Below are positions 1 to 64,000 of a stretch of DNA of 64,000 nt, one piece after another (the stretch's first letter is position 1; every line of letters begins with the position of its first letter). The DNA comes from Deroplatys truncata. Its lineage: Eukaryota > Arthropoda > Insecta > Mantodea > Mantidae. The stretch lies in NCBI GenBank assembly GCA_030765065.1, contig CM060990.1, positions 4,582,001-4,646,000 on the forward strand. The letters run 5' to 3'. The notes below the pieces were generated by a model, which worked only from the letters and a program-made list of their open reading frames with translations, had not been told where the DNA came from and searched no databases. A program made the translations under genes and the position numbers.

Positions 1-1427
1 AGACACCTGGCATATGATAATAAACCCATATCGTGCATAGATGAAAGTGGTGAAAGGTATCCAGCGTTTAGCAAAAGTACAGGGACATTAACTTCAGGTT
101 TATAGACAGCTTTAAGTTTCTTGACGACAAGCTGTCCAGCCTGGCTGACATGCTGGAAGAGAAGGACTTTAAAATAACCAGGGCTGAATATCCTGTTGAA
201 GAGCATTTTAAGCTGGAAACAGGCAAGGGCATATTCCCATATGACTATGTGTCAAACGCTGCAAAGCTTGAGGAAACAGCTCTACCACCAAAGGAAGCCT
301 TCTACAGCACTCTTAGCTGACAGTCACATCACCGACGAGGAATACAGGCATGCTGTAAAAGTATGGGATACTTTTAATATCCGGAATCTCGAAGAATACA
401 GTGACCTATATCTCAAAACAGATATACTGTTCTTGGCAGATATTTTTGAAAAGCTTCGAGATTCCATCCTGGGAATGTATAAACTTGACCCAGAATGGTT
501 TTATACATTACCAGGAATTGCCTTTGATGCGATGTTGAAGACAACAAAGGTGAACATTTCTTTAATATCTGACAAGAGCATGCTGGAGTTTTTCAAGTCG
601 GGTATTAGAGGTGGACTGTGCACTGTGGTGAAGGGCTACACTAAAGCTAACCACAGGTACATGTACAACTTTGATCAGCATGCTCCTGTTAAGCACGTAT
701 CCTATTCGGATATCAACAATTTATATGGTGCTTCAATGATATCGGTCCGCCCCTATAGAAACCTGAAATGGCTCACTATGGAAGAAATTGAGAACATAAA
801 TTTGAAGAACATAAAACAAGATTCAGAGACCGGCTATGTGCTGGAAGTAGATATCGAATACCCTGGCCAAAAACACGACGCCCATAACCAGCTACCTTTT
901 TTATAGTATCATGAAACCAAATTTGAAAGACACTCTGCTGAATTACATGCATACAGACTCGTTCATTTTTGAAACGAGTTCTGATATCTATGAATTCATC
1001 AGGGAGAATCCACAGTATTTCGACACCTCAAAATGAAAAAGGTAATGTATACGGCATTCAGCAAGCCAACAAGAAAAAGATTGGCTTGTTCAAGGATGAG
1101 TTGGCGGTTTGGTTATGGAAGAGTATGTCGGTATCAGGGCAAAATTATATGCATATAAATATAACGGCCAGACAATAAAGAAAGCAAAGGGCATCACCAA
1201 GGTGGAAAGGAGAAAATCGGTTTCGGACATTATTTTGAATGCTTAAAGGACCACAGTATAAAACTTTATTCACTTCAAAAACATTTCGAAGTAAACATCA
1301 CAAAATTACCACCATTGAAACAAATAAATTGGCATTGAAGGGGAGTGACGACAAGAGGAAGCTGATAGAAGGAACCTATAAGACTCTAGCCTGGGGCGAT
1401 TATTCCCTTAGACCTGGTGAATGCTAG
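1..1427 (+). pseudogene. Polinton type B DNA polymerase (lineage C), 5'-truncated and frameshifted
   Basis: Remnant of a protein-primed family B DNA polymerase of the Polinton/Maverick type, cut by the window start. An exonuclease-region block (FIDSF, 99-113) is in frame 3, and the reading then moves to frame 1 near 315. The stretch from about 320 to 906 holds the region before the palm and palm motif A as DINNLYG (709-729). An internal deletion follows at about 906, so motif B is missing. Motif C reads YMHTDS (944-961), where the family has Asp instead of His, so the catalytic metal site is lost. Thumb-like residues (GLFKDE) follow with a further shift near 1,100. The C-terminal tail, with DDKR near the end (1,239-1,427), matches the tail of the polymerase at 61,031-62,918. 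The first roughly 40 residues read open from 196 are out of frame with the family. It is clearly dead. Confidence 0.85.
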
Positions 1428-1477
1428 TGCTCACCATAGTAAAAATGTAAATATTGTATATAGTTTCGTATCCATTT

Positions 1478-1880
1478 AAAATGTGTAAGGGTTTTTTATT
1501 TATTAGTTTTCCCTCTGATGTTTGTACTGATTATAAAGCTTCAAATGTGTGAGTGTATAGTTTCAAAAATGTATGAGGGTTTTTCAGTGTATTACTTTTC
1601 CTTCTGATGATTTTAATATTGTGTATAGTTCCATATGTGTGTGCGAGGGTTTTTCTGTATCAGTTTTCCCTCTGATGATTTTTATAATTGTATATAGTTT
1701 GAGTTTCATTCCATATGCGTATGTGAGGGTTTTTTGTATTAGTTTTCCCTCTGATGATTTCTTAATCATGTATGTAGTTTAAAATGTGTGAGGGTTTTTA
1801 ATTTATTAATTTTCCCTCAAGTAATTTTTTAATATCTTATATAGTTTCGTATCCATTTAAAATGTGTGAGGGTCTTTAAG
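1478..1880. repeat. Degenerate minisatellite, 65-88 bp period
   Basis: Six diverged units each contain a GAGGGTTTTT-like block followed by TTTTCCCTCTGATGATTT. Blocks start near 1,487, 1,575, 1,646, 1,722, 1,787 and 1,866. The array lies between the polymerase remnant and the convergent integrase. A related array lies beside the second integrase copy at 39,240-39,730, so it is part of the element. Small ORFs across it are repeat artefacts. Confidence 0.8.
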
Positions 1881-1983
1881 CACCTATATTTTGCGTTAAA
1901 AAATAAGAAGGATTTTTAAAAAATAAAAACACACTCATGATTTTACAATCATAAAACTCTAGTCTATATTAATTCTTCACACA

Positions 1984-3010
1984 TTACACCAAATCCTTTT
2001 TATCAATCCATTCAGTATCTGCAAAAACATTCCACTTTACATGAACCTTGTTTCCACGTTTACGTATAACCTTTTCTACTAAATATGTGTTAGGATAGTT
2101 AGTCTTTTTAGTTCATGTACATAAAAGGCACCTTTTATGATTTCACCATTCCTATCCTTTAGTATGTATGTTGTAGCCTTTGGTACGATTCACACGAAAC
2201 ACTTTGAAGATTTCAACACTCCAGTTAGATTAAAAACCCTTTCCAAAATGTCCTTTATGTTTAGATATCCTGACATAATCACCAACACTAAACTTCCTTG
2301 AAGCCTTCTTCTCTCTTCGTTCTTGATTATAATTATACACAGTCAGAAGAAGATCGTTGTTTTTCACTTCATCAGGCTTCATGCGGATAGTTGAATGAAA
2401 AGTATCATTGTACTTTACAAGGATTCTAGGTAACAGATCTAGCCACCGGTATGAGCCTTGGACTAAAAACTCTCGGTACATCATATTCTTCAAGGTTCGA
2501 ATTAAACGCTCAACACCTGCAACCTTCACTTTGGTATAGGTGCTGTAGTGGTTAATATTATACTTTAACATTAATCGTTTAAAGAACTTGTTATAAAATT
2601 CTTTCCCGTTGTCACTTTGAATATTCCGAGGTGGGACATCCATTTCCAGTAATATATCCTCCATAGCCTTTGCAACATGAACTCCACCCTTATCCTTTAA
2701 GGGTTTTTATATGCCATTCTAGAGTGGAAGTTGATTGCGATCAGAATGTATTTGAATTTTTTGATCACTCTTGCATAGGGTATCATTTCAATCAAATCAA
2801 TTTGTAATAAATCATTCACACCTTTGATGATAATTTGGCGTCGTAAATAGTTCCTCCTCACCGATCCGTGAAGCTCTCTGGCGATATTCTGTTTGGCTGT
2901 CATGCTATAATTTTAGATGCTTTCAACTCTCGGATAATTTCTTTAATCTCTTGAGTGTGACTGTTATTACCAGCGCCCCTCGAAGCAATAAGTAGCCTCA
3001 GTCTGTTCAC
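1984..3010 (-). pseudogene. Polinton integrase with chromodomain-like tail (lineage C, copy 1)
   Basis: Retroviral-like (rve, DDE) integrase that would insert the element into host DNA. The N-terminal part (about 3,010-2,890) is in one frame. The first catalytic Asp is in QIDLIEM (near 2,800). The second Asp is in SDNGKEF and the Glu is in GVERL, both inside the open stretch 2,664-2,230, so all three acidic residues survive. A gap and frameshift separate the blocks near 2,690. After KHKGHFGKGF the frame shifts again, and a tail reading YLVEKVIRKRGNKVHVKW, with acidic and tryptophan residues after it, looks like a chromodomain. Its stop is at 1,984-1,986. It is convergent with the polymerase remnant and follows the spliced gene at 3,010-4,194 in the same order as in the lineage A element. 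Frameshifts make it a pseudogene. Confidence 0.85.
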
Positions 3011-3607
3011 TAATGTGTTAGTATTTCTCCAGAAAACATTGTCAACATCGTTATCAGGCTAATGCTACTTCCATGCCAGTCCCAGACTTGAATGTGTATT
3101 GAGCAAGGAGGTACTATATTCTTGTATTTATACGATTTACCAGATCTCAAACGACCATATCTGGTGCAAACACTTCTATGAAGAAAAGTACTTTTCAGTA
3201 TCTTAGCGTACGTCCCCAAGTCTTCACTGGTGAATGCAGAAATCTTAGGCGATCGCATAAACATGAGTTCCGCCAAACCAGCGGCAGACTCATAAGCTTC
3301 ATCACCTATCAATGTTTGATTACTTATAAACCGAATATCTTTATTTCCAAGCATATAACTACCGTCCTGATATCTCACACCGTACAATGTATCAATACGA
3401 TCCTTGTCTTTTGAGCGAACCTATTGAAGGTATGTAGAAATACTTGTAGAATCGTCATCTTCATTCTTGACGGTCTTCAAAGTCATCCTCCGTTGAGTGT
3501 CCAAAATATCCTTGAGGGGGGCTGTTACGGGCTTCAAAGTTTCGGACATGACATGCTGAGTCTCAAACCTGAGACCTTTTAGAGCTCTCAGTATTTCTTT
3601 TACAGCC

Positions 3608-3683
3608 CTTTAATTTTAGGTTAGACACAGAATAGCATTAGAAGCAGTAAATGAATATGTAATTTAACATTTCTTCTACTTAC
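3608..3683 (-). other. Probable intron 2
   Basis: The minus strand has a GTAAGT donor after codons for RKRKLE and an AG acceptor before the next in-frame coding block. The same donor at the same codon position is present in the second gene copy (intron 48,713-48,802). The acceptor here lacks a strong pyrimidine tract. Confidence 0.5.
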
Positions 3684-3902
3684 TCGAGTTTTCTCTTCCT
3701 GCGCTGGTAGATCTCGCAGTTGTCGTTACATAGGAAGAAGGATGACGTGCGTTCATGCTGGGCCGGGTTAGTACAAGGTACAGAATGCATGTATCCGGTG
3801 CACGTCTCTGTATCGCATTCAGCTAGGTGTTTCGAGATGAAGACATCATCAACTTCATCGACATCCCTAAGATCCTCCACATCAGCCTCCATTCGGTTTT
3901 GA

Positions 3903-3991
3903 CTGAAAGAATAAAATAATTGGAAGTTAGATTTCATTTAACATGCATGCAGAATATTACTGAATTATAGAAAATAAAATGTATTAATTAC
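3903..3991 (-). other. Probable intron 1
   Basis: The minus strand has a GTAATT donor and a pyrimidine-rich acceptor ending TTCTTTCAG. The second gene copy has a GTAAT donor and a TTTCTTTAG acceptor at the equivalent positions, which supports real splicing. Confidence 0.6.
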
Positions 3992-4254
3992 ATGTTCGCT
4001 CCTCGATAAACAGGACGGCTCTCTATGCACACTTCCAATGTAGTCATCTGATCATGATGCGATGGTTGAGTACGCAATATTGAATGCATTAAACCATTGT
4101 AGGTTTTGGTATGGAAGTATACGTAGTGAAAATAATCTTCTCCGCACTCGCTCCAGTAATCACTCACATCAGGTGCACGATTATCACCAACCATATCGAT
4201 TATCACTGAACGAAAACTGAAAAACAATAAATGATCGCTCTGGCTGCGGGCGTT

Positions 4255-4263
4255 CCTTATATA
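4255..4263 (-). promoter_or_regulatory. TATA box of the spliced gene
   Basis: The minus strand reads TATATAAGG about 60 bases upstream of the chosen ATG at 4,194. The homologous copy has TATATAAGC at 50,323-50,331 with the same spacing to its ATG. Confidence 0.6.
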
Positions 4264-4281
4264 CTGTAAATACTTGCTCGG

Positions 4282-4289
4282 TGACGTCA
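4282..4289. promoter_or_regulatory. CRE/ATF-type palindrome TGACGTCA
   Basis: Perfect 8-bp palindrome about 20 bases upstream of the TATA box. The same octamer recurs at 4,466, 50,366 and 50,857, upstream of both gene copies. Confidence 0.6.
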
Positions 4290-4465
4290 CGCGTCGGGTT
4301 TGTAGGGGTGGAGTAAATGTTGAGGCCTGTTATTCATCCCCTCCAGGCAGAAGGCGGCTGTCTGTTTTCGAATACAAAGGAAAGCCAATGGCGAGCGTGT
4401 TTTAGCATGTTTTATCGACGCCGACAGAGTGGAGCCGGGCCCGTCTACACGTTGAGACTTGTTAG

Positions 4466-4473
4466 TGACGTCA
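4466..4473. promoter_or_regulatory. CRE/ATF-type palindrome TGACGTCA, second copy
   Basis: It lies 184 bases upstream of the first octamer, inside a diverged direct duplication of the promoter-proximal region. Both units share a GGGGTG(G/A)A block, a CAGAAG block and a TTACAA/ATACAA block after the octamer. Confidence 0.55.
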
Positions 4474-4799
4474 CGCACCCGTCGCGGAGGGGTGAATAGC
4501 TTGTTATTACCAGACAGAAGCCGGCTGCTGGATTTTTTTCATTACAAGGTGGAGGGATGCCGGATAGGTTAAGACCAGTGAGTGTGATAGTTATACATTT
4601 GCTAGCACACGTGCACATATACGATGGTGACCAGGTGCGCGCGAGTCAACTCATATACACTTAATTACATTAATCAATCAAAAATACTTAATCGTATTCA
4701 GCGATCGAGGGGCATCGTTTAATTACATGCGGTGGGGATACTTCGATTGAGTGTTTGCGTCCAGCGCTTCAGAGGCGCGAATCCAGGACGTTAGTAGTA

Positions 4800-5290
4800 T
4801 AGGTCAGGCGGCAAGAGAGGGCTGGGAGTGGCCTGCGTGTGGGAACAACACCCTATTATCCACACTTCTCTACAGGAATCCAATCAGCGCAGCCGGTAAA
4901 GAGGGATGCGTGGTGAGAGTACGGGGTTAGACCGCAAAGGAGAGGGGAGGCCACAAAGAGCGGGTGTGGCCAGCGTACTTCCACTACTCTACAGGGAACC
5001 ATTCAGAACAGCACACTCAAAGAGGGGGGACGTAGACAGCGTACGGAGTTAGACCACAAAGGGGAGGGGAGGGATGTGATCACCGGCAAAGAGCCGGGCG
5101 GCATACTAGTAGCACACAAAGGAGTGTGTGTGGCCACCAGCACAGAGCCGGGCAGCACACTAGTAGCACACAAAGGAGGGGGTGTGTCCACTGGCACAGA
5201 GCCAGCCGGCATGATAGTAGCACACAAAGCAAGGAGGAGGATTGGGAGGCATCTTAAGGGTCAGCACACAAAGCAAGGGGGTGGAGTCGG
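4800..5290. repeat. Subterminal GC-rich minisatellites of Polinton A1
   Basis: Two units of roughly 120-150 bp (about 4,805-4,955 and 4,955-5,075) share CTCTACAGG and GGGGTTAGACC-like blocks. They are followed by units of about 62 bp (5,075-5,280) that repeat a core like GCAGCACACTAGTAGCACAC with AAAGGAG after it. ORFs on both strands here are artefacts of the repeat. Confidence 0.7.
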
Positions 5291-5353
5291 CGGCTCTCTT
5301 TGTGTGCTTGAATCCCCCTTCTTTTCCTACTTGGGTACTATACAAACGTCACA

Positions 5354-6450
5354 TCATTTTGAGTTACATATTAATAAGTATAAATGTTGGTTTAGGGCAT
5401 ATACAACAAAACAAATTTTCTTTTGAGTAAACCATTTCATCAATAAATGAATTTTTATATTTAATGACTTTTCTATGTTCAAAAGCTCTATAATGCGCCT
5501 CTCTGTAACGCAAAAGTGCCATCGTTTATTAGTGTCAATAGGGTAACAAAAGGCTATAATTTCAATAGGAAACTCTATAGGAATTATTAGTTCAATTGAA
5601 AGATTGAATTCGTGCGCATTAAAAATTATATACATAAAATTATTAAAATGTGTGTCTCCATGAAGAAATTTAATTTTGCGTTTTCAAATAAAATGTTTGA
5701 TGCTAAACCTTTTAATGAAGGATGGTTCTTAATACAGATTTTGCAATGACAAGTATTTGTGTTACTACAGTGAAACAAGTTTTTATATTTTTGTAAGGTG
5801 TTGCCTGGGTTTGACCCCCAACCATTTAACTTTGCTGTAAGATCACAGAGGTATTCCATAGGAAACAGATTGTTGTGCAATAAACCAAATATTGCTAGTT
5901 TTTGAAAGTAAAACCTAAAAGGTCTAAAAAGAAAATACATTAAATCACCCCAATTGTTTTTCGAGATTACACGTTTTTGGTATGAACATAAGTTACCTTA
6001 ATTACAAACTCACGTGTTTCACATTGCAATTTCCAAAATAAAGATTTTGTGTTTAAATAAAATAGACTACATTTTTCGAATGTCTGAATATAGAATTAGC
6101 ATTATTTGTAATGTAATTAGCATTTGGACTAAACATGAATCTTAATGTCTCTTCTTCCTTCTGATTTTTGTTTATAGCAACATATAAGGAAACGCATTTA
6201 GTTTCAATTTCAACAGTACCAGCCATAAAGCAGGCAAATGTGCCTCCCAAAGCACAGCAAATATTCTCTTTAGATAGCCAGTGCATAATCCAAAAAACAG
6301 TGGACCAGTATTCTGGAAAACGCACACGTATGAACTCCTCAAAAAAGGTTTTGAACCCAGTTTCTTTTTGTAGCAGATTAAACTTGTTCGTTAATTCACT
6401 TGTAGATTGAAATATGAAAGTATATCTATAGAAATGCAAAAACAAAAAGA
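5354..6450 (-). pseudogene. Large unknown Polinton A protein, nucleotidyltransferase-like core (copy A1)
   Basis: A minus-strand gene after the dUTPase, homologous to 25,430-26,420 in A2. An N-terminal block at about 6,360-6,160 reads RFPEYWSTVFW followed by CCALGGTFACFMAG. The GG-T followed by a hydrophobic stretch resembles the start of a nucleotidyltransferase fold, but the expected Asp-x-Asp about ten residues later is not there (CVSLYVA). A C-terminal block at about 5,760-5,690 has a cysteine pair (CHCKIC) followed by HPSLKGLASNILF, conserved in A2 as CNCKNC with PSLKGL. At least two frameshifts break it, near 6,050 and 5,635. The nucleotidyltransferase idea is inference; the homology between the two copies is what is seen. 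Confidence 0.5.
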
Positions 6451-6455
6451 AATTA

Positions 6456-6895
6456 TTAAAATTTTCCCGTACTAACAAAGCCGTTGCTTTCTCTATTGGA
6501 ATTTCTTAAATTATTAACATACTTTATTTTTGGTATATATATTTTCTCACATATAAATTGAGCAACATTTTTATTTTTTAAAACATGTTGCCTTTTATCT
6601 GAGCTGTTTAACATCAATACACATATTTTGCCTGTGAAATCTCTGTTTGTACAACCTCTTCTTATTGATAAATCCAAAAAGGGTCAAGCTTGACTTTTCA
6701 GCAATGGGAAGATAAGTATGTTTTTGGAGTGTTGCTGAAAGTCCAGTGCGTATCATTACCGTTTGTTGAGGTTCTATTTCATATGCTTTAGATGAAAAAA
6801 TGGCTAAACCAGCAGACTCTTCACTGCATGTTATAGGTCAATTAATATTATTTATAAGCAACCTGATGTGTGGAATCATCTTAGATGACAGACTT
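6456..6895 (-). pseudogene. Polinton dUTPase (copy A1)
   Basis: Trimeric dUTP pyrophosphatase, which hydrolyses dUTP and keeps uracil out of newly made DNA. Recognisable blocks in order: motif 1 region SAGLAIFS followed by QTVMIRTGL (about 6,830-6,740); a motif 2/3-like block with IAEKSSL (about 6,700); then in another frame a stretch ending with a motif 5-like SNGFVSTGK (about 6,465). Motif 3 is poorly preserved. One frameshift near 6,670 separates the halves. It sits between the OB-like gene and the unknown protein, the same order as in A2 (26,440-26,850), so it belongs to the element. About 140 residues is the usual size. Confidence 0.65.
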
Positions 6896-6899
6896 TTTT

Positions 6900-7212
6900 T
6901 ATTGTTACTTTTTCTGAAATAATATGTCATAACCATTATTACAATTAAATCCTAAAAATAGGAACGTTATGGAAAGTTTTTCGTTATTAACGTCATCAAT
7001 GTCTGTGTCTTTAAACAGAGTGGTACATTTCCTTGGAACAAATACCTCCACCATATTTTCACCGATCTTTTGAAGTTTAATAGATATTGAGCGTCCATAC
7101 TGGGAGGTCACTTTAGCAGCCCCAAACACTTGATATGGAGTATTTATTAATATATCCTTTATTTAAACTACTTTAGTATTTTTAACTGATTAAATCTAGT
7201 AAGGAAATGCAT
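6900..7212 (-). pseudogene. OB-fold-like small protein (copy A1)
   Basis: A protein of about 105 residues, homologous to 26,870-27,162 in A2. Its start is ATG 7,212 (MHFLTRF, compare MGFLTRF in A2), and in-frame stops follow at once, so this copy is dead. The best-kept part (7,129-6,905) has TSQYGRSISIKL, then EVFVPRKC, then a C-terminal FLGFNC. The beta-rich pattern with alternating hydrophobics would suit a single-strand DNA-binding OB fold, which fits beside a dUTPase and polymerase. That fold assignment is inference. It is divergent from the polymerase gene, with a shared promoter region now split by the lineage B insertion. Confidence 0.5.
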
Positions 7213-7256
7213 TTCCGCAAAGGAGATAAATAAATATTAACACTAAATCCCTAGTA

Positions 7257-7262
7257 GTTGTA
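7257..7262 (+). repeat. Target site duplication GTTGTA, left
   Basis: Six bases immediately left of AGTAGC (7,263), repeated exactly at 22,886-22,891 right of GCTACT. Six-base duplications are characteristic of Polinton integration. Confidence 0.8.
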
Positions 7263-7289
7263 AGTAGCATATTATAGAGAGAGCTGGGC

Positions 7290-8470
7290 AGCTTTTGCGT
7301 TAATGTGAAAAGATAGCGAAAACGAGAGCCTTCAAGGAGGAACATGAGTTTATATGGGGAAGATATGAATACCAGGGCTGATGCTAAGCTAGTCAGATGC
7401 TGAAGGAGGGGATTGTGCTTTATACGAGAGAGATAGGGAATACCAGAAAGGAGGCTTAACTATATAGGCCCTGAAGGGTAGAACATGACTTTATATGGGA
7501 GACATAGCAAACCGAGGAGAGGTTTTAGGCTAGGAGGGATTGAATGATAGAGTATGCGTTTATATGCGAGAGATAGGGAATACGAGGACCGCTGCTAGGC
7601 TAGACAGCGGCTGAAGTAGGAGAATGCGCCTTATGTGAGAGAGGTAGGGAATACGAGAAGTGCTATGCTAGACAGAGTTTGAAATGTGGAGTATGACTTT
7701 TATGGGAAAGATAAGGAAAACGCGAACAGACGGTATGATAGACAGGTGCTGAATTAGGGGGGACACAGGCATATACTGAAGAGATAGTGATTACGAGTGG
7801 AGGTGCTGGACTAGACAGGGATTCAAGGGTAGAATATGGCGTTAATATGGGAGAGCTAACAAACCGAGGATAGGTATTAGGCTAGGAGATTTTGAATAGT
7901 AGAGTAGAGTATGAAGAGACAAGGAAAACGAGGGTAGATGCTATTTTGAGAGAGCCTTCAAGGAGGAAAATGCGTTTATATGGGAGAGATAGAGAAAACG
8001 AGGTGAGATCCTAGGTAGAGGAGGTGCTGAAGGAGGGGAAACGCCCTTTATATGATAAAGGCAGGAATACGAGGAGAGGTAGTAGGTTAGACAGAGGTCG
8101 AGGAGTACGGTATTCGTTTATGTGGGGAAGATTTGGAAAACGGAGAGGAATCCGTGGTAGAGCAGGGGATGAAGGAGGAGCAAAGCGTTTTATATGAGAG
8201 AGGTGGGGGAATACGAGGAGAGGTGCTAGTCTAGACAGAGGGTGAGGAGTACAGTATGCTTTTATATGCGGAATACATGGGAACCATGGAGATATGCTTG
8301 ACTAGACAGAAACTGAAGAAGAAGAATGTGGGTTTATACAGGTGAGGTAGGAAATCAAGGAGAGATGCTACTCTGGACAGATACTGAAGGAGAGAGATAC
8401 GCTTTATACGGAAGAGATATGGGGAACATGGAGTGATGCTAGGATAGATAGAATTAAAGGAGAAAGAGGT
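7290..8470. repeat. 70-bp minisatellite of lineage B terminal repeat (left arm)
   Basis: About 17 diverged units carry GCGTTTATATGGGAGAGATAG followed by ACGAGGAGAGGTGCTAGGC and a TGAAGGAGG block. TTTATA cores occur near 7,350, 7,419, 7,491, 7,560 and 7,630. The opposite strand therefore shows a CATATAAA TATA-like motif in nearly every unit. The same array is inverted at 21,690-22,870 and present at 58,618-60,180. Confidence 0.85.
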
Positions 8471-9175
8471 TTAGGCCAAAAAGACACCGCTAATTAAGGT
8501 TTAGAAATGTTTTGACACCTTTTGGAGGTATTTTATCGACACTAAGGGCGAAGACCCCCGGCGCTAAAGTTCGAAAATATCTGTGTCAATCAATCAGGTA
8601 ATGTTCGTCCACGCATAACGTCATCTAACGTTATTGAAAAAATCAAGGATTTATACTGCTAACGTCCCGGCACTGTGAATCTAAAGGGTTGGACGCTGGT
8701 CGTCGATCAAAGTACCCCGCAGCGTGTATTTTCATTGATACGGTATAAAGAGTATTTCGGATTGCATCGTATGTATGTAGGGTAAACCGGTTAGTATCAC
8801 AAGTGTCAGGGTAATTCAGAGCAACGTTTCTTACCAGAGCTATTTAATGTAATTTTCATATGATTCGGGTAGAATGTAGGGTATTTAAGTCATTTTAACA
8901 GGTGATTCAGGTAGCGTCACAGGTATTCACGGTAATATAGAGATTAATTAGATTATAAACATTTCTCACCCAACATTACACCACTTATGTATACGTTTAT
9001 CTAAATCTTAGAAACTTGTTGCATGTTAAACAGCTAGTGTGCTAGACGGAGCGGAAAAAACTGCATATTGATTTACAGTGAAGTTATATAGAAGTATTCT
9101 AAACTAAACCCACACCGAACGCCCTAACCTATCCCTACCTTAACTTCTCATTGTCTATCCAATCCTGTGATTGTT
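8470..9175. other. Arm segment without genes (left arm)
   Basis: Non-coding sequence shared by both arms (inverse at 20,970-21,690). It begins with an AAGACACCGCTAATTAAGG block and includes TACCCCGCAGCGTG. No ORF or RNA signal is recognised. Confidence 0.6.
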
Positions 9176-9815
9176 TAACCTGACCAACGTAACAAGACGT
9201 AGCATCACGTAACATAACCACGTAACAAGACATAACATTGCGTAACATAAGCACGTAACAAGACGGAGCATCACCACGTAACAGAAGCACGTAACAAAAC
9301 GTAACACCACGTAACCACGTAACAACCATGTAACCACGTAACAACACGTAATCACATAACATAAGCACGTAACCACGTAACACCATGTAACTTAAGCACG
9401 TAACAAAGTAACAAGACATAACACCACGTAACATAAGAAAGTAACCACGTAACAAGGCGTAACATCAAGTAACACAACGTAACATAAGCACGTGACAAGA
9501 CGTAACACCACGTAACATAAGCACGAAACCGTGTGACAAGACGTAACATAACCACGTAACCAGGCAACATAAGTACGCAACCTAATGTAACAACACGTGA
9601 CATAGCCATGTAACTACGTAACATCACGTAAACAGGTAACGCCATGTAACATAAGCACGGAACCGTGTGACAACACATAACATAACCACGTAACCAAACG
9701 TAACAACAGGTAACATAAACATGCAACTACGTAACAAGACGTAACACTACGTAACAAGATGTAGCACTGCGTAATATAGCCACGTAACCAGACGTAAGAA
9801 CAATACGTAACCAAC
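9175..9815. repeat. ACGTAAC array 1 (left arm)
   Basis: Dense run of ACGTAAC heptamers spaced mostly about 10 to 15 bases, for example CACGTAACAAGACGTAACAC. The inverse array is at 20,345-20,965. All six frames stay open for 60 or more codons, so the many Tyr/Val/Leu/Cys-rich ORFs here are artefacts. Confidence 0.85.
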
Positions 9816-10668
9816 CCATTGCTAGGACAATCTAAGCTAACCCATCCTTCATAACTTAGACAATCACTTCGCGGGCCTAACCTAACCTAACGAATCCCAG
9901 GCCATTTTCTCATCATCTATTCTACTCATTCATCGTTTAACCTAATTTGGTGTCATCCTAACTTAAAGCCAGGCATTCTAACTCGAAACTAATCATGTAT
10001 TCCCAATTCTATACCCTAACCTAGCACCAAACTTCCTAACCCAGCCTAACCAGAGCTAACCTCAAGTTTCCTTTACTGAAATTGTGGCGATTCATTTAGG
10101 TATTATTATTTGACTGTCTTAATTGAAAAGTTTTACGTTAACATAGCTATATTTTAGATCGTTATTGATGTCTCTCCCCTTTATCTTGGCTTGAGACTAG
10201 CACTAGGATTTGCTCCTAATGGCATGGTTAACGCCTTCAATCTTCTTATCTTTCTTTCTTCATCAGATGTGTACAGCATTCGAGTAAAGTTTCCTGTAAA
10301 AATTGTGGATTCGTGGACAAAAACATTCTCTTGAAATCAAAGCTACATTCTCTTAAGTATTGTTCGTAATGCTGAAATGTCCAAACGATTATGTTGCTAT
10401 TTCAATCCCGTCAATAACTTTTATCATCGTAAGAAGTAAACCTGATCTTATGCACTTATGCTAACGTAACAATATTGCATCGGCATGATGTCAAAATTCA
10501 GAAGAGTTGTAATGATTTCACTGCAGTATGTTCTTATAGTTCTTGGTAGCCTTTTTGAGAATATGTTCAAATTGGCCACATATAACATAAGTTAATTTCA
10601 GTAATCTTTTGACTTTGTGTCCTTACTAACCATCATACTTCACAGTACCATCATATGGTATATACAAA
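9816..10668. repeat. Spacer of duplicated unit 1, with (TTAGG)3 tract
   Basis: Holds CCTAACCTAACCTAAC at about 9,880, then AT-rich sequence ending in GTCCTTACTAACCATCATAC and an ATATGGTATA motif. About 85% similar by eye to 11,276-12,140, which makes the array plus spacer a tandem duplication of about 1.45 kb. No gene is seen. Confidence 0.7.
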
Positions 10669-10669
10669 C

Positions 10670-11275
10670 AAGAAGCAACAACACGTAGCAACCATGTAAC
10701 CACGTAACAAGACGTAACACCATATAACCACGTAACACAAGCACGTAACCACGTGACAAACGAAACGAAACGTAACATAAGCACGTAACAAAGTAAAAAG
10801 ACGTAACACCACGTAACATAAGCACGCAACCGCGTACCATGAGGTAACATCACGTAACACCACGTGACATAACCACGAGAGAAGACGTAACACCACGTAA
10901 CATAAGCACGTAACCGCGGGACAAGACGTAATATTCTCACGCAACCTGGCAACTTAAGAACGTAACCTAACGTAACAACACGTAACATAACCATGTAACT
11001 ACGTAACATCACTTTAACACGTAACGCCACGTAAGATAAGCACGTAACCATGTGACTACACGTAGCATAATCACGTAACAAAACATAACCACAAGTAACA
11101 TAACCATGCAACCACGTAACAAGACGTAACATCACGTAACCTAACCGTATAACACCACGTAACAAGATGTAACACAGGGTAACATAACCACGTTACAACA
11201 CGTAACATAACAATGTAACCACGTAACACCGCGTAACATAACCACGTAACAACGTATAAGAACAACACGTAACCA
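10670..11275. repeat. ACGTAAC array 2 (left arm)
   Basis: Second ACGTAAC heptamer array, starting just after the ATATGGTATATAC motif. Inverse at about 18,930-19,500. No coding content. Confidence 0.85.
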
Positions 11276-12140
11276 ACCCATTGCTAAGACAATCTAAGCT
11301 AACGCATCTTTCATAACTAAGACAATCACTACGCGGGCCTAACCTAACCTAACGAATCCAAGACCATTCTGTCATCATCTATTATACTCAGTCGTCGTGT
11401 AACATAATTTTGTGTTATCCTAACCTGATTCCAGGTATTCTAACTCGAAACTAATCATTTATTTTCAATTGTATACTCTAACCTAGCATCAAACATACTA
11501 ACCTGGCCTAACCAGAACTAACCTCGGGATTCTTTTAGTGAAATTGTGACGTTTTATTTAGGTTTTATTATTTGAGAGTCTTAATTGAAGAGTTTCACCT
11601 CAACATTGTTTTATTTTAGTTCGTTGCTGGCGTCTCTCCCCTTTATCTAAGCTTGAGACCAGCACTAGGATTTGCTCCTAATGGCAGCGTTAACACCATC
11701 CCCTTCAATCTTCTTATTCTTCTTTCATCTTCAGATTTGTGCAGCACTCAAGTACACTTTCATGCAAAAACTGTAGTCTCGTGGAGAAAATCATTCTCTT
11801 GAGATCCAATCTACATTCTCTTAAGTATTATTTGTTATGATGTAATGTCCACACAACTTTATTGCTATTTCAACCTCGTCAATAACTTTTATCATCGTAA
11901 TAAGTAACTTGTTCTTATCCACTTATACTAACGTGACAATATGTCGTCGAGATGATGTCAAAGTTCAGAAGAGTTGTAATGATTTCACTGCAGTATGTTC
12001 TTATAGTTCTTGGTAGTCTTTTTGAGAATATGTTCAAAATCCCCACATATAACATAAGTTAATTTCAGTAATCTTTTCACTTTGTGTCCTTACTAACCAT
12101 CATACTGCATAGTAACATCATATGGTATACACAATTTCTT
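11276..12140. repeat. Spacer of duplicated unit 2
   Basis: Copy of 9,816-10,668. Its far end (CCATCATACTGCATAGTAAC near 12,100) runs directly into the truncated polymerase gene on the minus strand. No gene is seen. Confidence 0.7.
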
Positions 12141-12768
12141 ATATTTCTCCAGTTTTCCAATCCACCTCGTCCATTTTGATCATCATAATGGGCTAAAAAG
12201 CGCTTACAGTTATAAACACGTCCATTGTGCTTAGATCTCTGACATCGAAGAAGTTTTTTTAAAATTCTTTATATATACGTAGTGATGTTTTCCACTACTG
12301 TCACTCAACAGTAGCAGTCACGGTGTTCAGGTAGTTCAGTCTCAGCAGCCTTTATTGGTTGCACCTTTTGCTTCTCGTCCAGGCCGAAGACGTTGATAGA
12401 CACACTGTTAAACTTCTCAAAGTTAGATATTTGAGAAAGTGGAGTTGGATAAGTAACACAGCTGAAGTCATATTTATTTTGAAGTTGCTTGTATTTGCTC
12501 AGGCGTTGAGGCTTGATGCTGACAAATTTGGCTAATACAGATACATAAAGCATAGCTCATCAGTATAATTCTGGATATTAATTCAGGCTTTTCTTGATTT
12601 AACAGCTTGCGGTAGAGCTAGGTAACTGCTTCGAAGATTGGAATTCTTTAATCTACAGGTCGTCTCATGTCTACTTTTATCATACGCACGTAGAAATGTC
12701 TTTCCACATTTACCGCAAGGGCATACAGTAACGCTTGAAATAATATCCGTATATGCTGACTTATTCAT
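12077..12768 (-). pseudogene. Truncated Polinton polymerase N terminus (left arm)
   Basis: Mirror copy of the right-arm gene at 17,435-18,126. It begins with a C2HC zinc-finger segment (C-x2-C...H-x4-C, 12,768-12,583), then after a frame change carries a block with SQISNFEKFNSVSINVFG, which resembles the conserved N-terminal region of Polinton polymerases. One base is missing relative to the right arm near 12,305-12,320, which ends the open frame early. The gene is cut after roughly 210 codons and fused to the terminal repeat at the ATATGGTATA motif. It lacks exonuclease and polymerase domains and cannot make an active enzyme. It reads outward, away from the element centre. Confidence 0.65.
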
Positions 12769-12882
12769 CTTTACTTTGACGTAATAACGTATTAGGCCTT
12801 CTTCAAGGAAATTTACGCCTCTTTACCTTAATAACACGTTAGAAACCGATTATTTTCTGAGAGAACAACGATGTTGACACCT

Positions 12883-13484
12883 CACCTTATGTGAGTACGG
12901 GTTTGGCGTACTCGGGGGTTCCCGAGCCATTCATCGCCATCATCATCCTTCCACCCTCGTCCGGTCGATTTGAGTTCGTCCTCGTGACCGGGGGACTCAA
13001 GGTAGGCTGTCGTGCGTTCTGTGCATTTCATTACATGACGCCCCTCGCCATCGTTTCTTACATCTCTTCTATTTACGCATATCTCGCCCCACGTCCATTC
13101 ATTTACTCATCTGTTTGCCTTCTTCGCCGGCCTACCTTCCTTGCGAAACGCACACAAACGTTTGGTGTCTTTTATCCTTTTATTTTAATCCTTCGTGGAT
13201 ACAGCCTAACAGATACCCGCACACTGGGTACGCAGCTGGGTGAGTGGGTAATGGTGTCATCCCCACCACTCGGGGTCGTCATGTAGGGTATGTGTTGGTA
13301 TCCGCTGTTCAACTGCAGTCCCACGGGTGACCATTCCATGAGCTGCTGACTTCCGACGGCCATTGGGTCCCTCTGTCTATGTTCTGGGAAATGTGACCGT
13401 GGGGTGAGTCTGGTATAGATAGGCCACTCACCCAAGCCGGGGTAACGCTCGGGAAGTCAGAGCCCGAGGTCGGAGACAGTTGCA
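12883..13484 (+). other. 5' region of a non-LTR retrotransposon
   Basis: The left arm homology stops at about 12,882 (GTTGACACCTCA), and unrelated, GC-richer sequence begins that leads into the retrotransposon ORF1. It contains no convincing gene; short ORFs at 12,891-13,435 on both strands are judged untranslated. Confidence 0.55.
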
Positions 13485-14708
13485 ATGGTGGAGGATTTCT
13501 TTCGTATGGAGCACCCTTTCTCCATTATAAATAACAAGCGCCGAAAAGTGATTGTAACAGAAGTAGCATCACCACCATCTGGTTGTTAATTAGTGATTGC
13601 CCGAACTGAGGAAGGATAAACTTTCGAGAAGCTGAACCCGTTTATCATACAGAAGGGCATTGACTCAATTGCTGGTCCGGTCAATTCCTGCACTCGCCTT
13701 AGAAATGGTTCATTGTTAGTTCAAAGTCCGATCAGCAAAGTAAGAGCTCGTTGCGCGCTACGCTTCTCCACGGTTATCCCATCCGTGTTGAGAACCACCG
13801 CACCTGTAATTCCTGTCGAGGCGTCGTTACCACCCATATCCTCGATGGTATGTCGGACGATGAACTGGTTGAATATCTTTCTGATCAAAAGGTGACAGCA
13901 CTTCATAGATTGCAGGCTAGACGCGTCGGTGTATTGGTACCCACTCGTACCCTGTTTCTAACTTTTGATGGTGTCCATCTGCCTACGAATATCTCAGATG
14001 GGTACGATCGTATTGCGTTGAGGCCTTATATTCATAGACCTCTGCGTTGTTTTAAATGCCAACGTTTTGGGCATACGCAAGTCTCCTGCAAGACTGCCGT
14101 TTCCATCTGTGCCTCTTGTAGTCAGCCCTCATACGATGGTATCTGTTCCTCAGCCTCCAACTGCGTCAATTGCAAAGGGTCTCATTCTGCTTCATTTGCC
14201 GACTCTCCGTGGTACTTGGACGAGAAGGCGATCCAGGAGATCCGGGTAAAGGAGAAATTCTCCTTCGCTGAAGCCCGGAGGCCTTACCATGAGCGCCAAC
14301 CTTCGCTTCTGCGATCAGGTGAATTCAGTTCTGTTGTTGCCTCGCCAGTACCATGCGGAGATGGTGAAACTCAGACCTAGACAATGACTGCACTAACCGC
14401 CACTACCATCCGGCCTTGCATTTCTGGCACAGTTAATAAGCCCTCTAAAGCTGGAGCTAAGGTGCTGAAGTCGGAAAGCATTGACAAGAAGTCCAACCAG
14501 AAACTACGTAAGGAAGATTTTCTCAAAGACCCTCCGCGTCCGCGCGATAAGAAAAATTCACCTTCTCGTCCTCGAAGGATGCTCCTGGGACAAGCCGCGC
14601 TCAGCGACCCTATCACCCATTGCCACCCAGAACCGATTCACGGCGCTTGAATCGGTTTCTGGCACTGAGCGCGTGGGCCCCTCCCTTCGAGGAGTCTATG
14701 GAGTCTGA
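13485..14708 (+). pseudogene. Non-LTR retrotransposon ORF1 (gag-like, zinc knuckles)
   Basis: ORF1 nucleic-acid-binding protein of a Jockey/I-like non-LTR retrotransposon. It starts with ATG 13,485 (MVEDFFRM). It has a stop near 13,588, shifts frame near 13,620 and 13,755, and is best preserved at 13,757-14,378. A CCHC zinc knuckle, CFKCQRFGHTQVSC, lies at about 14,046-14,090. A second (CASC...C) lacks its His, and a third (CVNCKGSHSAS) lacks its last Cys. The C-terminal part continues in another frame to a stop at about 14,708 and contains NRFTALES. RNA binding and chaperone activity are the family roles. The broken frames make it inactive. Confidence 0.75.
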
Positions 14709-14798
14709 CCAACTCCATACCAAAAGCCCGAGCCCAAAGGTTAAACAAACGGTTATTTTAAGCCGCCCTTCTAAGGAGACAGTTTATCCCTTTTATTC

Positions 14799-15020
14799 AT
14801 GGCTATCCTGACCTGGAATTTACGTAGTGTACGAGCGTCCTGCAACTTTTACTGCGTTCCCATTCACCTCTGGTGGTGTGTTTGCAGGAGACTAAGCTTC
14901 GCCCTCACGATCCTTTTGATCTCCGAGGGTATACTCCGGTTCGCTACGATCTTGAACCGGATGAGGGTACTCCTGCTCATGGAGGTGTCATTTTGTTAGT
15001 GCGTAACGACGTTCATTTTC
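14799..15020 (+). pseudogene. Non-LTR retrotransposon ORF2, endonuclease fragment
   Basis: Only the first part of the apurinic-like (EEP) endonuclease domain of ORF2 is present. It starts with ATG 14,799 (MAILTWNLRS; the WN is a family landmark). After a frameshift, LQETKL gives the catalytic Glu, and RGYTP and GGVILLVRND follow. Sequence homology stops near 15,020, so the rest of the endonuclease, the reverse transcriptase and the 3' tail are all missing. Loss of the 3' half is the reverse of the usual 5' truncation. Confidence 0.7.
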
Positions 15021-16315
15021 AAACTCATATTATGTTTGTATTTAATCCATAAATAAGAATAAAACATGTATCAGAAAAAACAAAGAAAAAAATGTCCCGC
15101 TTAGATATCTGGATCGACCGTAATTCTGCCGCTTCAAATCTCCCTCCACTTGAGCCGATTAAAAGCGACACTAGCGCCCCAAGCAGCAGGTTTATCGTTA
15201 ATCCATTTGTCTAAGCAGGGACATACACTACTGCTATGCGGTAAAGTGTGATTATATCTTTGGAATGTGGTGCGTCATTGATGTGTTATTCCAAGTTGAC
15301 CTGGAGGTCTTGGGTTGAATCCAGTGACATCAATACAAATTCATCTTCGAATAACATCAGAAGTAATTAAGAGAAAGACGTCGAATAAACGTTATTACGT
15401 TTATATCATAAGCTGGTTTCGTTGTAATGCATATTTGGCTACATGTCGTGGTGACGAATATTACATCTCTTAGATGCATGCAGGACTAAAACGTAAAGTT
15501 AGCGTTAATAACTTGAAAATTACGCAAGTCGCCGGCGTGACTTAAAGCGCCTACGAGACCTATAGCTCCGTCCTGTACGGTGCTCTCTCACGCACTGAAG
15601 TTATCTCAGTCCCGCATCCATGGCTGGATTGGGTCATCTGCACCCCACTCTCGCTCCTACCTCCCCAATTCTTCCCTTTCCCTGCCTGTCACTGCCTTCC
15701 ACTGTCTTCTATTACGCGCTCTGTAGGCCGCTAAGGGAAGTTGCACTGTTCCGGTCCGCAATTGAACTGGAAGGAGGGAGGCGGAAGTCGCTATCTTGGG
15801 GTTTTAGCACATGAAGACGGCCATTATAGGCGTTAAACCGCGCTTGACTTCGTTTTAAAAGAAATTTAAAGATGGATTGCAAAACATTATCTTTAACAAA
15901 GACGACCTTAAAAAAGAAATGTGACAATCTTTAAACTAAATGCAAAAAGCAGGGATGTGGAACTTTAAAATGTGTAGACACTTTGAGCTAAAAATACAAT
16001 AAATTTATTAAAGCATTTCCTAATACAATTCTACAAGCTTAAAATTGGAGTAACTATGGAAAAAATTATTTTTCTGGTGTTTGCCGTCAAATGTAGTGGT
16101 TTTCTGTACAACCGTGTATTAAGCGTGGTTTTCTGTGAGAAATGGGTTTAAAGTGCAGTTTTCTCTGATAAATGGACATTAAGCATATAAAAATGTAATA
16201 TTGTGTACTGATTCTTTGGGGAATGAGGGCAAGATGTAAAGAAAGTATTGATAAAGAAATGGAAACATAAAATAACAGGTTATATACATGAATTTAATTA
16301 AATAAGTGGAGAAAA
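15021..16315. other. Central spacer, no gene recognised
   Basis: Non-coding. Contains a tRNA B-box-like GGTTGAATCC at about 15,310 and a GC-rich block at 15,540-15,830 whose ORFs on both strands look random. Origin unknown. Confidence 0.4.
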
Positions 16316-16319
16316 ACTT

Positions 16320-16690
16320 CTTAACGTTTGTGGTTTGCACTCGGAGTTCCCTGGATCGAATACCGTAAGGACGGCCACTCCAACTTTAGGCTTCTCACGG
16401 CTTTCGCTGGTAGACAGCTGAATGCTAATAGGTTTCATCTCCTCCGATTTCATTTCCTTTAATTCTATTTCATTTGCATCTTTCACGTATGCTTCTAGGG
16501 TCCCTGGTTCGATTCCCGTCGGTCGCCCACTCTGGTCTCGGATTTTCGCGAGGTTCACTTTCTGTAGACGAATGCCTGAGTAGTGTATGCTATCACGATT
16601 CATTCATTCTGTTTCATTCTATTTCATTTACATCTTTCATTTCATTTGCATCTTTGTGCTCCTAGGTTTCGCAACGTATGGTGAATGCAT
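16320..16690 (+). repeat. SINE-like tandem pair with TTTCATTTGCATC tails
   Basis: Two diverged units of about 160 bp. Each has a B-box-like block (GGATCGAATACC near 16,352 and a better GGTTCGATTCC near 16,510), a GTAGAC(A/G) block, and a tail of repeated TTTCATTTGCATC. No clear A box is visible, so this is probably a partial tRNA-derived SINE dimer. The ORFs over it are artefacts. Confidence 0.45.
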
Positions 16691-16699
16691 GCCCAAGGA

Positions 16700-17040
16700 C
16701 ACTTGCCCCTTGCTCGGTTAGTGGATCGTTCAACCTAACGAGTGATACACCCGAATCTGTACGAAGACCTACGAATAATACATGAACCGTCGCAAACATT
16801 TACTCTAAGCATCCGAACCTGTACGGAAACGCCCGAACACCACCGAACAATACATGCATCCTCGCAATATTTTGCTCACTCACTCTAAGCACCCGAAGCT
16901 ATTCGAAGACCTTCGAATACAAAGAAACGCGTTCACTTCAACCAAGCATCCGAACATGCGCAAAGACCTACGGATACACCCGAACATCAGTGTAACACGA
17001 ATTGAAATATAAGAGTTTAGACGCTTTATCAACCGTTTTA
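16700..17040. repeat. Degenerate CCGAA-rich repeats
   Basis: Three to four diverged units share CACCCGAA, GTACGAAGACC and TACATGCATCCTCGCAA-like blocks. No gene is seen. Confidence 0.5.
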
Positions 17041-17051
17041 GTATTACAATT

Positions 17052-17412
17052 CAGTATATAGTTGATCTAAAAAGGTTCGTGCCTCCTCTATAAATAGGGC
17101 GATCTCGGGCCTTGGACTTCATTCTGCTAATTAACTCCGAAATGTCAACATCGTTGTTCTCTCAGAAAATAATCGGCTTTCTAAAGTCTATCAACGTGGA
17201 CAGGTGTACATTTCCTTAAAGAAGGATTAATTCGCTATATAATTGATCTAAAAAGGTTCTTGCCTCTCTATAAATAAGGTGATCTCGGGAATTGGACTTC
17301 ATTCTGCTAATTAATCCTGAGGTGTCAACATCGTTGTCCTGTCAGAAAATAATCGGCTTTCTAACGTGTTATTAAGGTAAAGAGGCGTAAATTTCCTTGA
17401 AGAAGGCCTAAT
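17052..17412 (+). promoter_or_regulatory. Tandemly duplicated polymerase promoter (right arm)
   Basis: Two direct units of about 180 bp (17,052-17,232 and 17,233-17,412). Each has TTGATCTAAAAAGGTTC, a TATA box (CTATAAATA) and, about 30 bases on, TTCATTCTG, a plausible initiator. The second unit leads into ATG 17,435. The left arm keeps only the proximal part (12,778-12,882). Confidence 0.65.
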
Positions 17413-17434
17413 ACGTTATTACGTCAAAGTAAAG

Positions 17435-18126
17435 ATGAATAAGTCAGCATATACGGATATTATTTCAAGCGTTACTGTATGCGCTTGCGGTAAATGTGGA
17501 AAGACATTTCTACGTGCGTATGATAAAAGTAGACATGAGACGACCTGTAGATTAAAGAATTCCAATCTTCGAAGCAGTTACCTAGCTCTACCGCAAGCTG
17601 TTAAATCAAGAAAAGCCTGAATTAACATCCAGAATTATACTGATGAGCTATGCTTTATGTATCTATATTAGCCAAATTTGTCAGCATCAAGCCTCAACGC
17701 CTGAGCAAATACAAGCAACTTCAAAATAAATATGACTTCAGCTGTGTTACTTTTCCAACTCCACTTTCTCAAATATCTAACTTTGAGAAGTTTAACAGTG
17801 TGTCTATCAACGTCTTCGGCCTGGACGAGAAGCAAAAGGTGCGTCCAATAAAGGCTGCTGAGACTGAACTAACTGAACACCGTGACCTGCTACTATTGAG
17901 TGACAGTAGTGGAAAACATCACTACGTATATATAAAGAATTTTAAAAAACTTCTTCGATGTCAGAGATCTAAGCACAATGGACGTGTTTATAACTGTAAG
18001 CGCTTTTTAGCCCATTTTGATGACCAAAATGGACGAGGTGGATTGGAAAACTGGAGAAATATAAGAAATTGTGTATACCATATGATGTTACTATGCAGTA
18101 TGATGGTTAGTAAGGACACAAAGTGA
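17435..18126 (+). pseudogene. Truncated Polinton polymerase N terminus (right arm)
   Basis: First roughly 220 codons of a lineage B DNA polymerase. ATG 17,435 opens a segment with a C2HC finger (CGKCGKTF...H...C). A stop at 17,618 and a frame change lead to the open stretch 17,650-18,126, with SQISNFEKFNSVSINVFG, HHYVYIKNFKKLL and a zinc-ribbon-like GRVYNCKRFLAHF. The equivalent ribbon in the 62,919-63,619 segment keeps its second Cys (CKRCFTHF), which is Leu here. Coding stops at an abrupt fusion to the terminal repeat (VYHMMLLC), so exonuclease and polymerase domains are absent. It reads outward from a duplicated TATA promoter and mirrors 12,077-12,768 with a few percent divergence. Confidence 0.7.
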
Positions 18127-18925
18127 AAAGATTACTGAAATTAACTTATGTTATATGTGGGGATTTTGAACATATTCTCAAAAAGACTACCAAGAACTAT
18201 AAGAACATACTGCAGTGAAATCATTACAACTCTTCTGAATTTTGACATCATCTCGACGACATATTGTCACGTTAGTATAAGTGGATAAGAACAAGTTACT
18301 TATTACGATGATAAAAGTTATTGACGAGGTTGAAATAGCAATAAAGGTGTGTGGACATTACGGCATAACAAATAATACTTAAGAGAATGTAGATTGGATC
18401 TCAAGAGAATGATTTTCTCCACGAGACTACAGTTTTTGCATGAAAGTGTACTCGAGTGCTGCACACATCTGAAGATGAAAGAAGAATAAGAAGATTGCAG
18501 GGGATGGTGTTAACGCTGCCATTAGGAGCAAATCCTAGTTCTGGTCTCAAGCTTAGATAAAGGGGAGAGACGCCAGCAACGAACTAAAATAAAACAATGT
18601 TGAGGTGAAACTCTTCAATTAAGACTCTCAAATAATAAAACCTAAATAAAACGTCACAATTTCACTAAAAGAATCTCGAGGTTAGTTGTGGTTAGGCCAG
18701 GTTAGTATGTTTGATGCTAGGTTAGAGTATACAATTGAAAATAGATGAATAGTTTCGAGTTAGAATACCTGGAATCAGGTTAGGATAACACAAAATTATA
18801 TTACACGATGACTGAGTATAATAGATGATGACAGAATGGTCTTGGATTCGTTAGGTTAGGTTAGGCCCGCGTAGTGATTGTCTAAGTTATGAAAGATGCG
18901 TTAGCTTAGATAATCTTAGTAATGG
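18127..18925. repeat. Spacer of duplicated unit 2 (right arm)
   Basis: Inverse of 11,276-12,140, including GTTAGGTTAGGTTAGG near 18,855. No gene is seen. Confidence 0.7.
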
Positions 18926-18926
18926 G

Positions 18927-19500
18927 TTGGTTACGTGTTGTTCTTATGTGTTGTTACGTGGTTATGTTACGCGGTGTTATGTGGTTACATGGTTATGTTA
19001 CGTGTTGTTTCGTGGTTATTTTACCCTGTGTTACATCTTGTTACGTGGTGTTACACGGTTAGGTCACGTGATGTTACGTCCTGCTACGTGGTTGCATGGT
19101 TATGTTACTTGTGGTTATGTTTTTTTACGTGATTATGCTACGTGAAGTCACATGGTTACGTGCTTATCTTACGTGGCGTTACGTGTTAAAGTGATGTTAC
19201 GTAGTTACATGGTTATGTTACGTGTTGTTACGTTAGGTTACGTTCTTAAGTTGCCAGGTTGCGTGAGAATATTACGTCTTGTCCCGCGGTTACGTGCTTA
19301 TGTTACGTGGTGTTACGTCTTCTCTCGTGGTTATGTTACGTGGTGTTACGTGATGTTACCTCATGTTACTTTGTTACGTGCTTATGTTACGTGGTGTTTC
19401 GTTTGTCACATGGTTACGTGCTTGTGTTACGTGGTTATATGGCGTTACGTCTTGTTACGTGGTTACATGGTTGCTACGTGTTGTTGCTTCTTGTTTGTAT
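18927..19500. repeat. GTTACGT array 2 (right arm)
   Basis: Inverse of the ACGTAAC array at 10,670-11,275. Open frames rich in Tyr, Val, Leu and Cys are repeat artefacts. Confidence 0.85.
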
Positions 19501-20344
19501 ATACCATATGATGGTACTGTGAAGCATGATGGTTAGTAAGGACACAAAGTCAAAAGATTACTGAAATTAACTTATGTTATATGTGGCCAATTTGAACATA
19601 TTCTCACAAAGGCTACCAAGAACTATAAGAACATACTGCAGTGAAATCATTACAACTCTTCTGAATTTTGACATCATGCCGATGCAATATTGTTACGTTA
19701 GCATAAGTGCATAAGATCAGGTTTACTTCTTACGATGATAAAAGTTATTGACGGGATTGAAATAGCAACATAATCGTTTGGACATTTCAGTATTACGAAC
19801 AATACTTAAGAGAATGTAGCTTTGATTTCAAGAGAATGATTTTGTCCACGAGACCACAATTTTTACAGGAAACTTTACTCGAATGCTGTACACATCTGAT
19901 GAAGAAAGAAAGATAAGAAGATTGAAGGCGTTAACCCTGCCATTAGGAGCAAATCCTAGTGCTAGTCTCAAGCCAAGATAAAGGGGAGAGACATCAATAA
20001 CGATCTAAAATATAGCTATGTTAACGTAAAACTTTTCAATTAAGACAGTCAAATAATAATACCTAAATGAATCGCCACAATTTCAGTAAAGGAAACTTGA
20101 GATTAGCTCTGGTTAGGCTGGGTTAGGAAGTTTGGTGCTAGATTAGGGTATAGAATTGGGAATACATGATTAGTTTCGAGTTAGAATGCCTGGCTTTAAG
20201 TTAGGATGACACCAGATTAGGTTAAACGATGAATGAGTAGAATAGATGATGAGAGAATGGCCTGGGATTCGTTAGGTTAGGTTAGGCCCGCGAAGTGATT
20301 GTCTAAGTTATGAAGGATGGGTTAGTTTTGATTGTCTTAGCAAT
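19501..20344. repeat. Spacer of duplicated unit 1 (right arm)
   Basis: Inverse of 9,816-10,668, again with a (TTAGG)3 tract near 20,272. No gene is seen. Confidence 0.7.
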
Positions 20345-20965
20345 GGGTTGGTTACGTATTGTTCTTAGGTCTGGTTACGTGGTTATATTACGCAGTGCTA
20401 CATCTTGTTACGTGGTGTTACGTCTTGTTACGTAGTAGCATGTTTATGTTACCTGTTGTTACGTTTGGTTACGTGGTTATGTTATGTGTTGTCACACGGT
20501 TCCGTGCTTATGTTACATGGCGTTACCTGTTTACGTGATGTTACGTAGTTACATGGCTATGTCACGTGTTGTTACATTAGGTTGCGTACTTATGTTGCCT
20601 GGTTACGTGGTTATGTTACGTCTTGTCACGCGGTTTCGTGCTTATGTTACGTGGTGTAACGTCTTGTCACGTGCTTATGTTACGTTGTGTTACTTGATGT
20701 TACGCCTTGTTACGTGGTTACTTTCTTATGTTACGTGGTGTTACGTCTTGTTACTTTGTTACGTGCTTATATTACGTGGTGTTACGTGGTTACGTGCTTA
20801 CGTGCTTAGGTTATGTGATTACGTGTTGTTACGTGGTTACATGGTTGTTACGTGGTTACGTGGTGTTACGTTTTCTTACGTGCTTGTGTTACGAGGTGAT
20901 GCTCCGTCTTGTTACGTGCTTATGTTACGTTATGTTACGTGATGCTACGTCTTGTTACGTTGGTC
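20345..20965. repeat. GTTACGT array 1 (right arm)
   Basis: Inverse of the array at 9,175-9,815. No coding content. Confidence 0.85.
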
Positions 20966-21690
20966 AGGTTAAACAATCACAGGATTGGATAGACAATGAG
21001 AAGTTAAGGTAGGGATAGGTTAGGGCGTTCGGTGTGGGTTTAGTTTAGAATACTTCTATATAACTTCACTGTAAATCAATATGTAGTTTGTTCCGCTCCG
21101 TCTGGCACACCAGCTGTTTAACATGCAACAAGTTTCTAAGATTTAGATAAACGTATACATAAGTGGTGTAATGTTGGATGAGAAATTTTTATAATCTAAT
21201 TAATCTCTATATTACCGTGAATACCTGTGACGCTACCTGAATTACCTGTTAAAATGACTTAAATACCCTACATTCTACCCCAATCATATGAAAATTACAT
21301 TAAATAGCTCTGGTACGAATCGTTGCTCTGAATTACCCTGACACTTGTGATACTAACCGGTTTACTCTACATACATGCGATGCAATCCGAAATACTCTTT
21401 ATACCGTATCAATGAAAATACACGCTGCGGGGTACTTTGATCGACGACCAGCGTCCAACCCTTTAGAGTCACGATTCCGGGACGTTAGCAGTATAAATCC
21501 TTGATTTTTTCAATAACGTTAGATGACGTTATGCGTGGACGAACATTACCTGATTGATTGACACAGATATTTTCGAACTTTAGCGCCGGGGGTCTTCGCC
21601 CTTAGTGTCGATAAAATACCTCCAAAACGTGTCAAAACATTTCTAAACCTTAATTAGCGGTGTCTTTGTGGCCTAAACCTCTTTCTCCTT
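20966..21690. other. Arm segment without genes (right arm)
   Basis: Inverse of 8,470-9,175. Nothing else is recognised. Confidence 0.6.
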
Positions 21691-22870
21691 TAATTCTATC
21701 TATCCTAGCATCACTCCATGTTCCCCATATCTCTTCCGTATAAAGCGTATCTCCCTCCTTCAGTATCTGTCCAGAGTAGCATCTCTCCTTGATTTCCTAC
21801 CTCACCTGTATAAACCCACATTCCCCTTATTCAGCATCTGTCTAGCCTAGCTCTCTACCCATTTCCCATGTATTCCGCTTATAAACGCATACTGTACACC
21901 TCAACCTCTTTTTAGACTAGCACCTTTCCTCGTATTCCGCCACCTCTCTCATATAAAGCACATTACTCCTCCTTCAGCCCTTGCTCTACCACGGATTCCT
22001 CTCCGTTTTTCATATCTTCCCAACATAAACGAATACCGTACTCCTCGACCTCTCTCTAACCTACTACCTCTCCTCGTATTCCCTGCGTCTATCATATAAA
22101 GGGAATTCCCGCTCTTTCAGCACCTCCTCTACCTAGGATCTTACCTCGTTTTTCCTATCTCTCCGATATAAACGCATTTTTCTCCTTGAAGGCTCTCTCA
22201 ACCTAGCATCTACCCCAGGTTTCCTCGTCTCTTCATACTCTACTCCACTATTCAAACTCTTCTAGCGTAATACCGCTCCTCGGTTTGCTAGCCCTCCCAT
22301 ATAGTGGCCATATTCTACCCTTCGAGCCTTGTATAGTCTAGCACCTCTCCTCGTATTCCCTATCTCTCCCCTGTAAACCTATATTGCCCCTCCTTCAGCA
22401 TCTGTCTATCATACCATCTGTCCGCGTTTAGCTATCTTTCTCATAAAAGTCGTACTCCACATTTCAAACTCAGTCTAGCATAGCACTTCTCGTATTCCCT
22501 AACTCTCTCATATAAGGCGCATTCTCCTGCTTCAGCCGCTGTTTAGCCTAGCAAAGGTCCTCGTATTCCCTATCTCTCTCATATAAACGCATACTCTATC
22601 ATTCAAACCCTCCTAGCCTAATACCTCTCCTCGGTTTTTTATGTCTCCCATATAAAGTCATACTCTACCCTTCAGGTCCTGTCTAGTAAAGCCTCTTTCC
22701 TCGTATTCCCTATCTCACTCGTATAAAGCAAAATCCTCTCTTTCAGCATCTGTCTAGTCTAGCATCAGCCCTGGTATTCATATCTTCCCCATATAAACTC
22801 AAGTTCCTCCTTAAAGGATCTCGTTTTCCCTAACTTTTCAGATATAAACGCAAAAGTGGCCCAGCTGTCT
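21691..22870. repeat. 70-bp minisatellite (right arm)
   Basis: Inverse of 7,290-8,470. Units show CATATAAA plus a CTAGCCTAGCACCTCTCCTCG-like block. The units differ more between arms than the inner arm sequence does. Confidence 0.85.
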
Positions 22871-22885
22871 CTATAATATGCTACT

Positions 22886-22891
22886 GTTGTA
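22886..22891 (+). repeat. Target site duplication GTTGTA, right
   Basis: Exact match to 7,257-7,262, directly after the terminal GCTACT. Confidence 0.8.
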
Positions 22892-23085
22892 GTTTTATAA
22901 ATTAATAACGACAGTAAAAATAATTATGTATTAACTCACCTTGTTAGCGAAAGGCAGTTTGTGCAGATCAGTCGGAATGTGTGTTTAAGTGCAACCTATA
23001 CGCACCTTATATATCAATGGATCACCTTGTGTATTGTAACATCGTCCTAGATCACGTTGCGCGTCTATTTTTAACCGCGTTTACT

Positions 23086-23096
23086 TGTTATATAAA
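23086..23096 (+). promoter_or_regulatory. TATA box of polymerase gene, copy A1
   Basis: TTATATAAAG precedes a TCAGTAAC initiator-like site by about 35 bases. A2 has TATATAAGG at 27,369-27,377 in the same place relative to its polymerase start. Confidence 0.5.
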
Positions 23097-23165
23097 GGGA
23101 GGAAATTATCCTAGCGTTCATCAGTAACTCAGCTACTGTGAAACAGACACCTACTGCTTTAGAAG

Positions 23166-23259
23166 TGTAAGTAACAGAAGTTATCACATAATACGCTTTA
23201 GAAATGTAACTAACATGTTTTGTTAGGTTCTTACGCTTATTCTTCTGATCTGTTTTAGC
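23166..23259 (+). other. Probable 5' intron of polymerase gene (copy A1)
   Basis: GTGTAAGTAA donor at about 23,166 and a pyrimidine-rich CTGATCTGTTTTAG acceptor one base before ATG 23,260. A2 keeps the GTAAGTAAC donor (27,440) and the pyrimidine tract. Confidence 0.4.
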
Positions 23260-24169
23260 ATGGAAAGTATTATCGTCGTAAATGAGATGCGTAGAGAGTA
23301 TAAAAGGTATAGCGCACACGGGAGGCATTACGATATTCAGATTAATCCTGCTCCCGAAAATGAAAATCCTATCCATTACTTTAGGAATTGCATGTAAACT
23401 ATGATAAACATTGTTTTTAGTGAAGTGAGACCACATTATATGGTAGGTTTGTTGATAAGCAGCTCTCTAAATTTACATAATAAACCAATAGGACTGAGTT
23501 TTCACAGAAGAGATCAGATATCGTTGGATATATTAATGGCTGTGATAGAAAGCGTATGCCAATCTAACGCTAATTTGCATCCTACAGATACCTTATCCGT
23601 AAAAGTAGATCATGTTTAAATGTCTTTAGGACATGACGGAATCAGGACAAATTGTAGATATTTATCTACACTGTCGCACATAAAAAAGGTCTGTCGTTAG
23701 AATTAAAAGTAAAAAAATGCTTAGTTCACGCTCTACTGGTAGCTATTGCGCATTTAGGTACAGATCCCAATTATGTAAGTTATGGAAAAGGTCACAAAAT
23801 TCATTCCAAGTTTATTGAGGTTCTTCAGTCCGCAAATGTTGATCTAACTGATGGAGGTGGAATTACAGAGTTGCAAAAATATCTGGACTATCTTTCTGAA
23901 TACAAAATTGTAGTTTATGAAGATTTGCATTGCGAAAGTATAGTATATGATGGCAACACAAATTCCCAAAGATGTTTGAATATCCTGTATGATGCAAAGG
24001 AAAAACATTATAATGTGATTGTAAATCTCACGGGTGCATGTCTAAAGAATATGTATGCGAAGAATGTAATAACGGAATGAGTTACGATGGAGCAAAGACG
24101 CATAAATGCAACTATCGATGCTCCGGATGTTACTCAGTTCCGTCTTGCGTTTTTGATGCCGGTTATATA
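23260..24169 (+). pseudogene. Polinton A polymerase, N-terminal fragment (copy A1)
   Basis: The first roughly 300 codons of the lineage A polymerase, homologous to 27,528-28,440 in A2. ATG 23,260 opens MESIIVVNEMRREY, compare MENINVLNEIRRQY in A2. A stop near 23,395, another at 23,617 and frameshifts near 23,640 and 23,870 break it. The block 23,871-24,078 holds VYEDLHCESIVYDG and HYNVIVNLTG, which precede the zinc-binding region in the family. The gene stops at 24,169, where a lineage B terminus (AGTACCATATTATAG) begins. No exonuclease or polymerase domain remains. Confidence 0.7.
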
Positions 24170-24336
24170 AGTACCATATTATAGAGAGAGCGAGGCCACT
24201 TTTGCATTTATATGGGAAAGGATAGGGAAAACGAGGGTAAATGCGACGGTTGAAGGAGGAAAATGCGTTTATACGGGGAAGATAGGGACTACGAGGGTCG
24301 ATCCTAGGCTAGACAAATTGTGAAGGATGGAGGGAT
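24170..24336 (+). mobile_element. Lineage B terminal fragment
   Basis: AGTACCATATTATAGAGAG and a few 70-bp-type units (TTTATATGGGAAAGG with GATAGGGAAAACG) match the start of the elements at 7,263 and 58,601. It interrupts the A1 polymerase. The six bases before it are TATATA; no opposite end is visible. Confidence 0.65.
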
Positions 24337-24399
24337 ATGCTGATAAACACTCGCTTGAGATCATTACCCCCTCCAACCTGACAATGCCTAGTGCTTACC

Positions 24400-24643
24400 T
24401 ATTGGACTGGAAGTAATACTTGTATGAGGATTTTTAAAATGACTACTATTATTATTGTTATTATCGTAATCATCATCATTTTCAGTATTATTATTCATTC
24501 TTCTTTCTAAATTTTGCTTTAATTTTATCTATGGTTGTGTTTTTTTCGAGTGTTTTAGTAATTGTATTATTATCCTCCCCTTAAATTATGTTTCATTATT
24601 GTGTGTATGCATATATGAATGTACGTATATATGAATGTATGTA
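24400..24643 (+). repeat. Left piece of lineage C minisatellite
   Basis: AT-rich repeat with TTTAGTAATTGTATTATTAT and CCTTAAATTATG blocks, matching the array that resumes at 39,240. It is split by the insertion of Polinton A2. Confidence 0.65.
24638..24643 (+). repeat. Target site duplication TATGTA, left
   Basis: Matches TATGTT at 39,240-39,245 in five of six positions, directly outside the two element ends. Confidence 0.6.
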
Positions 24644-24800
24644 AGTAGTATAAGTAGAACTTTAGGCCGTTCATTGACCCCTGATGAAGTCATCACCCCA
24701 GGATATGTAACACAAACAACACCATTGAAGAACGCAAACAAGACCATGAGAAGGCCGCTGCCGCGACTGCGCCTAAACCGGTGTTTTTAAAAAGCGCTGC
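24644..24800 (+). repeat. Left terminal inverted repeat of Polinton A2
   Basis: Inverse of 39,085-39,239, sharing for example ACTTTAGGCCGTTC and a long GTAACACAAACAACACAATT-like block, with scattered mismatches. Confidence 0.8.
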
Positions 24801-25429
24801 GCAGTCCTTGGTCACCACAACATTTTCCTACACAATATAAATTTATCTGTCATAAGGTACTGATAAAAAAGGATATGAAACGGATGAATAAGAAAGTAGC
24901 ATTTATTGGATATTAGTAACTTTCCCTAAGTTATGCTATTGTTTATTTGATACCATTGCAATGGCAATATTAATTTTTTGCTAACAAAACGTTGCATTAC
25001 TCTGGAAAGGGTCTCCATATCGTTTTGATGTGAAGTAGGCTCACAAGAATAAAGCAAGTGTAGGTCAATCGGTGTTTTCCTTCCTTGATGCAGCTGCGAC
25101 AATGTATATTCGGGTTATGACTTTCACTACGCATAAGCGGTAATAAATGAACCAGATGCAGTTCCTAATTGCAACTCCTCGGTATTGTATAAAAAGGTTG
25201 CTTGTTGTGCGAGATACATTGACTTTGATTGCAAGGATAGGAAAGGAATAAATAAAAAAGGTAACCTATGAGTCTAACTTATATATAATATTGTAAATCT
25301 ATAGATTTACAGTATTTTTAAGGCAAGAGATTTATACATATTTTTTGGATAAACAAATATTTATAGTTTCCTTACATATTAATAAAAACAAATAGTGGTT
25401 TTGAGCTTATACACCACGAATTGTATTTT
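24801..25429. other. No gene recognised
   Basis: AT-rich sequence between the left terminal repeat and the first minus-strand gene of A2. Nothing is identified. Confidence 0.5.
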
Positions 25430-26420
25430 GAGTGGAACATTTCATCAATAAATGTATCTTCAGATTTTAATGCTTTTCTATGTTTAAAAGGGCTATAGTG
25501 TTTTTCTTTAACACATAAAGTGACATCGTTTGCTATTACCTATAGGATAGTAATAGGACACAATTTTTGATGGAAATTCGATAGGAACTATTTCTTCAAT
25601 CGATAAATAAAATTCATGTGCATTGGTAAGCACATACATAAAATTGTCATCATTTATATCTGCATGTAGAAAACTTAATCTTGTGTTTTCAAGTAAAATG
25701 CTCGTTGACAAACCTTTTAATGATGGAGGTTTTTCACTACAGTTTTTGCAATTGCAAGTACCTGTTATACTGCAGTTTGCATATTTTGTAAGGCGGTGTT
25801 GGAACCAAAGCCATTTAACTTTGCTTTAGGATCACAAAGATACTGCATAGTAAACAGATTGCAGTGAAATGACCCAAACATCACATGTTTTTGAAGGTCA
25901 TAATTAAAATTCTTGAAAAGAAAGTACATAAAGTCAACCCAATTTTCTTTTAAGGTTACCGAAATTCTAAAATTAATGTAGGTCACCTTAATTACAAACT
26001 CATGTGTTTCACATTCCACTTTCCAAATTAGCGCTTTTGTTGGTAATCGTTTACACGATTGTGAATGGCTGCATATCAAAATAACATTATTTGTAATGTA
26101 GTTAGGATGTAAACGTTAGCACTTTTCTTCCTCTATTTACAGCAACAAAAAAAACATAATTAGGTTCCATATCAATAATGCCTCCCACAAGGAAGGCAAA
26201 TACGCCGCCAATGCCGCAGCATATATTTTCACTTGCTAGCCAAGGCAAAATCCAAAAGCAGTAGACGAGTATTCGGGAAAACGCATTGGTATAAGCTCCT
26301 CAAAAATGTATTTAATCCAGTCTCTTGTATAAAATTATATCGCGCGCTTAATTTCGTTGTAGCCGTATAAATGAAATTATCCATCTGTGCAAAACAAGGA
26401 AAAAATTATAATTATTAAAA
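25430..26420 (-). pseudogene. Large unknown Polinton A protein (copy A2)
   Basis: Collinear with 5,354-6,450. The middle part (26,079-25,765) reads FMYFLFKNFNYDLQKHVMFG, compare MYFLFRPFRFYFQKLAIFG in A1. The C-terminal part (25,711-25,508) has LLENTRLSFLHADINDDNFM and NAHEFYLSIEEIVPIEFP. The cysteine pair and PSLKGL block lie at about 25,715-25,765. The N-terminal core is badly decayed (about 26,350-26,180). Frameshifts occur near 26,080, 25,770 and 25,500. The function is unknown, but conservation between two element copies shows it is a regular Polinton A gene. Confidence 0.5.
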
Positions 26421-26439
26421 ATTTTCCGTCCTGCCAAAA

Positions 26440-26850
26440 CCATTGTTTCCCCTATAGGTAGTTTTTAATTTTTAACGTGCTTTATTTTTGTTATACATAT
26501 ATTTTAACATATCAATTGAGCAATTTTTTGATTTTTAAGAATAAGTTGCTTTTTATCTGAGTTTTTTAACATTAATACACCCCTTTACTCCGTAAAATCT
26601 CTATCTATACACCCTCCTCTTATCTATAAACATAAAAGAGCTAAGTTAGGCTTTTTGGCAATGCAAAGATAAGTGTATTTTTGGGGCGTTGCCGAAATTC
26701 CTGTTCGGATCATTACGGTTTGCTGAGGTATTTCGTGTGCTTTAGGTGAAAGAATGTCTAAACTAACGGATTATTCACTGCATCTTACGGATCTCTTAAT
26801 ATTGGATCTAAGTAACTTGATCTGTATAGTCAACTGAAAATGATAGAGAA
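26440..26850 (-). pseudogene. Polinton dUTPase (copy A2)
   Basis: Homologous to 6,456-6,895. The block QTVMIRTGISAT is intact near 26,720. The substrate-binding segment that reads IAEKSSL in A1 is IAKKPNL here, and the motif 5 region is degraded. At least three stops or shifts are seen. Its position between the OB-like and unknown genes is the same as in A1. Confidence 0.55.
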
Positions 26851-26869
26851 ACTCTTAGTTCCTCTGAAA

Positions 26870-27162
26870 TAAAATATCATAACCGTTATTACAAGAAATC
26901 CTTAAAATAAAAACGTTAACGAAGGTTTTTCAATATTAATGTCATCAAGGTCCGTTTCCTTAAAAACGGTGAAGTATTTTCTTGGAATGAATACTTCAAC
27001 GGGATATTCAGTGCTTTTTTGAAATTTAATAGATGTTGAGGGTCCATATTTGGTGGTTAATTTTGTAGCTCCGATCAATTTATATGGAATATTCTTTAAT
27101 GGATCTCCAATTTGCATGAATTTAATATTCTTTTCTTGAATAAATCTTGTAAGGAAACCCAT
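26870..27162 (-). pseudogene. OB-fold-like small protein (copy A2)
   Basis: Starts at ATG 27,162 (MGFLTRFIQEKN), reads through to a stop at about 26,902, and continues in homology to about 26,870. The core is TKYGPSTSIKF, then EVFIPRKYF, then LDDINIEKPSLTFLF. Better preserved than A1. Divergent from the polymerase, with about 365 bp between the two starts containing TATA-like sites. A possible ssDNA-binding role is inferred from fold pattern and neighbours only. Confidence 0.55.
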
Positions 27163-27368
27163 TGTGTAAATAAGATAAATATCCACCGATAACGTGTTGT
27201 AGTTTTCCTTTAAAACAATAAATAGAGTAAAATAATTTACCTTGTTGATAATTGCTGCAGTGTCCAGTGGAAGTGTGCTGTTTCAGTGCATCGTATGGCC
27301 TCCAGATACACGTTGCATCAGCATCAAGGACAAGTGAAAGTTTCATTTTTTAACTGCATCTATTAGGT

Positions 27369-27377
27369 ATATAAGGC
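27369..27377 (+). promoter_or_regulatory. TATA box of polymerase gene, copy A2
   Basis: TATATAAGG about 160 bases upstream of ATG 27,528 and about 70 bases before a GTAAGTAAC donor-like site, as in copy A1. Confidence 0.5.
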
Positions 27378-27527
27378 GGGAGAGACAATCTCGGCCACCG
27401 AGTATTACTTCCACGCTGTTACTCTGCTACTTTAGAAAATGTAAGTAACAAACAGTTAACGCATAATACGTTTTGGAAATGCAATTAGCTTTTACGCATC
27501 CTTATATTATCTTGGCCTGTTTTTTTC

Positions 27528-30500
27528 ATGGAAAATATTAACGTCCTAAATGAAATACGCCGACAGTACAAAAGTTTTAGCGCACACGTGAGGCATTACG
27601 ATATTCAGATTAATCCTGCTTCCAAAAATGAAAATCCAATCCTTTACTTTAGAAATAGCATGCAAGCTGTGTTAAATTTTATTTTAAGTGGTGTGGAACC
27701 CAGTTATTTGGGTCTGTCTATAAGCAACTCTGTGAATTTACAAGATAAACCGATAGGACTAAGTTTCCGCAGAAGCGATCACGTATCTTTGGATGTATTA
27801 TTGTCTGTTATAGAGAAAATATGGCAATCTAACGCTAATTTTTATGCCACAGACACCTTATCCGTAAACGTAGATCACGTTGAAATGCTATTAGGACATG
27901 GTAGAATCAAAACAAAAGATAGCCATTTATCCACATTGGCACACGTAATAGTCCATCGTTAGAAATAAAAGCAAAACAAAATGCTTAGCCTATGCTCTAA
28001 AGGTAGATATAGCACATTTCAATTGAGAGCCAAATTACTTAAGTTATAGAAAAGGTCGAAAAAAAATTTCCAAGGTCGACGAGCTTCTAAAGGCCACAAT
28101 AGTTGATCTAAGCAGTGGTGGAGGACTAGCAGAATTGCAAAAATTTCAGGACCATCTTTACGAAAACAGAATTATAGTTTATGAAGGGTTGCAGTGCGAA
28201 AACATAATATATGATGGGAAAATAAATTCCCAAATACGTTCAATCTCCTGTATGATTCATAGGAAAAACTTTATAATGTGATTGTAAATCTCACAGGTGC
28301 CATTCTAAAGTATATGTTTGCGAAGGATGCAATAAGGCAATGAGTTATGAGGGAGCGAAGACTTATAAATGCCAGTATAGATGCTCTGGATGTAATTCAG
28401 TTCCGCCCCGCATCTTTGAAGGAAACTATATATATTGTAATACATGCAATAGGTACTTCAGGAGTCAAAGCTGCTTGAATAATCATGTCCAGAATAAAAT
28501 TAGCACTCAAATAATTTCCGAATGGAAGTGACATTGTTTAATTTGTAGTCAACAGTTAAAACCAAACCATCAGTGCTATATGTCATACTGTAGAAGCTGT
28601 AAAAGTAACGAGATGCCGGGCCAATTTTGCTAAATGGCAACGATTAGCGCAAAAATACCATCATCGGATAAGGTCTTATTCGTGTTTTACTACATGGAAT
28701 GTACTCAAAGCACGTAAATAGTAAATAATACATATCTTTATCTTACCAATTTACTCTGCTTAGGACACTATTGTTTTCTTTGTGAGAAAAAAAGGATATG
28801 AGCGAACGGGGCAGCCAGTGTGGAAAACGTAGGCTTTCATTTTGGGGTAATGGTTGCATCAAACAACTAATGGGATATCTGCGCCAAAATAGACATTTTT
28901 TGAAAGGATAATTGCAACTGCACATAATAACAGAGTATATGATCTCATGTTCATCTTAGATTATGCAATAAAACAGGGATGGGTACCGGTTTTAGTAATG
29001 AATGCTGCTAAAATTTTATCCATGGAAATGGAACATATAAGCTTTCTGGATAGTTTGAACACTTTACCCATGAAATTGAGAAGCTTGCCGGAAGGTTTTA
29101 GAATAGACTGTGTGACAAAAGGTCACTTTCGGCATTATTTCAATACTCCCGAAAACATGAACTATGTAGGTTGTTATCCCGATTCTGTCCATTGCGGTGT
29201 TGATCACATGATGCAAGACGAACGCAGAGAATTTTTACAATGGCACGAGAAGGAAAAAGATGACGTTTTCGATTTTAGAAAAGAACTTGAAGCCTACTGT
29301 ATGGCACACGTTGAAGTGCTTAGAGAAGCGTGTTCTATATATAGAAATGCTTTCATAGACATCGGAAGTATTTATGTATTTCAAGAATCTATTACGATAG
29401 CTTCGGCATTCAACAAAGTATTTAGAAACGTTATTTGAAATCGAAGACTATAAGACTAATTCCTTTTGGAGATTATAGGGAAGCCATTAAACAATCTATA
29501 AAGGCTCTCAAGTGGCTTAGTTATGAAGAAATTAAAAGGGGAATTTGCACTAAATATTCAGGTAATGATAGAGAGGTGCGAATACCCGAATTATCTTACC
29601 TCAAATTACATGATTTTTGTGAGGAGACGAGAGAGGTATTTAAATTCTTGGGGTATTACCACCACAACCATGTCTTACTAATAGAGATGTGCTGGTCCTA
29701 GACACGCAAACAGAGACGCTTGCAGATAGATACGAGCCGAAAAAATAAACTTGTATTACGTCTGTATTTGGGAGCGTGAAGTTTTGGACGTTTTAAAACA
29801 ACATCCAGCTCTATACAACCATTCCGTTGTGATTAAATGTTCCTCTCATTCTTAGAGATTCCCTCAATGGAGATAGAACGGAAGCACTGAAAACTTATTG
29901 CAATACCAATAAATAAAGTCTCATTAAGTATTACCTCGTGATGTCGCTGTATCCTTATATATGTAAATGTTTTAAGTTTCCCGTAGATCACCCCATAATT
30001 TACATTGGAAAGAATGTACCAACATTTTGGAAATGCTTCAAAAAGAGGGGGTTATAAAATGTAGAGTTTTGGCAAAAAATAGAAGTCTTTATCATACTGT
30101 CTTGCCCTTTAGATGTCACCTAAAGTTAATATTTGGTCTTTGTTACATCCGCGCGAAAAATTAAAATGACGGTGAATGTAGCCATGATAGGGAGCTAATC
30201 GGTACTTGGATCGTAGACGAGGTACGAAAAGCCGTTAAGATGGGTTACGAAGTGAGAGAAAGTTTTGAATTTTACGAATACGCAATGGAACAATATGATA
30301 AAGATGAAAATAATAGAGGGATCTTTGTAGATTACATTAATAGTTTTTTAAAATAAAAAGCAGAGGCCAGCGGGTATCTCTTTTGGGTTAAGAGCGAAGA
30401 GGATAAGAAGATATACATTCCAAGTATTTTCAGAGCGATGGAATTCTTTTGGATAAGTCGACAATTATAAAACATCCAGGTTGAAGGGCTATAGTAAAAT

Positions 30501-31225
30501 TGTACCAGAATAGCTTTTTTGGGAGAGCTCACCGAAAAAAACAAACGATCGTGCACGAGAGTGATTAGGGAGCCCAGGGAATTGTTTACGCTCCTGACCA
30601 CACCCGGCATAGAGGTTCAGAATCCAATGTTTGCGAGAGACGAGATCGTCTGGCTGTCGTGGAAATATGCGAAAGAATTCGAGTGCCATCCACTGGCGCA
30701 TAGTGTTAGGAACCTACGTTACTTCAGGTGTAAGGCTTAAGTTAAACACCTATCTAGAGACACTGAATAGAGACGTATTATACACAGATACGGATTCGGT
30801 ACTGTTTATGGTTAGGGAAGGCGAGAAGTGTCCCGTCGAATGTAGCGATAACCTGGGTGACATGACAGATGAGCTTGCGAACTATGAAACGGATTCCTAA
30901 ATTTCAGAATTCGTATCCTAAGGCCCAAAAATTACGCGTACAAACAACGTTTATCAAATGGTGAGTTCTAAGCTGTTTGTAAAGTGAGGGGAATAACATT
31001 GAATTACGCCTCTTTGCAGTTAGTTAATCTTAATGAAATAAAAATTTAATTTCTGAAGAAAACGCGGATCGAAATATTGTAGTTAGAACGGAAAAGAAAA
31101 GAAGCGCAAAAGATCGCATGGCGTGTTTATCGTCTCCAAAGAGGTAGAGAAAATCTATAGAATTTGTTTTCACAACAGAAGAAGAATTTCTAACGATTCC
31201 GTCCCTTTCGGATATATAAAGCCTC
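27528..31225 (+). pseudogene. Polinton type B DNA polymerase (lineage A, copy A2)
   Basis: Protein-primed family B polymerase with exonuclease, expected to replicate the linear element. ATG 27,528. Order: N-terminal domain (to about 28,280); a Cys-rich zinc-binding region (28,340-28,530); exo I region reading FYYMECTQ (about 28,685), where a family Asp is Tyr; an exo II-like block with RVYDLMFILDY (about 28,930); ISFLDSLN (about 29,037); a block with ESITIASAFN (about 29,385); palm motif A as MSLYPYIC (29,941) with its Asp lost; a linker with EASGYLFW (about 30,370); motif C YTDTDS intact (30,781-30,798); thumb; end at about 31,225. More than ten frameshifts or stops. SLYP-type motif A separates it from the NNLYG and NNQYG polymerases elsewhere in the window. 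Confidence 0.85.
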
Positions 31226-31250
31226 ACTGAACGAGCCACCTCCTCTCATT

Positions 31251-31403
31251 ATGGATTATGAGGTGAAACGAGCAGTATTCAAGTACGTGGAAAACCGAAG
31301 AAGGCAGAGAGGCTCAAAGTATTGTACGGACAAAGAGATAGCACTCATTCCCTTAGAGGTGTTTGATCAATATCCTGCCTTCGATGTAGATTATCTGATG
31401 TAG
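31251..31403 (+). CDS. Small ORF between polymerase and ATPase
   Basis: ATG 31,251 opens about 50 codons (MDYEVKRAVFKYVENRRR...), charged, ending at a TAG. It may be a short gene or the start of a longer one now cut by the stop. Not recognised. Confidence 0.3.
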   Translation: MDYEVKRAVFKYVENRRRQRGSKYCTDKEIALIPLEVFDQYPAFDVDYLM

Positions 31404-31452
31404 AGGTTAGCGGACGAATTGAGGGGAAAATTAAAGATGTTTCGACGATGTA

Positions 31453-32040
31453 ATGTTTCCCGTAGTTAAATTTCAGCAACGGTTCACGCTGATCGTTAGT
31501 GGCAGTTGGGGCTCTGGTAAGACCGTAATAGCATAAATTTAGTAACAAATTCGAAGTATTTGTGCACAGTTCGCATATTTAAAGAAATATTGAGGTGTAA
31601 TAACGAAAAATTATCCGTGACGAAGTAAAAAATTGCAAAATTTCACGTTGGTGTGCCGGAGTTTTAGAACCAGAAAGGAGAGCCAAAACCAGTAATACTA
31701 GACAATCTTTTAAACTCTGCATATTCCAGAGGGGTGTACGACTTGTTCACGAAGGAAAGTCATCATAGACACATAAACGTAATTTTAATCACTCAAATTT
31801 TGTTTCATCAAGGTAGGTATTGCAGAGATGTCTTTTTAAATGCTAATTACATTGTGGTTTTTAAAAACGTTAGCGATAAGTTTCAATTGGGGCATCGATC
31901 CAGACAAATATACCCCGAAAATTGGAAATCGCTTTTCGAGGCGTATCTGGATGCTACCTAAAAGCCTCACGGCTATACGCTATTCGATATGTGCCAGGAG
32001 ACCGATAACAGATTACGATTAGAACCGATATGTTTCCATC
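31453..32040 (+). pseudogene. Polinton packaging ATPase (FtsK/HerA type, copy A2)
   Basis: DNA-packaging ATPase of the FtsK-HerA group found in Polintons. ATG 31,453, then LIVSGSWGSGKTV gives a clean Walker A (about 31,490-31,525). A stop follows at about 31,535 and the frame changes. The Walker B-like VILDNLL lies at about 31,700, with Asn in the second acidic place. The longest open piece (31,734-31,961) carries HRHINVILITQILFHQG, the sensor-like region, and VVFKNVSDKF. A last block, KPHGYTLFDMC, is cut off by a stop at 31,959. Placed after the polymerase and before the pX-like gene. Dead by frame. Confidence 0.75.
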
Positions 32041-32065
32041 GCAGCTCCCTATAGTGGTATATCAA

Positions 32066-32420
32066 TGTGAGTAAGCGGATAAGATCCAAATATTACATGC
32101 TGCACGTGCTTAAAAGCGCCAAGCCTAAGCTTAGGAAAGCCATTTTGGAGAAGTCCGACAAAGAGTTAGCGTTGGCTATTGCAGAATGCGCTCTAAATGT
32201 TCAAAACGGCAACCCAATCTGAGCAAATGCACCATTCGCAATCTAGCAAGATATAAATACCCTCTGAGGCAAGGGGTGGATAAATCTCTAAAGGTTAACA
32301 ATAATAGAAAAATTTTAATTCAAAAGAGAGCACTTTTATTCCTCTGGCGTCTGCCGTACTGACTGGAGTCAGCGTCTCTAATACAGCACTAGATGCTGCA
32401 AAAATTAGTTTTAGTTTCTC
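32066..32420 (+). pseudogene. pX-like small Polinton protein (copy A2)
   Basis: Small protein whose first part (MLHVLKSAKPKLRKAILEKS, then AIAECALNVQNGN, to about 32,222) matches a recurrent Polinton ORF. After a stop and frame change it continues with a basic segment and a hydrophobic tail (PLASAVLTGVSVS, about 32,340-32,375). A small basic protein with a hydrophobic tail fits a capsid-associated role, but that is inference. A lineage C relative is at 44,840-45,163. Confidence 0.5.
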
Positions 32421-32574
32421 AGCGCTGTATAGACGCCTACTTCTTGAAGGAAAAGGCGGTGAAGAAGAAGCGGAGAAAAAGGGATGCGAGCGAGGAGCTC
32501 ATAAAATTTAAATCCAGTCGTCGTCGCCGCCACGCACTGTAACTACTGCCGCAGCCGTCGCCGCCACCGCCCTG

Positions 32575-33118
32575 AACCACTTCTCTTCGAGTCAAAAAGA
32601 GGCTTGTCTTCCCTCTAGAAAGGGTCTACGAGAAGCTGAAAGAAGAAGAAGAGTTTGACAAAGAACAAGTAAGGCCTCTGCCATTACCGGCCCACGAGAA
32701 AAAAGAAGTAGAAGAGAATACAAATAGAAACCTTGTATAGCAGGTCCTTACCTAGCTCCATATCTGCACACTCCTAGGTCAACGGACACCGTATTCAGCA
32801 TTAACAAGGATAGGGACGGCAACTTTAAAACTTGCGATTCCATTATTCGTATAAAAGACAACGATTTGTATGTAAAGGATAGGTATTTTATAGGAACTTG
32901 GGGTTTTTAGGAATTACCAACTAGAAAGAAGGTAGTTCTCTCGAAAGTCACCTCTTCGGACCGGAGTAAATATAGACAAATTCTTCTTTTAACCAACGGG
33001 CACTTGAGGAATAACGAAGCCTTTAATCAGATGAAATCGAACAGAGGTAGTAAATATAAAGAAATAATTGCCGAGCTGTTTCCGTCAAAGGCTCTCGAGA
33101 CGCGTACGGATTATTAGC
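32575..33118 (+). pseudogene. Unknown Polinton gene upstream of integrase (copy A2)
   Basis: Begins with a lysine/glutamate-rich segment (KRLVFPLERVYEKLKEEEEF), stops at about 32,738, then continues with TVFSINKDRDGNFKTCDSII, NDLYVKDRYFIGTWG, a stop, and a block ending near EIIAELFPSKALETR. It has the same place before integrase as the lineage C gene exon 3 at 3,010-3,607. Both show a charged N terminus and a beta-rich body with a Gly-x-x-Glu-Leu-like core. Function unknown. No intron is evident in this lineage. Confidence 0.5.
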
Positions 33119-33119
33119 A

Positions 33120-33880
33120 ATGAATAAGAAGTATGTTTACTATCCCAAACAAACTTCGGCTTTTTACACCCTACAGATACTTGCAATTCTTACAGGAAAT
33201 AGGCCCAAACGGAGTATTGGCTTCTCCAACAAGATGCTTACACTTTGCACAAACATGCGCGGGGAAAATTTAAGAGGAACCACTACACGGTGAATAACGT
33301 TAACGACGTGTGCGAAATCAACTTGATCTTTTTCAAAAACATTAAAAAGTATAACGATGGAGTTCAGTATCTCCTAACGTGTGTATTGTTTTTCCAGATT
33401 TCTACGTGTAAAACCCATAAAATCACAAACTAGTACGGAAACTGCAAAGGCCCTTGAAGCCATCTTAGATTCCGTTGCCCTCGCAGATAGATCCAACAGG
33501 GGAAAAGAATTTTTAGGATCCGCATTTCAGAAGCTTTTAAAAGAGGACATTGAGCATCAAGCTTGCAGAAACCCTGATGCAAAGTGCGCCATGGTCGAGA
33601 AATTTAATCGTACCATAAGTCTAAAATATTCAAGTATTTAACTGACAGAATTCGTACAGACATATAGACGATCTCGATACATTTTTCACGTATATAATCG
33701 CACCATCCATTCGTCAATAAGAGTGCCTCCAACCGAAGTCAAAGAGAAAAACGTGTTACAAGTATGGAAAACTCTCGAGTGAAAACAAACCAACATTAAA
33801 CCCAGACTTATGAAGCTCGGCGAAGGACAAACCATGAGAATAAGCAAAGAAAAGATAAAATTTGCCAAAGGCTACGAAAA
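33120..33880 (+). pseudogene. Polinton integrase (copy A2)
   Basis: DDE-type retroviral-like integrase. ATG 33,120 (MNKKYVYYPKQT). The core begins HKHARGKFKRNHY at about 33,251. The segment that carries the first catalytic Asp in the lineage C copies reads CEINLIFF here, with Asn instead of Asp. The second block reads ADRSNRGKEF with an insertion, and the Glu is kept in VEKFNRT (about 33,597). Further shifts occur near 33,640, and a C-terminal basic stretch reaches about 33,880. Located after the unknown gene and before the putative virion protein. Inactive: one catalytic residue replaced and several frame breaks. Confidence 0.75.
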
Positions 33881-34014
33881 AATTTCTCAACGGAGATTTT
33901 CAAAATTGTAAAGGTTATAAAACTTTCGCCGCAACCCGTGTACGAACTACACGATCTAAACGGAACTCCAATGGAAGGACAATTTTACAGTTACAAACTA
34001 ACCGATGCGTCATG

Positions 34015-34932
34015 GATGAGTTGTACATAACCGTGTTGAGCGATTCTATTGTCGATTTCTATCGCGAGAATTTGCATGCTAGTTTTCGTAACGATTTAGT
34101 ACAACCGGTCAATTTTCGGAGACAAATGTGGGTTGCAGATCTGGCAGAAGCTTTCCTATTCCTACGGTTACGAATCCATAGATGAGAACATACTTAATGA
34201 AGCTGAGAACTGACCAAAAATGTACTTTTGACAAGATCTGATCGAATATTGTTTGAAAAAATGGATTTTAAGATCTTTAAGGAGCTGTACGCCTCGTTTA
34301 AGAATTAGATAACAGACGATCAACATCGGGAATTTCCCCTATTGAAGCTGCAGGTTTACCTCATTTCTCGTCAAACAGAGATAAAAGAATTAGAAAATGC
34401 TAATAAAGAATGGGTCCCAACACATTTGATTCCACAAAAACCAATTGAAAAGGCTAACAGTATTCATTTAAAGATCACTAAAAGTAGAACGTACGACGGA
34501 AACACTTTTTAACGGAAAAATATTTTTCCTACCATAATATATTATGGTCTAGGTGATCTTTTGGACAACTTAAAAAATTCTCTGCCAAATTCTGATGTCT
34601 ATTAGATTGTTAAGCAAAATATGCTCGCAGAAGTAACTAATGATATGAAAATTCTTTTCCTTAGATCGCAATGGAAAAGCTCTTTTCAGTTTATTTCCGG
34701 AACCGAACCCGTTTTTGTTTACTGTAATCTCATCGAATCGCAGCTGCTCGGTAGCTCTTACGTTAGGTGCATAAGAATTATTCAGTTTCTCTCGTACACC
34801 AGTCATCACAATTTTGAAAAAATATTTTACGTTGAAACATTGAAATGGTTAACAAGTTTGGCGATCTGGCTCGCTTGAGCAGTAGCGTTATGTCTAACAT
34901 TGCCATGCTGCATTTTAAGAAAGTTAATTAAT
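34015..34932 (+). pseudogene. Putative Polinton virion protein (copy A2)
   Basis: Conserved Polinton gene of unknown exact role. Starts with ATG 34,015 (MDELYITVLSDSIVDFY). Its N-terminal part has FRNDLVQPVNF and WVADLAEA. The middle is split by stops at about 34,183, 34,305 and 34,510. The C-terminal part has VFVYCNLIESQ (about 34,710) and ends, after a frame change, in a block finishing MLHFKKVN at about 34,931. About 300 codons. A structural role is inferred from recurrence beside capsid genes. Confidence 0.55.
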
Positions 34933-34959
34933 TATTTTTTGTTTTCTTTTCAGATAGGC

Positions 34960-35470
34960 ACCATCGAGTACTGCGGAGCTTTTAAGGTTTTTATAACCCG
35001 GAGGGAGAGGTTATAATTAAAGAGTTTGGCCGTGGTGGAAATCGAGGCGGAACAGGTAGTGTTGCATCACGTGTTCCGTAAACCAGCGGTTCTCCAGAAT
35101 GCGGAGCCCTTAAAATACAGGAAAACAAACTCATGGTTATCCAATAATTTTCTTGGTATACCATAGTGTTCCGGTTATGTTTAGTTCGCTCCAAAAATTC
35201 CAAATGGAATATATTTTGTAAAGGGGAGCATGCTTACCAAATAAATAAAACCCAGAAGCATCGATAATTATACCGTATATAATGTCGAAAACATAGGGTG
35301 CAAATACAAAATCAAAGATTTGGTCACTGCACCTGCTTGCCGATGGCATAAATTCAACACCGTCAGGTGTGCCAGATCGGAGGTCGTAGCTAGATGGGTG
35401 AACGAAAACGGTTGGGAATTTAAAATTTGGTTCCCGGTGATTTTCTTTGAGCAGGTAAGATATAAATTAG
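34960..35470 (+). pseudogene. Unknown Polinton gene (copy A2)
   Basis: After a TTTTCTTTTCAG acceptor-like tract, a reading with EGEVIIKEF-like sequence is followed in another frame by KYRKTNSWLSNNFLGIP (about 35,110-35,160) and then by IGCKYKIKDL, a Cys/His-containing segment and ARWVNENGWEF (to about 35,420). The NSWL...GIP core is shared with unnamed ORFs of other invertebrate Polintons as far as I recall. Function unknown. Confidence 0.4.
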
Positions 35471-35501
35471 GTCCCTATGTTTAAAATGCATGCATTGGGC
35501 A

Positions 35502-35831
35502 ATGGATCCGCTTACAGTGTACTATGTAAACCATAGTGGAGGGTGCCTCGGTCAGTACATCGGACCGCTGTACGTGGGATGCTTATATGTACTGCAGGGT
35601 GGAAGCATAGGTATATTTTTGGATAGTCTATTCAGAATCGTTAAGCCCATTCTCCTATCCGGCGCAAAATATTTGGGCAGGGAAGCCCTCACCACGGGTG
35701 CAAACATCATGTCCGATATTGCTACACGACAGGAAGGTACAATGATCAGAAATATCGTGGCCAAACGAGTCAGGGAAGACACAGAAAAGCTAGTTGGTAG
35801 GTTACAGCAAGGAAAGGGTAAGAGAAAGTGA
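35502..35831 (+). CDS. Small Polinton protein with internal hydrophobic segment, pVI-like position (copy A2)
   Basis: The only A2 gene that still reads without interruption: about 109 codons from ATG 35,502 (MDPLTVYYVNHSGG). Features in order: a Gly-rich start, GSIGIFLDSLFRIVKPILL as an amphipathic helix, GAKYLGREALTTGANIMSDI, and a basic C terminus (GKGKRK). A small, basic, helix-bearing protein just before the capsid gene resembles the adenovirus-like minor capsid proteins of Polintons. That comparison is inferred from size and place. An ATG at 35,490 is four codons upstream. Confidence 0.6.
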   Translation: MDPLTVYYVNHSGGCLGQYIGPLYVGCLYVLQGGSIGIFLDSLFRIVKPILLSGAKYLGREALTTGANIMSDIATRQEGTMIRNIVAKRVREDTEKLVGRLQQGKGKRK

Positions 35832-35924
35832 TCAGCTCTATATAAAGCAAAAAACGATAGAGTCTTTTTTATTAAATACCGCGCGCGTCACGCTACTACC
35901 AGCACATGCTACCGAGATACCACC

Positions 35925-37188
35925 ATGATTGCCTGCACAAAATATGAATTTGACATCTTTACATAAAAGCCAATTCAGTCGGCAGTATTAAGAAACTTCA
36001 CTACCCTAATCAAACCCATCGCCGCAGTAAATAAATCCGTATTGGAATTTGTTATTCCTGGAGATAAGGAAAACTACGTCGATTTAAATGTTTATTTGAT
36101 GGTAAAAGGAAAATCTGTAAAGCCGGATGGTTCCAGCTTAGCAGCAACAGATAAAACGATATGTGTTAACAATTTATTGCACTCCTTGTTTGGTGAACTG
36201 ATCGTTTCCCTAAATGGAACATCCATCACTCCTTCCGAAGATCTTTATCATTATCGTAGCTATTTAGAAACCTTGTTAACATACGGTCACGATGCATCGA
36301 TAAACCATCTTAATAACGCTTTGTAGTACATCGACACGGCTCCGCACGGTCTTTCCGGGGTCCAGGCTTCGAAAAACGGAACGCTGGAAGCCGGAGATTC
36401 TAATTGCGGATGGAAGGAACGCCATCATAGGAGCAATAGTCTAAAGAAATAGCCATGTTTGGTAGATTACGCGGGGACATTTTGCGTTTGCCCACTTTGT
36501 TACTACCGGGAGTTACACTTCAAATCAAGTTGATTAAAGCGAAGGACTCGCTTTATATGAGTGAAAGTGCGGATTTCAGTTCCCAGATGCCACTCTATAC
36601 GTGAAAAAATAAAACCAGCTCCGAACCTGTTGATGGCCCATATGAATGCTTTAGAAACGCTAAATGCGAGATACGATATAACGCGAGTCGATGTTAGATC
36701 CTACACTTTTGCAGCAGGGCAGAGTAGGTAACGCTGTAATATGTCCGCTACCTAAAAGGATACTCGTAGGTATGGCAGAAAATACAAATTCTTCGGGAAC
36801 TCACACCTCAACCCCTTTCAATTTTTAACATTTCCATTTGAAATGTTTTGCGATTTACGTTAACGGCCAGAAATTTCCGGCAGAAGGTCTTTATATCCAC
36901 ATCTCTAGTGAAAAATGTTCAACGTTGGCCTACCAAACGCTCTTCTCCGGTTCTGGCATCCATCACACCAACAGCGGAATTCAAATTACGCACATGTATG
37001 TAATGTGTTATTTCCTAGTGCGTTTCGATTTAATACCAGACAGTGCCGCTTCGGAAGGTCACGTTTCACTATTAAATAACAGAAATATCAGAATAGAGCT
37101 CCGACTTAAAAACAAGTTAACACAAGCCATCACGTGTATCATGTACTGCGAGTACGAAAATTCTATTCAGATAGACAAAGATCTGTGA
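35925..37188 (+). pseudogene. Polinton capsid protein (copy A2)
   Basis: Jelly-roll capsid gene of a Polinton, about 420 codons. ATG 35,925; one stop at about 35,964. The open block 36,042-36,326 reads EFVIPGDKENYVDLNVYL, then LHSLFGELIVSLNG, then a segment with SYLETLLTYG. A decayed middle follows (36,330-36,830). The last block, 36,838-37,188, has FAIYVNGQKFPAEG, HTNSG, RFDLIPD and IMYCEYENSIQID and ends in a stop. Whether this is the major (double jelly-roll) or minor capsid protein cannot be settled from the sequence; length favours the major one. The protease follows directly. Confidence 0.65.
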
Positions 37189-37670
37189 GTGCACACAGAT
37201 TATTAAAGACGAACAGCTTACAGATATAACAAACTTTGCGAGGCATTCCATATTTTGCAGGCGTTTTTGTATCGGAAATGCTGTCTTCAGAATGTACGAA
37301 ACATCTACATTCTCAATAAATTTAGGTCCTCACAACCTACCTGGTTCACACTGGATAGCTGTAACTCAAAATCTCAATTGTTTAGCATGGTATTGAGATT
37401 TGTATGGCCTTTCTCCCTTTATAAAATCCTTGAAAGACTTCATGTCATTTCACTTCACATTTAATAATCTTCAACTTCAAAGCCTCTACTCCGACACCTG
37501 GGAACAGTACGCGTGGCTCTATACTCTCTACGTCTGCACCAGAGGATACACCATGAACCAGTTCGTATCCCTGTTCAACTCTGCCGATCCAGATTGTCAG
37601 GCCAGGGAGATGTTTCACAGAGAATTTACACTTTGGCGGTGCAACAAGGGACAGCGATGCCTACCGTGTA
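37189..37670 (+). pseudogene. Polinton adenain-type cysteine protease (copy A2)
   Basis: Maturation protease related to the adenovirus protease (clan CE). The catalytic His is visible in GSHWIAV (about 37,345), and the acidic residue in DLYG just after an in-frame stop (about 37,400). The block LQSLYSDTWEQYAWLY (about 37,490-37,530) occupies the place of the nucleophile segment, but the expected Cys residues are Trp and Ala, so the active site is gone. A tail, ARGY-like with NQFVSLF, follows. Three frames are used. It follows the capsid gene. Confidence 0.6.
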
Positions 37671-37689
37671 TAAAGGTAAGCAGCTCGAT

Positions 37690-38200
37690 TATTTTTCGGT
37701 CAGTATTTGTGCAAGATGGAAGGAGGTCTTGTCGCGGATTACACAGCGCTCAAGGGAAACGGCAAAGAATTAATCACAAAGGAATTGGCAATCGTTGGAA
37801 AAGGAATTGTTCAAACCTTTCATTTTGCAAGCCCATATCCTTTGAAAAGTAAATTAGATGCGTTTAACAGAGATAATAAAAATGGATACATTTCAAGGAT
37901 GGTCACGTTCCTTATAGCATGCTAAAAACTGTACTGGAAGAGGCGGTGGCGGGCACATCTATCTCTTCGCTTATGACGAGAATAAATGTGAAAATTTTTC
38001 CGCACTCTGCGATAGAACGTTTATCAATTGCAGAAAAGAGTTTAGTTGTCCCAAGCCAGAAAATCTCTATCATCAGCTGCGCTGCGCATTTCCTTTGTAT
38101 AAGTTCTCAAACACTCGCTGTGCATGCAAACACGCTCACGCCACGTTCAGCTGGTTATAACATCACAAGCTTAAAAAGCTTAACCCCAGATGTCTGCTGA
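37690..38200 (+). pseudogene. Unknown Polinton-associated gene with Cys/His C terminus (copy A2)
   Basis: First part, from about 37,707: GGLVADYTALKGNGKELITK followed by ELAIV and FHFASPYP. After a frameshift near 37,905, SMLKTVLEEAV is followed by IYLFAYDENKC and a C-terminal segment with five Cys and three His (CRKEFSCPKP..., about 38,025-38,160). An N-terminal acidic residue followed by a KEL pattern could be an exonuclease-like fold, but this is a guess. Not identified. Confidence 0.4.
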
Positions 38201-38299
38201 TATCTCTAACGGACACGATGCTTCTTTTGTTTCAGCTGTGGAGCAGTCGACGAGATGAGTTCAAGAACTAAGTAGATCAGAATACCACTGCGCTGCCAA

Positions 38300-38795
38300 A
38301 CTGGCGTGACTGCTCCGGAACCCGTGCTGCATTGCAGGAATCTTCTTTCTCAACAAACTTCACCCCAGATACACCAGCCTTGGTTTCTACAAAAGAAGGA
38401 ATTGCTAAGCTCGTGTGGAAATTGGCGGAGTAAGGCTGGGGAGAGTCGTCCTCCCGTCCTACTACTTCACAACTCTGCTGAATTACCTACATAAACTTGC
38501 CGAACATCTCTGCAAAGGGCAGTCGTACAGATGCATCGAAGAGCAGTTTCGCCTCAAATCTATAAATGGGCATCGTGCCAGTATACAATGCGAGGACTCA
38601 CACATCATCCTTTGTTTAGATGATGTAAACTTTCTATTGTGCAATGCAAATGTATTGCAACAACAACTTGCAAAATATGTCTTAGCCACAACGGATGTAA
38701 AAGACCATGTTAACAGCGCTTCAAGTAGTATTTTATGCTTCCAAAAGAAAATGCTTCGTGTTTCGTCCTTTACGATATTATATATGACGAAATAA
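38300..38795 (+). pseudogene. Unknown last gene of Polinton A2
   Basis: The open block 38,415-38,795 reads VEIGGVRLGRVVLPSYYF, TTLLNYLHKLAEHLC, then a Cys-rich rest; a leading segment with DTPALVSTKEGIAKLV (about 38,370) is in another frame. It is the last plus-strand gene before the right terminal repeat. Not recognised. Confidence 0.35.
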
Positions 38796-39084
38796 ACTCA
38801 ACACTGGCATCTTATGAGAATGAATAAAAAACTAACTTACATTCACGTCTCTTATTTTCTAACTTTTTTCCTTTACATTCGAATATAGGGAAAATTCACT
38901 CCCATCCTTCAATATACCTACAAAAATCAGTAGTAACTAACATAAATCGGGATAGACAAGGAAAAGAATAAAGTCATATTGTGTGGGAAATGACATGCCA
39001 AGGGCAATGCAACGTTCCTTTTTTTGCCATTGCAATCGATCAATAATTTACTCAACCTCTTTTATTTTTAAATGAAAAAAATCT

Positions 39085-39239
39085 ACATGAACGGAAAACC
39101 ACCGCTTTGGGCGTGGTCGCGGCAGTGGCCTTCTCATGGCCTTGTTTGCGGCCTTCAATTGTGTTGTTTGTGTTACATGCCCTGGCGTGATGACGTTATT
39201 AGGGTTCAATGGACGGCCTAAAGTGCTAGCTATACTACT
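39085..39239 (-). repeat. Right terminal inverted repeat of Polinton A2
   Basis: Inverse of 24,644-24,800, ending GGACGGCCTAAAGTGCTAGC then TATACTACT. Confidence 0.8.
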
Positions 39240-39730
39240 TATGTTTCTTCAATGAGGGTTTTTTTAGTCATTGTATTATTATTTTTCCCTGAAATAATAT
39301 TCTATTATTGTAAATGTATGTTTGTATGTTTCCTTAATGAGGATTTGCTTAAATCACTGCATGATTATTTTTCCCTCAAATAATCTGTTATTATTGCATA
39401 TGCAACTACGTATGTTTCTTTAATGACGTTTTTTAAATCATTGTATTATTATTTTTTCCTTAAAATTATGTTTTACTACTGCATATATGTGTGTTTCTTT
39501 AATGAGGGCTTTTTAGTAGATGTATTATTAATTTTTCCCCAAATTATGATTTAATCGTGTATACATGTTTCATTTGTGGGGTTTTTTATGTCAGTATCGT
39601 ATCATTTTTCCTCAAACTATGCTTTAATATTTATACGTTTATTAATGAGGCTTTTTAAATCATTGTAGTATTGCTACTTTGCTCCTTAAATTGTGCTTTA
39701 ATATTGTGTTTATCTCTCTTTAATAGTGTT
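39240..39730. repeat. Lineage C minisatellite, right piece
   Basis: About six diverged units of 75-80 bp with AATGAGGGTTTTTTTAGTC, TTGTATTATTATTTTTCCCT and AAATTATG blocks. Related to 1,478-1,880, and continuous with 24,400-24,643 if Polinton A2 is removed. A short (ATT)n run lies at 39,740-39,780. Confidence 0.75.
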
Positions 39731-39890
39731 TTAATCAATTTATTATTATTATTTATTATTATTATTACTATTATTATTACTACTAAACAGAATGAACCTA
39801 GAAATGGCAGAGTATTACAAATAATATTAATAAAGCTCTAGTGGTTTACAGCCAAAGAACATTTCATATTATTTACATTTTTCCGATAGA

Positions 39891-40900
39891 TTACACAAAA
39901 TCCTATTTATTGATCCATTTGGTATCTTCAAAACCATACTACTTTACAAGAACTCTGTTTCCGCGTTTATGTAGCACATGTTCTGTTAAATAATTGTAAG
40001 GATAATTAGTCTTTTTAGTTCATGTCCACAGAGGGAACGCTTATCCTTTTAGTGTGTATTTAGCAGTAGGAGTACGCTTCACACGAGTAACTTGAAAGAT
40101 TTCAACACCGCAGTTACATTCGAATCATTCTTGAAAGTATCATTTATGTTTTATGTTTAGATACCCTGACATAGTCACCAACACTAAACTTCTTTGCTCC
40201 CTTCTTCTCTGTTCGATCTTAATTATAGTTATACACAATCAAAAGAAGATTAATGTTTTCATTTCATTAGGTTTCAGGCGGATAGTCGAATGAAAAGAAA
40301 GTATCGTTGCATTTTGTAATGTTCCATGGGTAAAAGATCTAACCACTTTTAGGTTCCTTGGGCTAAAAGCTCGCGATACATTATATTCTTCAAGGTTCGT
40401 ATTAAACGTTCAACACCTGCAGCCTGTGGTGGTTAGTATTATACTTTAACAGTGATCTCTTAAAGAATTTGTTATAAACCTATTTTACTTTATGGTTTTC
40501 CTTGTTCCTGGGCGGTGCCTCAAATTCTTGTAATATATCTTTCTTTGCAGCATTAACTCCGACTTTGTCCTGAAAAGGTCTTGCATAAACCATTTTAGAG
40601 TAGAAGTGTTTGCGATCAATATGTATTTGAAGTTTTTTTTTAATCTTACATATGGTATCATTTCGATCAAGTCCATTTGCAACCATCATTGAGTTCTTTG
40701 CTGATAATTCTGAGTCGTAAGCAGTTCCTTCTCTCTGGTCCGTGAAGCTCTCTGGAGAAACGTTGTTTGGCCGTCGTGATATAATTTTAAATGTTTTAAA
40801 TTCTCGGATAATTTCCTCAATCTCTTGATTATGACTATCATTACTAGCGTCTCTCGATGCAATGAATATCCTCAGTCTATTCACTAATGTGTTAGGATTT
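39891..40900 (-). pseudogene. Polinton integrase (lineage C, copy 2)
   Basis: Collinear with 1,984-3,010. The N-terminal part (40,884-40,740) reads MNRLRIFIASRDASN and EIEEIIREFKTF. The first catalytic Asp is in MQMDLIEMIPYV (about 40,680). The segment with the second Asp has been lost (a reading through PPRNKENHKVK and then YNKFFKRS). The chromodomain-like tail is present at the end (LHKRGNRVLVK, about 39,960) with an in-frame stop. Its final stop is at 39,891. Pseudogene. Confidence 0.75.
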
Positions 40901-41240
40901 CCCCAGAAAACGTGGTCACCTTCTTATCGGGTCTATGCTCCTTCCATACCAGCCTAAGTCTGAATGCGGATTGAACAGAGCACGTATTATATTCCTGTAT
41001 TTATGTGCTATCTCAAACGACTATGCCTGCTGTGACCATTTATATGAAGAAAAATGGCTTTTCATGAGCTTAGCGTACGTAGCCAAGTCTTCACTGGTGT
41101 ATGGGACATGGCATTTTAAATCGTTCGAAATAGAAGGAAAATTGGCTTTGCATTTAAAACGAAACGAAACCTCCTGTACTTGTAGACAAGCCCGATACGA
41201 TGCTTTGCGCAAACTCTTAAGATTAAGGACGTCATAATTT
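40900..41240 (-). pseudogene. C-terminal piece of the lineage C unknown gene (copy 2)
   Basis: Matches 3,010-3,240: YTSEDLATYAKLMKSHFSS (about 41,105-41,045) against FTSEDLGTYAKILKSTFLH. Homology stops at about 41,240. The N-terminal exons of a closely related copy lie at 48,474-50,265. Confidence 0.5.
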
Positions 41241-41427
41241 GGTAATTAAAATTGTTAAAATTTATCGTATCCTCTCAAAATTTCCAACTTCAAGTTGTTA
41301 TATTTCGAAACCTTTAAATCGAATTATTTAAATCCAGCTTCATTTGATTCCCTAAACTTAAATTTCATACGGATAAGTAAACTTATTCTTATTTTTATTT
41401 AAGTAAAAAATTGTATTTTCCAAGTGT

Positions 41428-41831
41428 AAACGGTTACGCATTAGGAAAAATTATCTTATTATATATGACAAGATACTCCCTAATTCAAACACACTCAAAC
41501 ACATATTTTACGGTTCTGGTTATTGATAAAACGGTTACGCATTAGGAAAAAATATCTTATTATATATGACAAGATACTCCCTAATTCAAACACACTCAAA
41601 CACATATTTTACGGTTCTGGTTATTGATAAAACGGTTACGCATTAGGAAAAATTATCTTATTATATATGACAAGATACTCCCTAATTCAAACACACTCAA
41701 ACACATATTTTACGGTTCTGGTTATTGATAAAACGGTTACGCATTAGGAAAAATTATCTTATTATATATGACAAGATACTCCCTAATTCAAACACACTCA
41801 AACACATATTTTACGGTTCTGGTTATTGATA
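41428..41831. repeat. Four-copy 101-bp tandem repeat
   Basis: Four almost identical copies, each beginning AACGGTTACGCATTAGG and ending GGTTCTGGTTATTGATAA; units start near 41,430, 41,531, 41,632 and 41,733. One base differs in unit 2. High identity marks it as recent. Low GC, with no gene. Confidence 0.95.
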
Positions 41832-42950
41832 ACGTTTCATCTAAAATAATTAAAGAAGTTAATTGCTTCACGCGCGCATGGTCCTTTGGCACGTTTGTTT
41901 TGAGCTGAATGTCAAGTAAGCTGCTGTGCACGGCTTAAACAATGAGAACGCTTAATAACCAGGATGTTGTTCTGAGTGTTTCCTCACACGTTCGCAGAGC
42001 GCTTGGTGATCATTGAGCATAAGCTATGCAGATCGCTGCGTTTATTCAGTTTTTGTGTTATAACTACGAACACGTAAACATAACAGCTTTAAAAGAGTGC
42101 CGACTTCTCTTAATGACATTGTGGATTATTCTCAATCTAATATTTTAGTTTTAGAAAAGTCCGAAGACTCTTAAAAAATTAAAAACTATAGAGATTTTTG
42201 TGAATATAATAAAAATAATCAGCATATGATGTAATGAAATGCGAACTTTTATCTACCAAAGGAGATTTGGTACAATATTCCAAAAATAAAGGATTCCGGA
42301 GATATGCGCACATAAGAATCCAAAAAATGAATTAATGCAATGCATTTATCGTTGAATAACGTGACAACCGTTGGGTTTCATATGCTAATAGTTGATAAAT
42401 ATTGTTTCCTTAGCAGCACTTATTAATAGGAAACATTACAACGCAGACAAAAAATGCGAGGATCTTTGCCGCTCGATATCACATGTAATGTCCCGAATGC
42501 AGACATCTGGAGTATTGAATATCTGACGTTTATTTTGTTGAAGTTGTTAGAGAATCCACTTCAGCCATAGTTTTTGTTCTAATTCCCTGTGGTGCCTTGT
42601 AGTTTCCTGTTTATTTGCATTCCGACCTCCTTGGTAAGTGTGTGTTTATCTGTTGACGCGCCTCGTTCCATTTCCTAGTGATCATACCTCTAGTGTAATT
42701 TTTATTTCAGTATCCATCTCTCCAAGAGAATATTCAATATGAACGGTTCTCTTATTGCTGAATATAATGTTACCATTATCGTTTATCAACTGCATATGAA
42801 ATTTGTATATTCGGGACATCATTATCGTGAACTGAGTCTAGTAACACTTTAAATCCAACTTTGTTAATTGCAATGTTATTTTCTGAATATCTTTGAGAAT
42901 ATACTCTGAAACCAGTTCATTGATCGTGGTCTTAACCATAACCTCAGCGT
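41832..42950. other. No gene recognised
   Basis: AT-rich sequence. A minus-strand ORF at 42,876-43,070 and plus-strand ORFs at 42,893-43,102 look random. Nothing identified. Confidence 0.4.
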
Positions 42951-43079
42951 TGTTCCATTTTGCGCAGAGAAATCGCGCATCCTGTTTTCGAGTGCGCTCA
43001 AATAATTCTTATTGGATGCATCAATATTACCTTCAGAATTGTACACATTGCAAAACCTATTGTTCTTCAATTGCTAGTT

Positions 43080-43193
43080 TCCTTCGACTTACCTACTTAT
43101 GATAAAATGATCAAGTACTCCTATAATTGGAGCGGTCCTCTGGGAACCAAACCTGTCGATAGTCATGATAAGTTTCCTTTTTATCAAGCTTAA
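43080..43193 (+). pseudogene. Possible phospholipase A2-like fragment
   Basis: A short reading, YDKMIKYSYNWSGPLG then KPVDSHDKFPFY, ends at 43,193. A Tyr...Gly-Pro-Leu-Gly calcium-loop-like block followed by a DSHDK...Y block is reminiscent of the phospholipase A2-like segments known from some parvovirus and Polinton-like proteins. The His-Asp pair is not at the usual HDxxY spacing. Very short; weak call. Confidence 0.25.
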
Positions 43194-43231
43194 TATATAC
43201 ATCAAACCTGCTGCTATATCGACCGCCATTC

Positions 43232-43235
43232 ATAT
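43232..43235 (+). repeat. Target duplication ATAT, left of solo LTR 1
   Basis: Repeated at 43,865-43,868. Confidence 0.6.
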
Positions 43236-43864
43236 TGTGACGCAGCGGCTAAGGCCCAAGGTTATCGGGAGGTCAGCACCGAACGGTCCGAGTAAATAAC
43301 TATAACATCGCTTGTCAGGCGCGCTATCGAGAGATAAGTAGTACTTTCTGGAAGCTTTATCTCCCCCATTCTCCATAAAGCGTGTTAAAATAGTTCTAGA
43401 AGGTTCGAGAACCTCATGTGCAAGATTCCACTGCCTATTAAAGCGAGCGCTCTCGTGGGTTGCCAGTGCCAGTACGTCAGAGTGGAGTGAGTGCAAAGTC
43501 AGAGCGTGTCGAGTCGCGAGGTGAGTAGTGGTGACAGTAGAGTGATTCGCATCGGTCAGTCGGTGAGCGAGCGAGTTGAGGGTGAGTTTCCCTGAGACGT
43601 CAAGAGCGATACATCGATCGAGTTGGTGAAGGCTTCTGTGACGTGCAGCGAGTGTTACCGCGGAGCGACTGTTGTGAATTGAACCGTCCGCGTGAAGAGA
43701 CTGCGTCACGAAGGAAGTGAACTGATGGAGAATTGAACTAGTTCACCTGAGTGAAGTGACATTGGTGAAGTGAACGTACAGTGAAGCTAAACAGATAAAA
43801 ACTTAGAACGGTGGTAGTGATAACTGAGAGAGAACAGAAACAGTTGAAAAACTAGACAGTCACA
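43236..43864 (+). mobile_element. Solo LTR 1 with heat-shock-element motif
   Basis: Starts TGTGACGCAG, ends CAGTCACA, 629 bp, flanked by ATAT on both sides. Shares blocks (GCGCTATCGAGA, TTTCTGGAAGCTT) with solo LTR 2 at 53,302-53,735. Contains a perfect four-unit heat-shock element. No internal retrotransposon genes flank it. The minus-strand ORF 43,230-43,709 is a by-product. Its orientation (+) is inferred from comparison with LTR 2. Confidence 0.65.
43394..43411. promoter_or_regulatory. Perfect four-unit heat-shock element
   Basis: TTCtaGAAggTTCgaGAA, four inverted pentamers in register. A weaker TTCtgGAAgcTTt lies at 43,346-43,358. Confidence 0.6.
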
Positions 43865-43868
43865 ATAT

Positions 43869-44503
43869 GACATTCAGAAACTATCACAACAAAGGGTCTC
43901 CCTTCTGATACGCTCTCCCAAACACTTTTACATAGATCTTTAAATTCATTGTAGGTGATGTCAGTGTTTACGCCATCTTCAGAAATGTGCTCAAGTTTAA
44001 ATCGTCATTCCTGAAGAGTGCCATCATGCTTGTATTACCGCAAATTAAATGTTTTGCCGCTTTAGCATAGGATTGTGCTACATATACAGAGTCCACATTT
44101 CAATGTCTTCCCATGCTGTAAAAGTATGCGGGTTTCCCCTGCTTTTTAGTAATAACGTCAACAAATATAGAGATGACATTTTCTTTGAATTCAGAAGGAT
44201 GCAAAACATCTTTTCCTTGTCGAAAGTGTTCACTTCTATACCATCAATACTTTCAAGTACTTAAATGAGATGTTGATGCTTTAGCTGATAGAGGGACTTT
44301 GAAAAATACACATGTTTTCGAAACGCAGTCCATTCTCATGAAGCAGAATATTGAGTAATACATTCCCTTTTCCTGCACTGGAGCTTCCTAAAACAAACGC
44401 TCCGACATTAGAAGGAAACAACTTTCCATTACGATTACGTCTAGTCACTTTCAAAATCTAATACCTGAATAGGTAGTGAGCACTGTTCCTTAACAAGCTC
44501 CAT
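43869..44503 (-). pseudogene. Packaging ATPase of a second type (lineage C?)
   Basis: A32/FtsK-like ATPase distinct from that at 31,453. ATG 44,503 (MELVKEQCSLPIQV). After a frameshift, NVGAFVLGSSSAGKGN gives a Walker A in which the residue after GK is Gly rather than Ser/Thr. A later block, FVDVITKKQ followed by YSMGRH and then AQSYAKAAKHLICGN, matches the SMGRH...LIRDN-type ATPases that occur in some Polinton-like viruses. The C-terminal end runs to the solo LTR, which has inserted at its 3' edge. It is divergent from the pX-like gene. Confidence 0.55.
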
Positions 44504-44633
44504 GTTAACAACTAAATTATTAAAAGTATACGCGCTCTTTATATTCATAATGGGAGGGATAGGTAAGCCAAGTACATGGATTAATTGGTTACGTTTGGTT
44601 ACAGTTTTGTAAGGTTAGACGTCAAAAGAAGAG

Positions 44634-44640
44634 TATAAAA
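44634..44640 (+). promoter_or_regulatory. TATA box in divergent promoter region
   Basis: GTATAAAAAGGG between the minus-strand ATPase and plus-strand pX-like gene. Confidence 0.4.
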
Positions 44641-44839
44641 AGGGTAATGCATATATGTAGTGAGTATATCAGGACAGCTAAAGGGCGAGGCTGTTGTATT
44701 ATAAGCGCGGCACCAGAATTATCAATTACATAATTCATTCTGTCCCATTTTAAGCTCACTTGCCGGGATGTACATATTTCGGTCCCGGCGCGAAATTGGA
44801 AAAGCGTCTGTAAAGAGAAGGCCCGAGAATCAATCAATT

Positions 44840-45163
44840 AGACGAAGCTAGTAAACAGCAGATATTGCATACGTTGAGCATAAGAACACCTCTTCGGGAC
44901 ACTTGGTAGATAATATTCTTGCACAGAAGGTCTGGAATTGTGTTCAGTCAGCAGATTTAACTTTGGGTGAAAGGTAAGCGGCGAGGAAAGTAACTGCAAT
45001 CATGAAGGCCAAGGTTGCAGTGGGAGCCGGAAAGAAGAAAAAGGCAATCGGGTTTTTGCCCTTGATACCTATCATTTCTGCTTTAGGTGCCGCGTTTGGA
45101 AGTGCTGCTCAAATAGCCTCTGCAGTAAAAAAAAGGGTTTCTGATAGACAGCAGAAATCGTAA
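44840..45163 (+). pseudogene. pX-like small protein (lineage C?)
   Basis: An upstream part (DNILAQKVWNCVQSADLTLG) is separated by a stop from a run starting at ATG 45,003: KVAVGAGKKKKAIG, then a hydrophobic stretch (FLPLIPIISALGAAFGSAA) and a basic end, stopping at 45,161. The layout parallels 32,066-32,420: basic region, hydrophobic segment, basic tail. Probably capsid-associated; inferred. Confidence 0.45.
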
Positions 45164-45172
45164 GACATAACA

Positions 45173-45296
45173 AGGCGGTGGAGCCTATGGAAAGGGACTC
45201 CGAAAGATAAGTAATAATAAGAGGAATGCAGGAGGTGTTTTACCAATTGTACCGTTGGTGTCTTTGCCTGCCGTGTCTAAAACTTCCAGGAGTTAA
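45173..45296 (+). CDS. Small Gly-rich basic ORF
   Basis: About 40 codons without a clear ATG: GGGAYGKGLRKISNNKRNAG then VLPIVPLVSLPAVS and a stop at 45,294. Looks like another pX-type core peptide or the C terminus of one. Not identified. Confidence 0.3.
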
Positions 45297-45369
45297 AGAA
45301 TAAAGGATCTATAGAGAAGGGTTTAAAGAAGAAGTTAAACTTTCTGAAAGAAGGTTGTACATATACGGG

Positions 45370-45730
45370 AGGAAGCTCTGAGTAACATCGGTATCGATAT
45401 GTATGCTAGAACGCTTACAAATTCCTTATTTTAGTGGAGTGCGTATGATTGACAAACTACCTTTAAAGCCTCAAATCAAAGAGAGGATTATTGTCAATAT
45501 TGATACCTCTAATAATGAAGGAACGCACTGGGTTGTTGTAACGAAAGAAGGATATGTAACACACTGTTTGATAGTTTTGGTAACTTGAAACCACCTGAGA
45601 TTGAGAGCTATTTACACGGTGTTAAAATCCTCTATAATATACAGATATACCAGACGCTGTTCATTCAATATATTTAAACCCTCATCTACTGCTACATCCT
45701 TCAGGCCACTATGAGGTTGCTCTCTTAAAT
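45370..45730 (+). pseudogene. Adenain-type cysteine protease, second type
   Basis: Maturation protease remnant. PYFSGVRMIDKLP leads to the catalytic His in GTHWVVV (about 45,526). The next acidic block, LFDSFGNLKPPE, is in another frame (about 45,570-45,605). The nucleophile Cys region is not recognisable; sequence decays after YNIQ (about 45,640). Lies between the pX-like and putative virion genes, as in other Polintons. Confidence 0.55.
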
Positions 45731-45769
45731 TTGAAACATTCCACTCAATACCAAAAATCGATTAAAGTA

Positions 45770-46330
45770 ATAATAGATTTCATTATACTCATAATGGTAA
45801 ATCTGAAACCGTTGTTATTCCTCATGAAATCTACGAGATTGCTGATATCAGTGCATTTCTAAAGAATACAATAGGATTGAATGATGAAGTATTCTTAACA
45901 AGACCCACTAACAACACAATCAAGGCTGAAACCACATGTCCTTAAACAATAGAGTTTTCTAAGGATAGGTTTATAGGGACGCTTCTAGGATTCGCTGACA
46001 CTAATATAGTTTCTGCTGTAGTAGTGCCTGAACCTGATGTTCTTGTGAATATGTTTAAAGTGAGTATCGTAACCGTAGAGATTATTACTGCAACAGGTTC
46101 TTTCATTGACAGCAGAAGTGGACATTCGCTCTACTACTTCTTCCCTTTTGTTCCACCAGAGTATAACATCTCTCATGAGCCATTGAATCCGATACATCTA
46201 CCCGTCATAATTATAGACTATATACATCAGATCACTATTTGAGCGGTACATCAATACGGCAAGGAAATCAACTGCAGAAACGAAGTTATAACTACAAGAC
46301 TCCACATAAGACGAAATGGTGATTAGCTTT
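45770..46330 (+). pseudogene. Putative virion protein, second type
   Basis: Starts near a reading HYTHNGKSETVVIPHEIYEI, continues with an in-frame stop at about 45,943, then DRFIGTLLGFAD, and the open stretch 46,024-46,242 with IITATGSFIDSRSGH, FFPFVPPEYNI and PIHLPVIII. Closing RLHIRR at about 46,310. The order protease, this gene, capsid is typical of Polinton-like viruses. Structural role inferred. Confidence 0.5.
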
Positions 46331-46412
46331 AAATGGCATCGTAAATACTATAATATGCCTCGCATAGGAAATTTGAGGCATACTATCTCTGCAACTGCCG
46401 AAAAGTTAGCCA

Positions 46413-47581
46413 ATGCTGACGCAAGTTCCTCAGGAGAATAGGGTGCAAAGTGCTATAATGGATATCTTAAACGTGACCGAAGTTCCGGCCTTTGATGACT
46501 ATATCACCAAAGAGGAGCATGTTTTTCTACCACACACCATATCCGCTCTGGATGTAAATGATGAAATTAAAATACCCTGCCAAGCTGAAAATTTGTACAC
46601 ATTGCCTAACAAAGGTTATCTTTACATCGAGAGTGCTCACAGCAAACGGATGGATCTCCTACTAAAACGACGCTCACCAACAATGCCATAGCCTTCATGT
46701 TTGATGAAATTCGTCTAGATATGAATGCTACAACTGTAGACAGAAGAAGGAATTCTGTGGAGCCGAATCATCTGCTGAATACCGGATGGGCTTATCCTGG
46801 TGAACAATTTGATATAGTACATGCAGCAAATGGGGCTTTCAATGCTAGAGTCCCGCTGTCGATGCTCCTAGGATTTGCTGATGACCATAAGAAGCTTATA
46901 CTCAACAGCAAGCTTGAATTGCTTCTCATAAGATCCAAAAATTCTAGAAATTGTGGCCAGGTTTCAGAAGGAGAGAAAGCTAATGTGAAGTTAACTAGAA
47001 TCGAATGGAGAATGCTTGTATTTTATTTTCCTGATGCTGAAAGGGTTCAAGCTCTTAAAATTGTAATGGCCGATACACCACTACATATCGCCTTTCGTTC
47101 CATGGATCTTCACACCCAGCCTGATACCTAAGACAAGATCCTTCACATGGAATTTGGTAACATTGAAGCTTGAGAAGCCTTGCTTTGTCATAGGGGAGCA
47201 CAGACTGCAAGTTTAGGTGATTTTAGCGATAACATTTCGGAGTTTTGTCACTGAAACATTACTAATTTGAGATTATTCATCAATAGTGAATGCAACCCCT
47301 ATGGTGACTGGAATTTGGACTTTATAAACTCCAAGTTTGTTTTACTATATGAAAAGTTCTGCAAATTTCAAGGTCCCTATTGTGATAGAGATAGTTATTC
47401 ACTCTTGAAGAGAAAGGTCTTTTGTTTCGTCGTGCAACTTTATTCGTGATGGACTGCTCTTATCAACCTGTGAAGGGTATAAATGGAGCTGTCAACATCA
47501 GATTCGATATTCCAGCATTTACAGATATCGCAGCCCAAACTTCACTGTACTGCATGATTCCACATGACAAAGCTTTTATTT
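46413..47581 (+). pseudogene. Capsid protein, second type
   Basis: About 390 codons. Blocks: ATG 46,458-type start MDILNVTEVPAFDDYIT; NDEIKIPCQAENLYTLPNKG; a shift near 46,650; IAFMFDEIRLDMNATTVDRR; LLNTGWAYPGEQ; RIEWRMLVFYFPDAERV; then after shifts RLFINSECNPYGDWNLDF (47,267-47,320) and the end MDCSYQPVKG with a stop at 47,579-47,581. The beta-rich body and late Tyr/Pro block agree with a double jelly-roll capsid protein. It differs strongly from the capsid at 35,925, so it represents another lineage. Fossil. Confidence 0.55.
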
Positions 47582-48473
47582 AAAAGCCTCTTTCCCATGT
47601 GATGCTAACAATTACATAATTATGTGTGTAAGAAGTCTAGACCATCATTGTATTTGGAAATGGATGCATGGTATTTGTGAAGGATTGTAATATGATGATT
47701 TTAAACAATAAAAAATTTAGATAATATGCTATAACACCCTTTTATTGCCCTTCTTATACATTTCAAGCATTTTCCTTTTCCGTCTCCTCTCCCTGAAAAA
47801 CTAGAAGCTCCTGACTTGTAAAATTCATTTAAATTATTCAAGTCTCCTTCAATATAGGGTAACGGCTGTTTTATATTTCCTAGATGTTTAAAGATGTTAC
47901 ACGATCATTTAAACAAGTATTTATAAAATTAATTGGATTGTCAAGGAATACAAGAAAATTGTATGCATAAATCACATTATTAGAATTTTTACTCACGTAA
48001 ACATTTTTTCTTGTTATAGATGATCTTGAATCGTAGGAATGTTTTTAGATATTACCTCCCAGTCTTATTTTCTAATATAAACCAATGAATTGTGACTTTC
48101 ATAACTTATGTAGAGAGAGAGGATGCCATAATGTAGTCCAGTGTTTACACTATGCGAGGTGATATGACGACGTCATTGAGCATGAGGAATCGATTCTCCA
48201 TTCTCCGCTGGCAAAAATTGTATACCTTCAATGAATAAGAGACCATGAGGCCTTCGTTGAGAATCCTCCTCTTACACCCATGCCTTTGCTGTTTCTGGAC
48301 TCTCTCATTCTTCCTCTTCTTTCACTCCTTCCTTGTAACCCTATAACATATATTCAAAATAATCTTAAAATCACACTAAAATTATCCCATACACCTGAAG
48401 GAGAAGTACATACAATCCATAATTTCCTACACATGTTAAAACAAAGTATGATTAAAGCGTAGAATACTCACCT
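47582..48473. other. No gene recognised
   Basis: AT-rich; an AATAAAAAA signal is present at about 47,708. A weak minus-strand reading, YKSGASSFSGRGDGKGKC (about 47,850), may be the end of another gene. Confidence 0.4.
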
Positions 48474-48712
48474 CAAGGTTTTGCGGGTTTCTGGTTATAT
48501 CTGCAGTGAGTAATCTGCAGTCTTTTGATTTTGCCACCCTCTACCCACATAACTTTCTATCAGGAGCAATATCGTCGCATACTGAAGCGACATCCTCATC
48601 CATGGGCACAGTATCCCGCTCTGAGATGGGGGATTCTAGTATAAAGACATCAAATCTCTCAGGATCCAGCCCCTATATTGGCACGAGAACCCCAGGTACG
48701 GTCATTCACAAT

Positions 48713-48802
48713 CTGTAATAATTTTTTTAGGTGAGACACATAAGAATAACATTAGAAGCAATAAATAAATATGCATTTATCTCTAGTATTGCTACAACTT
48801 AC
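48713..48802 (-). other. Probable intron 2 (copy 2)
   Basis: GTAAGT donor after codons for RKRTFE and a TTATTACAG acceptor, the same position as 3,608-3,683. Confidence 0.55.
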
Positions 48803-49007
48803 TCAAACGTTCTCTTCCTACGTTGGTAGACTTCACACTTGTCATTGCAGAGGAGGAAACACGCTCTACGATCGTGCTGGATTAGTTTATAATGCAAAAT
48901 GCATGTATCCATTGCATATATTCTGTATCACATTCTAATAAGTGCTTTGCTACAAATACATAATTTCTTCGATAACACTTAGTTGCGCGTCTTCCATGCA
49001 ATTTGCT

Positions 49008-50053
49008 CTAAAGAAAAAGGCATTTCAAATTAAATTAATTTAAACCTGGCATGCTACATCCTCCTTGAGGCAGTATTTTTAACACTTAAATGATTTCAGT
49101 CAAATTATATAATATGTAAATTGAAAAACAGCCCGTCTTGAAGCAATATGTGTATGTAATAATTTGTAAAATGTATATAACAGTCACTGCATATGCTTAT
49201 ATTATTGTACCCATGTGTAATAATGTTAGGTGAATATATTACGTAATTTAATAGTGTAGGAGCTGTGAGCATAATAAGTTAAAAGTTGCTAACAATGAGG
49301 TAACAATGAGATAACCTTGAGTCAATAATGAGTAAGAAAGTTTAACAGTACTACTTGTGATTCTTGGAGTAACAATAATGTAATTTTAGTGACAGTTTAT
49401 AGAATAGCCTATCAACAACCAGAAAAAGCTTTAGTTAAATGAGGGTATTCTATTGGAGTAGGATTAGACAATCAGAAACTGAAATATAGCAAAATCTACA
49501 AATCTAGAAGTCAGTTGCCTGCAGACCGAGTTACTAACCAGACGCAAAAAGAGTCCTCAAGAAATATAATATGTATTCGTGTGAGACGAAAAGTAAGTTT
49601 GCGCGTTAAAAAGTGTAATTAATTAATAAAAATAATCTCACAGCTCTCTGTATCAGTGAAGTGTTATTTAAATCGTATCAAGTATTAATATAAGGAGTGA
49701 AGTAAAATTATAATCTGTGTACCTACATTCTTGTCGCACCAAAACCCTGCTGAGAGAAACGTGTCTCTAACAAATACTGACGTAGCCGAGGCCAACATAA
49801 GTATATAATATTTAAAGAAACAGTTAAATTAAAGGCTAATATTTCTTTTGAACTTGGAGCAAAGGCCACCTGAAAGTACATTTGGGGCGAAGGCTACCGG
49901 AAGCTGTTACGGCTACGTGCGGTTGCAACTATTACAAGTTCGGCTCCCAACAGTTGAAATATAATACAACTCCTTCAATAACTCCTACTTCAAATCGGCT
50001 TTTCCATACGTGAAACAATCTACTTCTTCATCCTGTATTCAAGAAAATATTAC
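49008..50053 (-). other. Expanded intron 1 (copy 2), about 1.05 kb
   Basis: GTAAT donor and TTTCTTTAG acceptor match copy 1, where the intron is only 89 bp. The extra 0.95 kb has no gene; its right end carries TTCGGCTCCCAACAG, perhaps a mobile element remnant, but no terminal repeats were found. Confidence 0.5.
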
Positions 50054-50322
50054 TTAACAGCTCCCTCTTCAATAAACTGCACGGTCCTCTGTACATATAT
50101 CCAGTTTTGACATCTGATCGTGATACGATAGTTTCTTACACAATAATGTACGATTAAGCCATTGGAAACTTTCGCATGAAAGTACACATGATGATAATAT
50201 TCTCCACCACACTCGCCCCAGCAACAGTTTTCATCTAATGTACGAGTAGCGTTATCACTAGCCATTTCGAATATCACTGAATGAAGACGCCTCAACAAGT
50301 GCCTGCAAGGAGGGACATTGCT

Positions 50323-50331
50323 GCTTATATA
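50323..50331 (-). promoter_or_regulatory. TATA box of spliced gene, copy 2
   Basis: Minus strand TATATAAGC, 58 bases before ATG 50,265, as in copy 1. Confidence 0.6.
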
Positions 50332-50365
50332 CATAGCCACCTGTTTAGAACCTTAAACAAGTTAA

Positions 50366-50373
50366 TGACGTCA
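50366..50373. promoter_or_regulatory. CRE/ATF-type palindrome TGACGTCA
   Basis: About 40 bases upstream of the TATA box; same arrangement as 4,282. Confidence 0.6.
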
Positions 50374-50457
50374 GGCAGCGGCGTTGAAAATGGTAGATTG
50401 TAGGTCGGAACTAGTTAATAGAGTCACAGCGGTGGTGGAGCTATGTAAGAGAAGTCA

Positions 50458-50770
50458 TCCTCCGTGGTCTAGGGGTACCGTGCTAGTCTTTATTCCCGAG
50501 GTCACGGGTTCAAACCGGGTGGAGGGCGATGGATTTTTTCGGGCGTAAAGGTCCTTAGCATGCCTTCCTCCGGAAGTGAAGTAAAGCCGTTGTTCCCGTG
50601 TCGTAGATTTACGATACGTAAAAGAACCTCAGGCCTGATAAAGAGGTCTGTGAGCAAAATTTTCGGTCCTTCACCCGAATATAGAATGGGACGCTAAGGA
50701 CCCTAGTAGTTAAGGAGCGTCCATAAATAAGAAACTCAACTCCATTTAACAGAAGTTTCTTGATTACAAA
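50458..50770 (+). mobile_element. tRNA-derived SINE
   Basis: The head (50,458-50,526) folds roughly like a tRNA: paired TCCTCC/GGAGGG ends, A box TGGTCTAGGGG and B box GGTTCAAACC. The body has CTTCCTCCGGAAGTGAAGTA and a GTCGTAGATTTACGATACGT block, then a tail. It is inserted within the duplicated promoter region, separating the two CRE copies. No functional tRNA is claimed. Confidence 0.75.
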
Positions 50771-50856
50771 GATAGGGTTTTTGAACAGATTCTAAGACGT
50801 TTTTGCCTTTGGCGACAGACAGGAGCCAGCGTGTATTGCAGGTTGCGAGTTGTTAA

Positions 50857-50864
50857 TGACGTCA
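50857..50864. promoter_or_regulatory. CRE/ATF-type palindrome TGACGTCA, second copy
   Basis: Upstream duplicate with the following GTGTAGGAGAAGG and TATTACAAAGAG blocks resembling those near 4,466. Displaced by the SINE. Confidence 0.55.
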
Positions 50865-51089
50865 CAGGCAGGGTGAAGCCGTGTAGGAGAAGGCTTTCTA
50901 TTACAAAGAGAGAGTTGCTGTACAGGTTGCAACATATTGACATCGCTGCCAGAAAGATCCGGCTGCCTAATATATCGTAACATGTTCAAGCTTTCCGCTC
51001 GCCATTGAGTTGAGCAAATTCCCGAGAAAGACATGTTATCGGGTAAGTGACGGTATTCTTTTATATGTAAATTAGTAGTCATCTTGGAT

Positions 51090-51480
51090 ATGCATATCCG
51101 GTCAATTATAAAACACTTAATTAAGTTAATTGACCAACAACAAGCGTCTTTCAATGGCTGTACATTTGACATGCAAATAGAGTTTAAGTTTCACATTCCC
51201 TAATCCCTGTCGCGAGTCTTTATCGGCTACAGCTCTTTGAGGTAAATTATTAAACACTTAAATCTGTTAATCGATCAATGGCACGCGTCTTTCAATGACA
51301 GTAATCTTCAAAGACGGACAGACAGGGATAGTAACAATCAATTACCAGATGGGAAGTGGGTGACGATAGAACGAATCTGATGTTAATAGATTCAGAGAAA
51401 AAATCCATATTATGACACGAAAGTCAATTATTAAACATTTTGATTAACATCTGCATTATTTTAATCGATCTAAGCCAGGC
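51090..51480. repeat. Degenerate repeats with ATTAAACACTTAA blocks
   Basis: Three units (about 51,100, 51,245, 51,425) share ATTATTAAACACTTAAATC, a GTTAATCGATC block and GCGTCTTTCAATG. Possibly subterminal sequence of the lineage C element. The region 50,871-51,090 shows nothing. Confidence 0.5.
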
Positions 51481-53301
51481 GATCATCAGTTTAAGGGAGG
51501 GGCGGCGGCTTCCAGCGATGAAGGCCGGTAGATTCTTTGTCCGCGGCTTACTTCTGCTAAGTCAATGACACGCGATAATTGAACACGTGTCTGATCATTA
51601 TAAAATTGATGACATGGGTTATAACCCGTGTCAACCAAGCCTGACAGGTGACAAGCGCTTAGGGACTTCGGCTTCTTTTGTCGATTAATGTGGTAAAAGG
51701 GGCGGGGTGTTAAACCACTTGTTGAACACGTATTTTAGACGCGTAGTCCAATCAATTGTGGGTTTCTTTGTGGCCGAGATCCAGCCTGAATGTTTCTAAC
51801 CAACTGCTGCACGCAGGTAAAGATTTTGCAATACTATAACGAGAACATTATTTATGGATGTTTAGATTTACCATGTCAAATGTATTAATTATAATATCCC
51901 CAAATTGCATTGTTTACGAAACTCACTGCTACAAAAATATACTAGCTGTAAAAGAATCCGAAAACAATAATAATAATAAGCTACAGAAATAAAAATACCT
52001 AAAGGTACATTTATATCAAAATAATATAAAACATCTGGGAAGCCTTGGGTCTGGGAAAACTACGAGGCAATGCACATATATGTATGCACATTCGAGTGCA
52101 TGGAAACAAGCCGATGTTTTTTTGTTTATTACAGTGTTATTTTTTATTTGATATTGGAAAAAAGCTCTTTATGATCTCCGTTCTACAACAGCCGTGGGTG
52201 GGCCAATTTTTATATCTGAATTGACACATACTCATTAGCCTGTGAACAAAGTCAGGCCTCGGTGATTGACGAAATGGGAGGAATACGGAAACGTTTCACC
52301 GGAGTGCCTGGAAGGCACGCCTAGCTGTGACGGTGCATATCAAACGTCTGGCTCTCAAACATTAAACTATGAACACAGGCCAATTTCATGCTCAGGTGCT
52401 AAGGAAAACGGGCTGGTAAGGCAAACATTAAATGGAGCGCTAGGACCAGAAGAGGGGTGGGCCTGTGGTTGGCAGAGGGGTTAGTATTTCCTTACTAATG
52501 CAAACCACTGCGCATGAATCGGCACGATTCCATGCACTCAGCTGCACGTGACGAATGTGATCATGTTCAGCCTCATAACCTAAGTCTCTGTTAAATCCTA
52601 TCCGAACGGGAAGACATTGACCATGTGCTTGTATCGGCGTATTTGGAGGCAGTGGGGTCACTGCAGACCAGCTTTGGTTCCTTGTCAACAAATGTAGTGG
52701 CATTCCCAAAAAGACTGTCACTAATTTTGCACATTGTAGAATATTCAGGATTTCGCTGGAGAACACTTTGCAATTTGTGGTCCACAATGTCTTACGTCAG
52801 CGAACCGACTAGTGTGTTACACTGCTTGTTTACTGTAAAGCTTTGTAGTAATTGTTGTGTTTATTTGTGACAATGTCACCTGAAACATTGTCACGTGAGC
52901 AACATTTTCATACCTTTATTCCTGTGTCCTTAAACATACGACAAAAATATGTATTTTTGGCGAAAGTTGGCAGAAATATGACCTATTATTAAAAGGTGTA
53001 AATATATCTTTATATGCACAACAAAAATATGTTTCTCTACATTACAATACCTGGATTCATGCATAAGTTATTGTAAAATTCACCCTAAAGTTCAGGAAAA
53101 AGTATGCCTTGTCATTAAAATTCGGGCCCTATTCAGCATATCACCTTGGAATTATCACTCTGCCCTTTTGCTGGTACCAGTGGATTTTTGCAACTGATAT
53201 CCTGAACTGACAATGTTCCCTTGTTAATGCAGCAAAAATAACGATAATGTAAAAATTAGTATTTGTAAACATGGTTCTGAGTATTAAGTATTAGTATATA
53301 T
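51481..53301. other. No gene recognised
   Basis: Mixed non-coding sequence. ORFs at 52,266-52,870 on both strands are short, overlap one another and show no family features. Confidence 0.4.
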
Positions 53302-53735
53302 TGTGACTTTGAGTTTCCACTGTCACTTCACTTTTCCTCCCGCGTGGCGCTGTAATGAATCACGCGAGAAGCAGCCTCTTTTTCCTTCCGCTTCCCCCGC
53401 TGGATCGAAGAACACAAGACCTCTCTAATCTCTCGCAGTAGCAGCAGTCACTATACGTCACAACCTCACTCGAAAAACATACCTATTAACCAGCACGTTA
53501 TGTTGCACCAAGAACAATTGTCTCCCTCGCTGACTCCCGACCACGGTCGCTTATATATAAACGTACGGGTTTCTGGAAGCTTCATGAGAGGGGAGAAAGA
53601 AACTTCTAGAAAATTCCCGTTATATCTCGATAGCGCTTCTATAATTTAAGTCGGGGAGAGCCTCGTCGTGATCTCTCCACCCAGCCAGGCGCTCGGCGCC
53701 ATCCACGCGATAAGTCGCACCAGAGCTACGTAACA
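53302..53735 (-). mobile_element. Solo LTR 2 with heat-shock elements
   Basis: 434 bp, on the minus strand TGTTACGTAG...GTCACA, flanked by ATAT (53,298-53,301 and 53,736-53,739). A TATATATAAG box on the minus strand lies downstream of two heat-shock elements. It shares blocks with solo LTR 1. The TGT(T/G)AC ends and 4-bp duplication suit a Gypsy/BEL-class LTR. Confidence 0.65.
53571..53616. promoter_or_regulatory. Two three-unit heat-shock elements
   Basis: TTCtgGAAgcTTC at 53,571-53,583 and TTCtaGAAaaTTC at 53,604-53,616, both exact. Confidence 0.6.
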
Positions 53736-53739
53736 ATAT

Positions 53740-56700
53740 TTTGAAACGTTTATTACTCTTTTGTCTCTATTAAGCTCTAATGGCTAAAAACTATAAAACG
53801 TAAAGTTATATTTTCATCATTTCTCTTTATTTTTTGAATGTAACACAAACTATTATAACACTTTATTGTTTTACTGAACATTTGCACCCGTACGCAACAG
53901 ATTTTAACAAAATGCCAATATAACTTTTCGTCTGTACAGGGAGGTTACATTGGCGAGAAATTATTTGTAAAATGCTGTGAAATTATCGTTAATATATCCT
54001 GCTGCTGCATTAATTTGAGTCATCAATCTACCTCTGATGCAAACTGGGGTTGCACAAACAAGATGTTTCTTCATAAAAGGTTCAAATACAGAGATTTAAA
54101 TAACCACTAATGCCAATTCATTTTTCTGAAGGTATGGCTTCAAGTAATAATGTAGGCGATCAACCGACCCATCGTCCTATACCAAGTGGTACATCGTCCA
54201 TTACAGGAAAACAAAATATTATAGACAAACTGTTTGTTTCAATGTCATCTACAGCTTTCCACACATTTTTGGTTTTATTTTTTGCAGCTTTTTTAAGGAA
54301 CACTGGGACAATTGTAGGATAAAATATAATGTTCAATTTTTTAATTATATCATACAAAATATTCTATGGAAACTTGTGAATCATTCTGACCGCCATTTTT
54401 AAAATTCCAGTGACATGTTTAAATCACCCATGCGTTGCCTTTTTACCCAACTGGACCTCTTTTGTATGTGTTTTTCTCAGTTTGACATGTTTATTCCTCA
54501 AATTTCAGTTTTGCTCTGATTTGTAAGCAACTTTGCACACATAATCTAAAATGTCTATCTATCTAAAGAACGAAGCATGCATTTTATGATTGCTTTATTC
54601 TTTGGCTCACAAAATATTGATTTGTACTGAAAAACAAGAAAAATTTTAACACCAACCAACTTCATAGAAACAAAAATGCATTTCTCTACAACTAATAACA
54701 TCAATTTCAATGAAATCCTTACACTTATTTCCACTGTACTTAGGTATTAGAAAATGTCACTATTTTAGTTCTCTGATAAATTTGAATGTGCAAGGTAGTT
54801 TTATAAATTTGCATTTTTTTCGCTAATTAAAAGCATTTAATTGTATAGTATGAGAAACTATTTGAATCAGAGCTTTGAGCTTTCGCACAGGCATTTCCAT
54901 ATATACTCATATTAGGTGTGCCAATTTTCAAGGGAATATCTTTGAAATTTAAAAAGTTTGAAAACTCAGTTTCAGTGACCCTTAAAGTAGCGAAAGTCTG
55001 GTCAAGATCTGCCCAGAATGAACAACGAGAATAATGAATCCCTATCGCTGCACGTTTTGTACACCGTTACAGATAAATGTCCACGAGAACGCACAGACGC
55101 GTAGCATATTGAGTTAATAGGATGTCCAGTTTGGTTACCATGAATGGCACTGCATCGGGCTACAAATATTTGTTCCCTGCTCCATCATGCTTTATCCGAT
55201 AATTGAACCTGGTGTCATAAAAAACTTTTGCAATAAACCGCCGTTAAAACCAACGCTAATTAACACGATGTCCCAAACATTATTGGCATATATGTGCAGG
55301 AAATGAACCTTAGTTTATTACCAGACAGTTTATCGCGTTTCAACCAGTCTTTACTGCGCATTAGCCGTAAAACTGTGATTTTATTTCACTTAAAGAGAGA
55401 AGTTACCTACTCGTTTCAAACTGGGTTATATAATTAACAAAAAGGATAAAGCAATACAGGCGGGAATCAATGATTGCATTTCCAGGCCATGCCAGATGCC
55501 TGGTTGAAAGCAAACCACCCAAATAAATAATAAATTGGACAAAATTCAAGCCCTGATTGTAGCAATAATTCTTGCCATTTTAGTTTGGAGGCATCACAGT
55601 AAAATGTTTACATCGTCCTATGAATGTGGGTAAAGCGTTGCCGTATTTCTTAAACATGCAAATGTGTAGCGTCATCACGTCCAGGTAAACTGGCACTTCC
55701 TTCGTGATTTTGCAATTACTTAGAGCTAGGCATTAGATTTATATGCACTAATATACCTAAAACATGCATGTATTTATACTGCAAACAGCTTTGAAATACG
55801 CTCTAATTTTTTGAAATATAGACTAATTATACACTGAAATAGTTACGTTTTGCATTTTTGGTACTTAAAATGTAAATTCTGACGTAAACAACATTCTGGT
55901 CATTGTAATGTGATCCTGAGATACTGCAGAGGTTATTGGGCAAAACTTGAAACCATTTGCTAATTCTGGGGACAAATTGTTCTGGAAGCAGTACGTTTAT
56001 ACCATCAAGATATTTATTCTTTCTAAAACACTGCTAAATGTTGCTGCATACTTAAAGGAGCATTCTCAAGTTTACTCTGAGCCTCACTTAAACATGATAG
56101 TAAGCACTTTATTATTCTGTCACTGTGTTTAAATATTAATTTAAAAACTAAAAAGATGTACATTACCTATATGCTGGATGCGTGGAAAATGATGAACTAT
56201 GAGGTAACATTGGAAATATTCAATAATATGCACTATAAAGCTTTCCATACAGGCAAACAACAACATGAAGCATGTTATACGTAAAGTTCAATTCCACATC
56301 ACAGGTGAAAAGAAACTAAATATGTATATGCATTTGCTCACATTTTTCCAGCGAAACACAAGGCATTCTCAAATTCATTTTGAGATAATATATTCCAATT
56401 GGACCTTACAATCTCGTATTACTTCACAGGTCACCTGTATAACTTATATGCCCTAATTTAAGGTAACTTTCAAATATGAAAACCAGAATTCACTACAGAT
56501 CTTATACCTACCTACTTCACTACCCAACTTCCGACTATGGAAGTTAGAACTGGGCTGCGGGGTAACCAGTTAACTGTATGAACATATATCGTATAAGGAC
56601 GAAGCTAATGGAAATAAAAATAAAATATATAATCGGTAATGTTTTAAAATATTGATTCAGAACACATGACAGCTAAGTAAGTATACATTTGGAACAGGAG

Positions 56701-57160
56701 AGACCCTGCCATCGTATTTGTAGGAATTTTCACAACTAGAATATTTTATGCTTTACATTATTTATTAATTACTCAAGGTTTTATAACAAAATGTAGCATG
56801 TTCCATTCTACTATTGAAAGTGAAAAGCATTAAATTGAAAATTATTAAGAATTTGACTCGCGCACAAATAATACACTTAAAACCAGCAACGATCATTATA
56901 CATTAAATAGCTACAACCAGGTGGTCCAACCCCGCCGTATCTCTGCGTGCGCTAGAACTGGAGCAAACGCGCTTCGTTATCACGCTCCTTCAACGGCTTC
57001 ACTAGAGTGTACAATGTTTTCCACTTAGTTGCACGAACTAGTTTCGCGGGAATAAATGCACATTCACATTATTATTTTTAGATTGACAAATAATTAAAAT
57101 GTCTTTATCTGACCTATCACTATCTGTTTATATCTATTTTCTAAACTGTGTTTATCTGAT
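53740..57160. other. No gene recognised
   Basis: AT-rich intergenic sequence. Open stretches at 54,110-54,357 (both strands), 55,947-56,132 and 56,265-56,456 are short and carry no known motif. Confidence 0.45.
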
Positions 57161-57785
57161 CTAAATCAAAATATTAAAGCACCGTAAGGAAAACCATGCA
57201 AACACGAGAGCACTTAATGTCTGTCACTTGCATTTGTTAGCTGAATTTATTAGTATTATTATTATTATTATTATTATTATAAATCATCATCATTATATTA
57301 CGCATTACACGTATAGTACAGTAAATCGAAACATTAAAGCGCCGTAACGAAAACCACGAAACACGACAGCATGTAACGTGTATTCTGACATTTGTTGCCA
57401 TATTGTTTTTATTATTATATCATTGTTGCTATTATTATTTTATTATTATATTATTATTGTTATTATCATTATGCATTATACGCAATGTAGAATAAACAAA
57501 CCATTAAAGCGCTGTAATGATTATGACGCAAATATGATAGCACGTAACGTGTACCACTGGCATTTGTTTACCTATTACTAGTGATATAACTATTATTAGT
57601 ATTAGCATTACGCACTCTACACTAAGTAGAGTAAACAAAACAATTAAAGAACCGTAACGAAAATCTTGCAAACGTAATACCACGTAATGCGTATCACTGG
57701 CATTTGTTCATATTACTATTACTACCACTACTACCACTACTACTACTACTAATAATAATAATAATAATAATAATACTAATACTAC

Positions 57786-57861
<76 letters not shown>

Positions 57862-58320
57862 GCCACGCACTATACGTATAGCAGGGTAAATCAAAACATT
57901 AAGGCGCTATGCAAACACGAGAGCACCTAGTCTATATTATTGACATTTGTTCGCCCTTTTTTGGTATTATAATGAATATTATTATGGTTGTTGATGGTTA
58001 TTGTTGATACTGTTAGTTATAATTGTTGTTGTTCTTCGTTATTGTTATTATTGTTGCTATCGTGGTTACTTATTATTGTTATTCACTATACGCATAATAG
58101 GGTAAATCAAAACATTACAGCGCGACGAAAACCATTCAAACATAAGGGTACATTTGTTCCCCTATTGTTGTTATTATTATGATTAATATTATCGTTGTTG
58201 TTGCTAGTATTTGTTATTATGGTTATTGTTAATTATTATTATAATTATACTATATGTTCTTCTTTTTATTATTATTACCATGATCATCATCATCATGATG
58301 CACTATACGCATTAAAGCAC
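57160..58320. repeat. Composite tandem array: conserved block plus trinucleotide runs
   Basis: About six units of 140-250 bp. Each has a conserved part (AATCAAAACATTAAAGCGCC, then CGAAAACCA, GCAAACACGAGAGCAC and CATTTGTT blocks) followed by a microsatellite (ATT, TAC or TTG types) and a CACTATACGTATAG-like end. Length differences come from the microsatellites. Confidence 0.75.
57713..57861. repeat. (TAC)n and (AAT)n microsatellite
   Basis: Nearly uninterrupted TAC trinucleotides with an AAT run inside. Poly-Ser and poly-Leu reading frames here are artefacts. Confidence 0.95.
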
Positions 58321-58617
58321 CAGATCAGCGACGTAAGCTAAAGGTAAACAGAATTGGAAGCGAACTCCAGGGTGGCTGCTAAATAAGCGACATATGTTGG
58401 AATGCATTTAATGATGTGATCATGTTTGCTTGTATTTCGCGGGTGCAGCTGTGTATGTCTTGCGTATGTATCCGTCTATGTCTGCACATTGATAGACAAA
58501 ATGGCGGAAGCGAGACGAAAGATGATTTCGATCGACTCCTTGAAAACGCTGAGAACTGGCTGCAGATGCTGAAAGATGATTCTGATTAGGAGAACACGTT
58601 AGTAGGGTATACAGAGG

Positions 58618-60180
58618 GATTCTGGCGCAGTTTTGCGTTTATATGGGAAAGGATAGGGAAAACGAGGGTGGATGCGGAGGAAAATACGTTTATATGGGGA
58701 AGATAAGGACTACCAGGATTGATGTTAGGCTAGATAGAGGTTGAAGGAGTGGGGATGCGCTTTATATGAGAGATACGGGGAATACGAGGAGAAGTGTTAG
58801 ACTAGATAGAGTTTGAGAAGTGGAATAGCCGCTTATATGGGAAAAATAGGGAAAACCTGAACAGATAATAGGCTAGACAATGCTGAAGCAGGGGGAATAC
58901 GATACATATACAGGAGAGATAGAGGATACGTGGAGAGGTACTAGACTATTCAGGGCTTGAAGGGTAGAGTAGGGCTTTTTATATGAACAGACGAGGAAAA
59001 CGAAGGTATATGCAAGGTTGACAGATCCTTCAAGGAGGAAAAATGCGTTTATATGGAGAAGATAGGGGAAACGAGAAGAATTCCGAGGTAGGGCAGGGAC
59101 TCCAGGAGGGAACGATATGCTTTATACGACAGAGATAGGGCATACGAGGAGAGGTGCTAGTGTAGACAGAGGTTAAGGAGTAGGGCATACGCTTATATGA
59201 GGAATGTATGGAAAACGGAGACAGACGGTATTATAGACAGAAGCTGGGCCACTTTTGTGTTTATGTGGGAAAGGATAGGGAAAATGAGGGTAGATACGAC
59301 GGTTCAACGAGGAAAATGCGTTTATAGGGGAGAGATAGGGAATACCAGGGATGATGCTAGGTTAGTCAGATGCTAAAGGAGGGAGGGATACGCTTTATAC
59401 GAAAGAGATAGGGAATACAAGGAAAGATGCTATACTAAACAGGACTTGAAGGGTAGAATATCGCGTTTTATATGGGAGGAATAGCGAACCGAGGAGAGGT
59501 ATTAGGCTAGGAGGTTTAAATGATAGAGTAGGCGTTTATATGCGAGAAATAGGGAATACTAGGGTCGATGCTAGGCTAGACAGGGCTGAAGTAGAGGAAT
59601 GCGCCTTATATGAGAGAGCTAGGGGAATATGAGAAGTGTTAGGCTAGACAGGGTTTGAGGTGTGGAGTATGACTTTTAAGGGAATGATAGGGAAAACGTG
59701 AACAGATAATAGGCTAGACAGATGCTGAAGGACGGAAATATAGGCTTATACGGGTGAGATAGGGAAATACGAGGAGAAGTGCTAGACTAGACTGATGCTG
59801 AAGGAGGAGGGGATACGCTTTATACGGAAGAGATAGGGAATACGAGGAGAGGTACTAGACCACACAGGACTTGAAGGGTAGAATATAGCGTTTTTATATG
59901 GGAGAGCTAGCAAACCGAGGAGAGGTATTAGGCAGGAAGGTTTGAATGACAGAGTATGCGTTTATATGGAGAGACGAGGAAAACGAAGGTAGGTGCTAGG
60001 TTGAGAGAGTCTTCAAGGAGGAAAATGCATTTATATGAGAGCGGTAGGGAATACGAGGAGAGGTGCTAGGCTAGAGAGGGGTTGAGGAGTAGAGTATACG
60101 TTTATATGGGAGAAATGTGGAAAACGGGAGTGGTACAAGGATAGACAGGGGTTGAAGAAGAAGGAGGAATGTAGATTTAT
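58618..60180. repeat. 70-bp minisatellite (second palindrome, left arm)
   Basis: About 21 units of the type at 7,290-8,470. A terminus-like block (GGTATTATAGACAGAAGCTG) recurs inside at about 59,228, suggesting a duplicated element end. Confidence 0.8.
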
Positions 60181-61020
60181 ACGGTAATATAGAGAGTAAT
60201 TATATTATAAAACATTTCTCATCCAAAGTTACAACCTAATCCTTACAAACTTTTTATATGTTAAACAGTAGTGTGCGAGACGGAGAGGGACAAACTGTAT
60301 ATCGATTTACAGTGAAGTATACGTCCTAACCTATTCCCACCTTGTATGTTCTGGATCTTCTCATTGTCTATTCATTCCTATCATCATCTAACGTAACCAC
60401 GTAACAAGACGTAACACAACGTAACATAACAGCATGACAAGACGTCATACTAAGTAACATAAGCACGTAACCACGCAACATCATGTGACATCTCGTAACC
60501 AGAAACGTCACACGACGTAACAACACGTAGCAACTATGTAACCACGTAACAAAACGTAAGAACAACACGTAACCAGCCCATTGCTAAGGTAATCTAAGCT
60601 AATCCATCCTTCATAACTTAGACAATAAGTACGAGAACCTAGACTAGATTAACCTGACCAATCCCAAACGTTCATCTCATCATCTATTCCATTCAGTCAT
60701 CATCTAACCTAATCTGGCTAACCAGAGATAACCTCAACTTTCTTTTACTGAAATTGCAATGTTTATTCAGGCTTTATTATTCGAGAGGTTTAATTCAAAA
60801 GTTTACGCCAAAATACCTTTATTTTAGTTCTTTGTAAGTGTCTCTCCCCTTTTTATCTAGGCTTGAGACTAGCATTAGGATTGCTCCTAATGTCAGGTGT
60901 ATCACCCTCCCTTCCATCTTCTTCTTTCTTCATCGGTCATCAGATAGTTGCATACACATCACACGGATAACCTTCATTTTTTTAAGATTGTAGACTCACG
61001 AGAAAATCTTCATCTCCGAC
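60181..61020. repeat. Inner terminal repeat with short ACGTAAC array
   Basis: Collinear with 8,940-10,400 but shorter: a single ACGTAAC array at 60,390-60,575, then the spacer. Only one array unit is present, against two in the 7,263 element. No gene. Confidence 0.7.
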
Positions 61021-61030
61021 TTACATTCTT

Positions 61031-62918
61031 TTAAGCGCTGGTTGTAATGGCGTAATGTCCATACGCATATGTCATTATTCCATCCTCAGCAATAACTCTT
61101 TTATCATCAAACGGAGTCAATGTGATTTTATTCACTTGCACTGTGGCAAGAGCATGCTCCCGAGATAAGATCAGATTCAAGGGTGTTCTGATGATTTCTC
61201 CGGTTTTAAGAGTCAGCATAAATCCCAAATGTAATGTACAGATTGATAGAACTACGTTTAATGCCTTTAATCTTTTTTATCATTGAGTCATGGATATCTA
61301 GTGCATACATTTTAGGTCGTAGTCCGAAAAAGCGCTGGATGATTTTACCATTAGCTTCATCTTTAAATTTTCCCAACACCTTCTTGTTTAGAGCTGAATA
61401 GCATATATGGTTGACAGGGTAATTAGCTGTATCTAGGTGCTCGAGAAAACGTAGCTTGTCCTGGTAGACATCTTCAGTCATCACACGATGAATGAACAAA
61501 TCAGTATCCATATACATGAGCTTCAGGTTTTCAGATCCATAATATGGCAACAACACATCATAATGATAGTGGTACATTAATGTCTTGGAGATACCAACAC
61601 ACTCATTCCAATGTATATAGATTTGTTGAATACGATCTGACGAGAAGCCATATGTACAGAGGCTAGATTAGCAGCATATAATGTTCGATCGATAAACGTA
61701 GGCTTTGCAATTAACTTTTCCAGAGTCTTCTCATTTGTCACCAGTCGTATATCCATACGGTTACGAAGGTTTTCCATTGTTTTTCCAAAACATGGCGTTG
61801 TTAAACAGTTTGTAGAGGTCCTTCTCAAAATAATTTGCAGACTTTTGTCGTAGTCTGTTGTTAAATTCCATATATGGTTTTAACCACTGTGACTGGCGGA
61901 ATTGTAGCACACGATGAATTTTTGTTAACCGTAGTCCATGATTAAGTGCTTGCTTCAAAGCCATGTAATGTACTATATACTTCTTTCGAGATCCAAGATG
62001 AGGTATCAGTTTCTTTGTACTCGAGTCCTTAGGCTTCATACACTCAGGCAGGAACGGTAAATCATTATACAGATCGTCAAGTTCTGTAGGATACTCGATA
62101 TCGACTTCTAATATATATCCATGAGGATCATCTTCTTGTAGTCTTTCTAAGTCAATTTTTTCAGGTGATATCCACTCAAATCCACCATAAAGGAAGGAGT
62201 GACCCATGGTCCACCCATATTGGTTATTAGCGTCCTCATATGTAATGAATTGGGTTGGTCTCGACGGATCATACTTGTCCATGTAAGCGTTATTAGCCTC
62301 TGCATAACGGTGGGAGACTTGACATAAACCTCCTCTTATACCGGATTCCACCATGAGCAATTGGTCATAATCCTGTAACAGTACCAGCTGAATTCCTGTA
62401 TACAGCAACATAGCGTCCCATATAAGTCCTGGAGAGGTAAAATAATGTGCTGGATCGACTTTATGCGTTTTGAGAGTTTGATCTCTAAATGTCTCGAAGA
62501 CATCAGCTAGAAGAAGTACATCAGATATTAAGTAGAGGTCGCTGTACTCACCCAGGTTTCTTGCATTAAACAGCTCCCATACATTTCTAGCATGATCGTA
62601 GTCAGAATCACTAATTTCTTCTTCATTCAGTTTATTGTATAAGTAGTTCTTAGGAGGCAGGCAGGTTTCGTTCAAGACGTCCCAAGAAGTGACGTAATCA
62701 TAGGGAAATACACACTTACGTGTCATCAACTTCATCTTGTCTTCTCCGAAGCGTTTCAATGTTTCAGAGTACGATGTTAGATTCTTCACCAGCTTATCCA
62801 AGCTTGTACTGAGAAACCGAAAACTATCTACAAACCGAAGCTTTATATCTCCTACATACTTGGGTAAGGATATATAGCTTTCTTCAGAGCTAGGAATTAC
62901 TTCCACCCGCTCACTTGT
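61031..62918 (-). pseudogene. Polinton DNA polymerase, C-terminal two thirds (lineage B)
   Basis: Best preserved polymerase here. From the inner end: ERVEVIPSSEES, an exo-region LRFVDSFRFL, FPYDYV, EYSDLYLISDVLLLADVFE, IRGGLCQVSHRYAEANNAY, motif A as DANNQYG (about 62,216-62,235), EVDIEYP, motif B region NNAMFWK (about 61,790), a frameshift, motif C as YMDTDL (about 61,500-61,515, both Asp kept), thumb GKFKDEANGK, and a tail ending DDKRVIAEDG...YAYGHY with a stop at 61,031. Frames change at about 61,800, 61,577 and 61,215. Truncated at 62,918 by the palindrome junction, so the zinc-binding and exo I parts are missing. Residues read upstream of 62,918 are from the other strand's gene. Confidence 0.85.
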
Positions 62919-64000
62919 AAGGGACGTGTTTATACCTGTAAGCGTTGTTTTACGCATTTTGACGATCGATATGGACAAAGTGGACTGGTAAAAACTACAA
63001 GAACATGCCACCATCTGTAATCAGCATGGAGTTGCAAGGGTAGTTATGCCTACAAAGGAGAAATCGATTGTACAGTTTAAAATTTTTGAAAGGATGTTGA
63101 ATCTACCTTACGTCATCTACGCAGACTTTGAAAGCACTCTCTCTCCATGTCATACATGCATACCCAATCCTGAAACTTCATATCCATCCCCTTATCAGCA
63201 GCATGTTCCCATGAGTTTCTGCGTTTACGTTTAACCCTCAACCAACGTTGAACATCTGGAAACTGGTCTTCCTAAGCATCCCTATGTATATCGTGGTATT
63301 GATGCTGCTCAGAAGTTTATGGAATACTTGTCATTCCTTGCAAAGGAGATTAATAGTATATACAAATCCGTCATGTCTCTGAAACTTACAGATCAACAGC
63401 AGATGGATTTCAACGCCTCTACAGCATGCTACTTGTGCGGAAAAAACCTTTACTGAAGAGAACTATAAAGTACGTGACCATGATCACATCAGTGGTGAAT
63501 ATCGGGGAAGTCTGCATAATGAAAGTAATTTAGCATGTAAAACACCTAAATATATTCCAGTATTCATGAACAACCTCAGTGGGTATGACTCTCATTTCAT
63601 TGCTAAGGAGCTGGGATGTACAAGTGAGTGGGTGGAAGTAATTCCTAGCTCTGAAGAAAGCTATATATCATTCTCCAAGTATGTAGGAGATATAAAGCTT
63701 CGGTTTGTAGATAGTTTTCGGTTTCTCAGTACAAGCTTGGATAAGCTGGTGAAGAATCTAACATCGTATCCGGAAACATTGAAACACTTCGGAGAAGACA
63801 AGATGAAGGTGATGACACGTAAGTGTGTATTTCCCTATGAATACGTCACTTCATGGGACGTCTTGAACGAAACCTGCCTGCCTCCTAAGAACTACTTATA
63901 CAATAAACTGAATTAAGCAGAAATTAGTGATGCTGACAACGATCATGCTAGAAATGTATGGGAGCTGTTTAATGCAAGAAACCTGGGTCTGTACAGCGAC
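62919..64000 (+). pseudogene. Polinton DNA polymerase, middle part, plus strand (lineage B)
   Basis: Starts inside the gene at a zinc-ribbon segment (GRVYTCKRCFTHF, about 62,925), then the exo I block VIYADFEST (about 63,115), a stop at 63,232 after a CVYV segment, a Cys-x2-Cys region CYLCGKN, and an exo II-like NNLSGYDSHFIAKELG (63,566-63,615). From 63,620 it repeats in inverse orientation the sequence of 62,918 downward (EVIPSSEESYISF...). One stop occurs at 63,914, and the gene runs off the window at 64,000. It has no N terminus of its own. Confidence 0.8.

Follow-up and report, generated by a model that had tools for sequence, protein, structure and literature searches.

The genome of the mantis Deroplatys truncata carries a family of Polinton-derived palindromes, whose mirror-image arms put one and the same terminus at each outer end of an element that lies between 6-bp target-site duplications. 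With a probability of about 0.7, we infer that these elements are snap-back, head-to-head derivatives of Polintons that were integrated as palindromes by an integrase supplied in trans. The reference element, E1, lies in the window (the whole 64,000-nucleotide stretch analysed here), which also holds part of a second palindrome, D.

Structure and insertion site of E1

E1 is a 15,623-bp inverted repeat at 7263-22885 (C16:4589263-4604885; Table 1). By self-BLAST its arms are 94.5% identical over 5,637 columns; by global alignment they measure 5,622 and 5,568 bp and differ by 224 substitutions in 5,555 aligned bases and by 10 gap events (K2P 0.042). Both alignments bear out the 15.6-kb palindrome with inverted arms of about 5.6 kb proposed in a preliminary description of this DNA, and the ends are just as claimed there: GTTGTA, AGTAGC...GCTACT, GTTGTA, with the 6-bp duplication exact. 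E1 displays the snapback or head-to-head plan: each outer end carries the same terminus, the arms are inverted and the centre is unduplicated. Over 172 bp, its terminus is 76% identical to that of another Polinton of the window, Polinton C, which ends at 24170.

The left arm begins with the terminus AGTAGC, followed by terminal tandem repeats, with ACGTAAC-type minisatellites sitting within a 1.4-kb tandem duplication (TRF), and it has pieces of polymerase B (PolB) on the minus strand. The preliminary description had the arms run from terminus to polymerase promoter: the terminus stands, and of PolB each arm retains the N-terminal zinc-finger (Zn) and N1 pieces only, reading outward (12153-12879, minus strand; 17323-18050, plus strand). 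E1 has no match to the stretch of polymerase B that P0001 covers. The 'zinc-finger-like' label of Zn was assigned by eye, its Pfam C2H2 scores being below the cut-off. Mapping placed a partial Zn duplication adjoining Zn at several other loci as well (A, C, F, K, M, N and C7:280 Mb, described below).

The core of E1 consists of the repeats X and a LINE fragment, which rules it out as a polymerase. The LINE fragment is Jockey-like by eye, with ORF1 at 13703-14377, and has a related copy (85-87%) at locus H. Region X is common to palindromes A, B and C and to locus H; a hidden integrase gene in X was likewise rejected, the reading pieces of four elements appearing, by eye, to be of low complexity with no single conserved frame. 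A search of Rfam at gathering scores found nothing.

The flanks of E1 place it, as had been proposed, inside another Polinton: in collinear order, 5364-7232 matches 25372-27181 (73%) and 23151-24142 matches 27424-28405 (78%) of the same window (self-BLAST), and the joined flanks (6900-7262 and 22886-23400) align across the junction to an uninterrupted paralogous site, from which the pre-insertion bases are unreadable because it is diverged and gapped at the junction.

Table 1. Features of the two palindromes and of the paralogous site, in window coordinates
Feature	Position	Strand	Remarks
E1 left target-site duplication	7257..7262		GTTGTA
E1 left arm	7263..12884	+	self-BLAST, TRF, mapping
T, terminal segment of E1	7263..7700	+	438 bp; genome probe
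N1, N-terminal PolB piece, left copy	12153..12632	-	outward-reading
Zn, N-terminal PolB piece, left copy	12666..12879	-	
LINE fragment in E1 centre	12882..15232	+	ends approximate
X, central repeat region	15481..17116	-	X4, X3, X1 segments
Partial Zn duplication	17143..17238	+	97 bp
E1 right arm	17318..22885	-	inverted copy of 7263-12884; self-BLAST
Zn, right copy	17323..17537	+	
N1, right copy	17571..18050	+	
E1 right target-site duplication	22886..22891		GTTGTA
Uninterrupted paralogous site in neighbouring Polinton	26850..27700	+	diverged, gapped at junction
D left target-site duplication	58595..58600		CACGTT
D	58601..64000		cut off by window end; whole = C16:4640601-4649955
D PolB, left copy	61100..62912	-	outward-reading
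D unduplicated centre	62920..63618	+	699 nt; runs into start of right PolB copy
D PolB, right copy	63434..64000	+	extends past window

Related palindromes across the genome

Further copies with like ends and 6-bp duplications, which the preliminary description had suggested looking for, are present: in the 4.29-Gb genome of the same species we located both ends of seven further palindromes of the E1 plan. The common plan comprises the terminus, an outward PolB, its zinc-finger N-terminus, the repeats X and then the mirror image, with centres variously deleted and arms of about 3.8-9 kb. The 15 loci fall into three groups: both ends and a duplication are present in eight (E1, D, A, B, C, J, K, M); inverted arms are present, with the element incomplete or the duplication absent, in three (F, H, N); and a second arm was not seen in four (E, G, I, C7:280 Mb). 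Eight palindromes in 15 loci is no frequency, because A, B and C were chosen for inverted pairs among the matches listed; likewise, probe T gave at least 52 match rows, from which we claim no copy number because 40 of 6,722 candidates were scored. An unbroken one-armed parent was not found among the loci looked at. K and M were seen in part, with left-arm gaps (11,107/14,798 and 9,371/12,999 bases), and N without 205569817-205572999 and without its left end. The second terminus of F is absent from the bases seen. Locus E adjoins another Polinton (integrase match 86%).

The flanking 6-mers match at 5-6 of 6 bases in eight of the nine elements with both ends located, whereas a shifted control gave such matches in 26 of 3,960 pairs. 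The ninth, H, has inverted pieces and AGTAG ends with flanking 6-mers matching at 2/6 only. The eight duplication-flanked palindromes each occupy a different site. The earlier proposal that the palindromic molecule was itself the integration substrate is strengthened by these duplications, which have at most one mismatch and flank both termini.

Palindrome D, which shares the window with E1 and went unmentioned in the earlier finding, is 9,355 bp long, with arms that are 95.5% identical and differ by 168 substitutions; its right CACGTT copy lies outside the window, after C16:4649955. Its PolB passes Pfam PF03175 and had no match in viral contigs; the E1-family terminus had none in phage records ('near' mode only). 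The junction at the centre of D was not seen again in 20 short centre windows at related loci (four from K, M, N and C7 and 16 from loci of unassigned class), and in 11 of the 20 PolB continues into N1 instead.

Gene content and a candidate source of integrase

PolB matches are kept in six of the eight palindromes, and queries for integrase, capsid, ATPase and protease have no match in any of the eight (in the bases seen, K and M being partial). Integrase pieces from the window Polintons or from locus N gave no tblastn match to 7263-22885 at E 1e-3. The view that E1 is without an integrase therefore holds, within the limited sensitivity of these queries, for it and for the other seven. As a control, queries taken from Polintons B and C of the window detect their counterparts in N, and certain N queries detect Polinton C; the reach of the queries is limited, in that the integrase, ATPase and protease pieces of N miss Polinton C at E 1e-3. 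Apart from integrase and polymerase, the labels derive from frames read by eye.

Locus N combines inverted PolB copies (775 bp, 99.7% identical) with integrase and capsid-like frames joined to them, and is a candidate source of integrase for the palindromes. Its integrase passes the Pfam rve cut-off; NCBIfam gave for this piece IS481/IS3/IS30 transposases only, all below cut-off. PDB, searched by sequence, gave a single row, at chance level.

Arm divergence and the origin of the palindromes

Divergence between the arms of E1 is uneven: 130/1245 (10.4%) in the outer 1.25 kb versus 94/4310 (2.2%) in the inner part (Fisher p ~5e-32). The inner arms thus seem to have been homogenised after insertion, which would account for part of the arm identity; owing to this contrast we reject arm identity as a simple clock for E1. 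Palindrome A is uneven in the opposite sense (K2P 0.056 outer, 0.145 inner). For M, the outermost 254 bp were left out of the arm comparison, the repeats being out of register (73/253). Both arms of one element are sisters in segment T for E1, A, B and D, in PB for B, D and J, in N1 for E1 and A, and in X3 for A and C; in a 382-bp PolB segment they pair as sisters in D, K, M and N. These pairings speak for the head-to-head reading. Counting against it are the arms of C, J and H, which fail to pair in T, the missing duplication of H, the lack of a second terminus in the bases seen of F, the four loci with no second arm seen, and the D junction, not met again in the related windows.

We tentatively suggest, at somewhat short of even odds, that the family is a self-perpetuating palindromic lineage: with two polymerase genes and no integrase, it would stand toward the resident Polintons like a satellite or defective-interfering element, and would multiply as palindromes whose arms are re-copied from each other in each cycle of hairpin replication. 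A rather unlikely alternative makes each palindrome a dead end: a one-armed parent would have snapped back separately each time, shortly ahead of insertion, and the product would never have multiplied as a palindrome. This would fit the centres of D, K, M, B and J, whose junctions fall at differing positions in PolB, N1, Zn and X, the lack of the D junction in the related windows, and the arms of K, M, N and D, which are closer to each other than to those of other elements. Differing centres would, however, also follow from internal deletions within a single full palindrome, and A and C share a central loop of about 0.5 kb together with the arm/loop boundary (79% over 425 bp), part of which J retains; a fold-back hotspot would reconcile this shared loop with repeated dead ends.

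It is distinctly improbable that a one-armed element was inserted and gained its second arm while in the chromosome, through inverted duplication or arm-to-arm conversion. Conversion does seem to occur, given the opposite unevenness of E1 and A, but true termini stand at both ends inside one duplication in eight of nine elements at different sites, and inverted duplication within a chromosome would leave no second terminus beside the target-site duplication. Least probable is an assembly or library fold-back artefact: the evidence comes from an assembly, and the two PolB copies of N have no difference in a 374-bp tree segment and two in 775 bp, but the arm substitutions in E1 and D, the 6-bp duplications at independent sites and the uninterrupted paralogue of the E1 flanks argue, as far as tried, that the arms are real.

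A snap-back model and comparison with known systems

Polintons are held to copy a linear genome from protein-bound ends, and are thought to use adenovirus-like protein priming; to our knowledge, such priming has never been watched for an animal Polinton. We infer the following protein-primed pathway and order of steps. A nascent strand would start at one terminus and run inward through polymerase B, fold back near the other end and copy itself outward; the product would be a head-to-head dimer that finishes in the same terminus on either side. Since such a palindrome has two proper ends, it would be insertable by a Polinton integrase made by another element, leaving 6-bp duplications. Copies that retain PolB might aid their own replication. 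After insertion, centres would be deleted or invaded, as by the LINE in E1, and the arms would partly homogenise each other.

Several known systems share parts of this plan. The fold-back transposons FB and Galileo have very long inverted repeats made of tandem sub-repeats, with duplications and transposases of other lengths and families; the ends of E1, by contrast, resemble a Polinton end and come with 6-bp duplications. Yeast linear killer plasmids are protein-primed PolB replicons that yield hairpin or head-to-head deletion dimers, which are cytoplasmic, whereas the E1 family is integrated. The Tlr elements of Tetrahymena are Polinton relatives with tandem repeats inside inverted repeats; we know of none with the polymerase duplicated in both arms.

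Like Polintons/Mavericks, E1 and its relatives have target duplications of 6 bp and inverted repeats with AG...CT ends, and relatives of E1 carry PolB; unlike them, they are palindromes with mirror arms and an outward polymerase, and queries for integrase, ATPase, protease and capsid find nothing in them. Vertebrate Mavericks are described as having 6-bp duplications, AGT-repeat end motifs and a polymerase module oriented toward the element centre (PMC8097293). In the palindromes the terminus abuts the C-terminal end of PolB, opposite to the vertebrate orientation; a simple fold-back would hence be insufficient, and an internal block must be supposed to have been lost as well. Snapback genomes of AAV are self-complementary subgenomes, either symmetric or with an asymmetric loop (PMC8235507); these are subgenomes of a single-stranded DNA virus seen packaged, whereas the E1 family consists of chromosomal insertions with target duplications. 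Inverted linear DNA formed through a template switch in yeast (PMC10766183) is a further precedent. The idea that non-autonomous or palindromic Polintons are an undescribed class is in keeping with the literature searched, in which no such class turned up among the papers, mostly titles, that were listed.

Snap-back dimers are the mark that strand switching leaves in linear replication, and the E1 family would have arisen much as defective mirror-image genomes do in some viruses. If this reading is correct, the integrated dimers with their 6-bp duplications would be a record of free linear Polinton molecules in the germline. They would also point to a Polinton integrase that works in trans on DNA whose ends are suitable. 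Like viruses, Polintons would then have a class of satellites or defective-interfering elements.

Structure and host site of E1

The palindromic Polinton derivative E1 (7263-22885) is characterized by two arms that are inverted copies of each other: 94.5% identical by BLAST, with 224 substitutions over 5,555 bases in global alignment. The palindrome of the preliminary description is real, with exact edges. Its claimed ends also read as described: the termini are AGTAGC (left) and GCTACT (right), and an exact GTTGTA duplication adjoins each side. The flanks resemble another Polinton (named by eye, with frames like dUTPase to the left and frames for the polymerase N-terminus to the right), and an uninterrupted paralogous site without E1 lies at 25372-28405 in the same order, both consistent with the claimed location inside another Polinton. 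Since the paralogue has diverged and has gaps where the junction lies, it shows the absence of the insert and not the exact target bases.

Reading inward from either end, E1 begins with T, a 438-bp terminal segment containing tandem repeats; then come minisatellites of the ACGTAAC type within a 1.4-kb tandem duplication, followed by two outward-reading N-terminal pieces of polymerase B (PolB), N1 and Zn; the remaining polymerase was not found in either arm. The centre is asymmetric, comprising a LINE fragment, whose ORF1 has Trichonephila 'transposon BS' proteins among its 17 matches, and a repeat region, X. The same LINE 5' part lies in the central region of the related locus H (C16:358155676-358157844), where its orientation relative to X is reversed. 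Queries for integrase, capsid, ATPase and protease gave no match in E1, in agreement with the earlier claim that it lacks an integrase. Because tests for polymerase, integrase and capsid genes did not find them in E1, it is classed as Polinton-derived and not as a Polinton by membership. The integrase label is profile-supported: Pfam rve is passed by the relative N, while window 2233-2706 falls below the cut-off. Capsid, ATPase, protease and dUTPase labels denote frames read by eye, without a profile match.

Features of E1 and of its gene-bearing relative
Feature	Coordinates	Location	Remark	Basis
E1 left arm	7263-12884		inverted copy of right arm	BLAST
E1 right arm	17318-22885		inverted copy of left arm	BLAST
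LINE fragment	about 12882-15232	E1 centre		
Repeat region X	15481-17116	E1 centre	recurs in relatives	
Polinton N	C16:205558316-205573824		right end about 205573824	

A family of palindromes

Searching the same genome with the 438-bp terminus gave at least 52 matches, several of them inverted pairs (40 of 6,722 candidates scored), and relatives were found by fetching sequence around some of these. Both ends were found for E1, D, A, B, C, J, K and M, with lengths of 9.4 to 23.3 kb. The common plan is T, PolB (C-terminus outward), N1, Zn, X and a loop, followed by the mirror image; members differ by deletions. One PolB copy lacks its start in D, B, J and M, the centre of K is 3.2 kb of Zn and X, and neither arm of A or E1 has PolB beyond N1. 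D starts at window 58601 and ends at C16:4649955, 4 kb past the window; it has 4.3-kb arms (95.5% identical) and a 699-nt centre, carries PolB twice and is flanked by exact CACGTT duplications. The arms of F are inverted and 95.7% identical, with no second terminus within the bases seen.

The D polymerase (61764-63020, minus strand; P0001) is most similar to an annotated protein of the bee Hylaeus anthracinus (top match, 70% over 90%); another, unnamed match reaches 70% over 75%, and the polymerase at window 28-903 matches the same bee protein at 38% only. Horizontal transfer of the D polymerase is possible. The Polinton at 24170-39713 (right end extrapolated) has ATPase-, integrase- and capsid-like frames, labelled by eye, and its terminus is 76% identical to the palindrome terminus over 172 bp. 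Frames of an additional Polinton integrase region (39890-41103, minus strand) are 75% identical to 1983-3236, and a 101-bp tandem repeat lies at 41428-41832 (four copies, 99% matching).

Within the portions covered of the literature searched (including PMC6431247, PMC2836005, PMC8235507, PMC8097293 and PMC10766183) there is no description of a palindromic or non-autonomous Polinton or Maverick class, in keeping with the preliminary description, in which non-autonomous derivatives with arms of this size are not known to form a described class.

Insertion and arm history

With element ends placed by terminus homology, the flanking 6-mers of eight of nine elements match at 5-6 of 6 bases (6/6 in E1, D, J and M; 5/6 in A, B, C and K); H, at 2/6, fails the duplication test. 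Shifted flanks gave at least five matching bases in 26 of 3,960 comparisons, a contrast that supports the proposal that E1 inserted as a palindrome. The inner arms of E1 were probably homogenised after insertion, as the contrast between outer (130/1245 differences over 1.25 kb) and inner (94/4310 over 4.3 kb) parts suggests, and the duplication gives stronger evidence of one-step insertion than arm identity does. K differs at 12/239 positions outside and 34/1500 inside; D diverges more evenly, with each full block of 250 columns showing 5 to 16 differences. Arm divergence (K2P) ranges from 0.035 in F to 0.145 in inner A, with outer A at 0.056.

Trees pair the two arms of an element as sisters for T (E1, A, B, D), for the PB segment (B, D, J), for N1 (E1, A), for the X3 part of X (A, C) and for 382 bp of PolB (D, K, M, N); in the T tree, C, J and H show no such pairing. 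A and C have a common arm/loop boundary, and their loops are 79% identical over 425 bp; part of this loop is kept in J. This points to an ancestor that was itself a palindrome, or to fold-back at a fixed site. In 20 short windows at related loci the central junction of D was not found, which counts against multiplication of one palindrome; PolB runs on into N1 in 11 of them.

Origin and a gene-bearing relative

The best-supported reading of the palindromes is as head-to-head Polinton dimers, for which we infer both the replication steps and the integration in trans: snap-back during linear replication of a Polinton would generate the dimer, the ATPase-to-protease block would be lost in combination with it, and the integrase of another element would insert the product. 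Hairpin derivatives of yeast linear plasmids are also a precedent. Vertebrate Mavericks encode a protein-primed polymerase, make 6-bp duplications and carry motifs at their ends with a proposed role in jumping-back initiation (PMC8097293); AAV forms symmetric and asymmetric snapback genomes (PMC8235507); and in yeast, palindromic linear fragments arising via fork template switching have been proposed and tested (PMC10766183).

At N, an inverted PolB pair (775 bp, 99.7%) encloses N1, Zn and X1, a segment of X; the bases seen exclude the left end and the stretch from the right PolB copy to the terminus. The match of the left PolB copy ends at residue 493 of 685, its C-terminal part being unmatched. 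This copy is followed by ATPase-, integrase- and capsid-like frames in the order of the Polinton at 24170-39713, the integrase passing the Pfam cut-off, and an additional frame resembles, by eye, an adenovirus-type protease. N shows that the polymerase lineage of the palindromes adjoins an integrase gene in their own genome.
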